The translations under genes were made by a program, and so were the position numbers. This document shows, one piece after another, positions 1-64,000 of a stretch of 64,000 nucleotides of DNA (its first letter is position 1; every line of letters starts with the position of its first letter). The notes below the pieces were generated by a model that saw only the letters and a program-made list of their open reading frames with translations, ran no database searches and had not been told where the DNA came from. The stretch lies in assembly GCF_018143015.1 (NCBI RefSeq), contig NC_054758.1, forward strand, positions 7,982,501 through 8,046,500, in the 5' to 3' direction. Origin of the DNA: Lytechinus variegatus. Taxonomy: Eukaryota; Echinodermata; Echinoidea; Temnopleuroida; Toxopneustidae.

Positions 1-262
1 CTCCGAAACCGGATATGCATGAATGACATATCAAATTAAAGCATTTATTTAGATCAAGCTAGTGATAACCATAATAATCAGTTAAACATCTCCAGGAAAT
101 TGTTATTCCACAAAAACGGTTCAAAACATGCATAAGTTTCAATGTCTTATCTACGTCGTTATTACTGTAGAAACATGCATGTAATATCGCCAGCTACGAC
201 AAAATCATTATAAATCAACCAAAAATAATTTCCTAACACGAAATAAAACCCATTTCGTGACA
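1..262 (-). repeat. 3' LTR, partial at window edge
   Basis: Window position 1 corresponds to position 5138 of the complete LTR, and the match runs without gaps to 262, which corresponds to 5399. It ends in TTTCGTGACA on the plus strand, which is the TGTCACGAAA start of the LTR in element orientation. The sequence next to it inside the element (263 onwards) reads AAGGGAGTTG on the minus strand, a plausible remnant of the polypurine tract. Confidence 0.93.
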
Positions 263-536
263 CAACTCCCTTATTTTTCAAAGCTCGGCCCCCGAGCGTC
301 ATTTAACAACATCAGACACTGTAGCACGAAAAGATAACTCTTAAACAATGCGGCATGAAAAATAATGTCCAAAGTACACGGTGACATGCCTTCTTATAGT
401 GTCCTTGTATTAACAAAACAACATAATAAAGAACACGATAGGGATACTGTTCAAGACGACTTTTTTTCTTGAGTTCCTCCGTCATTCTAACAGTTCTCCT
501 TCCTTAGTGATGTAACGCTCCGTGGTACGAACAAAG

Positions 537-3500
537 CTAGGTGACATCTGGTGGAATCTGGAATCTGTCGGTTGACTTGTTCAGGATCACCTTCTCTTCT
601 GATCCGCCGGTTCTCATTGCCTGGATTCTCTGGCGGGGGTTGTCAGTCTGCGTCTCAGCATTCCTACTGGTGCAATCTATCCAGTCACTGGTAGGCGGAA
701 TCTCCAACACCAGTTTCCTAAAAGCGTATCTCTCATCATAGTCCAGGTCCTCTGGTTCAGGGGTAGAATTCCGACCATGCACTGGAGATACTTCTGGTTG
801 GTCAGGTTGAGGAGACTTTGGACAATCTGGAATGGATGGTTTAGGTACGTCCTTTTGTGGTGTCCTGGACCTCCGTCTTGGTGATCGGGAACAGGAGCGT
901 CGAGCCAAGCTTCCACGTTCTGACTGACGTGGTGAGCGAGAGTCAGTGCGACATAGTGACCTATTAAGAGATCGACTCACTCGCAGTTCCCTATCTTCCC
1001 GGTCCGGCGGAACAGGGTCTATTCGAACAAGACGGCATGTAGAATCTTCCGTCAGTTCTAAAGCATCCCAATGTTCCAGTAGATGTCTAGAAGCCATGGA
1101 ACACGTGCATATTTCATCTTGATCTGGCCTGTTGCCAAGTTTCTTGGCCGTGTAGATAGGACGTATGTCCTTGTCTTCTTCTTGCCAGTCAGCTTTTTCC
1201 TGTGAACTCCGGTCAGTGATGGTTTCATCCAGTTGTACCTGTTCCTGAATGTCATCAATTCTAGGCAGCAGGTAGGCATCCTTAATGGTCTCGGCATTGA
1301 GTTGACGGTAGTCAACACACAATCTTTGGCTGCCATCTTTCTTTTTGACCAGTTCGATGTTGGATGCCCATGGGCTGGTCACTGGCTCAATCAGGCCTTG
1401 AGCTAGTAGATTCTTTACTTGCTCGTCTATTTCTTTCCTCTGCGTCAGGGAATGTCTCCTCTGGGCTTGACATATTGGTTTCGCAGTACCAGTATCTATG
1501 CCATGTTGGACAAAACTGGTCTGTCCAAGATCTGAAGGTCCTGTAGAGAAAACATCTGCATTCTCAACCAGCAGTTCTTTTATCAAATCATGGCATTGGG
1601 CTGGCACTTCGTCAGTACTGCGAACAAAGAGGTCCTTCAAATGTTCTGGTATGTCTTTGTTGGTATTGGTCTCAGTTGGCTCGGCAAGGTTACACATTTC
1701 CATGCTTACTTCTTCCAGCCCTGACAATGAAGCAATGGCAGTGCCTGCCTTTATGATCCTTTGTTCCTTGGTTGGGTTGAAAACCCGAACAGGTAGTACA
1801 TCTTCGTCTGCCTTCACAACAGATCTGGCGACGATGAGTCCTTTCTTGATTAGTTCTGTTGGATTTACAGGTGGTTCGACTAATCCATCACCTAGTGACA
1901 CTTCTCTGCCTGTAACTTTACCTGCTAATACCATCTCGTGTCCTGGAGGAATTGAATAATCTTCTCCAGCTACTATCCTCCTGCAGAATGATTCTCCGTT
2001 ACTATCTAGGCATGGAATTATGCCATAGTTGGTCCTCAATTCCATCTTTTGGCAGTCTAACACAGCATTGATTTTGACTAGGAAATCTAGCCCTAGAATG
2101 CCCTCATTTTTTAGACTAGCCACTGTAGCCATTGTAGTGACGACTATATCTCCAATCTGCACTTCCAACATTGACTTTCCTCTGATTCTCAATTGAGATC
2201 CATCTGCTTGTAGTACAACACTTGTCACTGGCAGTAATTCTGGTCTTCTGATTTCCTCTATCTGGTCAAACACTTTCTCTCCAATGAGAGTGTTGGTAGC
2301 TCCAGTGTCGACCAGTAATTTTAATTCTTGTCCATTTACTTTGCCTTGAAGGTAAAGCCCTTTTCTCTTGGTATCTAGAGTCGCTCCGACTCTGGTTTGT
2401 TCCTCTTTCTTTTGTCCTCTTTTATTTTGCTCATCTTGAGTCACTTCGACTCTTGTTTGTTCCTCTTTTCCTTGTTCCTTTGTTCCTCTTTTCTCTTGTC
2501 CATCTAGAGTCGCTTCGACTCTGATTTGTTCATCTGTTTCTTGTTTTCTTGTTCCTTTCTTGTCTTGTCCATCTAGAGTCGTTCCGACTCTGATTTGTTC
2601 CTCTTTTCCTTTTATTTCGTTCATCATTTCCCTTTCGGGTACTTGTGAAGCTGCTGTTCTTCCTTTTATTTTCTTTGGATATGGGCAGTTGTTCCTCCAA
2701 TGCCCCAATCCATTGCAATTGAAACATCTTTGTTCCTCTTGTTCATCAATCCTTGATTTATTTGGTTCCTCTCTTTTTCTTTGTGGCTCAAAGCCATCTT
2801 TTCTTGATTCCTGATATTTGGTCCTGATTTTTGTTTCCTTTTTCTTGTCTCTTTCATCCAAGGCGTCTATGACAGCCTTTACTATCTTGTCGATAGTTGG
2901 ATTTCTTGGTTGCTTTTCCTCCACTGCTGCAACCTCACACTCCTGCTCTTCCAGAGCTCGGCTGTACCTTATGGCCCGCTTCACTTCATTCCTCTGACCC
3001 TCCATTCTCAGAAAGGCCTCTGTGTTTAAAGCAGCTTCCACAGCATCATCCAATGTGCGAGGTTGAGCACGGAACAATCCCTCTCTTATTTCTGGTGTTA
3101 CTATGGCATCTAGAAAATGCCCTCGGGCAAGCCGATCTTGCCCCTTTTCGTCGAATTCGGGATATGCCAATCCACACAGCTCCCGTATTCTTTGTCCTAA
3201 CTCCTGGAGGCTTTCCTTTGGTTGGCGACGACGTTGCCTCAACTCCGCCAGGTATACCTCAGCTTTGCCTCCTAGGCCAAACCTGTTTCTGAGCCTGTAT
3301 ACCAACTCGTCGTATGTCAACACCATTCCAGGTTGTAGGGTCAACAACTTCACAGCAGGGCCCCTTAGACTTGCAGCAAGAAACTGAACTGCTTCCCTTT
3401 TTGTCCATCCGTTTACTCCAGCACAGGCCTCAAAGTGATGCAAATAATCTTCGACAGGTGTACGTCCATCAAATCTGTCCGGTACCAGATGTGGTCGTCT

Positions 3501-3764
3501 GCCAATCATAGCATCAAAATTTGCCATCCCCGCATCCTGAATATGTGGGGAAAACTGTGGGGGTGTAAATTGAACACCGGTCTTGCAGTAGATGATCGTC
3601 TCATCTGCTCTCTGTCCACTTGATTCTGCACCGGGTGCTTGTCTTATGGACAATCTTAACTGCTCCATCATTTGGTCAATCTCTGTCATGCTCCTCTCTA
3701 AGTGCGCCATCATCTCTCCTGGCGTCGGTCGATACTGCATATTTCCTTGTTGTGCCATTGTCAC
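537..3764 (-). CDS. Gag-protease reading frame of the LTR element, with only the start of RT
   Basis: This 1075-residue reading frame starts 24 bases inside the 5' LTR, just after the primer-site region. Residues of about 85-250 resemble a retrotransposon Gag (a [20 protein letters not shown] stretch followed by a basic helical part). About 345-360 is a CCHC zinc knuckle, [14 protein letters not shown]. About 385-465 is a run of four imperfect E/K-rich repeats containing [11 protein letters not shown]. The aspartic protease has [13 protein letters not shown] near residue 483. Reverse-transcriptase N-terminal motifs follow ([23 protein letters not shown] at about 800-820). The C-terminal part is rich in Arg and Ser ([13 protein letters not shown]). 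Because most of pol is not seen, the protein would supply Gag and protease only. Family identity is strong; activity is not implied. Confidence 0.85.
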
Positions 3765-3765
3765 T

Positions 3766-3787
3766 GGATCCCACTTCTGACACCACT
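3766..3787 (-). promoter_or_regulatory. Candidate primer-binding site
   Basis: Immediately inside the 5' LTR the minus strand reads TGGTGTCAGAAGTGGGATCC. The position and the TGG start are what is expected of a tRNA primer-binding site in a Ty3/Gypsy element. The tRNA species was not determined. Confidence 0.6.
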
Positions 3788-5399
3788 TGTGACGGAACCG
3801 CTGGGCGGCGGCGTGGGTTCGGTCCGCCGGCAGCTCGCTCTTGTCAGGATGCCTGCCGCCGGCGGGTGTGTCGCCACGTCGATTTCCAAACTTTTAGTCG
3901 TGGATCCGTTTGGCAGAGATATACTGCCGCAGTTGACACTTGCACACGCCTCGATCCTGTCAGTACCACCACCAGGCAACCTCCAGACGGCTACACTCTT
4001 TGTTATCAGCTCCAAAAGCTCACCCGACCATATGCATCTGATTCCTGTAGTTAAGCTCCTACGACCATATGCGTCTGATTCCTGTAGTTAAGCTCTCTCG
4101 ACCATAGGTATGGGTTTCTCTGTAGTTAAACTCCTATGACCATACCCATGGACTCTGTTCATTTCCTCCGTCGTCTGCTTACGACCAGCTACTACGTCTG
4201 TTCAGTTCAGCAACCACGTCTGCTCCGTACTGCAACCACGTCTGTTCCGTACTGCAACCACGTCTGAATTTCCGTACTGCAACCACGTCTGTTCAGTACA
4301 CGACCACGTCTAATACCGTACTGCAACAACGTCTGTTCAGCACTGCAACCACGTCTGTTCAGTACCACGACCACGTCTGAGTCCGTACTGCAACCAAGCA
4401 CGTCTGATTCCGTACTGCAACCACGTCTGTTCAGTACCACGACCACGTCTGAGTCCGTACTGCAACCACTGACATCTGTTCAGTACTGCAACCAAGCACG
4501 TCTGATTCCGTACTGCAACCACGTCTGTTCAGTACCGCAACCTCGTCTGTTACCGTACTGCAACCAGGGACCTCTGTTCAGTACCGGAAACGACGTCTGG
4601 TTCTTCGACCATACGTATGGGTCCTTCTGCAGTCAGGTTCCCACGACCACACCCATTGGCTCTGCTCTACTTGTAGTTTCCCCGTTGTCTGCTCCGGACC
4701 TCCGACCGTCTGCTTCCAGACCAGCAACCATCCGCTTCAGACCAACCCGTCTGCTCCAGACTCCGAACCGTCCGCCTCCAGACCAACCAGACTACCAAAA
4801 GAGCAAGCCCTGGTATAGTCTCTTGCTGGCGTGCAAAAGACCCAACATACAAGGAAATCTAACCACAGTCGTCGCCTAGAATTCTAGGTTTCCCCGTGGA
4901 AAGACATGCGAACGATCATATAAATCATTTCGATCGCATCCACCAACTTTATTTATTGGATAGCGAATCCAAATCGATCTGCATACTTTACGTGCAATGC
5001 ACCCCGTGGGCGCCGTATTTCAACAGATCATCGGCAAAGCCTCACGAGTGCACCAACATACTGTACTTATGCATTAATTATACAATATCTGTTATAGTTA
5101 ACCTCTGTTACAATCTTAAAACAGCTATAACTTTGGTCTCCGAAACCGGATATGCATGAATGACATATCAAATTAAAGCATTTATTTAGATCAAGCTAGT
5201 GATAACCATAATAATCAGTTAAACATCTCCAGGAAATTGTTATTCCACAAAAACGGTTCAAAACATGCATAAGTTTCAATGTCTTATCTACGTCGTTATT
5301 ACTGTAGAAACATGCATGTAATATCGCCAGCTACGACAAAATCATTATAAATCAACCAAAAATAATTTCCTAACAAGAAATAAAACCCATTTCGTGACA
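3788..5399 (-). repeat. 5' LTR, 1612 bp
   Basis: The complete LTR begins TGTGACGG and ends CGTGACA on the plus strand. It is unusually long, and about a quarter of it is a minisatellite (4195-4600). At 5399 it gives way abruptly to unrelated sequence. Its last 262 bases are the part seen again at the left window edge. Confidence 0.92.
4195..4600. repeat. Minisatellite inside the LTR
   Basis: An 18-30 bp unit built on GTACTGCAACCACGTCTG and GTTCAGTACCACGACCACG recurs roughly 18 times with small changes. Related degenerate units continue on both sides (CGACCATATGCGTCTGATTC at 4020-4090, and CTCCAGACC around 4700-4790). Open frames here only translate the repeat. Confidence 0.85.
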
Positions 5400-5407
5400 A
5401 TACACTA

Positions 5408-5562
5408 GCGTACCTACGGGGGGGGACAGTCTGCCCTCCCCCCCCCCTGATGAGCATGAAACACCCTTCCCCCTGACGAGCTTGAAGGCCTTTTTTTTCC
5501 TTGTCAAATTTTTTTGGCGGACGGTTTTGCCCCCCCCCCCCTGTGGAAACTCCTAGGTACGC
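5408..5562. mobile_element. Short poly-G/poly-C inverted-repeat element
   Basis: The ends are GCGTACCTA and TAGGTACGC, a 9-bp perfect inverted repeat, each followed inward by a run of G or C. The GTACGCCACTGC flank is a recurrent end of short poly-G elements that I recognise from marine invertebrate genomes. It abuts the LTR element within 9 bases. Confidence 0.55.
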
Positions 5563-5876
5563 CACTGCATATATATTTCTCGGTCTTCCCAGCCGTCGTA
5601 TCACACATACGCCGGTGCAAACCTATTTCAGAGAAAATCGACTTTGAAGTTTACTATGATTTTTATACCGAGTTCCCGAGCATTACAACATATTCATTGA
5701 TAGAAAAATACACGATCAGAAAGACCAAGATAATTGCCTGACATTGGTACCCTTATTTTTACACAAAACCAAGGATCAAAAAGAAGATATCGCGAAAGAG
5801 CTTCATGCTTTTCATTTCGGTATGTACGGTTCCGATTTCCCCTGCACAAAAAAGAGTCATAGGGGATACAGCAAAC

Positions 5877-6001
5877 CTGACCGCAATTTCTATGCGCGCG
5901 GTCGGTCAAAACGTCGTATCGCTTTTCATGTGAAAATTCAATGCAGTGTCGATGGCCAATACGACAGTTTGGCTTACCGCGCGCGTTGAAATTGCGGTCA
6001 G
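5877..6001. repeat. 26-bp inverted repeat with GTCAAAACGTCGTATCGC direct repeat
   Basis: CTGACCGCAATTTCTATGCG (5877 on) pairs with the sequence ending ATTGCGGTCAG at 6001; the arms are 26 bp with two or three mismatches. Each arm is accompanied by GTCAAAACGTCGTATCGC in the same orientation (5906 and 6003). It probably represents a small miniature element or two converging pieces of one. No coding function is seen. Confidence 0.45.
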
Positions 6002-6316
6002 TCAAAACGTCGTATCGCTCTGCTGCAGTACACGTGTCCATTGGGAATTGCGCATTCTGTTACAAATTTGTATAGCATCGCCGTGAAAAAATTCCTTCAT
6101 ATCTCAGAAACTAAAATAAATTACTGCCTAATAACATTTCTTTTAAATATCGGTATGCTGTCGTTTCATATTCTCCAAAAGATAATGATTAGAGACAACA
6201 CAGAAGTTTTCCGTTTTCTTTCTGAATAAATACGCATAGAAAAGGAAGCACTTTAAAAATTTAAAGTAAAGTTGAAAACCTTGACAATAGAAATAAATGA
6301 ATGTGAGCCAACTTAC

Positions 6317-6424
6317 GGCCACCATGATAAGGTACTTGTCCTTGATCCTTTCCTGAGCACGCTGAAGAGGAGCGATGCCATAGGCAACAGCCAAGAGGGC
6401 TGTAAATACAATCAATCCACGCAT
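6317..6424 (-). CDS. First coding exon of a secreted protein, probably a subtilisin-like protease
   Basis: The exon encodes 36 residues from an ATG in good context (CAGACAATGC) to a strong splice donor, GCC|GTAAGT, and ends in phase 0. Residues 1-16 (MRGLIVFTALLAVAYG) are a clear signal peptide. The rest, IAPLQRAQERIKDKYLIMVA, resembles the start of an inhibitor-I9 propeptide as in S8 subtilases, where a short acidic/basic linker leads into a KYIVVxK-type strand. That family call is inference from a short match; the secreted-exon call is firmer. The next exon is not found before the LTR element begins 0.9 kb downstream, so the gene either continues beyond the insertion, which would lie in its first intron, or is dead. 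Upstream is an ATTCGG-rich repeat. Confidence 0.5.
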
Positions 6425-6477
6425 TGTCTGACGAAAGAATGAAGGTATGAAACGCTTTGTTATTCAGTTTTGAAGAG

Positions 6478-6690
6478 AACGAAACCGAATCAGTCGCGAA
6501 TATGGCCCTGCAAACTTTGTTCGGGCCACATTCGGGATATATTCAAATGGACTTCGGTTTGATTATGGGAGACGTTCTATGTTTTCTTGCAAATCAATCC
6601 TTGGCGATTCTGCTCTGATTCGGGACCTATTCCGGAATTATTCGTCCCTGCTTCGGGGAGTTCCCCGAATCAGAGACGAAATTCAGGCTA
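6478..6690. repeat. ATTCGG/CCGAAT-rich fragment
   Basis: Copies of CCGAATC, ATTCGGG and TTCGGG recur in both orientations over about 210 bp, including the hairpin GGGGAGTTCCCC. The same vocabulary makes up the ends of the neighbouring element at 6876-9318, so this is probably a solo piece of that family. It sits just upstream of the exon at 6317-6424. Confidence 0.5.
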
Positions 6691-6984
6691 CTGGTTCGTT
6701 TCTGCTTAACAGCATAAAACACAAGAAAATACCGGAAAAATTATTTGTATGACTTTTATATAGGGGTCTTCGAAATAATTATTATTACTAATACTAGTTA
6801 TAAAAATAAGACAAGACTAGATAAACATGATAAAAGAGGATGGTGTTGCCCTCTCAACAGGGAGTTTTCATCAAAGCCTGGGTTACACCGGAACCGAATC
6901 AGCTGCCAATTCATACTGCCAATTCATCCTCATTTTCAAATTTGCCCTTTTTTGTACTTCTCTTAGTTCTCTTTACTTTTATGT

Positions 6985-7066
6985 CTTACTCTCTTAAGCG
7001 CCTTGAGCATTTAATCAAAATGGAAAAGACGCTATATAAATTATATGTATTATTATTATTATTATA
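6985..7066 (+). repeat. SINE 3' end with (ATT)n tail
   Basis: TTAAGCGCCTTGAGCATTTA, a GACGCTATATAAATTA stretch and a (TATT/ATT)n tail match the 3' end of the tRNA-derived SINE at 9320-10830 and the piece at 54425-54500. The tRNA-like head is missing. It lies inside the left terminal repeat of the ATTCGG element. Confidence 0.6.
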
Positions 7067-7184
7067 TACTTTTTCGGAAGGATTCGAGCGTATTCTGCTT
7101 CCCCCCCCCCCTCCGAATGCGAGAAAATTCAAGAGGGATTCGGGAACATTCTGCCCGAATATGGCCTGATTCGTACATGTGAAG

Positions 7185-7895
7185 AGATTGTTTGCAAAAT
7201 AATTAGATCCACTTTAGTCAATTCCGAAAAACCATGTTTTTTATTCTCCCATATTGCAATCATCTTATGCGACACTAAATTGTAATGATATGCTACCCTA
7301 CGATGTAAACATATTTCGATATAAAAGAAATCTACCCGTCTTCATTTTCAAATATTTTAATTAAAGAATTACCTCTATGGATCTAGGCCGTTTTGCAAAG
7401 TGAAATGGTTCCTATCCCTTTGTTTTGAATAAAGTTATTTTTTCTTAGCCCTTTTATTCACGTTTTAATGGGAATTTCAACTATTCTTTGGTAGTATCAT
7501 GGACAAAGAATATCAAATTTTATGAAAAAGAATGGAACTAACCCTTTTTGCATATGTGCTCTTTTAAAGAGTTTGATTGCAAAAGGAGTTAGATCTACTT
7601 TAGACCATCCCGAGAAAATCTGTTTTTTTTCATTCTCCCATATTGCAACATTCTTATGCGAAAATAACTGTCATGATACCCTACTGTGTGAACAGAAAAT
7701 TGGATATAAAATAGATCTGCCTGTCTTCATATATTTTAAAACATTTTTTTCCAAAACAATTACATTGTGAATCTAGCCCCTTTTGCAAACAAACTGAAAT
7801 AGATCCAATACCTATGAAAAAAGGTGATTTTCTTTGCCATTTTTGTTCACTTTTTAATGTTAATTTCAATTATTCTTTGGTAGTATCTTATAGAG
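7185..7895 (+). repeat. Two tandem copies of a ~350-bp unit (TTGCAAAAGG family)
   Basis: The stretch TTCTCCCATATTGCAA occurs near 7240 and 7632, and TATTCTTTGGTAGTATC near 7480 and 7870. The bases between are alignable, giving a period of about 370-390 bp. Shared motifs are TTGCAAAAGG, GTTAGATC and CCTTTTGCAA. An inverted copy lies at 32560-32975. This is an interspersed repeat of unknown class without coding potential. Confidence 0.7.
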
Positions 7896-7923
7896 CTATT
7901 AAAAAAATCTATACAATGAAACA

Positions 7924-9034
7924 ACAAGTGGAATGCCTCTGGCCGTCTCACCTGCATCACGCGGTTCAATATAGCAGCAGTGCTGACTTTGAATACTACT
8001 CTAACTCGCACAAGATGTTCAGTGATACATGGTTACTCTTATGTCCACTTTTTATGAACTAGACCAATAAACTTACAGAGATATAATGGTTATTCACCAA
8101 AAAACCCCAACATGGCCAAAGTTCATTGACCTTACATGACCTTTGACCATGATCATGTGACCTGAAACTCAAACAGGATATTCAGTGATACTTGATTACT
8201 CTTATGTACAAGTTTCATGAATCAGATCCATAAACTTTCAAAGTTATGATGGTAATTCAACAGATACACCCAATTCGGCCAAAGTTCATTGACCTTTGAC
8301 CTTGGTCATGTGACCTGAAACGTGCACAGGATGTTCAGTGATACTTGATTACTCTAATGTCCAAGTTTAATGAACTAGCCCAATAAACTTCCAAAGTTAT
8401 GATGGTAATTCAACAGATACCCCCGATTCGGCCAAAGTTCATTGACCCTAATGACCTTTGACCTTAATCATGAGACCTGAAACTTGCACAAAATTTTCAG
8501 TGATGCTTGATTACTATTATGTCCAAGTTTCATGAATCAGATCCATAAACTTTCAAAGTTATGATGGGAATTCAACAGATATCCCCAATTCGGCCAAAGT
8601 TCATTGACCCTAAATGACCTTTGACCTTGGTCATTTGACGTGAAACTCATGCAGGATGTTCAGTGATACTTGATTAACCTTATGTCCAAGTTTCATGAAC
8701 TAGGTCCATATATTTTCTAAGTTATGATGACATTTCAAAAACTTAACCACAGGTTAAGATTTCGATGTTGATTCCTCCAACATGGTCTAAGTTCATTGAC
8801 CCTAAATGACCTTTGACCTTGGTCATGTGACATGAAACTCTAATAGGATGTTCAGTAATACTTGATTAACCTTATGGCCAAGTTTCATGAACTAGGTCCA
8901 TATACTTTCTAAGTTATGATGTCATTTCAAAAACTTAACCTCAGGTTAAGATTTGATGTTGACGCCGCCGCCGCCGTCGCCGCCGCCGTCGGAAAAGCGG
9001 CGCCTATAGTCTCACTTTGCTTCGCAGGTGAAAC
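7924..9034 (+). mobile_element. GTCTCACC-ended element with GACCTTTGACC tandem array
   Basis: The ends are GTCTCACCTGC (7945) and GCAGGTGAAAC (9024-9034), inverted with one mismatch; the left homology also includes ACAAGTGGAATGCCTCTGGC. Between them are about six to seven units of roughly 170 bp, each with TGACCTTTGACCTTGGTCAT, GATGTTCAGTGATACTTGAT and AAGTTTCATGAACTAG. Near the right end is a (GCC)n stretch and GCGGCGCCTATAGTCTCACT. A shorter copy with three to four units is at 52851-53634. This is a widespread non-autonomous repeat type in marine invertebrates. Confidence 0.8.
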
Positions 9035-9380
9035 AATAAAAATCGAATTAGATGAGAAATGGGTGTAACCCCTTTTTTCAATTGAGCTTTGTTGTATTTT
9101 TCTCTGAACTGGGGGGCTTTCCGAATATATTCCAAAAATGGCCCTAATGAAATTTGTTGTTGCCGTATTCGAACATTTAAAAGCGAGCCGATCCCTCATT
9201 AATCCCTTGCGGATTTTCTCGCATTCGGGTAGGGAGAACAGAATACTCACAAATCCTGCCGAATAAGTCTATTCGGAAGGATTCGCAGCTGATTCGGTTC
9301 CGGTGTAACCAAGGCTTTAATGATAATAGCTGGATTTATATAAAGCGCTTTTTACCAGAGGATACAACGCGCTGCTATTA

Positions 9381-10620
9381 TAGGTTCCCGTCCAATTTCA
9401 TCAGAATTGCAATTAAATTAATGAAAGGACGTTCAAATTCGAAATATTTCGTCCACCCTCTGCACACATAGTTCATTTTCATTCATTTAGCATTTAATTC
9501 CGTTCTTTATAATTCCTTTGAATTTTGTAGAAATTCAATTCAGAGAGAAACTCGTTCAAATTAATGGCCCTAAGGTGTCATTTATTTTCGCTACGACGAG
9601 CTGATCGTTTAATTTCGCCTGAAACACCACTTTCAATTTCATTTATCAGAACACATATTTGCACTTTAAACTTCCAAATTCTGATAATGTTTCTGTATTT
9701 ATTTTTTTTTCAAACTTTACCCTATATTTCTATTTTTGCGGATCTTTTCAGTTAGAATCATTTGATTCCATTATGTTTGATAAAGACGTAATTCATGTAA
9801 CACTTATAGGATATGGTTGTAAACGCTTATTCTTTAAGTGATTGATGAATGGTTGCAGGGGCGGATCCAGGATTTCCCAAAAGGGGGGCACATTTTCCGG
9901 AGGAATTTGACGAGTAAAAAAGAAGCTAATTAACCAAAGAATAAGGGTATTTCGTCCACGAAAAAAAAATAATTGTGCCTCTAAAAGGAGGGGGGGGGGG
10001 GGCACGAGTCGGCTGTGCCCTCCCCCTGGATCCGCCATTGAGTGGATCGATGACCTAGTATGCCAATGGTAGGTATTTTTTCTTCATCATGATGTTCTTT
10101 TTTATATCACATAATTGTATATAATTTAAATCGTTTTGGGGAAGGGATGGGTATCATGGAATTGAACACAGTCTATTTATAGTTATGAAAGTGGAACAAA
10201 AACGAGTTGTTGTTCCGATGATGGTCTGTCAGATGAAAAATTCAGTAAAAAAAAATTAACATCCAATTCAGGGGTAAAAACCCATTTCCATAATTATTCA
10301 AAAGAAGTAAAAAAAAAAAACAACGAAAAACACTGTCCATATCTTGTAAGTGATTGCATATTAATGATTTTGAATTCCTAAACGTTCGCAAGGAAGGTAC
10401 CGGTGAGAATTTGAAAACACTACTCAGCTATTTTAATTTGATCGTTCTTTATAAATGTTTAAACGAAATAACTATGAAATCGCGTGCCAGTAGAATTAAA
10501 TTAAATTAAGTATTTGGTTATTTAAATGCTGATCTCATAGGTCATTCAAATTAGTTCCAAATTGAATTATTACATCATTAAATCGGTTGAAATTTTGACG
10601 AAATTGGACGGGAAAACCTA
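9381..10620. mobile_element. 1240-bp TIR element inserted in the SINE
   Basis: The ends TAGGTTCCCGTCCAATTTC (9381 on) and the inverted copy ending ACGGGAAAACCTA at 10620 form terminal inverted repeats of about 26 bp. TATTA is present directly on both sides (9376-9380 and 10621-10625) and is the likely 5-bp target duplication. The interior is AT-rich without a reading frame of note and contains a poly-G element at 9860-10036. The superfamily is not determined. Confidence 0.75.
9860..10036. mobile_element. GGCGGATCC poly-G miniature element
   Basis: GGCGGATCCAGG and CCTGGATCCGCC form 12-bp perfect inverted ends; runs of G and GGGGGCACATTTTCC lie inside. Related pieces occur at 39637-39700, 42096-42146, 52744-53690 and 58190-58250. 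It is nested inside the 9381-10620 element. Confidence 0.7.
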
Positions 10621-10830
10621 TATTACCCTAGCTTTTGCTCGAGCTACCATCACCAGCGCTCAGTGCATTCAAGGAATTACTCCTGTGGGTACCCATTCAC
10701 CTCACCTGGGTTGAGTACAGCACAATGTGGATGAATTTCTTGCTGAAAGAAAACACGCCATGGCTACGATTCGAACCCATGACCCTCTGTTTCAAAGGCG
10801 AGAGTCAGAACCACTAGACCACAACGCACC

Positions 10831-11375
10831 CAACGACACTTTAGACAAATTAAATCAACTTACCTAAGAGTTTCGCCTGGCCTCAAGTGTTGATCTAGAA
10901 GAAAGCTTCTGTAACTCTTCAGAGTGAAGATCTAGTTGAGCACTGCTCAGAGCTGGTGATGGGCTAGGCTGGATGAGCTGTATTTAAGTCTTCATCAATC
11001 AACAGGTGTAGCTTTCTCAAGGATCGCGTGATGCTTCGAAATAGGTCAAAATTTGAGTAAACACTCGTGACCAAGTTGCAAAACAAGCAGGATGCATTAT
11101 TTCTCTTGTCTTTCCTTTTTTACTGAATTTTCTATGATGCAACACCGGCGTTAACCTTTGTTCTTTTTATCTTTTCTTTTTTTTATTTTTATGAAAAGTT
11201 AACATCCACTGGAAGCCAAAAAACTCAATTTCTATTGTAAATATTATTCTAGTAAAGTTGGTTCAAAGTGCAACCAACGTCAGCAACATGGTAACCAAAT
11301 TTTACTTTTGTCTTATCGTTACACAAACTGCGTCAGAAATAAAATTTGTTATCGTTTGGGGATGTCGTGGCCTAC
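10831..11375. other. Unassigned stretch
   Basis: No gene or clear repeat boundary was seen. GTAGCTTTCTCAAGGATCG near 11007 resembles the GAGCTTTCTCGAGGATCG flank of the (TAC)n repeat family found from 11376 onward, so part of this may be an old, diverged member. Confidence 0.4.
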
Positions 11376-11578
11376 TACTATACTTGATCAGTATCTATAA
11401 AGTGTATAGATACAGAAACGAATAAATAGCTCACACCTTGTTTATCATTTCCCTACTAGATGATAGCAAGAAACACAGATGAATATATTACTTCTACTAC
11501 CACACAACAATGACAACAATAACTACTACTACTACTACTATCACCAATACTACTACGACTACTACTACTACTACTACC

Positions 11579-11610
<32 letters not shown>

Positions 11611-11660
11611 CACCACCACCACTACTACTACTACTACGACTACTACTACTTACATCGATC
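11376..11660 (+). repeat. (TAC)n-bearing repeat, copy 1
   Basis: A conserved leader (CAGTATCTATAAAG, CTTTGTTCATCTTTTCCCTA-like, CTAGATGATAGCAAGAAAC) precedes an imperfect (TAC/ACC)n tract at 11520-11655. The same leader occurs before tracts at 11665, 16704 and 30846. Tyr-rich reading frames here are translations of the microsatellite, not genes. Confidence 0.75.
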
Positions 11661-12255
11661 CAGTGATTCCTGTTGATCAGTATCTATAAAGAAACGAAAT
11701 AACAGTTCACTCTTTGTTCATCTTTTCCCTACTAGATGATAGCAAGAAAAACAGATGAAGATTCAACTACTACTCTTTCTACACAACAAACACTACTACT
11801 CCTACTACTACTACTAGAACTAGTAGTAGTACTACTAGTACTACTACTTCTACTGCTACTTCCGTTTCTATTTCTACAATTATTATTAATACTACTTCTA
11901 CAGCTACTGATACTAAATTTCTTGCTACTTTTCTTACTACTTCTACTTCTTCTAATAAGTCACTTTTTGTTTATCTTTTCGCTAGTTCTGCTAGGAAGGG
12001 AGCTAACTTGCAGGGTTCACTCACAGGAGACTTCTAGGACTAATTACTAGTAATCGCTAAAAAAAAGAGCTTTGAACTTCTTGACTTTTGAATGATTATC
12101 AAATAGCATGGTGCTGGATATCTAGGAAATGTAGTCTTTTTTGCCATTTGGAGTAGTTTTTGGATACAGAAATTCAGGCAAGTGTGGAGTTTTTTTTACT
12201 CTAGTCCCATCTATACATTTTGTTGGTGTTAAACTCTTCTTATTACTATACCATC

Positions 12256-13013
12256 ATGTCAGGATCAAATGCTTCGTTGAACACAAGACAGACAGCAGCT
12301 ATCACTAGCCAAGTTATGAAAGACCTGCTGAAGAATGAGGAATTTATTAGACTACTTGATTCAATTGTTAGCAATGCTATTGAAAAGAAACTTGATGAAA
12401 AACTTCAACAGCTAGCAACCCTGCAATCTGATGTATTTGACCTGCAAAACAAACTAACAAAGAAGGATGAGGAAATCAGCAAGCTGCAAACAAAGGTTTC
12501 GACATGTAGTGAGAAAATATCTTCTCCGGAGAATGCAGCAAATAGCATGGAACAGTACTCCCGAAGATCATGCATCAGGATCTTTGGCAAGGAAGAAAAG
12601 AAAGGAGAAAGCACAGATGACATTGTTACAGATATCATCACAAAGGATCTCGGTGTTTTGTTGGACCCAGCGAAGGACATCGACAGATCACACCGCACAG
12701 GGAAACATCAGAAAGAGCCTGAAGGAGCTTCGTCAGGAAACCAAGACCTCGTTCCATTATTGTGAAACTAATTTCCTACAAGAAAAAGAAAGAAATTCTG
12801 CAGAACAGGAGAAAGTTGAAAGGATCTGGGATCTCCATAACAGAAGATCTTACTGTCAGGAATCAGATTCTTCTTGCTCAAGCTCGAAAATGTGAAGTTG
12901 TACAGTCAGCATGGTCTTCTGATGGCCACATCTTTGTTCTATTGCTTGTATCTGGAGGAAAATCTGTTACAAAAATAATCGCAAATGAAGAAGATCTCAA
13001 GAAACTAAAATAA
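12256..13013 (+). pseudogene. LINE ORF1 protein, frameshifted
   Basis: The frame begins MSGSNASLNTRQTAA; an upstream in-frame ATG at 12220 is possible. About residues 30-100 form a coiled coil with heptads (LQQLATLQSDVFDLQNKL, KKDEEISKLQTKV). SMEQYSRRSCIRIFG follows, a signature of the RRM-like part of LINE ORF1 proteins. The frame changes between about 12716 and 12751. The downstream frame continues VKLISYKKKKEIL, then RKLKGSGISITEDLT, the expected C-terminal domain, and stops at 13013. Such proteins bind LINE RNA and act as nucleic-acid chaperones. One frameshift separates the two halves; otherwise it looks complete. Confidence 0.82.
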
Positions 13014-13423
13014 TGAAATGAAGAACATTGACTATGAACATAATAATGAAAGAATGGAAAGAATGTACTGTGCTGTAAAATAATTTGTTTTAATGTGTAC
13101 TGAACATTGTATTTTTTTAATTTTCTTTTTTTGGTCTCTATTTGGAAGTAAATGAAGTCATCAGTTAAAGATGGAGTAAAGCCTTGTCAGGGCATTAATT
13201 TATTTATTTTTCTGATTGTATATGATGTATTAAAGAACTCTAATTGACAGATTGATGAGAAAGTAAGATAATTATTTTTTTTCTGATTTGGGTTTTATTC
13301 CGTTTTTTTAATGAGAAAATTGATAAATTTTATTTTCACAGATTATTAAATAATATAGAAGACAACTCGGATGATAGTGATAATAGTTTCCTTGAAACTG
13401 GTTTTACTGAAAAGTGTAATTAT

Positions 13424-16343
13424 ATGTTTTGCGAAGACTTCTATTCTAAACATGCAAAAGATCACATAAACTTTTCACTTATTCATGTCAATGCTAGAAG
13501 TCTTCAGAGAAATTTCGATCACTTTAACGCACTATTATCATCGCTCGATTTTAATTTTAGTGTTATGGCAGTATCTGAGACTTGGTTTAATCTCAATACA
13601 AATATGATTTTTTATAATATCACAAACTATAATCTTGTTCACTTGTGTAGACAGAACAAAGTTGGCGGTGGAGTCGCATTGTATATAAAAAATGACTTTA
13701 ATTATTCACTACGTAGCGATCTTTCATGTATAACAAATAATTACGAAATGATTTTTATTGAAATTACTTATGGTAACAAATCCATCGTTGTAGCATGTAT
13801 ATATCGACCACCGAATAGTGACATGTCTGATTTTATTGTATCAATGAATAATGTACTGGAAATATTGGGAAGTGAAAAGAAAGAAATATACATAATGGGT
13901 GACTTCAATATAAACTTAATCAATTATAGCTCACACAGTAAGACAAATGATTTTTTAGATATGATGCATACTTTCAACATGTATCCTCTGATAACAAAAC
14001 CGACTCGTATATCAGCAAATAGGGCTTCTTTAATTGATAATATTTATACTAACTCACTTGACAAAAAGATCGACAGTGGAATCATATATGATGATATTTC
14101 CGATCACTTCCCAATATTTTCTATTTTGAAAAATGAAACAATAAAACATAACTACCACCAAAGAAAAAAATCATTTCAAAAGAGATTAATTAATGATGCA
14201 AATATACTGTCATTTAAAGAAAAATTGAAAAATATTGATTGGTCTTGTACTGAAAACTGTGCTAATGTTAATGAAATGTACAATATTTTTTTTGAAAAAT
14301 TTTCTTATGCATATGATTCATGTTTTCCACTTCAGACAGTTTGTAATAAACAAAATTTGTCTAAATTTAAGAAACCATGGATTACCAAGGGCATACTTAA
14401 ATCCATAAGCCGTAAGAATAGATTGTATAAAATAAGTCTTAAAATACAAATTCTCATCATGTTATGAAATATAAGAACTACAAAAATAAGCTTATAAGTA
14501 TTATTCGCTATTCCAAATATAAATATTACAAAGATGTCTTTTCATCAATCCAAGGTGATATGAAGAAAACTTGGAGACATATTAATACTATATTAGGTAA
14601 TAAAAAACATCATGCATTACCAAAGCAAATGTATCTTGAAAATGTGAAATTTTCATCCAAGTTCGATATAGCAAACCAATTCAATTCCTATTTTGTTAAT
14701 ATTGGTAAAAAATTATCAAAGTCAATATCAAATCCTTCACACTCTTTTCAGGATTATTTTTCATTCCGAACTCCTCAATCATTCTTTATTAAACCTACAA
14801 CTGTTCATGAATTAATTCAAATGTCTTCCTTCATTAAATCTTCAAAGGCTAATGGATCTGATGGTATATCACCCAAAATTATTAAAGAATGCATACATTA
14901 TATCGCTCTTCCGTTATGTAATATTTTTAATATGTCTCTGAGTACTCGTTCAGTGCCTGAAAAACTAAAAATAGCAAAGGTTGTGCCATTGTTTAAAAAG
15001 GAAAATCCAGACTATATTGAAAATTATAGACCTGTTGCACTCCTTCCAATTTTTGCAAAATTACTTGAAAAAATAATGTTTAACAGACTAACTGATTATC
15101 TTACTAAAAAAGACATTTTAATACAGGAACAGTTTGGTTTTCGTAAGAATTATTCTACCTCTTTAAGAGTGATTTGTTTTTCTGATTATATTTTAAATGG
15201 AATAGAGAAAGGCAACTTTTGTTGTGGAGTTTTTATGGACCTGTCGAAAGCATTTGACACCATCGATCATCACATTCTTAAAAAAAACTAAGTTTATATG
15301 GAATTAGAGGTTTACCTTTACAATGGTTTGAAAGTTACTTATTAAATAGAAAACAGTTTGTGGTGATCGATAGTGTTGAATCTGTTAAATTAGATGTTGA
15401 TTTAGGTATACCTCAAGGTTCCGTGCTCGGGCCCCTCCTTTTCTTTAATATATGTTAATGATATTATGAAATCTTCTAATTTATTGAAATTTTCACTCTT
15501 TGCTGATGATACTGTTGTCTTTGGTTCACTTAAAAATATTTTTACTCTTACAGCTACAATGAACAAAGAATTGAACATGTTGAATGACTGGTTTGTATGT
15601 AACAAACTTATCTTAAATTTCAAGAAAACAAAGTATATATTATTTTCCATTCTAAACGTTAAAAAATTCCATTGAATATCGAGCCAATAAAAATTGACAA
15701 TACTGTTATTTCTAGAAATGAATAATTAAGCTTTTTAGGTGTATTGGTACATGAGTCACTCGACTGGAAGTATCATATTGTTAATATTTGTTCTAAGATT
15801 TCAAGAAGCATTGGTGTTTTATCAAAACTTAGGTACTGTTTACCCGGTAAGATATTAGTAAACATTTATAATGCTATAATCTTGCCACACCTTAACTATA
15901 GTAATGAGATATGGGGTAAAACGTATAAGACTAATATAGAGAAACTTTACATTTTACAGAAAAGAGCACTAAGATTAATAACAAAGAGTAACTTTTGCAG
16001 TCCCAGTCTACCATTATTTCTTAATCTGAAAATTATTCCTATATATGATCTTGTAAAACTAAATATATCTGTCGTTATGTTTAAGCACCACAGAGGAATT
16101 CTACCCAAAACATTTAATAATATATTTAAAACCAATTGTTTCTTCCATAGTTACCACACACGTATGCGAAACAATCTTTGTGTTCCTTTTACGCATTTAA
16201 CAATGCAAACTCATTCTATTCGGTACACAGGTGTTCATGAATGGAACTCACTATGCAACAATCTGAAGTCATGTTCAACACTCTCGTTTCAGACTATTAC
16301 TGAAACGATAATTTTTGAAAAACTATCATCCTTGGCTGAGTAG
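13424..16343 (+). pseudogene. LINE ORF2 (endonuclease and reverse transcriptase), several frame breaks
   Basis: The endonuclease lies at 13424-14467: SLIHVNARSL, AVSETWF, GGGVALYI, ACIYRPPNS, YIMGDFNINL and ISDHFPIF are the expected APE-type blocks in order. The reverse transcriptase follows at 14464-15291 with SSKANGSDGISPKIIK, IAKVVPLFKK, YRPVALLPIFAKLLEKIM, QFGFRKNYST and FMDLSKAFDTIDH. The next frame has GIRGLPLQWFESYL and GIPQGSVLGPLLF. LFADDTVVF, the catalytic motif, is in 15466-15675. A C-terminal part, including ILQKRALRLIT and HEWNSLCNNLKSC, runs to 16343. At least four changes of frame or stops separate these blocks (near 14460, 15290, 15445 and 15680). The upstream open frame may begin before the ATG at 13424. 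Confidence 0.88.
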
Positions 16344-17100
16344 ACTCCATTTCTTCTTCTTCTTCATTTAATCCTCTTTTCTCGCTCCCACTCTTACTAT
16401 GATTCTATTATTCCTCTCTTATATAATTTTTCTTTCTCACTTTCCTTATTCTTATGTTGCAATGTGTGTGTGCGGGTGTATGTGGTTTTATGGTGTGCAG
16501 GCCTTTGGCTAATACTTACGTTTTTTAACTAAGTTAATTTAATGTTATTTTTTGTATTTTTTTTTCTTATTTGTCATTTTGGGACTCAAATATAAGCACA
16601 GGATGCTTTTACAGAGGTCCTGGCTAATTCTTATGTATTTGTTTATTTTGTAACTTCTTGATTGTTTTAATTTGCCAAATAAATTGAAATTGAATTGAAT
16701 AGTAGATGATAGCAAGAGAAACAGATGGAGCTTATGTACTTATGCTTCTATTACTACTACTACTACTTCTGCTGTTACTACTACTACTACTACTTCTACT
16801 ACAACTAATAACAATTAGTATTATTGTTGTTGTTCTAATAATAATAATAATGATAATAACTATAATAATAATGAAATTACTACGTCTACAGCTGCTATCA
16901 GTACTACAACAGATAAAGGAACGTAAAAATATTTCATTATTTTTATCTTTACCCCCACTAACCGATAGCAAGTTAAACAGACAAAAGTAGAACTTTCTCG
17001 AGGATCGTAAGATATACGGGATTTGCAGAGTACATGGCAAAATTAAATGCAAACAATTATATCTTTCGTAACTTTATCATTCAAAATAGTATTTTAACTT

Positions 17101-17167
17101 ACCGTGACCGAGTGGTCTAAGGCCCCTGACTACACACATAAGTCCATGGTTCGATTCCCGGCGCGGA
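17101..17167 (+). repeat. tRNA-like sequence (degenerate, A and B boxes)
   Basis: TGACCGAGTGGTCTAAGG resembles a tRNA-Leu/Ser A-box and GGTTCGATTCCCGG is a good B-box with T-arm. A proper anticodon stem and long variable arm cannot be drawn, so this is a tRNA pseudogene or a SINE head rather than a functional gene. The following 280 bases show no recognisable SINE body. Confidence 0.55.
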
Positions 17168-17447
17168 ATTGTATGCCTTTGAGCAATACATCTCTCAGTC
17201 TAAACGATAATCGCAACTGGTTCAAGATCCGAGTCATATCGGAAAATTATGTATTCGTCTATTTCAAACTCGTCCGCTCATCAGATGTTCTGCCTTCATT
17301 TAGCATAATGCCATTCCATCAATTAATATATTTTTTTTCTAACAACCATTTGGTCCAATAATCATATGGTACAATCATCACTTCGTGTACAGTTTAGACA
17401 TTGACCAAATAATTTTAGATCAAACATACCAAAGTTTGGAATGGTAA

Positions 17448-17720
17448 ATGATGGGGAGGTATATGGATACCACTGACGTACTACTACTACTATTACTCGT
17501 AGTAGAAGTAGTAGTAGTAGGAGTAGTACTTCTACAACTAGTACTACTACTACTACATGCACTACTATTACTACTGCTAATAATAATAATAATAATAATC
17601 ATCATCATCATAACAGTAATAATGATATTAATGAAAGTAATATTAATAATAATGCCATTGCTGCTACTAATACTTCTGCTCCTGCTATTACTAGATACTA
17701 CTATTACTACTTCTACTGCT
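17448..17720 (+). repeat. (TAC)n-bearing repeat with a second leader type
   Basis: GGGGAGGTATATGGATACCA then CTGACGTACTACTAC leads into a mixed TAC/GTA/AAT tract. The same leader, GGGGAGGTATATGGATAACA, occurs at 31702 with only a remnant of the tract. This suggests a dispersed element that carries the microsatellite. Confidence 0.6.
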
Positions 17721-17915
17721 GCTGCTGATTCACATATGACGATATCTTTCCAAATTTCAAATATCTGCAAATCAGTTCGGTATCATCTTCGCAATCTAGG
17801 ATTTATCCGGAAATATTCATCTTAGTCCGCGACCGAAAAGATTGTACACGCCTTGATTTCCTCCTGCCTTGATTTTTGTAATGCCCTTTTGTTTAATTTA
17901 CCGCAGGCTCAGTTA
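17721..17915. other. Unassigned stretch
   Basis: Nothing recognisable lies between the microsatellite and the TIR element that follows. Confidence 0.4.
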
Positions 17916-19103
17916 AGCCCCTTTCACAATTGACGTACGACCATTTGCGACCTTTTGAACGTGCGACAGGCTGCAACAGGTACCAATCGCTAGTCATCTC
18001 ATAAGATCTCACAGAGGCTTTCACAGTTGCAACAGTTGTAGTAGTACAACAAAAACAACTAGTAAACCTCGTTGCACGAGTAAGTCGCATGTGCTCTTAT
18101 TGTGTTCGTGCGATCACATGCGAGTGTTGCACGAGGGATTGCGAGTGGAACGGTCGCATAAGTGCGAATGAAACGGTAGTGCAATGTTGTAAGCCGTTGC
18201 GATCGGTCTTGCAACAGTCTTATGGCCCATATATTATCGCACCCAGTCGCATGACAGGTTTCTGTAAATGTAGGTCGCTAGCACATGTGCAAGCGTTGTG
18301 CAACCCCCAGTCGAGTAAATGCGACTACTTAGTCGTGCCACCTCTCGCACCAAGTCGTACAACGTTGAACAACACTCGCACGATGATCGCCCGACCGATG
18401 GTACGACCCCGGATACAGCCTGATGCGAGTGAATCGATCGTATTTGATGGCGTTCGGATTTTGAACATGTTCAAAGTTCATTTGTGACCAGTCACGACCA
18501 CCTCGAGTTCGTGCGACCGACTACAACGACAGCGAGTGCTCGCAAGACAACAAGAGATCGATCGTGCAACAACTAGAAAAAACTTTTGCAGGCGGTCGTA
18601 AACTGGTCGGACGTCATTCGTAAAAGGGGCTGAACGGTGGCGTACATGCGAATTCAACGGTAGTGGAATGTTGTAAGCCAAAATGTCGAACGGTCTTGCA
18701 ACAGTCTTATATAATCGCATCCAGTCGCAAGACTGGTGTCCGTAGGTCTCTAGCACATGTTCAAGTGTTGTACGACCTCCAGTCGACTAAATGCGACTAT
18801 ACTTAGTTGTGCCACCTCTCGCACCAAGTCGTACAACGTTGAACAACACTCACACGATGATCGCCCGACCGATGGTACGACCTGATGCGAGCGAATCAGT
18901 CGTATTTAATCGCGTTTGGATTTTGAACATGTTCAAAGTTCAGATGCGACCAGTCACGACCACTTCCGACCACCTCGAGTTCGTGCGATCGTCTACAACG
19001 ACTGCGAGTGCTCGCAAGACACCAAGAGATCGATCGTGCAACGACAAGGAAAAACTGTTGCAGGCGGTCGTAAACAGGTCGTACGTCAATTGTGAAAGGG
19101 GCT
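17916..19103. mobile_element. 1188-bp TIR element with internal duplication, TA target
   Basis: The ends AGCCCCTTTCACAATTGACG and its exact inverse at 19103 give a perfect inverted repeat of 27-29 bp, flanked by TA on both sides (17914-17915 and 19104-19105). A third, diverged end (GACGTCATTCGTAAAAGGGG) lies inside at about 18605-18631. The halves 18150-18600 and 18655-19080 are alignable (GTTGTAAGCC, CGGTCTTGCAACAGTCTTAT, CACCTCTCGCACCAAGTCGT), so the element is a partial dimer. GTCGTACGACC-like and TCGCAC words are very frequent. No transposase is present. TA duplication fits Tc1/mariner-like mobilisation, but other TA-targeting families are possible. Confidence 0.85.
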
Positions 19104-20032
19104 TACATAAGCTTCAGAAGCTTCAGAATGCAGCCGCTCGCATATAAGATGGGGATGATATGTGAGCGGTTACTTGACGAAGTGACAATAAAGGCCACAT
19201 AGAAACTTGACCAAACTTTGTTCAGTTTTTTATATATACAATATGTTTTTACGGTTTCTTGTCAATTAGAGGGTGCTGATTACGAATCTGGATGATGCCA
19301 CTCATGTAACCGTGAGCATTTCCCGCAAATTGGCAAAATTCAATATGGCCGCCAAAATATGCAAATTATTCATGAAAATCCTAAAATTTCCCGCACATTG
19401 GCTATGAAATGCATGAAATCGTGTGGCAGGAGTGAAACACTCTCTGAAAAGAAATAATTTTTGATAATTTTTTTTTCCTGATATTCAAAATGGCCGCCAT
19501 AGGCCATTGTATACTGTATTATGTACAATATGAGTAGAGAAAACTAATGAGCACTAAACTGCAAAAAATCACGATGTATGAACAAAGTAATATATGCAAA
19601 TCATCATTACTAAAAAGATATATCATTTATTATGTCATATATGGGAACATTGCTGTATTTTGATATCCAAAATAGCCGTCACTGGCCCAAAGAGAATTGC
19701 GTACAATGGCCGGGGCAAAAAAAAATCACAAGAGTGATCACTAAAATGCATATTATTAAGATTAAACAAGTGGAATACTTACTAAAAACATCATTGTTCA
19801 TATGCCATTTATGTGATAAATGCTGTATTTTGAAATTAAAAATGGCCGCCATAGGCCTAGCTTTATTTATATCATATACAATGCGAATGGAGAAACTAAT
19901 TTTCACACGAGTAAGAAACGTAAAATGCATGTAATTGTGATCTACGAGTAAAATATTGGCTAACAACATGTTTTATAGCAAGACATATCATTTCTTTTGT
20001 CATGCATGAGATACATGCTGTATTATGAAATT

Positions 20033-22794
20033 AGTCCAGGATAGGCCCCATAGAAAATTGACCAAACCTTGTTTTTTTATATATACAATAATTTTTGATG
20101 GTTTCTTGTCAATTCGAGGGTGCTGATTACGAATCTGAATGATGCCACTCGTGTAACCTTGAGCATTTTCCGCAAATTGGCAAAATCCAATATGGCCGCC
20201 AAAATATGCAAATTACCCATGAAACTCATAAAATTGTCCTCACATTGGCTGTGAAATGCATGAAATTGTGTGGCAGGAGTGAAATACAATCTTAAAAATT
20301 ATTTTTTGACAAAATATTTATTTTCCTGATATTCAAAATGGCCGCCATAGGCCATTGTATACACTATCATGTACAATATGAATAGGGAAAACTAGTTTTC
20401 ACAAAAATGAGCACTAAACGGCAAAAATCGCGATGTATGAACGAAGTAATATATGCAAATCATCATTACTAATGAGATATATTATTTATTATGTCAAATA
20501 TTGGAACATTGCTGTATTTTGATATCTAAAATAGCCGCCACTGGCCCAAAGAGTATTGATGTACAATGGCAATGGCCGGGGCCAAAAAATGACATGATTG
20601 AGCATTAAAATGCAGATTATTAAGATAAACGAGTGGAATACTGACTAAAAACATAATTGTAAATATGCCATTTATGTGGTAAATGCTGTATTTTGAAATT
20701 CAAAATGGCCGCCATAGCCCCCATATTAATCATGTACAATGCGAATAGAGAAACTAATTTTCACACGAGTAAGAAACATAAAATGCATGTAATTGTGATA
20801 TATGAATAAAATATTGTCTGACAACATGTTTTATAGCAAGACATATCATTTCTTTTGTCATGCATGAGATAAATACTGTATTATGAAATTCAAAATGGCC
20901 CCTATAGGCCCTAACAGTATTATCTACAATGTGAATTGGGACATATAATTTTGTAAGAATTTGGATTTGCTTGACTATGACATCCATATAATCCTGTTGT
21001 ATGAGTAAAACGTTATTTGAAAACATTTTTTTTTTAATCATCGCATTTCTTCTTCCATATAGGTGATAAATACTGTATTTTGACATTCAAAATAACCTCT
21101 AAAAGCCCTAAATAAATTATGTAACATGCGAACAGGGAAACTAATTTTCACAAGAGTGAGAATCATAAAATGCATATAACTGTGATGTACGGGTAAAGAT
21201 ATTGTCTTAAACATTATTTCTAACTGAATACATCACATATTGGTCGTGGACATGGTGGAGGTAATAAATGCTGTACTTTGAAATCCAAAATGGCTGCCAT
21301 AGGTCCTAAAAGTATACATTGTAACATGGGACATATAATTTTGACAGAATTTGGCTTTGCTTGACTATAAATATTGCATATAATTGTGAATTGTGATGTA
21401 AAGGTGAATTATTGTCTAAAACCATGGTTTCTAACTAGATATATCATGTTGTGTAATTAGGGTGATAAATGCTGCATTTTTAAATAGAAAATGGCCACCA
21501 TAAGCACTTATCGTATATATACAATTTGGGTGGAGACAAATGATGTTCACAAAAAGGGCATATGACAGCCATTTTGAATGTTGAAATACAGTATTTATCA
21601 CCTAAATTACATAAGATATTATATATTTTGTTATAAATCATGTTTTCAGACAATATTCCACTCATATATCACCATTTGACCAAGCAGAGCCAAATCGGTT
21701 TCAAATGATTTGTTCCCATTCATATTGTGTATAATACCGTAAGGGACTGTAGCGGCCATTTTGACTTTAAAATAACCGTATTTATCACCTAACTGGCAGA
21801 ATAAACGATATATCTTAATAGAAATGATGCTTTCAGACAATATTTTACTCATGGATCATTATTACGTGCATTTATGGTGCTCACTCTTGTGAATATTGGT
21901 TTCCCACTTTGCATTGTACATAATACGGTTAATGTCGATGGCGGCCATTTTGAAAGTCGAAATACAGTATTTAACACAAACTTGAAACCTGAATGATATA
22001 TTTCGTTAGAAAATACGTTTTTAGACAGTATCCAATTAATTTATCACATATATATGCATTTTAGCGCTCAATCTTGTGATTTCTTTTCTCCCAATTATCA
22101 TTGTGTATAATACTTTTAGGGCATTTGGCAGCCATTTTGAATATCAGAATACAACATTTACCACATACATAGCATATTAATAATATATTTCGTTAATAAT
22201 TATGCTTATAGTCAGTATTCCAATTGTTTAATCTTCATAATAAACATTTTAGTGATCACTCTTGAGAATTTTTGGCCCCCATTGCAATTGTACGCAGCGG
22301 CGGCTATTTTAGATATCAAAATACTGCAATTTTCCCATATATGACATCAAAATTATATATTTCGTTAGTAATGGTGATTTGCATATATTACTTCGTTCAT
22401 ACATCGCGATTTTTTGCAGTTTAGTGCTCATTTTTGTGAAAATTAGTTTTCCCTATTCATATTGTACATGATAGTGTATACAATGGCCTATGGCGGCCAT
22501 TTTGAATATCAGGAAAATAAATATTTTATCAAAAATTATTTTTTAAGATTGTATTTCAACCCTGCCACACAATTCCATGCATTTCACAGCCAGTGTGAGG
22601 ACAATTTTATGAGTTTCATGGGTTATTTGCATATTTTGGCGGCCATATTGGATTTTGCCAATTTGCAGAAAATGCTCAAGGTTACACGAGTGGCATCATT
22701 CAGATTCTTAATCAGCACCTTCGAATTGACAAGAAACCATCAAAACATAATGTATATATAAAAAAACAAGGTTATGCCTCTTCTATCCTGGACT
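20033..22794. mobile_element. Inner copy of the foldback element (2762 bp)
   Basis: It begins AGTCCAGGATAGGC and ends with the inverse, CTATCCTGGACT. It is flanked directly by AAATT (20028-20032 and 22795-22799). Removing it restores the monomer sequence ATGAAATTCAAAATGG of the outer copy, so this is self-insertion. The forward arm (to about 21550) and reverse arm (from about 21560) are inverted copies of each other over more than 1.2 kb, made of about six to eight monomers each. The arms would pair to form a very long hairpin. Sea urchin TU elements are a known precedent for modular foldback transposons, but their units differ in length from these. Confidence 0.85.
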
Positions 22795-22837
22795 AAATTC
22801 AAAATGGTCCCTACAGGTCCTAACAGTATTATTATGT

Positions 22838-25403
22838 GGTCAATTCCAGCGTAACGGACATGACGTTCAGACAAATTTTTGTAATTCAAATGTTTATACA
22901 GTAGAATTAGCAGTCTTTTGATAATTGTTACTAAGCTTATCAGACACATTTAAGTATCAGTTACATACACATAAAATTTCAAATTGTTTCATTGAACAGT
23001 TGCGGAGAAATTGCACTCTTTGTGAGCGTAACGGACATGACACGAAATGGACGAAGCATTTTTACTTCCTATGGCTTATCAAAATTCCTTTGAATTCTTA
23101 GATTGCATGCACCTGACATTGGTGTTAATTTAACCTTAAGACCATGCTCTATCCATAAAATGGTGTTTAACAACAGTTTTGCAGTGCATTCTGTATTCCT
23201 AGCTCAAAATGTAGCGTAACGGACATGACACACGAAGCGTAACGGACATGACAGTTTTGTCCACTTTTTGTAAGCGAATATAATTATTTTATTACAAGAT
23301 ATGGTACAAGTCTAAGTGTTTACATGTTAAGGCTAGAGGTTAGAGACACATATCATAACTGGTAATCTGTAATATCTCCTATTATTTTGCAATTTGAGAG
23401 GGGGTCTTTTTGTACAATATTCATAAAACAAAAAAATATTTAGAAAAATTTATTTTACACCGGTTAACAACAGTTAATGAGTATTTTCCAGTTACTACCA
23501 TCCGCCACACCTAATTAAAGGAAAAAAAGTTGATAGAAAATATTATTTTTTATTCATGCCCTAATATTTGATAATATACTAGCGTAACGGACATGACACC
23601 CTTACGAAGTGAACTTCATCAGCACTTCTTAGTTTGAAAATAGAAGAAATATCAATAATGAATGTAATTATGTAACAGCAAAGTACCTTTACTGACACTC
23701 TAATGAAAAATATGTAGATATTATTAGCAGGTATCATTAAATTAATAGCTATAGCCTAGGTGATAATTTTATATTGAATACAACGTTAATCGTACCACTA
23801 CAACACACTGAGAAGACCAAATCTCATTTTTTGTGAGAAGAAAACAAAATTTACCAGACCTGTATAAATCCAAGAAGAACAAATTATGGAATGTATTGTA
23901 TGATAAAGAACATGTACTAGTATTAATGTCAGTTTTAAGATTACAAAAAATGGTATTAAAATTTAATAGCAGTACCTGGAAAGCGGTCTTTCATTATCGA
24001 TCATGTATGAGTTGAAAGGTAATCAGAATGCTTGTAAATAGCTTCTGAGATTTTTTTTTCATTCAAAATAACTATCATCCTGAGTATAATCATCCTTTCA
24101 TCAAATCTTGGATGTTCTAAATCTTACAATCTTGCTTGCTGACAAACGTGGCTGTATCTACATGTAATTTCGTTGTATTGTCCGCGCTGCTTGTGTACAA
24201 TTGAAGATACATCATTCAAATCGTTATTATGGCTGACCAAAATACTATGACATAATTTATTGATCGCGCCACATCCTTTCCACGGCCCCTTTGCTTTGTG
24301 ATACTGCAAATAAGTGCCACTGTAGATTCATGGATTCATAGAGCTACATGTACATCATGAAACACAGATATCCGAATACAAACTTGCTTTTAAATGTGAT
24401 CCCATGCCATCACTGAAGAAGTACATGTAGAGGTTGGTGTAAGTCAGATACTTTGAAGTACATTGTAATATCATCAATGATCATTAATTCACAAGTTGGA
24501 GTTTTATCATGCTCCAAACTGTCAGTGCAAGAACCTAAGATAATCAAATGTTTGTTCAAACACGAATGATGCAGATTGTGATCTGAGTATGTTGCCAGAT
24601 CTAGCTGCATCTTATCCTAATATTATGTAACATACCGTTAATTCTCAGAAAAATCTACCAGAACAAGAGCTGAACTTTCATCATTCACCAAATTCTGAAA
24701 ATAGCTTTAATGACATGCAGATTCTAGGAAATATTACATTCAGCTATCCTCAAACAATTGAGACTAACCTCAGTCTGTGACACTGAGCCTAATATTTTGT
24801 TTTTGTAAATGCTGCCATTTGCCATATATAAGGCGTCATGTCCGTTACGCGAATTGTCATGTCCGTTACGCCATTTTTATGAAAATGAGAAATGGTAAGG
24901 GAAAATGATTGCTACACATGGTAGGGGGTTTAATTCTAACATAGAATCTGAATCTGCAGTACCTTTAGACAAATTTCCTGTAAGCTGTGAAAACTTTAAG
25001 TGAAAAACGTAACGGACATGACAATGATAATGGTAAAGAAATCACACAAATCTGAAGACAGATTTCTGTAAAATTGATGAATGGCATAAAATTTAACAAT
25101 AATTTTCTGTTGATTTAGACATTAATCAACTATTCAAAAGTTAAAAGAGACCTCTGGGACCTTGTTTGCTTTTAGTAGAGACAGAAAAGATGAATTGTTC
25201 AAAAATAGCCACATTTTTTACATTTTGCAATATACTATTTTATTTTTTTGATGATGGAAAAAACTACAAAATTTTATCAATATTGCGATTTTTTTATTGG
25301 AAATTGAGACTTTATAGATTACTTTTTAAGAAAATTTGACTGCTTGAGTGAAATCTGATACTTCATCTTTTCTCTAAAGTGAACATTTTCCATGGAATTG
25401 CCC
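22838..25403. mobile_element. 2566-bp non-autonomous element with eight GTAACGGACATGAC motifs
   Basis: The ends GGTCAATTCCA (22838) and TGGAATTGCCC (ending 25403) are inverted with one mismatch. ATGT flanks both (22834-22837 and 25404-25407), and the surrounding foldback monomer is continuous when the element is removed. Inside, GTAACGGACATGAC occurs exactly at 22851, 23028, 23216, 23239, 23584 and 25009, and inverted at 24835 and 24856. Most copies are preceded by GC. No reading frame longer than about 68 codons exists. A 4-bp duplication occurs in Ginger, Sola and some Academ elements; I cannot choose between them. Confidence 0.82.
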
Positions 25404-27194
25404 ATGTACAATGTGAATGGGGACATGTTATTTAATTTTGTAAGACTTTGGGATTTGCTTGACTATGACATCCATATAATCATGTTGTATAAGTAAAATG
25501 TTATTTGAAAACATTTTTTTTTATTATAGCATTTCCTCTGCCATATAGGTGATGAATACTGTATTTTGACTTTCAAAATAACCTCTACAAGCCCTAACTA
25601 AATTAAACATGATTTATATTGGTCGTGGAGGTAATAAATGCTGTACTTTGAAATCCAAAATGGCTGCCATAGGTCCTAAAAGTATTGTGTACATTGTAAC
25701 ATGGGACATATGATTGAGACAGAATTTGGCTTTGCTTGACTCTAGATTGCATATAATTGTGAAATGTGATATAAGGGTGAAATAATGTTTAAAACCATGG
25801 TTTCTAACGAGGTATATCATAATGTTGTGTAAATAAGGTGATAAATGCTACATTTTTTTAAATTGAAAATGGCCACCATAGGCCCTTATCGTATAACATA
25901 CAATTTGAGTGGAGACAAATACTGTTCACAAAAATGGCATATGGCAGCCATTTTGAATGTTGAAATACAGTATTTATCTCCTAAATTACATAAAATATGA
26001 TATAGTTTGTTATAAATCACGTTTCTGACAATATTTCACTCATACATCACCATTTGGCCAATCAAAGTCAAAATCTGTTGAAACAATTTGTTCCCATTCA
26101 CATTGTGCATAATACCGGAAGGGTCTGCAGGGGCCATTTTAACTTACCAATAACAGTATTTATCACCTAGCTGGCAGAATAAATGATATATTTTAATAGA
26201 AATTATGCTTTCAGACAATATTTTACTCATAGATCACTATTACGTGCATGTATGGTGCTCACTCCTGTGAATATTGGTTTCCCACTTTGCATTGTACATA
26301 ATACTGTTGATGTCTATGGAGGCCATTTTGAAAGTCAAAATACAGTATTTAACACAAACTTGAAACCTGAATGATATATTTCGTTAGAAAATCCGTTTTT
26401 AGACAGTATCCAATTAATTTATCACATATATATCCATTTTAGCGCTCAGTCTTGTGACTTCTTTTCTCCCATTTCTCATTGTGCATAATAATTTTAGGGT
26501 CTTTGGCAGCCATTTTGAATATCAAAATACAATATTCATCTCATACATGGCATTTTAATAATATATTTCGTTAACCATTATGTTTTTAGTCAGTGTTCCA
26601 CTCGTTTAATCTTAATAATATGCATTTAAGTGATCACTCTTGTGATTTTTTTTGCCCCCATTACCATTGTACGCAATACTGTTTGGTCCAGTGGCGGCTA
26701 TTTTAGATATAAAAAATACAGCAATGTTCCCATGTATGACATAATAAATGATATATCTCGTTAGTAATGATGATTTGCATATATTACTTTGTTCATACAT
26801 CGCGATTTTTGCAGTTTTGCGCTCATTTTTGTGAAAATTAGTAAATTTCCCTGTTCATATTGTACATAATAGAGTATACAAGGGCCTATGGCGACCATTT
26901 TGAATATCAGGAAAGTAAATATTTTGTCAAAAAGTATTTTTTCAGACACTACTTTAATCCTGGCACACAATTTCATGCATTTCATAGCCAATGTGCGGAA
27001 AATTTTTATGACTTTCATGGATAATTTGCATATTTTGGCGGCCATATTGGATTTTGCCAATTTGCGGAAAATGCTCAAGGTTACACGAGTGGCATCATTC
27101 AGATTCGTAATCAGCACTCTCGAATTGACAAGAAACCGTCTAAACATATTGTATATATATAAAAAACAAGGTTATGCCTCTTCTATCCTGGACT

Positions 27195-28305
27195 ACTAGG
27201 TGGGGGATTCAAAACTTCTACAAAGAAATTTGAAATTCATTAAATATGCTAATTTATGCGCATTTTTCAAAATTCACAAACAAACGCTTCTTCTTCTTTA
27301 TTTGTTGACCGATTTTAATTTTTTTTCGTTTCCATGTGGTAGAGCTTTATGACTTTCACCAGACTTCTGCAAAGAATTTTGAAATTTTGACCCGAACAAT
27401 TTTTATGCTAATTTATGCGAAATTTATTCATGCAAATTTGTTAACTGATTTTGATTTTTTTTCCATCTGGTAGAACTTCATGAAATTCATCATATTTCTA
27501 CACAAAATTTTTAAATTTTCAAATTTTAAGTAGAAGATTATTTATGCGAAATTTATTCATAAATCACACAAAATGCCTCTTCTTCTTTGTTGACGGATTT
27601 TGATTTTTTTTCCATCTGGTAGAACTTCATGAGGTTCACCAATTTTCTACACAGAATTTTGAAGATTTCAATAGAAAAATATGCTAATTTAAGCGAAATT
27701 TATTCATAAATCACAGAAAATGCCTCTTCTTCTTTATTTGTTGACAGATTTTTTTTTTTCTTCAATCTTGTAGAGCTGCATGAGGTTCACCAAATTTGTA
27801 CACAAAATTTGAAATTTTGTCTGGAAAATTATTTATGCTAATTTATGCAAAATTTATTAATAAATCACACAAAAAATGTTTTTCTTCTTCATTTTGATCA
27901 ATTTCAATTCTGTTTGCGTTATATGATAGCTCGAGGTGGTGATACAAAATTTCAACACAGAATTTTGAAATTCATTGAATATGCTAATTTATTCATATAT
28001 TTTCAAAACTCACAAATATTACTTTCTTTAATTGTTGATTGATTTTGATTACTTTGTTCCATCTGAGAGCTACAGGAGGTTCACCAAGGTTCTACACAGA
28101 GTTAAGAAATTTTGACTAGAAAGTTACTTATGCTTTATTTGTTCATAGATCACAAAAATGCTTTATATATGTCATTTCTTCATCAATTTCAATTCTATAT
28201 CCTCAATTTATGTCACCAATATATTTCACTATAGTGTCAACTGGGCTGAAATTAAAATTATGTTAAATTTCGTTGCGATATGCCGGATGAGCTTGACATT
28301 ATTGA
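27195..28305 (+). repeat. ~145-bp AT-rich tandem array
   Basis: About seven units share TATGCTAATTTATGCGAAAT, TTATTCATAAATCAC, GCCTCTTCTTCTTTATTTGT and TCCATCTGGTAGAACTTCAT. The array follows the foldback element directly and ends in a unique segment (CACTATAGTGTCAACTGGGC, GATATGCCGGATGAGCTTGA). That segment is shared with an inverted copy at 38765-39262, so array plus segment behave as one mobile repeat. Confidence 0.8.
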
Positions 28306-28690
28306 TGTACTAGTTATATAAAGTATTAAGTAAATCTGGTTTAAGAGTTGAACTTAAATGTCTTAAAGCATGTAACTTAAATGATATTGATCTACAAAGA
28401 TGTTTGAAATGAACATTACTATCAACTTCAACACCTAAATATCTTACAGAATTAACTTGTTTGAGTTGCTCACCATTAAGCTTTATATCCAATTTTCCTT
28501 TGGTTTTAATAACGAGTTGAAATAAGCATAATACGTGTTTTAGTAATATTGATCTTTAAACAATTGTCATTACACCACTTATCAATTTTGTAAACATAAT
28601 TTTAAATCGCGTTGAATATTACTTAACTTAGAATCGGAAATTTACAAAATAACATCTTCAGCAAAAATATAAGAAACAGCAGTCCAAATG
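28305..28690 (-). pseudogene. LINE reverse-transcriptase fragment
   Basis: On the minus strand AVSYIFAEDVIL near 28680 corresponds to the FADD catalytic block with the first Asp replaced by Glu. 28492-28310 encodes VNSVRYLGVEVDSNVHFKHL and ALRHLSSTLKPDLLNTLYN, the region that follows it. Stops and frame changes lie between. Both ends are missing, and the tandem array at 27195-28305 adjoins its downstream side. Confidence 0.7.
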
Positions 28691-28859
28691 CTTTGTACAA
28701 AAATAAATCCGGGCCTACTACTACTACTACTGCTACTACTTCTACTTCTACGACTACTTCTACAACAACAACAACAACAACTACTACTACTAACAAAACA
28801 GCTACAACAACTACTACTACTACTACTTCTACTAACAGTAATGCTAATACTATGATGGG

Positions 28860-29462
28860 GTGTCCAAAATTCGCGGACTTTTTACAAATATTCTTCAGGC
28901 TTAAATTTGTTCACAAAATATCCACAATTTATACAAAACCAATTTGCGGCAAAATCGTACACTGTAAAATCATTGAAAAAAATGTGAAGTGGGTCAAGGG
29001 GTTTCGCCAGTATCGCGATCTCAAATTTCTATCCCGATCGACGAATGCGCGCTGTGCTGGAAAACTGTTCTGAAAAAGTGTGACCTAACTTCGCGGTCCA
29101 AAGTTTTTGAGGAGATCTAAACAAAAACTCAAGCTCAAAAGGTGAAATACTTATTTCAGATTGACGACAAAATGCTATAGAATTAGTCAGTACCACATTG
29201 AACTCAATTTTTTTTTATGATATCTGCTTGCAAAATGATGATATTTTGATGCTTGCTGAGGATATTAGATTTCTTTGGAACAGGCGCGAACGGTGACAAA
29301 TTTGCCGATCTTTGGTCAATATTTTCATGAATACTGATCGAACTCATCCTGAAGAAACTTACAACAATGGGTAATTTTAGGTCGCTTTTCACGTTTATGT
29401 TGTCAGATTTTAAGGATATTGGCTAGTTTTTGAGATAATGACCGTCCGCGAAGTATGGACAC
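28860..29462. mobile_element. 603-bp TIR element (GTGTCC...GGACAC)
   Basis: GTGTCCAAAATTCGCGGAC (28860-28878) and GTCCGCGAAGTATGGACAC (29444-29462) are inverted ends with two mismatches in 19. An internal AACTTCGCGGTCCAAA at 29087 repeats the end motif. No coding sequence is seen. Target duplication is not resolved because the flank is a microsatellite. Confidence 0.75.
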
Positions 29463-29518
29463 GCGAGAAGTTTGAACTCACTGCCATACTACAAATACTA
29501 CTTCTACCACTACTTCTA

Positions 29519-30253
29519 CACTGTTAAAAAAAAGAGTAAATTTATGTTGGTCATTTTTTTGTTGGGTAATATATACGTTGGTTATTGTTTTGTTGGGCAT
29601 TATGTGCCCAATACTTAGGCAAATTTTTACTCTGCCGCTGCCAAAATACAGATGTCCAATTGTTGGGCTAGTAATTGCCCTGCTGAGTGGTAAATGTTGC
29701 GAAACTTTACGATCACGAGTTGCGCTTGCAGCATGCTACACACGGTCGATAAGATATGGAGGAGCTTCTAGATGACTGGGGGCTGGGGAGCCTCGCTGAA
29801 TCTTTCATAGATGAGTTGCTTAAACGTTTTTTTAATTTTTTTATTTTGGACTTTACGTTAAGCATAATTTGTAAGGAATTTGTCCGAATAGGCCTACATA
29901 CATGACATATATCTGACGCTGTTTTGTTTTTGCTTCACTCACTTGAGATATGCACTTGCACTTGTATGCAGCGTTATTGTGCATGCAAAGCACTTTCGGA
30001 TAAGGTCTCCGGATCGACACGGACCAGGTACACGAAGTGAGTGTAGGCCTTGCCCAGATGTTGGGTTAATAACTTTATTAAAAAGTTGGGCAAATTAATG
30101 TCCCCCAAAATGTAGTTCAAAATATTACCCAACAGTTGGGCACAATGCCCCAACAACGTTGGGTAAAATATTGCCCAGTAGTTGGTAGGGTTGACTATCG
30201 GCCCAACGTTGGGCAAAATATTGGGTAAAATATTGCCCAATTTTTTCACAGTG
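29519..30253. mobile_element. 735-bp TIR element rich in TTGGGCAA motifs
   Basis: CACTGTTAAAAAAAA and TTTTTTCACAGTG are imperfect inverted ends flanked by TA (29517-29518 and 30254-30255). Near both ends GTTGGGTAAT, GTTGGGCA, CCCAACGTTGGGC and TTGCCCAA recur at least a dozen times in both orientations, and the centre is unique. This matches TA-targeting miniature elements of Tc1/mariner style. Confidence 0.75.
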
Positions 30254-30535
30254 TACTGATAATACTATTACTATACTGCTATCATAACCATTACTACAAC
30301 AAAAAAAAACTGTTATGATAATCTTTTTTTTACATTTTCCCCCAAAAATCATCTATCAAAATAAATCATACAAATATTTGTCATAAAATGTAAACATATA
30401 ATGTATTTGTTAACAGAAGAAGACGTAGTTTTTTTAAAGCAAAGGTTCGTGATGACGGCATGCATGTAACACAAATACAATACAAATACACGATACAAAA
30501 AAAATAGCAGAAGCAGTACTCCCGTATTATACTGC

Positions 30536-30574
30536 TCCTTCTTCTCCTAATTGTACTACTTCTGCTACTACAAA

Positions 30575-30605
<31 letters not shown>

Positions 30606-30985
30606 TCTTTTCTTCTTCTTCAACTACCACTATTACTAGTATTACTACTACAACTACTCCTAGCACTACTACTACTACTACTACTGATACTACTACTACC
30701 ACCACCACCACAACTACTACTACTACTACTACTCTTTTTATTACTACTTCTACTACTGAATATATTACTACATCTATTATGCTCTCATTACTACCACAAT
30801 CCAGTGAAATGGAAGAGTTCGTTGCCTTTTTCATAATGCTTGATATTTGAAAATTGATCAGTATCTAAGTAGAATAAATAAATGAACGAGATAATAGTTC
30901 AAATATGTTTATTCTTTTCCCCCACTAAATGATAGCAAGAGAAACAGATGGAGCTTTCTCGAGGATCGGAAGATAATTATACAGA
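30536..30985 (+). repeat. (TAC)n-bearing repeat, full trailing flank
   Basis: A TAC/ACC tract at 30545-30770 is followed by ATTGATCAGTATCTAAG, a TAATAGTTCAAATATG stretch, CTAAATGATAGCAAGAGAAA and GGAGCTTTCTCGAGGATCGG. It shares all these blocks with the copies around 11376-17010. Confidence 0.72.
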
Positions 30986-32559
30986 GAGCATTGCAAACTT
31001 GCACGTAACGACGTTCGTCATTAAATAAGATACAAGCTCTCCCATTCATAATGCAAATCTCCTTGCTAGGGTTGACAGCAAAGTTTTTTCATACTTATGA
31101 AGGAATATTCAATGCTAAAAGATACCATATTTAAATGAAAATACAAAACCAATCAAGCACATTGATGATTTAATTTTGAAAGCATAATACAAAAATTATG
31201 GCACAAAAAATGAAAAGGTTAAGAGGAAGTATGTTCGTAAATATTTTCTCATTTTCTGCTATTTGGCGCAAGCCTTTTCTTTTTACCCCTGACAAAAATG
31301 TTCCGTGTTCGCTCAAGCATCAACGAAATTTTACTTTTTACAAGACATTAAAAAATAAGATTACAGAGCATCTATTGACATAAAAATATAGACATCATAA
31401 TTTGAAACAAATTTTGGATAGACCTTCCAGAACTGTCTCGTGTTTTCTGATACACAGTGATGGAGAGTAAAAAAAAAATCTTACAACCCTAAATATGTCG
31501 TACACCAGAACGAATTAAAATTTAGTCTGTAAAACTTTAACCCCCCCCCCTCCCCTATCTTCATGAAGGAGTACATAGTCAGGGTCTTGCTTTTAGGATA
31601 CACGACTTAAATGTGACGTCATAATTTATACTCAATTGGTTGTACTCTCTTCTCTTCTTTTCCCCAATTTTTTTACTTCTACTTCCATACACGAACAAAA
31701 AATGGGGAGGTATATGGATAACACTGACATACTACTCATGGCATGATTGTATAGAGAGGTTGGAGGATCGAGTGGCATCCTTTCCAAATGTTATATCTTG
31801 CATAAAGCTGAATCCAACCATTTAAGTGTTGGGTCGAGCCATTTAAAGTGGTAAGTGCAACCTACATTTAGAATAGTTTATCACTCCTCCAACCTTTCTG
31901 ACTGAACGTTTCACTTGTTAGAGCGCATCCCAAGAGAGGCGCAGTTGCCACTGCCCTGATACAGGGGGTGGAAACTCCGCTTCTGCATCCGGTCAGAATT
32001 GAAGAAAATTTTGGAGGGTCAAAAGTGCACACTGCTCCCATTTTACATGTACAAGCCTATGGACACCGCCACTGCTTTGGTACACCAGCGAAATGGAGGC
32101 GTGGTCATTAAACGTCCTTCGCGCATAGCGTAAAAATATGTAAATGAGCATTTGGTCACTAATTAGCATAATGCGCGACCTGATTTAATATCGTTTGTGA
32201 TTATGACATCATTACACTCATTCATTCTTAAGTACATGTAATCTTATTTTTATTGATCTACTAGTATTTGTTCTTGCCTGTCACGATTATTACTGCACCT
32301 TTGATTTATTTTAGCTGCAAGTTGCCAAGATCTTTGCGAAAGCAATAACTGGAAACTTTATGGGAGGGAATTTAATTGAGCTTGATTTGCCCTCTTTTCA
32401 TATAATTTTCTTTCTACTAATTACATTCACTATTACAAGAGAAGATCCCAAAGAAAATGTTGCCATAATATTTTTTTCCCTTAAATCGTATAAGTGTTCC
32501 TCGGTTGACAATAATGGTTGAATGTAATTACGATGGCATCTCTTTATGTTTCTGAAGCC
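30986..32559. other. Unassigned stretch
   Basis: It contains the second-type (TAC)n leader at 31699-31740 and a poly-C run at 31541. No gene is recognised. 31850-32200 has higher GC (GAGGCGCAGTTGCCACTGCC) but no open frame of interest. Confidence 0.4.
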
Positions 32560-32975
32560 CTTATTTGAAGAGCTCACTTGCAAAAGGGGTTAGGTCCATT
32601 TTTCATCAAATTTGATTTTTTTTGTCGCAATGTATAGATGTTTAGTAGCTCTATAAGATGATACCAAAGAAAATTTGAAATTCACATGAAAACGTGAATA
32701 AAAGTGGCAAAGAAAAATCACTTTTTTAAATCAAAATTGATTGGATTCATTTCAGTATAGTTGCAAAAGGGTTTAGGTCCAAAATGATGTTTTAAAGAAT
32801 ATATAGAAAAAAAAATGAAAACAGGTAGATTTCTTTTATACCCGGCCAATTTTATGTTCACATGATAGGCTAGTACATGACAATTTAGTTGAGTAATGCA
32901 ATAGGTGAGAATAAAAAACATGGATTTTCTCAGAATGGTAAAAAGTGGACCTAACCCCTTTTGCAACCAAACTCT
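32560..32975 (-). repeat. Inverted copy of the TTGCAAAAGG repeat unit
   Basis: On the minus strand it matches the units at 7185-7895: TTCTCACCTATTGCATTACT, CTAACCCCTTTTGCAA, TTTGGTATCATCTTATAGAG. TTGCAAAAGGGGTTAGGTCC occurs at both ends of this copy and in its middle (near 32581, 32762 and, inverted, 32950). This suggests the repeat boundary is that motif. Confidence 0.65.
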
Positions 32976-33729
32976 TCATTTATATTTCTATCTTTTCTTT
33001 TTATTTTTAATTACGGAACAGAAAACAAAATGAACCTTTATTTCATAATTTTAAAAAATAATAAGAACAAATCAAATACTTTTACATAATTATTGTAGTC
33101 CCCAATATAGGTCCTATTATGAATAGCAGTCAGGAGCACTTAATTTTAAATGGCGACTTCTATGTCATTATCATATCAATAACCATGACCTAGGTACAAT
33201 ATTTTAGGGGGATTCTCAAAATTATCTATAGGCAGGAGAGCAAACCGATCGTAGGCTATAGGATATTTATTTCCAACTGGAAATGAATCTGGTATAATTT
33301 TATATGGAAAGAAAAATACATTTTATATACAGGTTCCAAATTTTGTAGAAATAATTCCCCTCCCGTATACCCATCGTGAACAGTAAGGTCTCATGATTGC
33401 TTCTTCTAAAACAAACAACTTTCTCTAACTGTCCCCATCTCCTACCCCTTCTCTCTCTTTCTTTTTCTCTCTCAGAAACTGACACACACAAATATATGCA
33501 TAAAGGCAAATAATTCTCCTGTCATTTTACATACTTTCCCACTCTTATCCTTATTTCTCTTGAAGAATATTTTGATTAACTGCTGTTTGCTCTCATGATG
33601 TCACAGTAGTATCACAATTGAGTACAAGGTGCAACATCTTGTTCTATTTGTGCATAAATTTTTTTTGGTAGCAATATATCATCACAAATTGGTGATTAAT
33701 AAATGAAAATGACCAAGATCAGATAATTT
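32976..33729. other. Unassigned stretch
   Basis: AT-rich with a CT-rich run at 33420-33475. No gene is recognised. Confidence 0.4.
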
Positions 33730-33746
33730 AATTCAAAATTAACATG

Positions 33747-33752
33747 TTTATT
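33747..33752 (-). terminator. Candidate poly(A) signal for the 34764-36827 gene
   Basis: AATAAA on the minus strand lies about 1 kb beyond the stop codon at 34764-34766, in sequence that is mostly non-repetitive. Other AATAAA hexamers occur nearer, so the choice is uncertain. Confidence 0.25.
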
Positions 33753-34269
33753 ACGAAATCCATTTTCTGAAACATTGAAAATAACATAACAACTAGAGTC
33801 TACAAGCATTAAATTAGATTTTAAAAAAATAAAGGATTTAGTACATTTTCTACACTTAAGTCAAAATATACAATGTTTATTAAAATTTCACTCAAAAGAT
33901 GTTGATGAGCCTAATAATTAATAAGAGGGATGCATCCAAGGTTTCATAAAAAGAGCATAAAAATCTGAAATATTCTGTTTATTCTTTCCACACAAGTTTG
34001 TCACTCAAAAAAAGGGTAAATTCCTTCCAAATTTGCGGACAAGAAATATTCTACTAATGTGAGAGCACTCCACATAAAAAAGGGGGGGGGGGGCATAATT
34101 CAAGAATCTCCCTAAACAGTGCCTTTCCAAGTCAGTGAATCACTAACAAAATTTGATATTGTGGGTAGAATTCAATCTATTTTTAAAAGTCTATTTATAT
34201 ATTTTTTGCAGAGGAAACCCATTTCAAAACTTTGAGTAAGATAACAATAAATGCAATTTAATATCCCTA

Positions 34270-34440
34270 CATAATTATTGAGCCATTATATGACGACTTG
34301 CAATTATGGTAACTTTGTCCAAGCCCATTGCAGCTACCATAAAGACCTTGATTTCTTGCTCAGCCCTGTTACCATGGTAATTGTCATAGTGACAAGATTA
34401 CAATAGTAATAACTTGTTTATGGAATGAGGTCCAGGAGTG
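34270..34440. mobile_element. Old CTGGGGCC-type miniature element
   Basis: TTACCATGGTAATTGTCATA and GGTAACTTTGTCCAAGCCCA are diverged forms of the blocks in the 56625-57351 element, in a palindromic arrangement. The ends have decayed. It would lie in the 3' UTR of the putative gene on this strand. Confidence 0.45.
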
Positions 34441-34763
34441 ATACTAAAATTATTTCTTAATCCTCTGATCACCTTTATTAACATTTATCTACGCATGATT
34501 TTTATTTCAAAATATAAATTTTTGTCTTGTATACAATAGTCCTTTAAACTGGAAATTATTTAATTTCACAAAAACTTTCAAGAACTAGTAGAAATATTAA
34601 ATATTAATAAAAGGTGATACATTTGCCCATTGGAAAAAATTTTCTTCCTTGTATTTTGTGTGAAATTTTGTATACTTTAATGTCATTGCCCGCTGATGAA
34701 CCTGAACTCTTTTCTACAGATGTGCAGTTTAAAGAACATTCACTGCTTTGTTGATATATCTAT

Positions 34764-36827
34764 TCAAATTAATTTGAAGTAACTACTTATTAGCTTGGCC
34801 TTCATATATCTTCCATCTTGGTACTTGTGATACCAGTACTTAAACAGCTTGGACAGTGGGAAACCTGCATTGTAAAAAATAGAGAAAGAACAAAATGAGA
34901 TGCTGATGTAAATTATTTTTACTCATCTAGTCCAGTTTTATTAAGAAGATTTAAACTCTATTCAATACTTTTGTCACTTTTGTCCTACATCCAGATAAAT
35001 TGATATATCAATATAACTATTTACAGTATGTTTTGATAATAAAGAATCCAAATTAATTGAAATATTTATCAGATGATAACTGTTAATATCATGTTTTTTA
35101 TGTACATGTACATAGACAGAAGGTATGGTCGGTGAAAATGGAAATACGGGTGAATCTGAATTATTCAAACAAATATTAACTATCAATGGAGCTTTAATTG
35201 TACATGATATCTTATCTTGATTCAGCTCAATTAGCCATACCCCCCCCCCCCTCCCCCAAACTGAAGAGGGAATATTTATTTATTTAGATTTAGACTTTTA
35301 GCTTAGATACAGCCTGTATTATTATTAAAACAACAAGCATACCTTGCAATTTTCCAATTCAGATGTCCTGTTCCTCATTAGAGTGTAACTCACACTTGCA
35401 GCTGATCTGCATGGTTCTCAATTTTGTCCCTCTGACCGGGTGTGAACTGCTAAGATCTTCGTCCTATTGGATCTGCAATAAACATTTTTTTAGTTTGAGA
35501 GTATTAGAGATAAATAAAACTACTCTTCTTAAACAATATTTTAAAAAATCCAGCTGCCCATATCATCGAAGTATGAATATTCCAAACTAAATTATCTGGT
35601 CCAAAAACTTCATTCTCTCTCTATCATGAAGTTTCACAGAGGCATATGCATATACCAGGTACCCGAATGTTTATTAAAGTAAAATGAATGTAACCACATA
35701 TTGCTCCAGCTGTATAGCTGAATCAGGACCTGGTCAATGCTGGTCCTGTATATAACTAAAGAATCACATCACATTTGAATGAAGTAATAACTATGTAATA
35801 AAAACGTTTTCAGAATACCACCCCAGGCCAGGCCCAGGGCATCCTGTTCAAATAGAAACTTGATTTACGTCTAAGTCATTTCATTCAAAATCAAATCCTA
35901 ACACTAAATCAATTGGATTTCATTCATGATTACTCTGAAGTAAAAAGTTTCTGAATAAAAGAAGCTGCTGAGAATTATACTTATTCATATGAAGATGAAA
36001 TAGCGTGGACGGACTAGGCCTAAACTTCAACTTTCAAGCTTGAAGTTTGGGCCTAGTCCGTCCCCGCTATTTTCATACCCCATGACTACATCGACAATCT
36101 CGCTAGCCGGCTAGTGCCGGCGATATCAAGGCCGGATCTCGCTCTGACCAAAATCGACAGTTTGTCGTTACTAAAACAGGAGGTCGGAAACAAGTCCACA
36201 TCTACCCCTGATAATTGACAATAAAACTGAAATACAGGTTTACTTTTTGCCTACATGAAGCATTTCGATGAAGGTCTACGACAAATGGTAAGTTAGGCCT
36301 ACTTTTTGGAGAAACTAACTAACTTACAGATGATTTATTTGGAATTCAGGCAAAAGAAATGGGAGTGTATGGAAATGGGGTTTACGTAGTAAAGTAATAC
36401 GGGATGGGCCCCGAACCCGGCAAACACATCACCATTGCAAGTGAGATCAAAACATGAAAATGAACTTAACTTACTTTTATTCTTATGGAATGTCATTAAA
36501 TTAATATTGATGTTCCCTCCAAGATTTTCTGCTCCAATGAAGTTCACTCCGAAATCACGATTTCGAACATCAATTCTATAAACAGATGATTAGTCGAGCT
36601 ATTTCGTTGTAAAAACTGGAAATTCGCAGAGTCCAAAAGAACAACACTTCGCACAGATCTCGTAGGGAATTGTGGGAAGGAAAAAACGTGTTTAATTCAT
36701 AAGATATGAATAAAACATTAGCTTCTTAGCCAATCATAGAAGTGTATTTTGCGTAATTTGACGTCATTCTTATGAATAAAACATTGATCCTCCAAAATCA
36801 CCCTTCAAATTGTCCGCCGGCAGCCAT
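34764..36827 (-). CDS. Putative small host gene, three exons, 75 residues
   Basis: Three minus-strand exons join with agreeing phases. Exon 1 is 36827-36802, with ATG in a good context (AATATGGCTG) and donor GG|GTGATT, phase 2. Exon 2 is 36575-36475, with acceptor TTTATAG and donor AAAA|GTAAGT, phase 1. Exon 3 is 34864-34764, with acceptor ATGCAG, ending TGA. The product starts MAAGGQFEG, continues IDVRNRDFGVNFIGAENLGG and NININLMTFHKNKS, and ends FPLSKLFKYWYHKYQDGRYM then KAKLISSYFKLI. It is basic and aromatic at the C-terminus and has no signal peptide or membrane segment. I do not recognise the family. Exon 3 in particular reads like constrained protein. Alternative exon use is possible: 35343-35472 has splice-like ends but stops in all frames. 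Intron 2 holds a 31-bp hairpin. Confidence 0.5.
36000..36070. repeat. 31-bp-arm hairpin
   Basis: The arm starting GACGGACTAGGCCTAAACTT pairs with its inverse, which ends GGCCTAGTCCGTCC. The arms run 36000-36030 and 36040-36070 with three mismatches and a 9-base loop. It lies in intron 2 of the putative small gene. Confidence 0.75.
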
Positions 36828-36950
36828 ATTGGCTGTGTACAAAACCTATGGGAAATAAAAACGCGCGAAAAGAGTTACCTCTCTAGCTCCCTTCGGGAGC
36901 TTACGTATACGTAAGATCGTATCTCTGTGCTGCCCTGATACATGCGGGGG

Positions 36951-37075
36951 CCCCTGTAACAAAATGAAAGAACACTTCTGATTGGTTACTGGTCAATATT
37001 TAGAGCCAAATGCGCGCGTAACAACGACCTTGATTGGACGGTTCATCAAGCGATTATTGTTTTAAGATCCCCAGG
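36951..37075. mobile_element. Partial CTGTAACA miniature element
   Basis: CCTGTAACAAAATGAAAGAA, CTGATTGGTTACTGGTCAAT, CAAATGCGCGCGTAACAACG and TTGATTGGACGGTTCATCAA match, block by block, the element at 38604-38753. It lies about 120 bp upstream of the putative gene's ATG. Confidence 0.6.
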
Positions 37076-38603
37076 ATATCCATGTTTCTCATCCGTATGA
37101 ATACTTCGAAGTCTACTGTTTATTGGGATTTCCTTCTCTCTACATCTCTCTCTATTAAAGAAAAAAATTAAATCATATCCATATTGTTTTCTGCTCGGAA
37201 CTTAAAAGAAGTCTTAGACTTTTCATCATACGGCAATTACGAGTAAAATTAATTGCTTTCTGTTTGTATTTTTGGTGATGATAATTTTTGTTCGAAAAAT
37301 TCATATCATGATATTATTTATTTATCTACTTTTCCCCTTTTTTATATTGCTGTATACTTCATTTTTATAAGTACATTATTTATTATGTAAGAAAAAATGT
37401 AATATCATCTGAATAAAGGCTAAAAAGCATAAAAAAAACATAGGAGTTGTCGATACAGTTACAACTATACTGCAAAGTGTTGCTGCCCTCTACGCTCCTT
37501 GGTATTTCACAGTCGGGAGTGATTGAGATGAAAATTCAATCAATTTCAATTTATTTCATTTTCAACAGAAAAAGTAAAGTGGACGAAATAATTACATTGA
37601 ACTTATACAGACAATATAAATTGAGGCATGTACAATATATGATATTCATCTATATGTAAAACAAAACAGAGTATTATATTTAAGCAAAATATCATTAAAC
37701 ATTAAACATTATAAACCATATCACATAGATAGATAATCATATAGATAAATAATTTTGAAAAAGTTTAAAATTAGCTTCAAGCAAATAAATAACTGATCCA
37801 GATTCTGATAACAACTTTTGTCATCTTATAGTTCAACTATGCCCTATTATGGTTATCATGTTCGTGACGTCACAAATCGATTGCCTGCAAGATGCGACCT
37901 TTTACCCTGACCGAGTCTCAAGTTGCTAATATTTCTATCACCCATCTTCTTGGGAGATGTTTGGATTCCGAAAATTTCTCCCGGATTTCTTCCTGAGTTT
38001 CTGAACCCCGTCAAAGAACCCCTCAACCCCGTCCGTAGAAACCGTTTTGAAGTTTTTGAATTCGGTTTCTAGGACTTCGGGGGGGGGGGGGGGTTAAATC
38101 TCATCACAATATAGAGAGAAATATGCCTTTCCTTTAAAAAAGATTCCCGTGATAATGGTGCATTGTATACAGGTCCCGGATAGTAATTAAAAAAACTAAA
38201 GGAACGAACTTGAAGTAAATCACTGCGATGATGATAATAAGTTACAAAACATTCTTCTGTTAACCTTTCACGTAGTTTGCTGAGAACATGACTGAAACCA
38301 TGCGACTTAGTGACCACAAAGGACGGGCATGGGAGAACACTGAGGAAAATTAAACAGGGAAGAAATATTCCGTGTTCTTGAAAATGTACCAAAAACTAAT
38401 GAGGCTCACGCTTTTAATAGGCTTAATATATACATTATATATATACATATATGCCTATATATTTTAGAGACGTATCCTCCCTATTGATGTCCTTTGTTCA
38501 GGTCTAAATATTGATAATAATAAAACTCACTCTTCGCGCTCAATAAATTGCGACTAAAATACATTGATCTTACACTGGAACAATAGACCTACCACGCGGA
38601 GAT
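37076..38603. other. Mostly unassigned; a LINE 3' end near 37525-37660
   Basis: On the minus strand, TTGAAAATGAAATAAATTG then AAATTGATTGAA at about 37570-37530 is the ATTGAA-type 3' end of a CR1/Jockey-group LINE; its upstream part grades into AT-rich sequence without coding blocks. A poly-G run is at 38081. No gene is seen. Confidence 0.4.
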
Positions 38604-38753
38604 CCGTAACACAAAGGTTTGCGATGAATCGCAAATATGAAAGAACCGCACTGATTGGTTCCTGGTCAGAATATTAAACCAAATGCGTGTGTAACGTTGA
38701 TATTGATTGGTCAGTTCATTTAGCAATTAATCGCCAATCTTTGTGTTACAGAG
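38604..38753. mobile_element. CTGTAACACAAAG miniature element
   Basis: CCGTAACACAAAGGTTTGCG and the inverse ending CTTTGTGTTACAG bound 150 bp. The interior has paired CTGATTGGTTCCTGGTCA and TTGATTGGTCAGTTCATTTA. This matches a miniature TIR element type that I recognise from marine deuterostomes. A partial copy is at 36951. Confidence 0.7.
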
Positions 38754-38764
38754 CCCTGGCCTTA

Positions 38765-39262
38765 AAAAAAAACACCTAGCACATCAATGATGTGGAGCTC
38801 ATCCGGCATCTCGCAACAAAATTTAACACAATTTTAATTTCAGCCCAGTTGACACTGTAGTGAATTATATTAGTGACATAAATTGAGGATATAGAATTTG
38901 AATTGATGAAGAAATGACATAGAAGCATTTTTTGTGATCTATGAATAAATTTCATATGAATTAAGTATGAATAATTATCTAGTCAAAGTTTCTTAACTCT
39001 GTGTAGAACCTTGGTGAACCTAATGTAGCTTTCAGATGGAACAAAAATAACTCAACAAATAAATAAGTAATTTTATGAGTTTTGAAAATAAATGAATAAA
39101 TGAGCATATTTAATGAGTTTCAAAATTCTATGTTGAAATTTTGTATCACCACCTCGAGCTATTACATAAAGCAAACAAAATTGAAATTGAACAACAAATG
39201 AAGAAAAAAAAATTGTAATTCATGAATAAATTTTGCATAAATTATAATAAATAATTTTCCAG
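38765..39262 (-). repeat. Inverted copy of the 145-bp tandem-array repeat
   Basis: Read on the minus strand it repeats the last two to three units and the unique terminal segment of 27195-28305, ending GCCGGATGAGCTCCACATCA and GTGCTAGGTG. Confidence 0.78.
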
Positions 39263-39560
39263 ACACCTTTATAAAATATCATGCGTGAGCATGGAAGTTC
39301 ATTTATAGTGTTTGGTAAAACGATGTCTAAACATTTTTTTGCGGCTCCTTTCTTGGCAGCTTTATCGACGATCTCATTGCCGTTAACATCACAATGTGAA
39401 GGAATCCATTCAAACTTAATACAAACATCTTTCAAACTGAGTCTATGAATTCTAAATAAAATTTCATTAACAATAGTGCATTTTATGAAATCAATCATAT
39501 TCAGTGCTCACAAAGAGTCGCAAAAAAATACAACTGAACATGGCTTATCAAACGAGTCTA
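39263..39560 (-). pseudogene. LINE RNase H fragment
   Basis: The minus strand encodes FEWIPSHCDVNGNEIVDKAA, the highly conserved RNase H block of LINEs of the I/Tad/R1 type. It is preceded by MIDFIKCTIVNEILFRIHRL and, in another frame, by PCSVVFFCDS, the usual S-x-x-x-x-S/D strand. It is truncated on both sides and joined to the array at 38765-39262. It is a different LINE group from the full element at 11987-16699, which lacks RNase H. Confidence 0.75.
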
Positions 39561-39636
39561 ACTTTTATGCTATATGAACGTCAACGAACGTAGACGGCAG
39601 CAGAACTTTGCAGAATTGCTTTTAGGAAGCCTATAT

Positions 39637-39700
39637 AAGTCAGGCGCGGATCCAGGAGGGGGCCGAGCCGGCCCCGGTCCCCCCTATTTTTTGACAACCT
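39637..39700. repeat. GCGGATCCAGGAGGGGG fragment
   Basis: This is the end of a GGATCC poly-G miniature element (compare 9860-10036); the opposite end is not found. Confidence 0.5.
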
Positions 39701-39879
39701 GCAGAAAAAAGTTTACTCTTTACCTTGATAGAAACTACGAAAAACAGAAAGAAAAGTAAGAAAGAGGTATTTTACCCATGATGTGTAATTTACAGCCTCG
39801 TAACGACCGGCCCGACCCCGAAAGGAAACAAAAAAAAAGGTGAGGGGAAGAATTGGAAAATAGACTTTATATAAAAATT

Positions 39880-40500
39880 TTCGCTCGCGCTTCGCGCTCG
39901 CATTGCCTGTGTAATGAATCCCATTCAAGAGGGTTAAATGACACTAATATATAACCAGTATATATACAATATATCCAGTTCTGATATCAATTTGCACACA
40001 ATTCTCTAGCACATCAAGCATTTATTATTTTGTTTGATTTACACAAATTGTTAATGTGTATCAAAATGTTCGGCTCGCGCTGCGCGCTCGCATTGTTTAA
40101 TTTGTGAGATACCTATGCTCTTTGGAAATTCTTACCAAAATTTGTCAAAATGCTCCTTTATCATGTCAGTATATCAAAAAATTAAGCTCATGCTTCGCGC
40201 TCGCATTTAATTGTTTGAGACGCACAGCTTGTTTATTTAAATAAAAACGCGCTTAGACTGTTCGCACTGTCATTATTTGGTGATATTTGTATCCTCTTCA
40301 ATAATCACTAAAAACAGTCCTAATTGAGTCACTTTTCACGTTACTATATGATAAAATTTCGGCTCGCGCTTCGCGCTCGCATTGTTTAGTTGGATACTTA
40401 TCTTTGTTCATGATTATAAAGACTGCTCTGAATCTTCAGTTCTAAGGACATAAAATATCAAAGATTTTTAGCTCGCGCTTCGCGCTCGCAGTATATATTA
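39880..40500 (+). repeat. Array with GCTCGCGCTTCGCGCTCGC hairpins
   Basis: The motif GCTCGCGCTTCGCGCTCGC or a close variant recurs near 39884, 40074, 40186, 40364 and 40470, at spacings of about 105-190 bp. It is followed by CATTGTTTA-like sequence and preceded by AAAATTTTCG or AAAATTTCGG. The motif can fold as a short GC hairpin. The AT-rich spacers are only loosely alike. Confidence 0.75.
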
Positions 40501-40644
40501 AGACCACATGAGATACCTAATATTGTTTATAGCAATAAAAACTAACATATACTTAAAACTTCAGTCTTTAGTTAGGACTACCCCGTGAAAAACCAACAAA
40601 AAAAAAGCCAGATTGTAGCGGCCAATCGAGAAAAATGTTGATCA

Positions 40645-42092
40645 AAATATTATTTCATTTCATTTATTTTCCATTTCCAACAATCATTTACATTTACAAT
40701 AGTTTTGTTACATACATCTTGATATAATTATAATCAATAAAAAAAGAAACTTATTATGTATAATAATCAAGATAACAGGTCGGAAACGGAGTAGGCTGCT
40801 AAAAAGCGAAGCTTGTAGGATGCAGCCTCCTATAACATACGTATGAAGAATGGAAACAAAACACAAACACAACATGGTAGAAATTTGAACTTAAATCTAT
40901 CTGAATGAATAGTTTAAAAGAAACAACAAGAAAGAAAAAATAGAAAATGAGAGAAAATAGCAAGATCAGTGGTCTCCAGATTCTTGCCCCAACACTCACA
41001 GCGAATTTACGGATCACAGTAAAACGAAAAATATCATATTTCACAGCTCGTAGTGCTGAGTATATATGAAAAATATAATGTATGAGTGATGAAGAGTTAA
41101 AAAAACTAACGAGTATCTTGGAGAAACTTTTTCAACTTAAATTTAAAAGAATTTAGGCTTGGGGAATCTTTGATAGTATTATCAAGAGTGCCCCAAAGTC
41201 GAGGGCCTTCGAAAGTGAAGATGGATTTGGCAAGAATTGTCCGGGGTAGAGGAAAATGAAATTCCTCGGATTGACGTGTAGGGTATTTATGAATAGTTTT
41301 GTTTTTATTAAATGAAGAATCAAAGATTGATGGTAGCATATTATTATTTAATTGATACATAAATTGACCCAAGTTATATTGATATAATGTTTTTACTTTT
41401 AAGATTTTATTGTCAATAAACAGTTGGTCTGTGTGGGATCTCCAGGACATATTAAAAATAACGCGCAATGCCTTTTTCTGTAAAAGTAATATTCGTTCTA
41501 GATATGATGTATGTGTATTTCCTCAGACAATTATCCCGTAGTTTAGAGTAAAATTAATGTTGAATAAAGCATTTTTTAGGGAGGAAGTTGGAAGAAAAAA
41601 CTTGACCTTATTTATAACACCAATATTGCGTGAAATTGTACGGCATATAAAATCAATGTGTGTTTTCCAAGATAAATTGTTGCCTACTATCAGACCTAAC
41701 ATTTTTGTTGTATACAACAAAAGTGACCACTTCAATGTCAGCGTTGTCCAATTTAATATCGTATGGTAGTTTATCTAAAGAATTGCTGAAAAGCATACAT
41801 TTCGTTTTTTGTACATTTATTGACAATTTATTAGATTTTATCCATTGTAGTAGCTTCTCCAGTTCAATGTTCAATATATTGACTAAAATATCGGGATTAG
41901 GATGAGAATAAAGTACATTTGAATCATCTGCAAAAAGAATATAAGATAACATTGTCGAAGAATTGTGAATGTCATTTATATAGATCGAAAATAAAAGTGG
42001 GCCCAGTATGCTGCCTTGAGGAACACCCCAATTAACCTTTAGTAGAGAAGAATTTTGTTCATTTATGTTAACAAACTGTTTACGGTTTATTA
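40645..42092 (-). mobile_element. 5'-truncated LINE, CR1/Jockey group
   Basis: From the left flank of the poly-C piece at 42096 the minus strand encodes [11 protein letters not shown], then [20 protein letters not shown] and [11 protein letters not shown] (41653-42090), [20 protein letters not shown], and in later frames [20 protein letters not shown] and a C-terminal YQYNLGQFMYQLNN (41106-41468). The 3' UTR ends near 40645 in AAATGGAAAATAAATGAAAT. It begins inside the RT domain, as is usual for 5' truncation. There are two or three frame changes. Confidence 0.85.
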
Positions 42093-42095
42093 GGT

Positions 42096-42146
42096 AATTC
42101 CTTCGCCCCCCCCCCCCTATTGGCGAAAGCTGGATCCGCCCCTGTA
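42096..42146. repeat. Poly-C fragment of a GGATCCGCC element
   Basis: A C run, then TTGGCGAAAGCTGGATCCGC, is an end of the poly-G element family. The truncated LINE at 40645-42092 abuts it, so the LINE may have integrated in this element. Confidence 0.5.
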
Positions 42147-42857
42147 AGACCACTCCGCTCAGATTTTGTGACCACTCTAAGCTCCGCCCCTCACTCAGAG
42201 AACCATTTGGGTAGATTGTAGAGTTGATTTTTTTTTCGTTCGTTCAATTTCAATATTTTTCATGGATAATGAGAACTTCAATAAAGAACATTAAATATTA
42301 TTTCAATAATTTTAATGTATTTGCTAAAAAAGTAAGTCAAAAGGTAATCATGATTTTTGTAGTTTTCATGTCAATAAAAAGGCAGTCTGATGAGATATTC
42401 TAAAATACAAATCCCCAAATTGAAATAAATTCTGCACATTGACCTCGCTGGAACTGAGAATAAAACATTGCGCTGCTTTGTGGAAAACAAGGGGCCCACA
42501 AATAGCTTAATGTTTATTTCAAAAACGAAACTTGCTCTCATTGTTTTAGGTCATCAAGATGCAAATATTCGATAAATCGAAGAAAAGTTGTGTTTGATAC
42601 CCATTCAACTTGGCCAAATCTTAGTTCATTTCCTTGTGTTCATATCTCTCTTTGCAGTGACCAAGGTGACCTCAAAGCTGCCAATAGCACCAATATCCTT
42701 CCGTTTTCACTTTTTATTGGACCAGATTTTCGTCCTTGCCCTACCCCGAGGAATGCATGAAGATATATATACATGTATATATATATATATATATACATAT
42801 ATATATACATGTGTGTAAAGTTATACAACAGCTTTTGGCAACTCTTTTTATTTAAAT
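42147..42857. other. Unassigned stretch with (TA)n
   Basis: No gene is recognised. A (TA)n microsatellite at 42764-42812 leads into the left arm of the inverted repeat described next. Confidence 0.4.
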
Positions 42858-43302
42858 ATTGTAAAGAAATGGATGAAGAGAACAATGGTAGGCGTAGCCT
42901 AAATCAAGGCTCCCCAAAGCTATCTACCCTTTGGAAAAATTGGTGATGCCGATTTTTTTCTTCTCCCATACGTGTACTGTATCAAAGCAATATAACTTTG
43001 ATCCAGCTGAGGCATGGCGGCTTGTCATTGTGCAAAACCCACCTTCACCCGACAAAGGAAATTATAATTGGTATAGTGTCGAAAATCTGTCTATCTGACG
43101 GTCAATTGGATCAGGGTCGCCATAGCCACTAACCCGTCTCTGTGGTCTAGTGGTTAAGGCACCGGCGTTCAAAGCTGGGGGCCCGGGTTCGATTCCCGGC
43201 AGAGACATTTCTTCGGCATCACCAATTTTTCAAAAGGGTAGATAGCTTTGGGGAGCCTTGCTTTAATCTACGCCTACCGTTGTTCTCTGCATCCATTTCT
43301 TT

Positions 43303-43317
<15 letters not shown>
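42858..43317. repeat. Inverted repeat of ~100-bp arms enclosing a tRNA-like sequence
   Basis: The left arm 42858-42952 and right arm 43213-43317 are inverse copies at roughly 90 percent (AAGAAATGGATGAAGAGAAC, GTAGGCGTAGCCT, AAGCTATCTACCCTTTGG, AAAATTGGTGATGCCGA). Both arms end in (TA)n. The right arm starts only six bases after the tRNA-like sequence at 43136-43206. It may be a tRNA-headed SINE plus a second, headless copy in opposite orientation. Confidence 0.75.
43136..43206 (+). tRNA. tRNA-like sequence, Glu-like body with UCA anticodon
   Basis: A full cloverleaf can be drawn: acceptor GTCTCTG/CAGAGAC (7 perfect pairs), D-arm GTC...GGC, anticodon stem CCGGC/GCTGG, and T-arm CCGGGTTCGATTCCCGG. 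A-box TGGTCTAGTGG and B-box GGTTCGATTCC are intact. The seven-base anticodon loop GTTCAAA places UCA at positions 34-36, which would read UGA. The body resembles tRNA-Glu. No T-run terminator follows directly, and the sequence directly adjoins a repeat arm, so a SINE head is more likely than an active gene. Confidence 0.5.
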
Positions 43318-43343
<26 letters not shown>

Positions 43344-44184
43344 ACAAGCAACCTTTGGTACCATTCTTAATTAAATCGCATAGTCTCTCCTTATATAGAG
43401 GCTTATAATTTATCAAATGTCTTAGATTTCTTTCTCATTTAATATCTCACATTTTTGGTGTGTATCTTATTCATGATAACTTGATTTTCTAATATTTTGC
43501 AGTACATAATTTATATGTTCGAATACTTTATGTTTACTGAGATTTTATGTATTCACCTTTATAAAATTAGCTACCATTCGCTCTTCCAAGTAGTATAGCT
43601 ATTAATTTAGTCTTGTCACAAGCCTTTTCTTTGAGTGTTTGTTCCTTGATCTATCATTTTACTTTCTATTTATTTGCCATACGTTCCCATTTTCAATATT
43701 TACATTGATTTTCTGTTACTACATGAATTTAATTATCGTTCCCTTTGCGCAAGCTTAAAATTCAATTTGTATCTAAGAAGCTCATTCTGAATCGAGTTAT
43801 ACTTTGGGTATGAATCTTCGCTATCCGAATTTCTTATTATGTTTCATACTTCTTTTGCTGCTTTTTATGTATACGCAAGTGAACATAACCCCTGTCATGT
43901 TCTTCAATTCCATTCCAAATTTCTTTCTAAAATTCAACCAATTGCTTTACCACCCTTTTTCTAATTTGATACACGATTATTTGCTGGTTTGATCGAATTT
44001 ATATTCTTTCTTTGTTTGATACGACAACCAAATTTTTATTTTTTTTTTCATATTTACAATGGAGATTTATTTAGAAGATTGATTATAATTACATGTTTAC
44101 AAATATTTCTGTCTTACGCTTTTCTATGTAGGTACCAACCAAATGTGGAGAACCTCTCGACAGAATTTGTAAATTCTTTTAGGT
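43318..44184. other. Unassigned AT-rich stretch
   Basis: A T-rich plus strand gives short hydrophobic reading frames without any recognised motif. It may be the 3' UTR of the LINE whose end is at 44185-44335. Confidence 0.4.
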
Positions 44185-44335
44185 GATCCCCAGGCATTGG
44201 CTGGTGCTCAACTTTATATATGCCTTCTAATGTTTATATTTAGTATGTCATGTTTGTTCCTATCTTGCCTGGAAAGAAAATAGATAAATACATAAATAAA
44301 GAATAGTAATAAATCAATCAATAAATAAATAAAAT
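44185..44335 (+). repeat. LINE 3' end with CCCCAGGCATTGGCTGGTG
   Basis: GATCCCCAGGCATTGGCTGG and the tail CTGGAAAGAAAATAGATAAA match the 3' UTR of the LINE at 48165-49185 (minus: CCCCAGGCATTAGCTGGTG and CTGGAAATGAAATAAAAT). Confidence 0.6.
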
Positions 44336-44423
44336 GTTTGATTCATCTGCGCACGATTATTTGAAAGGAAGTTTATTGCATATGAGTGATAATTCATCTT
44401 AAAGGGGGAGCGAACTTAACGGT

Positions 44424-44712
44424 TACACTTTGTAATTCCGAAGGTTCGTAATTCCGAAACACGTAAATTGCCTGTACCTCGATGTTCGTTAATCCGAAAA
44501 CGTAAAAGGGTTCGTTAATCCGAAGTTCCGAACATTTGTGGCGTTATTCCGAAGGTTCGATAATCCGAAAACGAAATAAGGTTCGATGCTCCGAATGTTC
44601 GTTAGTCCGAAAACGAAATAAGGTTCGTTAATGACCGTCGGAAGTACGAACCTCATTTCGTTTTCGGACTTACGAACCTTCGGATATACGAACCTTCGGA
44701 ATTACGAATGTA
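44424..44712. mobile_element. TTCGTAATTCCGAA-type TIR element
   Basis: TACACTTTGTAATTCCGAAG at the left and the inverse ending TTCGGAATTACGAATGTA at the right are inverted ends. Inside, GGTTCGTTAATCCGAA and AAACGAAATAAGGTTCG repeat in the left half and appear inverted in the right half. It is a known kind of small palindromic repeat in marine genomes. No coding sequence is seen. Confidence 0.75.
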
Positions 44713-45350
44713 TGCGGAACTCAACAACTCTGTAAGTTATCTTTTATTGACTGTGTTATAAATGGGGAGTATCAAAATATGTCTTATTAGAACCAAAATA
44801 CAGAGGTTGAATAAGCCTGTAATTTCATTTGTGTAAGAAGTTAAACTATTTGGAGCCGCGTCTAAGTTGCTATACTCGGTAACGTACATGTAGATATCGT
44901 GCGTCGTATGTATTTATCAAGCAGTGGAATATAGTGCATGTTTAGGATTAAGTGGATCTGTATTACAAGACACGAACTATTTCCAGGACATTGCATCAAG
45001 GCTGTTAGTTTGTATTCCATTTAAACCTCCTCCCAGATATTAATGCATTCTATAATAACGTCAGTGCCCTCGACCTGGAATAAGACTATTCCATTTTATC
45101 AAATTTATTCAAGAATGTAACCCGGATCTAAAGGTCATACAATGTTGATAGTTAAGCAACAGACTCGCGATCTCCTGCACTTTTTTGAGGGGGCGGGGGA
45201 CAATGAATTTATTTCCCTTGGCAGTATACCACGTGGTAGGTAGTTGAATTTCCAAAGTTTAACCCCTTACCAACTAGAACCGCAGTTTGTCCTTGAATAC
45301 TTAAAGCCTATGAGGCCCTCGTGGTGGAGGGGGTGGGAGGGAGGGGTTAA
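44713..45350. other. Unassigned stretch
   Basis: No gene or repeat boundary is recognised; G-rich runs lie at 45187 and 45325. Confidence 0.4.
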
Positions 45351-46110
45351 CATAATCCCATAGGCAAATGTATATTCACATCAACGGGACCAACATTGAT
45401 ATACTTATTCTTATTCTACTCTCGTCTTTGTTCTTTTGAGATGGAATTTCGTGTAAGTTGTTTTTAATTCGATTTTATCAAGAAGTTTGCTTGCTAAGGT
45501 CAAAAGTTTTTCCTCCTTTCGTCTGATATTGCCAGAAATTGAGGAACAGAGAGTAAGTAAGAGTATGTTTGTTTTTACATGTTGAAATTTTCGGTGTTTC
45601 CCGCTATCTAGAGTGAAACATGACCTTGATAACCTTCATTGTGAGACCTCGTTCAAATGATACAGACATGAATGCCATTCAAAAAGCTGATAACTTCTGC
45701 GATATCCAAGCTAACTTTCACTTCAGTGGGGGATAAACATAATCCCATAGGGAACTGTATATTTACATCAACGGGACCAACATTGATATTCTTATTCTAC
45801 TCTCGTCTTTGTTCTTTTGAGATGGAATTTCGTGTAAGTTGTTTTTAATTCGATTTCATCAAGAAGTTTGCTTGCTAAGGTCAAAAGGTTTTCCTCCTTT
45901 CGTCTGATATTGCCAGAAATTGAGGGGCAGAGAGTAAGTAAGAGTATATGTTTGTTTTTATATGTTGAAATTTTCGGTGTTTCCCGCTTTCTAGAGTGAA
46001 ACATGACCTTGATAACCTTCATTGTGAGACCTCGTTCAAATGATACAGACATACATGCCATTCAAAAAGCTGATAACTTTAGTGATATCCAAGCTTTACT
46101 TTCACTTCAG
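45351..46110 (+). repeat. 387-bp tandem duplication
   Basis: CATAATCCCATAGG recurs at 45351 and 45738, and the following sequence matches almost base for base (CATCAACGGGACCAACATTG, GAAATTTTCGGTGTTTCCCG, CACTTCAGTGGGGGAT), with only scattered substitutions and small indels. The duplication is probably recent. The 89-codon minus-strand frame in the second copy has no recognised motif. Confidence 0.85.
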
Positions 46111-46321
46111 TGGGGGATTTCCCCCTTCTCTCACATTGCCCAATTTGAAAACCCCAAGAAAATACCAAAAGCTTTGTAGGCAAGTTATTCATTCTCTTGA
46201 GAAAAATCCCCTTTCCAACACTTAAGTTTTTTGGACGACCTTTTCTCCTGAGTGCATAGCAGCCCTGTCCTTTTTGTGATCACACTATGTAAATCGATGT
46301 CTTCGAAATGGGTAAAATAAA

Positions 46322-46614
46322 TATTTATACTTTGGCGAAAGAGAAGAGGCGATAAAAGAAATGGAAATCACTTAAAGAAAATATCAAAAAGTAGAAAAAT
46401 GGAAAGAAAAATAGAAAATAAAAGAATATCACGGAAAGAGGAGAAAAGAGAAGACAAAGTAGATGATGAAGATGATAAAATATTGGTGGTAATAATAAGA
46501 AGGAATACAAACAGCAGCCGCAGTAGAAGTAATAGTAGTAGTAGTAGCAGCAGCAGCAACAATATAATACCAACATGTTTTAATAGCACATATCACTGTC
46601 AAATGCGTCCCTAA
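46322..46614 (-). repeat. (AGT/AGC)n microsatellite region
   Basis: AGTAGAAGTAATAGTAGTAG followed by AGCAGCAGC lies at 46520-46560, preceded by purine-rich GAAAAG sequence. It is the same trinucleotide as the (TAC)n family on the other strand, but the leader sequences of that family are not seen. Confidence 0.55.
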
Positions 46615-46659
46615 AATACGCTTTTGAAGACAGAAAAAGCAAAGGAAAAGAGAGAAATT

Positions 46660-46952
46660 CGCAATAAATCATACAAACTCTGAAGTATGTTTTGAAGAGG
46701 GGTTCAAACTTGGGTATTGAAGAGTTATTTACATAATATGGGGTGGCATTCCAAAGTGAAGGGGCAGCATGGGCAGATGGGCAAATTAAGGAACGTTGTA
46801 AAATTAAGGACGATGTAAAACATCCTTCTGGCAGTCTGTGCTGATCTAAAAGCCCCCTCACAGCTGACCGAATGTAGGCGGACGAAGGGTGACGGATGGG
46901 AAAAAATGCGCGAAATGCACGCGAATCCAACGAATTCACGTAAAATTTCTGT
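46660..46952 (-). pseudogene. LINE C-terminal fragment
   Basis: The minus strand encodes ICPSAHAAPSLWNATPYYVN then FEPLFKTYFRVC, the HSFSxxAPxLWNxLP-type C-terminus of CR1-group ORF2 proteins, preceded by RHPSSAYIRSAVRGLLDQHR. Its upstream end is broken by the TIR element at 46961-47513, after which no LINE coding block is recognised. Confidence 0.6.
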
Positions 46953-46960
46953 CAAATCAT

Positions 46961-47513
46961 CCCGGGGGGGGGGGGCACTTCCATTCACGAGTGGATACCA
47001 TGCGCGACCATGGGGTCTCGAAAAGCACCCTAAACACGTAATTTCCATATTCTGAAAATGCACCCCTTAACAAGTATTGGCGTGTGAAACCCTACCCTTA
47101 CCAAGTATTGGAAACAAAACGATACTCTTGGCAAATATTCCCTGAAATGAACCCCTAAACAAGTACAGGAATGTTTTATTGTTACAGGTCCTTCGGTCGT
47201 CGGCTTTACCTTATTTGGTTTAGTACGACCCCAACCTTCTACACCTCGCGCAAATCGGACTCTAAACACGTAGTGTTGGGGCAAAAAGGACATCCTTTAT
47301 AAAAACATTTAATTTTGTTTTATCATCCCCGCAAATTGGACCCTAAACACGTAATTTTCCTAGCGAAATAGATACCCTTTTTTCATTATTTTTGTGTTTT
47401 TGACACCCTTATCACGTTACGTACGTAACGTGCCCTATCGTGAAAAAGACATCCTTTTTACGTGTTTTTTTGGTCGCGCATGGTATCCACTCGTCAATGT
47501 AAGTGCCCCCCGG
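46961..47513. mobile_element. CCGGGG-ended TIR element, copy 1 (553 bp)
   Basis: The ends are CCCGGGGGGG...GCACTT with CACGAGTGGATACCATGCGC inside, and the inverse GCGCATGGTATCCACTCGTC with AAGTGCCCCCCGG. CAAATCAT flanks both sides directly (46953-46960 and 47514-47521), an 8-bp target duplication as in hAT or P elements. The interior has CCCTAAACACGTAATTT three or four times and GTTACGTACGTAACGTGCCC. Its partner is at 56655-57213. Confidence 0.88.
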
Positions 47514-47521
47514 CAAATCAT

Positions 47522-48164
47522 GCGATCAGTAACTATTGTCAAATATTATCAACAAAAAGTAAGTTAAGGATATATGTGGCATGGGAAGGATATCGATTTT
47601 TCGGTTCACCTCTTTGAATAAATTGCAGAAGAAGGTAAGCGAAGGGTTGATATAACCCAATAAGCATGATGAGACGAACGAACAGTGAGCAATGGTTTGT
47701 ATGGCGTGCGATTAGAAACGAAGACGAGGAATAGATCGGACGTTCCTCTACGTTTGTGTCGTCGTGTTGCTTCGTTAACATGGTTAGGGATTCTTTCGAG
47801 ATCGGTCCACTTTGGCAAAAGCGCGATGAGGGACTATGCGCGACATTAACACACGAACGATAACATGATAAACGAACGATCACCGCAGACTAAACAAGAG
47901 ATGCGAATTAAAACAGATGACCAACGATTTTTTAATTCGTCAGGAAATTTTAAACATGTTCAAAATTTCCGCGCGAATCTGAATAATCGTAGTTCGGATT
48001 TCCTTCACTTGTCTGGAGAGATCGTCAACTGAAGATCGAAGAGTTTGTGAAGATCCAGTTGAATGGACTCGTAAACTTGCTTCGTCACCTCCTCTTTCAC
48101 TACGTCGATAATTGCTTTGATGAAACGAGAATGTGTTTCTTCGCTGATCGCTTTGTCAACCTGA
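47522..48164 (-). other. Unassigned; short coiled-coil-like open stretch
   Basis: On the minus strand 48160-48010 encodes SEETHSRFIKAIIDVVKEEV and TKQVYESIQLDLHKLFDLQL before a stop. The composition suggests a helical protein, possibly a LINE ORF1 piece or an exon of a host gene. It abuts the 3' end of the LINE at 48165-49185. Not identified. Confidence 0.35.
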
Positions 48165-49185
48165 GTGCGATTATTTATTTCATTTTATTTCATTTCCAGG
48201 TTCACATACTTATAACAATAGTCGAATTCATTACAATGAAAATAATCATCATACAACACCCAATACACAATATATCAAATAAAAAAAAACACTAAAAAAA
48301 GAGGAAAAAACACCAGCTAATGCCTGGGGGTTATCAAAAGAAATCAAGTTTCTGTTAAAAGACTCTCCTCATTAGCTGGTACTAAAAAAAGAACACTAAC
48401 CTTAAAATAGAGTTCAACAAATAACAAATAAAAATGACATTTGAAGACATAATTGGGCCAATGCAGGTTTAGAAGGAAAAATGAGAAAGAAAGAAAGAAA
48501 GAAAAGGAAGAAAAGGAGAAAACAAGAAGGAAATAAAGAAAGCAAAAGCGGGATAAAAGTGAAAAAGGAGAAATGGTGAAAGCAAAGTAAGAAGGCAAAA
48601 TCACTGACATGCCCTTTTTTTCCTAAACGATTGATGGCTAGAATGAGGGACTGCAATGTTTGAATGAAAAAAATAAAAAAATGTTTAAAATGCCTTTTCA
48701 ATTGGTGGCATGCTACATAGGAGCTCTCGAAGAGCATTGAGAATTATGTTAATATTTGGTTCCAGGCACAGGTCTCTCTCAGCCCTAGGAATTGTTTCCC
48801 AGAAGCGGGCAAAACTGTGAAAGCAAGTATATTTTAAAGCATTGCATCGGGCAAATTCATGAGTGAAAAATAATGTATCTAGTTTCCTTTTCTTTGGGCT
48901 AGGTAGTATATGTTGTGGCACATTATACAAACAAAATAGGCATTTAATCATAAAAGAAGTTGACAAGTAAATCAATTTATTGTATAACGGTGAGATGTTC
49001 AAAATTGTCAGGCGTTCTGTGTATGTCAGATTTTTTGCATCATTGTATGAAAAACAAAAACGAGTAAAACGTCTTTGGACAGCTTCAAGGGCATTGATGT
49101 GATTCTTTTGATGAGTAGCAATGTGGGGTAATTCAATACGTCCACAGTTGAATGGTCACCTGAAATCGTTGGAGATCTGTTGGCT
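48165..49185 (-). mobile_element. 5'-truncated LINE, 3' third only
   Basis: The minus strand encodes HINALEAVQRRFTRFCFSYN, NLTYTERLTILNISPLYNKL, FMIKCLFCLYNVPQHILPSP and FARFWETIPRA, ending CSMPPIEKAF near 48688, typical of the C-terminus of ORF2. The 3' UTR has CCCCAGGCATTAGCTGGTG and ends CTGGAAATGAAATAAAATGA near 48175. It starts after the RT catalytic motif, so it is strongly truncated. This coding part is nearly open. Confidence 0.78.
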
Positions 49186-52100
49186 GAATCCATCGGGTGC
49201 GCCCCGGGCGTTTGTTGGATCTGGCCTCGTACTTCAGAGTCCCATTTCGGTGGCTTCAAAGTTACCTTTCTCAATCCGAGATTTGGACCGCATTTTCATC
49301 TTTGAAGTGGTAGGAACACTCATTGTGGTAGTAAGAAGTATGATATATAAGTTGAAAATGAAAAAAAAACTGGTATATATCCAACAGAAAAAGCCCAATC
49401 TTGTTCACTCTTTGGTCACACTACTGTTCACGTTCACCGGTCAATTGTCGAACCATGTCCAGGACCTAATCTAACTGAATATTTCGTTAGACGTTAGCAC
49501 TTCTAACTTACGTTGTCGTAACGTTAGATTTCTGTAACTTTTATAAGCCTAGTCTAGGCCTAGATCTAGAACTAGATGGTACATGTAGATCTTAAATGTT
49601 AAAAAGTTAGACCTAACTGAGATCTATAACTTTTAACGTCAGGCTTGATCTAACGTTAGGCCTAGATCTAGATCTACTTACCAAATTTTATCGTCCTTAA
49701 GCTGATCTTATTCCCCATTGCTCATCAGACATCACCACAAATCTTTTGACGTTAGACATGTTAGACCAAATCCAAAACTAAAAGCTTTATAATTAACCTT
49801 AATTTTAACGTCAGTTGAGCCTAAGCCTAACGTTAAGCTTCAGTCTCTATCTGCAAGTGGTAAACTACGTTGGATCCACACTCACCAATACACATTATGA
49901 AAAATACGAGACATTTGACTTCCTCCTGCTCGTACGCACGGGCGTCCGTCGATATAACACATATTTTTATGAAAATATGCACCTTTTTTCTTAAAAGTTG
50001 ATGGAGAGGGGGAAAAATTAATCGTATCAAGTCGGGGTATTCAGTAATGAGTACAAGAGAAACTATATTTCACTGATTTTCATGATTCATCCCATTTGAT
50101 TAACTCATCTATTCGTGTTTTGGGGCTAATCTTTCCCTTACGCATTGCTTTTTGGCAGAGGTTCTATGGAAAATGCACCTTTTTTCACACAAACTTTGAG
50201 ACACTCTGTATTCATTCCCCCATTGCTCGAGAATGAATGGGCAGTTAACGACGGGGTTAAAGATTTATTGAAGAATGGAATGTATATTTGATGAAAATGA
50301 AAGCCATTTCCCCATCGGATGTTATCTTCAATACGTGTTTTTTAGATGAAGTCAGTTATCGAATAGGCTCTCCTGGCATTTGAGGTCTCTATCGGTGACG
50401 TCACTCAGGATCGTCATGCCTGGACCATCGGCCAGGCAGGGGTCGCAATGGTATGAGTTATGCATAATGCACTCGATATATACAATAATCTTGTCCTCCC
50501 GTTCAAATGAATGTGAAACTCATATAATTTCCATCAGAGCATTCAACAGGAGTACTGTAGTACACATTTCTTTGTTATAAGTGAATTAATAAAGTCCCTC
50601 CAGTGAGTTTGCCTCACCCCTATTGTGAAAATGTATCACCCCTAAGTTGTAACACAGTCAGCTGTTTGCACTCAGGGTCACGATTTTCTGTCTCATTTAG
50701 GCAGAAATCTTTCATAATGTATCCAGACATTGTTTAAGAAATCCCCAGAACCCCCCAAACTACGGTTATTCCTGTATACACAAATCTAGGGTACATTTTA
50801 GTATCTGACAAGGGCCCAACGTTAAACCTAACTCGTTCCTAGTCCTACGACCACACCGTCGTAGGACTCAATTCCGTGGTCCGGTCGAGTGTTGATCGAT
50901 TGCACACGACCGCTACTTTAGTCCCACAAACATCTAATTTAAAAGAGGGCGCCATGCACGTAGAAAAATATATTCATGGACCGGTTGGTCCATATATTCA
51001 TCGAGGTTGACCGGCTGGTAATATACACCGATTTCGATCATATCACGTGACGCGCTATGAACCAATTGCGCTTGGCTATCTGTTTTTGCTATCTAATGTT
51101 GCTTTTTATATAGAACACTTTTTTCGGGATGTCTTTTCTCTTGGGAATACGGGTTTCCACCCATATCGATATTGCTTCAACTTGTCATATTTTTAAAAAT
51201 ATTTTAGATGTGACTTCCTAAGTGCAGATGATCAGAACTATCGCCCCCCCCCCATTGAGGTGCGTTTCTAGGTGATGTATAAAGATTGATACCCCAAACA
51301 GTAATAAATTAATTAATTAATTAATTAATAAACGAATAAAAAAATATTAAAATTAATTGAAATCAAATTAAAAATAAATAAAATAAATATTTTTGCTAGA
51401 TTGAATTTATTTCTGAAAGAACGACGATAGCACATAATTGAAAGCACACCTGAACAGGTCCCTATATTCACAAATTTTCTTTCAAATGGAAAAGAATAAT
51501 AATCCGATTATTGTGAATTAACTCTATATGAAGAAACAATACTTGAAAACGCCGATGACCGCGGCCTTGATGTGCTTATTCTTGATACTACCATGTATTT
51601 TCATCGGTCTCTTTATCGTTGTTATGATAAAGACTATTCTTTTTGAACTTGATGAATTGACATGGTTATTTGTCACACTGTTATCTCCCACTCAAATCTA
51701 TCAGCGAGGTTCTATCCCCAGACGATAACATGGTACCCCTTGGTGAAGATGACTGTGACGTCATGTGACGTCAAAGAACCAGTGTGTAAATGCAAGATCA
51801 TTGAAAAAAAACATTCATTTTCTGATGAAGAAAGTTTAGAGGGAGAGTTCCCTCTGACGAATGGTTTCTTGTAGAAATACCAGAAAAAATAATAGAATAT
51901 TTATTTGAAAGTTTGAGAAAAATCAATCAGAAATTACGAAAGTTATTAGAATTTTAAGTTTGTTTTTATTTGTGACGTGATTTACGAACATCTGCTACAT
52001 ACATGTAGGTCATGCAATATAAATGGATAAATTTCGATTTTTGTTTAATGGTTCACAATAGGGGCGTTGTGAAATCATTTGTCTGTTGATATACTGAAGG

Positions 52101-52540
52101 TATAAATAAAACCATTTTTAAAATGAATATGACATTACACTTGTTTTTTTTTAATTCATGATATATCTCTCGAAGTTGCTCGCATGTGACGTCAAAAAAT
52201 CTAATAACTTGTTAAGTCTTTGACGGACTTTCCGCAAATCTTTACCAATATTTTTCTATTCCGCTATTTTTACCATTAACATTTTGTCAGGGTCTTCCCC
52301 TTTAATGGGAATTCGAAAATAAAGAAGAGACAAAGTTTTTTTTTCATTCCTTCATTCCCTCTGTGTTGAACCAGCTTCCCCTTTCGCTTGTGATGATACT
52401 GTCACTCTGACATAAAGAACTCACGACAAATCACATTTTTCTTGTGGATAATTTACACAGAATGATCGTCCAACATGTGTCGGTTCTCTTGTTGTAAATG
52501 GGGTATTGACTGAATACCGTTAGTTTAGGATGGACATTCA
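49186..52540. other. Mostly unassigned host sequence
   Basis: 49470-49860 is dense in TAACGTTAG, CTAGGCCTAGATCTAGA and GTTAGACC words, a recurrent texture of echinoderm genomes without known function. A hairpin AGTCCTACGAC/GTCGTAGGACT lies at 50838-50865. 51890-52310 has AAAGTTTGAGAAAAATCA and GTGACGT words resembling the repeat at 62585-63000, so it may be an old copy. Short membrane-like frames (51528-51728) have no support as genes. Confidence 0.4.
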
Positions 52541-52743
52541 GTACTGGTGTGGCTAAGGGAAGGTAGTCTACAACTGTAGACCCACCATCTGCAGTGCGTG
52601 TATCACAGCTGATTCAAGGAGTCTGCATAGCAGACTAGGTCTACTGGAGCTGCAGATGAAATGGCTCGCTTCGCTCGCCCTTCGCAAAACAGCTGCAGAT
52701 CCCACTTCACAAGCCATTCAGAGTATGCATAGCAGACTAAAGG
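52541..52743. repeat. Paired GCATAGCAGACTA and GAGCTGCAGAT motifs
   Basis: GTCTGCATAGCAGACTAGG (52620) and TATGCATAGCAGACTAAA (52724) bracket CTGCAGAT motifs and GGCTCGCTTCGCTCGCCC. This looks like a decayed small repeat; the class is unknown. Confidence 0.4.
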
Positions 52744-53690
52744 GAAGGGGCCGATCCAGGATTTTCCTAAGGGGGAGGGGGGCACATTTTCCCGAGGAAA
52801 ATCGCTTTCAGAAGGGGTGCATACTTGTTTTATAACGGCATATTTATAATACAAGTGGAATGCCTCTGGCCGTCTCACCTGCATCACGCGATTCAACATA
52901 GCAGCAGTGCTGGCTTTGAAAACTACTATAACTCACACAAGATGTTCAGTGATACTTGGTTACTCTTATTTCCACGTTTTATGAATTAGACCAATACACT
53001 TACAGAGATAGGATGGTAATTCAACAAATACCCCCAATGCGGCCAAAGTTCACTGACCCTAAATGACCTTTGACCTTGATCACGTGACCTGAAACTTGCA
53101 CAGGATGTTCAGTGATACTTGATTACTATTATGTCCAAATTTCATGAATCAGATTCGAAAACTTTTAAAGTTTTGATTGTAATTCAACAGATACCCCCAA
53201 ATCGGCCAAAGTTCATTGACCCTAAATGACCTTTGACCTTGGTCATGTGACGTGAAACTCATGCAGGATGTTTGATGATACTTGATTAACCTTATGTCCA
53301 AGTTTCATGAACTAGGTCCATATATTTTCTAAGTTATGATGACATTTCAAAAACTTAACCTCAGGTTAAGATTTTGATGTTGATTCCCCCAACATGGCCT
53401 AAGTTCATTGACCCTAAATGACCTTTGACCTTGGTCATGTGACATGAAACTCTAATAGGATGTTCAGTAATACTTGATTAACCTTATGGCCAAGTTTCAT
53501 GAACTAGGTCTATATACTTTTTAAGTTATGATGTCATTTCAAAAACTTAACCTCAGGTTAAGATTTGATGTTGACGCCGCCGCCGTCGTCGGAAAAGCGG
53601 CGCCTATAGTCTCACTCTCCTATGCAGGTGAGACAAAAACTGTTGATTGTGCCTCTCAAAGGGGAGAGGGGCACGGGATCCGCCAGCGGC
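52744..53690. mobile_element. GGATCC poly-G element split by the GTCTCACC element
   Basis: GGCCGATCCAGGATTTTCCT and GGGGGGCACATTTTCC at 52749-52800 match the left half of the element at 9860-10036. TTGTGCCTCTCAAAGGGG and GGGATCCGCC at 53646-53684 match its right half. The intervening 52851-53634 is a copy of the 7924-9034 element. Confidence 0.75.
52851..53634 (+). mobile_element. GTCTCACC-ended element with GACCTTTGACC array, short copy
   Basis: It has the same ends as 7924-9034 (GTCTCACCTGC near 52873 and GCAGGTGAGAC at 53624-53634) but only three to four of the ~170-bp units. TGACCTTTGACCT occurs at 53064, 53227 and 53419. Sequence identity to the first copy is high, notably over the last 250 bp. 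Confidence 0.82.
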
Positions 53691-56624
53691 GAACGGAATA
53701 AGAAACATAAAACATTAATGGAACCAAAAGGAGGGTTCCGTGTATCATAATACAATGTTCAGGATTGAAAATGACATATTGCAAACCACTTTGAAAAGAA
53801 CACACAATATTTCGCCCACCAAGAATGAGAAAATTAGAGTGACAACAGATTTAGTGCATCAGATATTCATTTATGCAACTTATTTCGTTACAAGGCCGAC
53901 ATATCATATAAACATGTATGAAAATATCAAATAATGATTATTTTATATAGAAACGAAAAAAAGTTGGGACTTGACATCATCATCCCACCTAATGAATATT
54001 CATGACCGCGAGATTATAAGAGTTTTTACAAAATATTGCTCAATTTGAGAAAAAAAAATAACTTTGTTATTTAATTTTGATGAAATATTTTGCGTTTTTT
54101 CTCTGTAAATTTTGCTTCATATAATGTAAGTACAATATCCAGCGCGGAGAAAGTTTTTAAGCTTGATTTTGTCTCTACTTTGTAGTAGACACATAAAAAT
54201 AAGGGTGAAACTACAAGTATTAATCATCAAAACACAATATTTTTTTCTCCCTTTTATAACAGAGGCATAGTACTCAGTTCCAGTATGCACCGGTTTAGTA
54301 ATTAGGTCTTTACGTCTTTTTTATTCTCGTAAGGTTCTCATTAATATTCACCCCACTATAATCACGATAACTTTCTTCATAATAATTATCATCATCATCA
54401 TCTTCGCCGTCATCGTTTTCAAGTTAAAAAGCACTTGCAGCGCAATAGAGTATATCGAAATAGTTTTTGCGCTATATAAATGCATATTATTATTATCATT
54501 ATCATCATTATCGTCGTCATCATCGCGATCATCATCATTATTACATTCACCAGCATCTCCTCAGTCAACATCGTAATCATCATCAACACGACATCGTCAT
54601 CATCTACGCCATCATAACCGTCATCCTATCTATCCTCATCGTATAAATCGCCATCATCACCATCATCATCATCATTGCGACAATCAAAGTTTTTGTCAAG
54701 TACAAGAAGAAGGTGAATGTACTCCACGAGAATAGTTGCTATCATTTGTCTTCCTAGTTCCTGTTTCCTTTCCTACTATTTGCTTATCTCCAGAGAAGAA
54801 ATCATAGGTACTTCACGGTATTTAAATGACATTAGTCAAGATTTACGACAATCACTCAAACTGCCAGACTGAAGGCTGTTTTCTGGTTGGAAGACGCATG
54901 TTTTAGTAGAAACAAGGCAATATCTCCTTGGTAGAAGAGATAGATCAAAATGTTCGATGTCCATGGCCCTTGGAAGCAGGGTTGCTGAAGCACCCCCGAG
55001 ATTTTCACAGGGGGTGATGCACATTATTGTCCACAGGCAGCACCCCCTGGAATTCTGTTAGGTGTGTAAAATTTGAAGAAAAAAAAAGATGTATTTAAAA
55101 AGACATATATTTTGTGTTGAAACCATTTTTTTTTGCTTGTCGATTTTGTTTTCGAGTTATTTTTTTTTTGCTTTTAAAATTAACTTCAACAATCAGTCCC
55201 AGTGCCCTGTCACTGACATAGCAATACATGGACCTATAAGTCAGTGGAAAAGTGACAAGTGTTTTAAAACTTATACATAAATGATTTCACAAAATGAGGT
55301 CAGGTATCCCCTATACGTTTTTATTTACAATCCAATTTCGTGTGTTGCTATTATTTCTTTAACTCACTGAAGATAAATTAACTGAACTGAGGGACTTGCC
55401 AAGAAATGCAGAGCTCGTATAAAAGGTAAGTCCCTAAACTTAGATACTATAATCACTAGGCCTAACAACGAAGAGTCAAAAATTGACCGCAGCGGCATTT
55501 CTGATGACGTTGTAGGCACAAATCCGGAAAATATATGAATTAAAAATGGAAGTGTTCACCCTGATAAAAAAATGGCACATTCCGAAATGTATCTACTCTT
55601 TTTTGTATGTGTTTGACATATTTATAAATTCAAGAAATGCGATACGGAAAGTGTTTCTTTTATTCAATCACTCTTAGACAAGCAAAGGGAAGCACCCGTG
55701 ACCTCCCTGCATGACGATCTTCAGAAACAAGAGAAGAATTTCCAGGAACTTATGAAATCCTGAAACTTGTTGATCACTATGATCGACACAACTGTCTTAT
55801 TTGAGTGTATATTGGCTGGTTCCGAATGTTTCTACACAAAAATACGAGTCTACTTACACGTAAGCTCCCGAATGTTTCTATATAAATTTCGCCCTCTACC
55901 TCGAATGGCAGTGGACGAAAAAGCTTAAAGGCATATTGACTTGAACGTTTCACGAGCGTAAAATCTTTCCCGCAGACTTGTGTGTTAAAGTGGCACTTTA
56001 AAAATTCTTTAAAAATTCAGATGAAATTACAGGATAGAATGTTTACTACCAGTGGATAGGATATTATGTGACATTCCATATCTGACTATAAAATTTTTCA
56101 AAGGTACCTCGACAGGCTCATTAAAAAAATTAATCGGCTTTTATAAAACCACTCTCCTGCAGGAACAAATTTATCTCCTGAGACAGTGAAATGGCCTTCA
56201 TTCCAGTCAAAACAGTTACACAAAATTGCGATATTTCATCCAAATTGGGGAAAAGGAAGTTCAGTTGTTACTTTTCCTATACCACATGGCCAATCAGCTT
56301 TATCAATTAAAATTTGAGAATGGGCTGGCTCGAATGAAAATCTATATATAACCTCGTTCCTACCTACACCCTGTAGGGAGCTGTTGCAACACAACGGGGA
56401 CGGACTCTACAACATAGAAAATCTATTGTCGAAAGGCGTCTATGACTAAGCAGTCTTTGTCGAAAACAGCATTACGATCGTCCTGGACTCCGGACAAACG
56501 ACATCCCCCCCATTTTCATCAGCTCAGAATCTCATAATGATCAGCTCTTCTAGTTCACCAATTTTTGACAAAGACCTGTCAACTGTTCGTTGTGATATTA
56601 CGGGCATTTTCTATGTCATAGAAT
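53691..56624. other. Mostly unassigned; CAT/ATC microsatellite and SINE tail
   Basis: 54425-54500 (AAGCACTTGCAGCGC, GCGCTATATAAATGCATATT, then (ATT)n) is a SINE 3' end. 54380-54680 is an imperfect (ATC)n/(CAT)n region. 54955-55040 has short GGGGGTG/CACCCCC inverted pieces. TATATATAA at 56343-56351 with CGTTCCTACC downstream could be a TATA promoter, but no gene follows that I can support. Confidence 0.4.
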
Positions 56625-57351
56625 CTGGGGCCCATTTCATAAAGGACTTACAACCCGGGGGAGGGGGGCCACTTCCATTGACGAGTGGATACCATGCGCG
56701 ACCATGGGGTCTCGAAAAGCACCCTAAACATGTAATTTCCATATTCTGAAAATGCATGCCCCTTAACAAGTATTGGCGTGTGAAACCCTACCCTTAACAA
56801 GTAATGGAAACAAAACGATAGTCTTGGGAAATATTCCCTGAAATGAACCCCTAAACAATTAAGTACAGGAATGATTTATTGTTACGGGTCCTGTGGTATT
56901 CGGCTTTACCTTATTTGGTTTAGTACGACCCCACCTTCTACACCTCGCGCAAATAGGACTCTAAACACGTAGTGTTGGGGTGAAAAGGACATCCTTTATA
57001 AAACATTCTAATTTTGTTTTATCATCCCCGCAAATTCGACCCTAAACACGTAATTTTCCTCGCGAAATAGATACCCTTTTTTCATTATTTTTGTGTTTGA
57101 CACCCTTTTCACGTTACGTACGTAACGTGCCCTGTCGTGAAAAGGACATCCTTTTTACGTGTTTTTGGTCGCGCATGGTATCCACTCGTCAATGTAAGTG
57201 CCCCCCCCCCCGGGACTTACAACTGTTTCCAGTTTGCCATTATGACAACTACCATGGTAACATGACTCAGCAGCCAATCAAAATCAAGGTTTCCATGGTA
57301 GTTGCCGTAATAGCAAAGTTACAAGAGTTGTAACTCTTTTACTGGCCCCAG
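56625..57351. mobile_element. CTGGGGCC miniature element, split by a CCGGGG element
   Basis: CTGGGGCCCATTTCATAAAG (56625 on) and the diverged inverse ending TACTGGCCCCAG at 57351 are its ends. The interior has GACAACTACCATGGTAACAT and ATGGTAGTTGCCGTAATAGC in palindromic order. Without the insertion at 56655-57213 it is about 158 bp. I recognise this as a common marine-invertebrate miniature element. Confidence 0.78.
56655..57213. mobile_element. CCGGGG-ended TIR element, copy 2 (559 bp)
   Basis: It is nearly identical to 46961-47513 along its length (CACGTAGTGTTGGGG, ATCCTTTATAAAA, GTTACGTACGTAACGTGCCC). GACTTACAAC lies directly on both sides (56645-56654 and 57214-57223). This repeat is 10 bp or 11 with the shared G, longer than the 8 bp at the other copy. 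It interrupts the CTGGGGCC miniature element. Confidence 0.88.
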
Positions 57352-58683
57352 TTTCCATAGCTTCGGGGCTGCGAAAACTCACTTGAACCGATTACCTACG
57401 TGCGTCGTGTCGATACAGAAGCAGATCTTCTCGTATCCTCTCGAATAAACCAGAATCCACTGGAATGAGCTGGAGTTTAGATTCTCTGTATAAACACACA
57501 GCAATTTTCTATCGGTCAACACGAGGACAAACCTTCCTTAATTCCAGGGCTTTCTTAAGTGCCTGGAAATTGGCTCTTCTAAAATGCGACATGCCGTGTG
57601 AGATTGCAGCCATTTACACAACCAAAGGTTGTCACTCAAACGTCCCTCAAAACCCACTGAAGTTAGTTGAAAGAAGGGTTTACTTGAAAGTTTATTGCTT
57701 GGCAGTTCAAACCTGAATTTTATACAAGATGTTAACGTTCTCGACTTGTTCGAAGGACCCATTTCTTGATTAAAGTTTTAATTAGGGTCTGTGCCCGCAG
57801 AATAATGGCTGGATTTCTGTTCAACTCTCGTGAACCATAATGATCTAATTGATCTAGATTCTTGAATGAACAAAAAGATGCAAGCGACTTTTACCAGAAT
57901 TTAGTCATTGATTTCTTCAAAAAATACACGTGTGTATTTGTCTTCTTGACCATTTCTTACCATTTTTTACAAATAGATTTTGGGCTAGATCTTGAAAAAA
58001 TAAATGCAGTGCACTAGGGAGGGGGAGGGGGCTGGAAGAGTGAGAGGGGCACAGGTTGTATGTGTGCGGGGGGAAGGGGGTGATAACTGCCCAATCAATA
58101 TTCCCACAAGTAATGGTTTTTTTTTACTGGAAACCTGACAAGCACAAGGGGGGGGGGTCACGATTCCAGGGCATACTTCCAGTGCTTTTTCTATAAATAA
58201 AATGGACCTACTACAGTAGCCCCCCCCCCCCTCTCCGTAGATCCGCCATCCACTAGCCCCGGAGGTGTCTCGGATTTTCCAGCCTGTAATTTACCCGACT
58301 CTTCTATTCCCATGCATACATCTATTTTTTTCGTCTGTCGCTTATGATGTTTACAAACATGGGTAATACAAGGTTCCCCCTCTATATTACCCACTTTCCT
58401 TGAAACGGCGGAACAATGACGTCACATGCAAACCCGAGTACCCCTTCTCCGTTAACAATGTGTACATTCTTATAACAGAAACGGAAAAATAACGTCAGTT
58501 ATTTTTGTTTGATCTCATTTCCATTAACATAATATAATCAGTAACAAATAAAAGCAGACATTAACATTTAAAAGAAAAGCAGTATTAGATAAACCAAACG
58601 GAAATAAGGGAGGGGGTGTATTCTAAAAGAGTTGATTCCCCTTGAAATAATAACAATAAAATTGGGTAGTCAATATCATAATA
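57352..58683. other. Unassigned stretch with G/C runs
   Basis: GGGGGAGGGGG-type runs lie at 58015-58080 and 58150, and a poly-C plus GATCCGCCATCC piece at 58210-58250 belongs to the poly-G element family. No gene is supported. Confidence 0.4.
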
Positions 58684-58852
58684 CACTCTTAAAACAAATC
58701 AGTCAAATTGACTAGAGCATTAGTCAGCGGGGTGCAACTGATATGACAATCATTGATAATCACATTTCTGATATATATTCCAGTCAGGAATTAATCTGTT
58801 CTCTTAAAAACGACTAAAAATAGTCAAATATGACTGATTTGTATTTAGAGTG
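58684..58852. mobile_element. 169-bp CACTCTTAAAAC miniature element
   Basis: CACTCTTAAAACAAATCAGT and the inverse ACTGATTTGTATTTAGAGTG are its ends, with TA on each side (58682-58683 and 58853-58854). AGTCAAATTGACTA and TAGTCAAATATGACT are internal inverted parts. This is typical of TA-target miniature elements. Confidence 0.78.
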
Positions 58853-61138
58853 TAATATGATGCATGCACATGTCATGAGAACGAAAAAAGATTAATGATT
58901 TTGGTAACCCCTACTCGTTGCGCTGCAGTCAGTAATAAGAAAAAAAATGGATTTTGCTCTTTCACAGGAAATATTATTTTGTGACTTGTTTCCTTTTGGC
59001 ATGTTTAAAATGTTTTACCAGACTGGTCAGCCTGGTCCGGCTAGACTCCTCAACCAATAAAGCGGTCTACTCAATGTTTTGAGACGGAAAAGATCAAGGT
59101 ACTGTACATTACATCATGTAGAAGAATCTTCTAGTCCTGGCCTGAGCCATGTCTCACAAAGCGTGACGATTGATCCAATCAACAACTATGGAAAGCCAGC
59201 AACGTCAACATCTAAAATGCATGTGTCTTCGAAATATTTTCTAGATGTGTATTCATACATTCACTGTTTACTTGACAATTTAGTATGCTTCTCTTTGTTT
59301 TGAAAGGACGCTGAGCAAATTTTATTCCTGAAAAAAATATGGTATGGATGGATTTCAATACACATGATATACTTGAGGTTGATCGGATCAATCATCACTA
59401 TTTGTAAGATGGACCCCTGATATCAAAACTTTACAAAAATTTCATAATCAATTCGCACTCTTTTGCAAGTGATTCAATTGGACATGGGTGTTAGGGTGTG
59501 CGCGAACCGCTTTCTTTGGCGGGCATAACGACGACCATAAAGCCCAGCGCACATTATACGACGCGATTTGTTTTAATCGCATTTCGCATTTACGTGAAAG
59601 TTCCAAGAGGTGAAATATCTTACTGAAATTCTGTATTATGTCAGGAATAATAAAATCATAATTCTGCTTTGCAGCAAGCCCTGTGGACAGTCAAGTCCAA
59701 ATCGGCGTCAAGTCGTAGCCGATGATGACGTCAATATGATTTGGAATTTGATTTGCTATATTATTCCTCCAGGGAGGCTCGAACTACACTAACTTTCGAT
59801 TTCAGTAGTCCTACTATGATCGATAGGATTTTATTGGTTAAACCATAGAGCTATAACAAGTTAAACAATATCAAATATATGTAGTTTGCGCCGGGTTTAA
59901 AAAGAAAAAGGGAAATGGGGAGACAGGGGGGGGGGGTAGAGAGAAACGAGAGGCTTTTGTGCTTGCGCACCTCTCCCCGATATCATACGTGTCATGGTTA
60001 CCACGGTTACTCCAGAGAATAAATGACATTTTCATGATAACAATTCAAATTAGATAGAATTATATAGACTTCTCTACGGCGTGTGTATATAGGCCTAGAT
60101 CACTATCGTTGTCTTTGTTATCAATCAGTTTTTGGCCAAGTCTACATCTTACCGTATTAAAAGTATTTCTTGTGTCTGATTTCAAGTTTAGTATAGGGAA
60201 TTGTGACATTCCATCAGACAAGAGTGGGGGAATTCCCAGGGAATTTCTTATCTTTCCCCGATTTCAGACTCCCAGTGTCCCTCGTATTATTAACCCGTTC
60301 GACTAGCTGTTTTTTCGCCTCACAGCACTCTTTAAATGTGCAATAATTCTGGCTTGTAAGAAAGTAACAGGGGTCGGGGGGGGGGGGGTGCTGGGCCGGG
60401 GCTTCAGTCCCCCCACTTTTTTTCCAAAATCGTATACGAAAACGTAAAATTGACCATATGATTGTGATTTTGTGCATGGTCAGCCCCCCCATACTTTGAA
60501 AACCGTTCCGCGGCCCCTGAGTAAGGTCTGCCCATCAACTGCCTATTTTCTAGTTTATCAATGATTATAATCATTTATCATGTGTCGTTGAAATTATTAT
60601 AATCACTAATCGATTATTATTATTGTTACTATTCTATTGTTTCAGGGGCTGCCTACAAATCGGTAAGAAAATCTCCCTTTCCTATAACCTTTTCCATAAA
60701 TCTATTAGGATTCAATGTTTTGCCTTGGGGTGTAATTTGATGACGACATTGGGTGATCGAAAAATAATAGATTTCACGAGAAAGAATGTCAATTTTTAGT
60801 AGATCCCCCGCCCTTTCCCGGACTATAAAATGAAGCGTACATATATAAAATAGATTTGAGCTGTCAAACTCTATAACAAAATAAATGAATAAAGCTTACA
60901 AAGAGAAAGAGAACGAGAGAAAGAGAGGGAAAAGGAGAGAGGGGGGTATGAAAGGGAGGGGGGTGGAGGCGGGAAGAGAGAGGATAAAGTTAAACCGAAA
61001 CTATGCAGACATTGATCTCAAGACAAGAGGTCAAAAGCATTTCATACTAAGGACACCATTCCAGGTAAGCGGCATAGCCAAGGGTGTCCAACCGATACCC
61101 CTGCTACCAGTTTTTCAGGAACCAGCTCACGTCACCGC
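58853..61138. other. Unassigned stretch
   Basis: No gene is supported. G/C runs at 59927, 60370 and 60485 belong to poly-G repeats (60370-60530 has GGGG...GTGCTGGGCCGGGG and CCGCGGCCCCTGAG). A purine-rich GAGAAAGAGAG tract lies at 60900-60990. Confidence 0.4.
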
Positions 61139-61148
61139 TCTATAAAAG
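61139..61148 (+). promoter_or_regulatory. Candidate TATA box
   Basis: CTCTATAAAAGCAC followed about 30 bases on by CATTCATACC would make a core promoter on the plus strand. It may serve the signal-peptide exon 890 bp downstream through a 5' leader exon, but no transcript evidence is available. Confidence 0.35.
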
Positions 61149-62035
61149 CACGAGCGAGCTTTTACATCCGGCATTCATACCACGAGCATAGAGTCGGTCA
61201 CGGCATACTCTGAAAGAAAATTAGGCTCCTCTTCAAAGTAATAACCATCGCGCATTATTTCATATTCAATATGACCATATTCTTCACATCGATAAGGACG
61301 AACGGGCTGACAACAGAAGATAGCTAAAATGATTTCTTTCATCCTGAATATTCAGAAGTGTGCCTGGTCTACCACAGGGGCGAAAACTATTATTTGATAT
61401 CGCTTTCATAAAGGTGGTTGAATTGTAGAGTTGGAACATTCGCTGGTCGAGATCCTCACGTGAAGAGACAACGACTGGACTAACAATCTCATCAGCAACT
61501 ATTATATACAATAGATCATTTTTTGATTCCGAGCGATGAGGAAGGAATGTCAGAAGGCTCTATTTTTGTTTAGAACGTGGAACTCTCATTTTGAAACCAG
61601 ATTTAAGGTTCAGTCTGGAAAGTGACCTAAAAACGTTTTAAAAAACTCAAACGAACGCAAGCTATCTTCACGATTGATGCACACTCATTAAACAAGAAAA
61701 CGTGACTTTTCTGTGTATTTCGACATTTTCTTATTTTAACCTCAAATTGCGTTCCTTTTATCTATCTGATTCAAATTCAACTTGGATTATCTCTGTCTGT
61801 ATTCGGAATTCCTGTTCTCGAACAAAGTTCAATTTTCCTTTGTATCCGTTTTGAATTCAGTCCAGCGAATTGTCCATCTTGGGTCGTCAGAGATTTATTA
61901 TAGACAAAAATCTTTAAACTTCAAGCAAATCTCAGAGGATTTAATATACTCGAACACGAAGGCCACAAGCCTTGTTAGAACGCTACTATAGATCTCCAGG
62001 TGTGTTGTCCTTCATATTGTGTTCTCAAAAGGCAG
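61149..62035. other. Possible 5' leader/intron upstream of the 62039 exon
   Basis: No reading frame of note. TCCTTCATATTGTGTTCTC then AAAAGGCAG at 62013-62035 resembles a splice acceptor just before the ATG at 62039, so a spliced 5' UTR is possible. Confidence 0.35.
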
Positions 62036-62038
62036 AAA

Positions 62039-62117
62039 ATGGCGACATCGTTGACGTCGGTTGTTATAGCACTTTTGGTGATCATCGGCCAACTGATTAC
62101 AGTCAAGTCATCAGGAT
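62039..62117 (+). CDS. Signal-peptide exon of a secreted or membrane protein
   Basis: The ATG at 62039 (AAAATGG context) opens 26 codons plus one base, ending at a strong donor, GGAT|GTGAGT. The peptide begins MATSLTSVVIALLVIIGQ and ends LITVKSSG. It has a hydrophobic core of about 14 residues and a likely cleavage site after KSS, the form of a secretory signal. The exon ends in phase 1, the usual arrangement for an intron after the signal peptide in modular extracellular proteins. No second exon is found in the remaining 1.9 kb, which carries repeats, so the gene would continue past the window. The protein family cannot be told from this exon. Confidence 0.55.
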
Positions 62118-62584
62118 GTGAGTATACAACCATGAATTATTTCTAAAATAAAATATGTTCATCATTCAAACCTACGTTTCCTACCACCTGTATAAAAAGA
62201 TTTTATGACGATGATGATAATATTCATTGTCTCTAAATATATTGTATCAATAAATCACAATAAAGTAATGAATACAATAAATTTCATCATAACCGGTAAT
62301 CTCACCATATTTAGGCCTGCATATACGACGAATCTCTCGTTTAAAACACATGGGAGGGGGGGGGGTGGAAATGATGAAGTTATCTTTATATTTTTTTCTT
62401 GTACTTTCGATTGTCATGACCATCATGACCATGACCGTATGAAACCAGGTATGATTAACCAACTGTCCGACCACTATACCACCAAAAAACAAGTAAGTGG
62501 AGCCACTGATCTGATGTTCCGGTAGTAGCAACACTGTAAAAGACTTTAAAAACTTGTTAAAACGCTTAGACAAGTGTTTAAACT

Positions 62585-63000
62585 TAAAGGGAAATGAAAC
62601 CTTTGGCACATGTAGGCTTGTGTTGAAACAGAAAAATCAAAGAAACAAATCAACGAAAGTTTGAGAAAAATCAGAAAATAATGATAAAGTTATGAGCATT
62701 TGAATATTGCAATCACTAATGCTATGTATGGAGATCCTCATATAATTCATTGGCAATGCGACAAGGATGTGTGATGTCACAGGTGAACAACTGTCCCTTT
62801 GATGGACTATAAAATACCCTCAAATGTATCTTTTTGCTTTTTGTAAGAAAATGGTGATACAAACTCTTTATCCATGATGTATTCTAGTTTAAAAATCTGT
62901 ATTACATGCCCTCCTATAGAAAGGACACATGATCTACTGATAGGTATGATAAAAGAGGCAATTTAAGTGAAATATGCTAAAGTAATGGGGAGAGATGTTC
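62585..63000 (+). repeat. AAGGGAAATGAAACCTTTGG interspersed repeat
   Basis: AAGTTTGAGAAAAATCAGAA, GATAAAGTTATGAGCATTTG, AATATTGCAATCACTAATGC and GCGACAAGGATGTGTGATGT form a block that I recognise as a high-copy repeat of echinoderm-like genomes. A decayed relative may lie at 51890-52310. Its class is unknown. Confidence 0.6.
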
Positions 63001-63002
63001 AC

Positions 63003-63240
63003 AAGTTTATAATTCCATTCCATTCCATTCCTTGTTTTTATTTGGCAATAAGTCATAATTGACTATTTTTGCCACTCACTGTATAAAGAGTTGGGTGACA
63101 ATATTTTTTGACTAATATTATTTTCATTTTTTATTTTTATTTTTTTCCCCTTTTTTCAATCCTTTCTTGTATATTCGTTCCTTTTTTTCTATGAAAAAAC
63201 GAACAAAACAAAACATAATACTATAAGGTCGTTGATCGAT
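63003..63240 (-). repeat. LINE 3' end with (GGAAT)n tail
   Basis: The minus strand ends CTTATTGCCAAATAAAAAC then AAGGAATGGAATGGAATGG. TTGCCAAATAAA also occurs just before the tail of the full LINE at 16670-16699. No coding part is present. Confidence 0.5.
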
Positions 63241-64000
63241 GATCTATGTGATATTATATGAAAGAAAATCATTCTAACAAGGGGGGCTAACATTTTAACA
63301 GGATTTCTGTACTCTGAATTCTCAGTGTAACAGAAATAGTTTTGACCAGCCTCAGATCAAGGATTTTAAAAATGGGGTTGCGTCTTTTCCACACACAAAA
63401 AAAGACAAGCCCCGCACCCTCCCGGTCGTCATTTATAAAGATGATAAATGAGTGGGATTTGTGTTTCCCGAAAGACTTGACTGACAAGCAAAAAGAAATG
63501 ATAGATAGAAAAAAAGAAGGTCACAAGTCACATGAAGGGCATTTTGTTAATTTGTAAATTTTACGGGGTGCAGAGAATTATGTTTTGTATTGGGGGGGGG
63601 GGGCAACAATAGCTGTCCCCCATGAACAAAGGAAAATCCTCTGCGCCGACGCCCATGACACTCTGCCTGGTTCCGCGCCCGATGATTGCGTGGGTTGATA
63701 AAAAAATATAAAGAAAATCGACTTTTTAGCCAACAGATTCGATTCTTCAATAAAATAGAACAGTTTAGAAATATAGAAATTGAAAATGCATCCATGGGCA
63801 TTATCATTCCAAGATTGACAGCTCCATCAGAATAAACCAAATCCTGAATATGATAAAGTACTGTCGTCCAACACAATAATGATATAGCCTAAACACGTAT
63901 TTTATCTGTTTGGTATGTGTAGGCTTTATGCGAGGATTTTTAGCGCTTAAATACAAGTTAATCGGGATAATCGTCTTATACCCCAGACTGCGTTTGCTTT
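63241..64000. other. Unassigned stretch with poly-G piece
   Basis: GGGGGGGGGGGGCAACAATA and GCGCCGACGCCCATGACA at 63592-63660 belong to a poly-G repeat. No coding exon is recognised. Confidence 0.4.

Follow-up and report, generated by a model that had tools for sequence, protein, structure and literature searches.

Several of the described transposons that come closest to the element considered here carry short motifs in multiple copies. In the Ac/Ds system of maize (hAT superfamily), copies of the hexamer AAACGG in Ac bind transposase cooperatively. Ds is non-autonomous; its inverted ends are 11 bp long and a short motif recurs several times in its interior. Some Ds-like elements that contain the hexamers were immobile when tested in maize (PMC3260210). 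Hermes, also a hAT element, has short inverted ends, and next to these a series of repeated motifs at either end. The repeats are AAGT-type tetramers and are packed at the tips, where the outermost 55 bp of each end contain five of them; the subterminal repeats of the left end are read by BED domains, while those of the right end lack BED-domain contact and binding to inner repeats is unlikely to support transposition (PMC10368747). Thus, given the right-end and inner repeats of Hermes and the immobile Ds-like elements, repeated motif arrays are not always working sites. In Galileo, of the P-element superfamily, several THAP sites for one DNA-binding domain are present at ~70, 561-577, and 701-718 bp from the end (PMC3688188). 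Its inverted ends are ~1.2 kb. The target site duplication (TSD) of hAT elements is usually 8 bp (PMC12730594).

The element described here lies in a 64,000-nucleotide stretch of Lytechinus variegatus DNA, the whole of which was analysed and is called the window. Like Galileo, it has several candidate sites at a distance from its end, but its inverted ends are only 11 bp. P-type TSDs are 7-8 bp. Its likeness to Ds consists of 11-bp inverted ends, several internal copies of a motif, and a non-autonomous character. However, its motif is 15 bp rather than a hexamer, reaches 760 bp inward, and is missing from the rightmost 381 bp, and its TSD is 4 bp instead of the 8 bp usual for hAT elements. It shares with Hermes the short inverted ends and the repeats that follow them, but not the dense packing of tetramers at the tips.

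Boundaries and insertion site

The element is embedded in a degenerate repeat array, which occupies ~19.2-27.2 kb of the window. The array (19192-27199) consists of ATGGCGGCC-type units in both orientations and includes near-identical blocks, among them 21255-22795 and 25625-27195 (88.5%).

For an empty-site test, which gives evidence independent of the element's own sequence, 250 bp of left flank (ending in ATGT) was joined to the 250 bp that follow the second ATGT on the right. The joined flanks were then compared with the rest of the window, with the element and its own flanks masked. The join is crossed by 15 of the 26 non-self alignments; the best of these paralogues is 87% identical and the remaining 14 are 60-73% identical, and all of them come from one array, so that they are not fully independent. 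At the join, ATGT is present once in 6 of the 15 paralogues and a variant 4-mer in the other 9. Around the join, the alignments contain small gaps; one paralogue (at 21268) has the largest of these, with 8 bases absent. Because paralogues in the surrounding array read through the joined flanks, positions 22838-25403 constitute an insertion with a 4-bp target duplication. The region is a discrete mobile insertion with short, imperfect inverted ends, and in the one copy examined a short target duplication brackets a site that is otherwise uninterrupted.

Inverted ends of 11 bp and a 4-bp ATGT duplication had been proposed in the original prediction. Both are present: the empty sites agree with a duplication on the two sides, and the ends, which pair at 10 of 11 bases, form the terminal inverted repeats (TIRs) expected of a TIR DNA transposon. 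Only 13 of 200,000 random 11-mer pairs drawn from the element pair equally well. Coordinates are collected in Table 1.

Table 1. Element, target duplications, empty site, and motif copies (window coordinates)
Feature	Position	Strand	Remark
Non-autonomous DNA transposon, 2566 bp	22838..25403	.	Empty-site test and absence of recognisable coding
Target duplication ATGT, left copy	22834..22837	.	
Target duplication ATGT, right copy	25404..25407	.	
Left inverted end GGTCAATTCCA	22838..22848	+	10/11 match to right end
Right inverted end TGGAATTGCCC (+ strand letters), GGGCAATTCCA on - strand	25393..25403	-	10/11 match to left end
Best paralogous empty site	20886..21128	+	87% identity to joined flanks
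Motif copy 1 (15-bp core)	22850..22864	+	
Motif copy 2 (15-bp core)	23027..23041	+	
Motif copy 3	23215..23229	+	First of direct pair, 23-bp spacing
Motif copy 4	23238..23252	+	Second of 23-bp-spaced pair
Motif copy 5 (15-bp core)	23583..23597	+	
Motif copy 6	24835..24849	-	One of direct pair, 21-bp spacing
Motif copy 7	24856..24870	-	Partner in 21-bp-spaced pair
Motif copy 8	25008..25022	+	Sole outward-pointing copy on right half

Other repeats in the window

Several other repeats are present in the window, and its retrotransposon genes and repeats give it the look of animal DNA. Direct repeats of 262 bp (1-262 and 5138-5399, 99.6% identical) surround a reverse-strand ORF, 537-3893, which matches zinc knuckle and gag-type protease domains and has no reverse-transcriptase match at E 0.001; the 1-5399 region looks like a recent LTR retrotransposon that is missing part of pol. 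Pieces of non-LTR retrotransposons, with endonuclease and reverse-transcriptase matches, lie at 13259-16343 (+) and 41653-42243 (-). One 163/192-bp unit forms two tandem arrays, 8003-8962 and 52930-53574, which are 45 kb apart; 8325-9039 and 52936-53639 are 91% identical. A dispersed repeat pair, 46958-47511 and 56651-57206, has 93.6% identity over ~560 bp. Finally, a cluster of short TTCGGA/TCCGAA-type repeats at 44436-44710, with a self-complementary stretch at 44578-44696 (80%), may mark where a further mobile element that carries repeated motifs ends.

A 15-bp motif present in eight identical copies

All eight exact copies of GTAACGGACATGAC that had been predicted, six on the + strand and two on the - strand, are found inside the element, within 22851-25022. 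These 14-mers start at 22851+, 23028+, 23216+, 23239+, 23584+, 24835-, 24856-, and 25009+, and the 64-kb window contains no further copy with up to two mismatches. Dinucleotide-preserving shuffles of the window yield a mean of 0.23 copies at two or fewer mismatches, and none of 100 shuffles reaches eight. Among the commonest 40 of 141 non-simple 14-mers, one unrelated 14-mer matches the count of eight; it forms a head-to-tail tandem array at 4.2-4.6 kb.

The 14-mer is indeed exact in every copy, but the conserved block is really somewhat longer than was predicted. The invariant core, CGTAACGGACATGAC, is 15 bp and identical in 8/8 copies, and one or two preferred bases are found on each side: the preceding base is G in seven copies, the base before that is A in six, and the following base is A in six. 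Beyond these positions, the flanks have a pairwise identity, across 20 positions, of 0.27 (left) and 0.24 (right) versus 0.28 expected from composition. Apart from the eight perfect cores, the element contains no stretch with one to four mismatches to CGTAACGGACATGAC and a single stretch with five. In the remaining 61 kb of the window, the counts are 1 stretch with three mismatches, 10 with four, and 43 with five, and none with fewer than three. Since the flanks are at chance identity, the sharp edges of the unit resemble those of a protein-binding site, unlike a decayed longer repeat, and the motif looks like a candidate site of this kind. The observed/expected ratio of CpG is 0.41 in the element outside the motif cores versus 0.82 for the window, and two CpGs are kept in every core. 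This retention is compatible either with selection on the motif or with a young array.

The copies fall into two groups. As predicted, five are present in the left 760 bp and three in the right 570 bp: the left cluster extends 760 bp inward, whereas the right one starts 569 bp from the right end. Within the left group, the 14-mers begin 13, 190, 378, 401, and 746 nt from the left tip. A motif-free centre of 1237 bp separates the groups (P 0.032, uniform placement), two direct pairs have spacings of 23 and 21 bp, or about two helical turns (P 0.022 for two such pairs), and 7/8 copies are oriented inward (one-sided P 0.035); these P values are weak, come from tests chosen after looking, and are suggestive only. 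The subterminal placement that had been proposed fits unevenly: at the left end the first copy is 13 nt from the tip, but the terminal 381 bp of the right end contain no motif even when up to five mismatches are allowed.

The motif is not a copy of the tips. The left tip matches the motif complement at 7/11 positions, a score equalled by 805/5000 shuffles, and this derivation was rejected; for neither tip is the resemblance to the motif beyond chance (805/5000 and 3089/5000 shuffles do as well). Single-strand structure at the element ends and at the motif pairs is no better than in shuffles, with folds of the two 100-bp ends giving z values of -0.57 and 0.24.

Coding capacity and superfamily

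The longest stop-free run in the element is 73 codons, a length reached or exceeded in 243/300 first-order Markov simulations. A Pfam scan of 10 of the 25 stop-to-stop ORFs that overlap the element (at least 40 aa) gave no transposase remnant and nothing above the curated cut-off. Four weak matches fell below their curated cut-offs and were rejected, the best being a zinc knuckle (E 0.0025, 18.1 bits against a cut-off of 25). Thus, the element is without recognisable coding capacity and, because nothing recognisable is encoded, it is taken as non-autonomous. It also contains no RNA gene, as judged by Rfam at gathering scores, which in the window gives a single tRNA, far away at 43136-43207. 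This 72-nt tRNA-like gene (+ strand, 60.9 bits; ARAGORN assigns the anticodon TCA, which is doubtful) may be a tRNA-derived repeat.

Candidate superfamilies were compared through published descriptions of TSD, TIR, and termini. A related practice is found in Repbase, which files non-autonomous elements by TSD length together with agreement of the terminal 11 bases, of which one may differ (PMC4455052). The present element is not assigned here to any superfamily. Among the candidates, Sola is described with TSDs of 4 bp and with TIRs that are at least 11 bp long (PMC10741241), and the Sola2 families of Dictyostelium fasciculatum have 12- or 13-bp TIRs and A+T-rich 4-bp TSDs (PMC3627910). The present element has a 4-bp TSD and a TIR of 11 bp with one mismatch, and so appears to fit Sola by the lengths of TSD and TIR; these are the two features compared, and the fit is not proof. 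The element could therefore be a deletion derivative of a Sola transposon, an origin that would be compatible with the mechanism favoured below and that we regard as possible, if on the doubtful side: ATGT is outside the AWWT pattern of those D. fasciculatum Sola2 families (PMC3627910), and no Sola transposase remnant was seen among the 10 of 25 ORFs scanned.

In published descriptions, canonical Kolobok and piggyBac need a TTAA target duplication, while the TSD here is ATGT, and both were rejected. The GG..CC ends of the element likewise led to rejection of Ginger1 and Ginger2 (TGTNR termini, with TIRs of at least 40 bp against the 11 bp here), Chapaev (5'-CAC..GTG-3' termini), and IS481EU (TNT..AYA termini); in the wider CMCT group, CA..TG termini are described for most cases. 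Helitron and Helentron were also rejected, since terminal hairpins were not found and inverted ends with a 4-bp TSD speak against them as well. Academ elements have TSDs of 3-4 bp, and by TSD length Academ may fit. KolobokP, with RR..YY termini, perfect or imperfect TIRs of 11-18 bp, and TSDs of 3-5 bp (PMC9587614), has several of the same features, but its defining terminal direct repeats of ~450 or 660 bp are absent and it too was rejected. In direct orientation, no match between the left and right 800 bp of the element exceeds the motif region in length.

Searches for relatives

Within the window, the element has only weak matches (best E 0.069). Neither there nor in the viral and prokaryotic collections searched was a transposase, an autonomous relative, or a second copy found. 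In the viral collection IMG/VR, two 14-mers within 30 bp of each other gave no match, nor did an end fragment together with the motif within 30 bp; a 16-mer was found in 2 contigs, as a single copy in each. The 15-letter pattern ending in R occurs there in 44 stretches, one copy each, versus at least 120 for a reversed motif of the same length, which was a single control and, unlike the motif, is without CpG. There is no sign of motif enrichment in viral contigs.

Across bacterial and archaeal genomes, the two-motif pattern occurs once, in Rhodopila globiformis (L003:5575-5608), where a local 20-bp tandem repeat in a G+C-rich intergenic stretch contains two exact 14-mers. These copies are without the leading C and so have no 15-bp core; L003 is among the 33 of 46 loci that lack this core. 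The double match is judged to be chance, because the 14-mer is expected many times in 257 billion bases (an estimate rather than a computed value) and local tandem doubling would then suffice; as a local tandem repeat without the full core, this locus was rejected as a relative.

In the published literature, neither the 14-mer GTAACGGACATGAC nor its complement was found. Among the matches listed, 12-base pieces of the motif occur once each in two papers, one on a corn-borer odorant receptor and one on a bacterial vaccine, and were taken as chance or primers. A 13-base piece of the ends occurs in the other four papers of that listing, and no transposon paper, by title, is among the matches listed for the end pieces and motif 12-mers. 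A literature search for internal-repeat transposons gave no match.

Proposed mechanism and alternatives

We think it probable, although by no means secure, that the element is non-autonomous, moves by cut-and-paste, and has its motif array bound in trans by a transposase or an accessory protein. An autonomous relative would supply the transposase, which would cut at the inverted tips and insert the element with a 4-bp stagger in the target. The motif would be the recognition site for the DNA-binding domain of this transposase or for an accessory protein that the relative also supplies. Binding to multiple copies, among them the two direct pairs with their spacing of about two helical turns, would together confer high specificity. 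It would also help to bring both ends into one complex, as has been suggested for the Ac/Ds hexamers (AAACGG) and the THAP sites of Galileo.

The empty sites, the inverted ends, the exact motif with flanks at chance level, the retention of CpG, and the precedents of Ac/Ds, Galileo, and Hermes favour this mechanism, as do, weakly, the empty centre, the two close pairs, and the inward orientation. Against it are the failure to find a transposase, autonomous relative, or second copy in the sequences searched, the motif-free terminal 381 bp on the right, the tips that are unlike the motif, and a 15-bp site, which greatly exceeds the hAT hexamers and tetramers in length. The right-end and inner repeats of Hermes and the immobile Ds-like elements also count against it. 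The original prediction held that exact conservation implies a bound sequence, most simply transposase sites. Its first part agrees with the sharp-edged motif, which is like a protein site; the binding itself is something that we infer, and the copies are likely, though not certainly, transposase sites.

Alternatively, the array could be a passenger whose sites would be bound by a host protein for transcription, silencing, or insulation and would influence expression rather than transposition. The sharp edges of the motif and its presence in both orientations favour such sites, as do the right tip without a nearby copy and a motif unlike the tips. The motif also contains TAACGG, which we take to be reminiscent of the Myb consensus YAACKG. 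However, two end-ward groups around an empty centre (P 0.032), with 7/8 copies inward, are more natural for end recognition, and the remaining 61 kb of the window contains zero copies. We consider a passenger array rather unlikely, though a serious alternative.

Another way to account for identical copies is that they spread recently within the element by short-unit copying, through slippage, gene conversion, or templated repair, without any role in binding. Identity in 8/8 copies is what very recent spread would produce, there are two close pairs, and at 1% divergence the probability that 120 bases stay unchanged is 0.30. If the element had diverged by 5%, though, it would fall to 0.002. Duplication usually takes flanking bases along, yet the copies share the same 15-bp edges over distances of up to 2.1 kb, in both orientations, and within unrelated flanks. 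This origin seems distinctly improbable.

A more far-reaching idea, which we hold to be equally improbable, is that the element represents an animal DNA-transposon lineage of a new type, in which the transposase or a partner would read a dispersed 15-17 bp motif unrelated to the tips, so that recognition and cutting would be separate modules. Tn7-type elements carry internal TnsB sites. A separate-module arrangement would resemble these, here in a eukaryotic setting and with a 4-bp duplication. Lastly, the notion that the boundaries are wrong and that the region, which does sit within a degenerate repeat array, is merely part of it is scarcely credible, since the remainder of the window contains nothing related to the element (best E 0.069), whereas the joined flanks align across the join to 15 paralogues.

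Conclusions

The element is a genuine DNA transposon of an ordinary, transposase-less kind, with an unusually strict motif array. If, as the favoured trans-binding mechanism would have it, the motif is a recognition site, then one element already shows the target of the mobilising protein, a strict 15-bp core. In that case, the motif would also provide a simple pattern with which the host genome could be searched for the autonomous partner and the other family members. If the motif is not such a site, the element would be one more transposase-less transposon in a repeat-rich genome.
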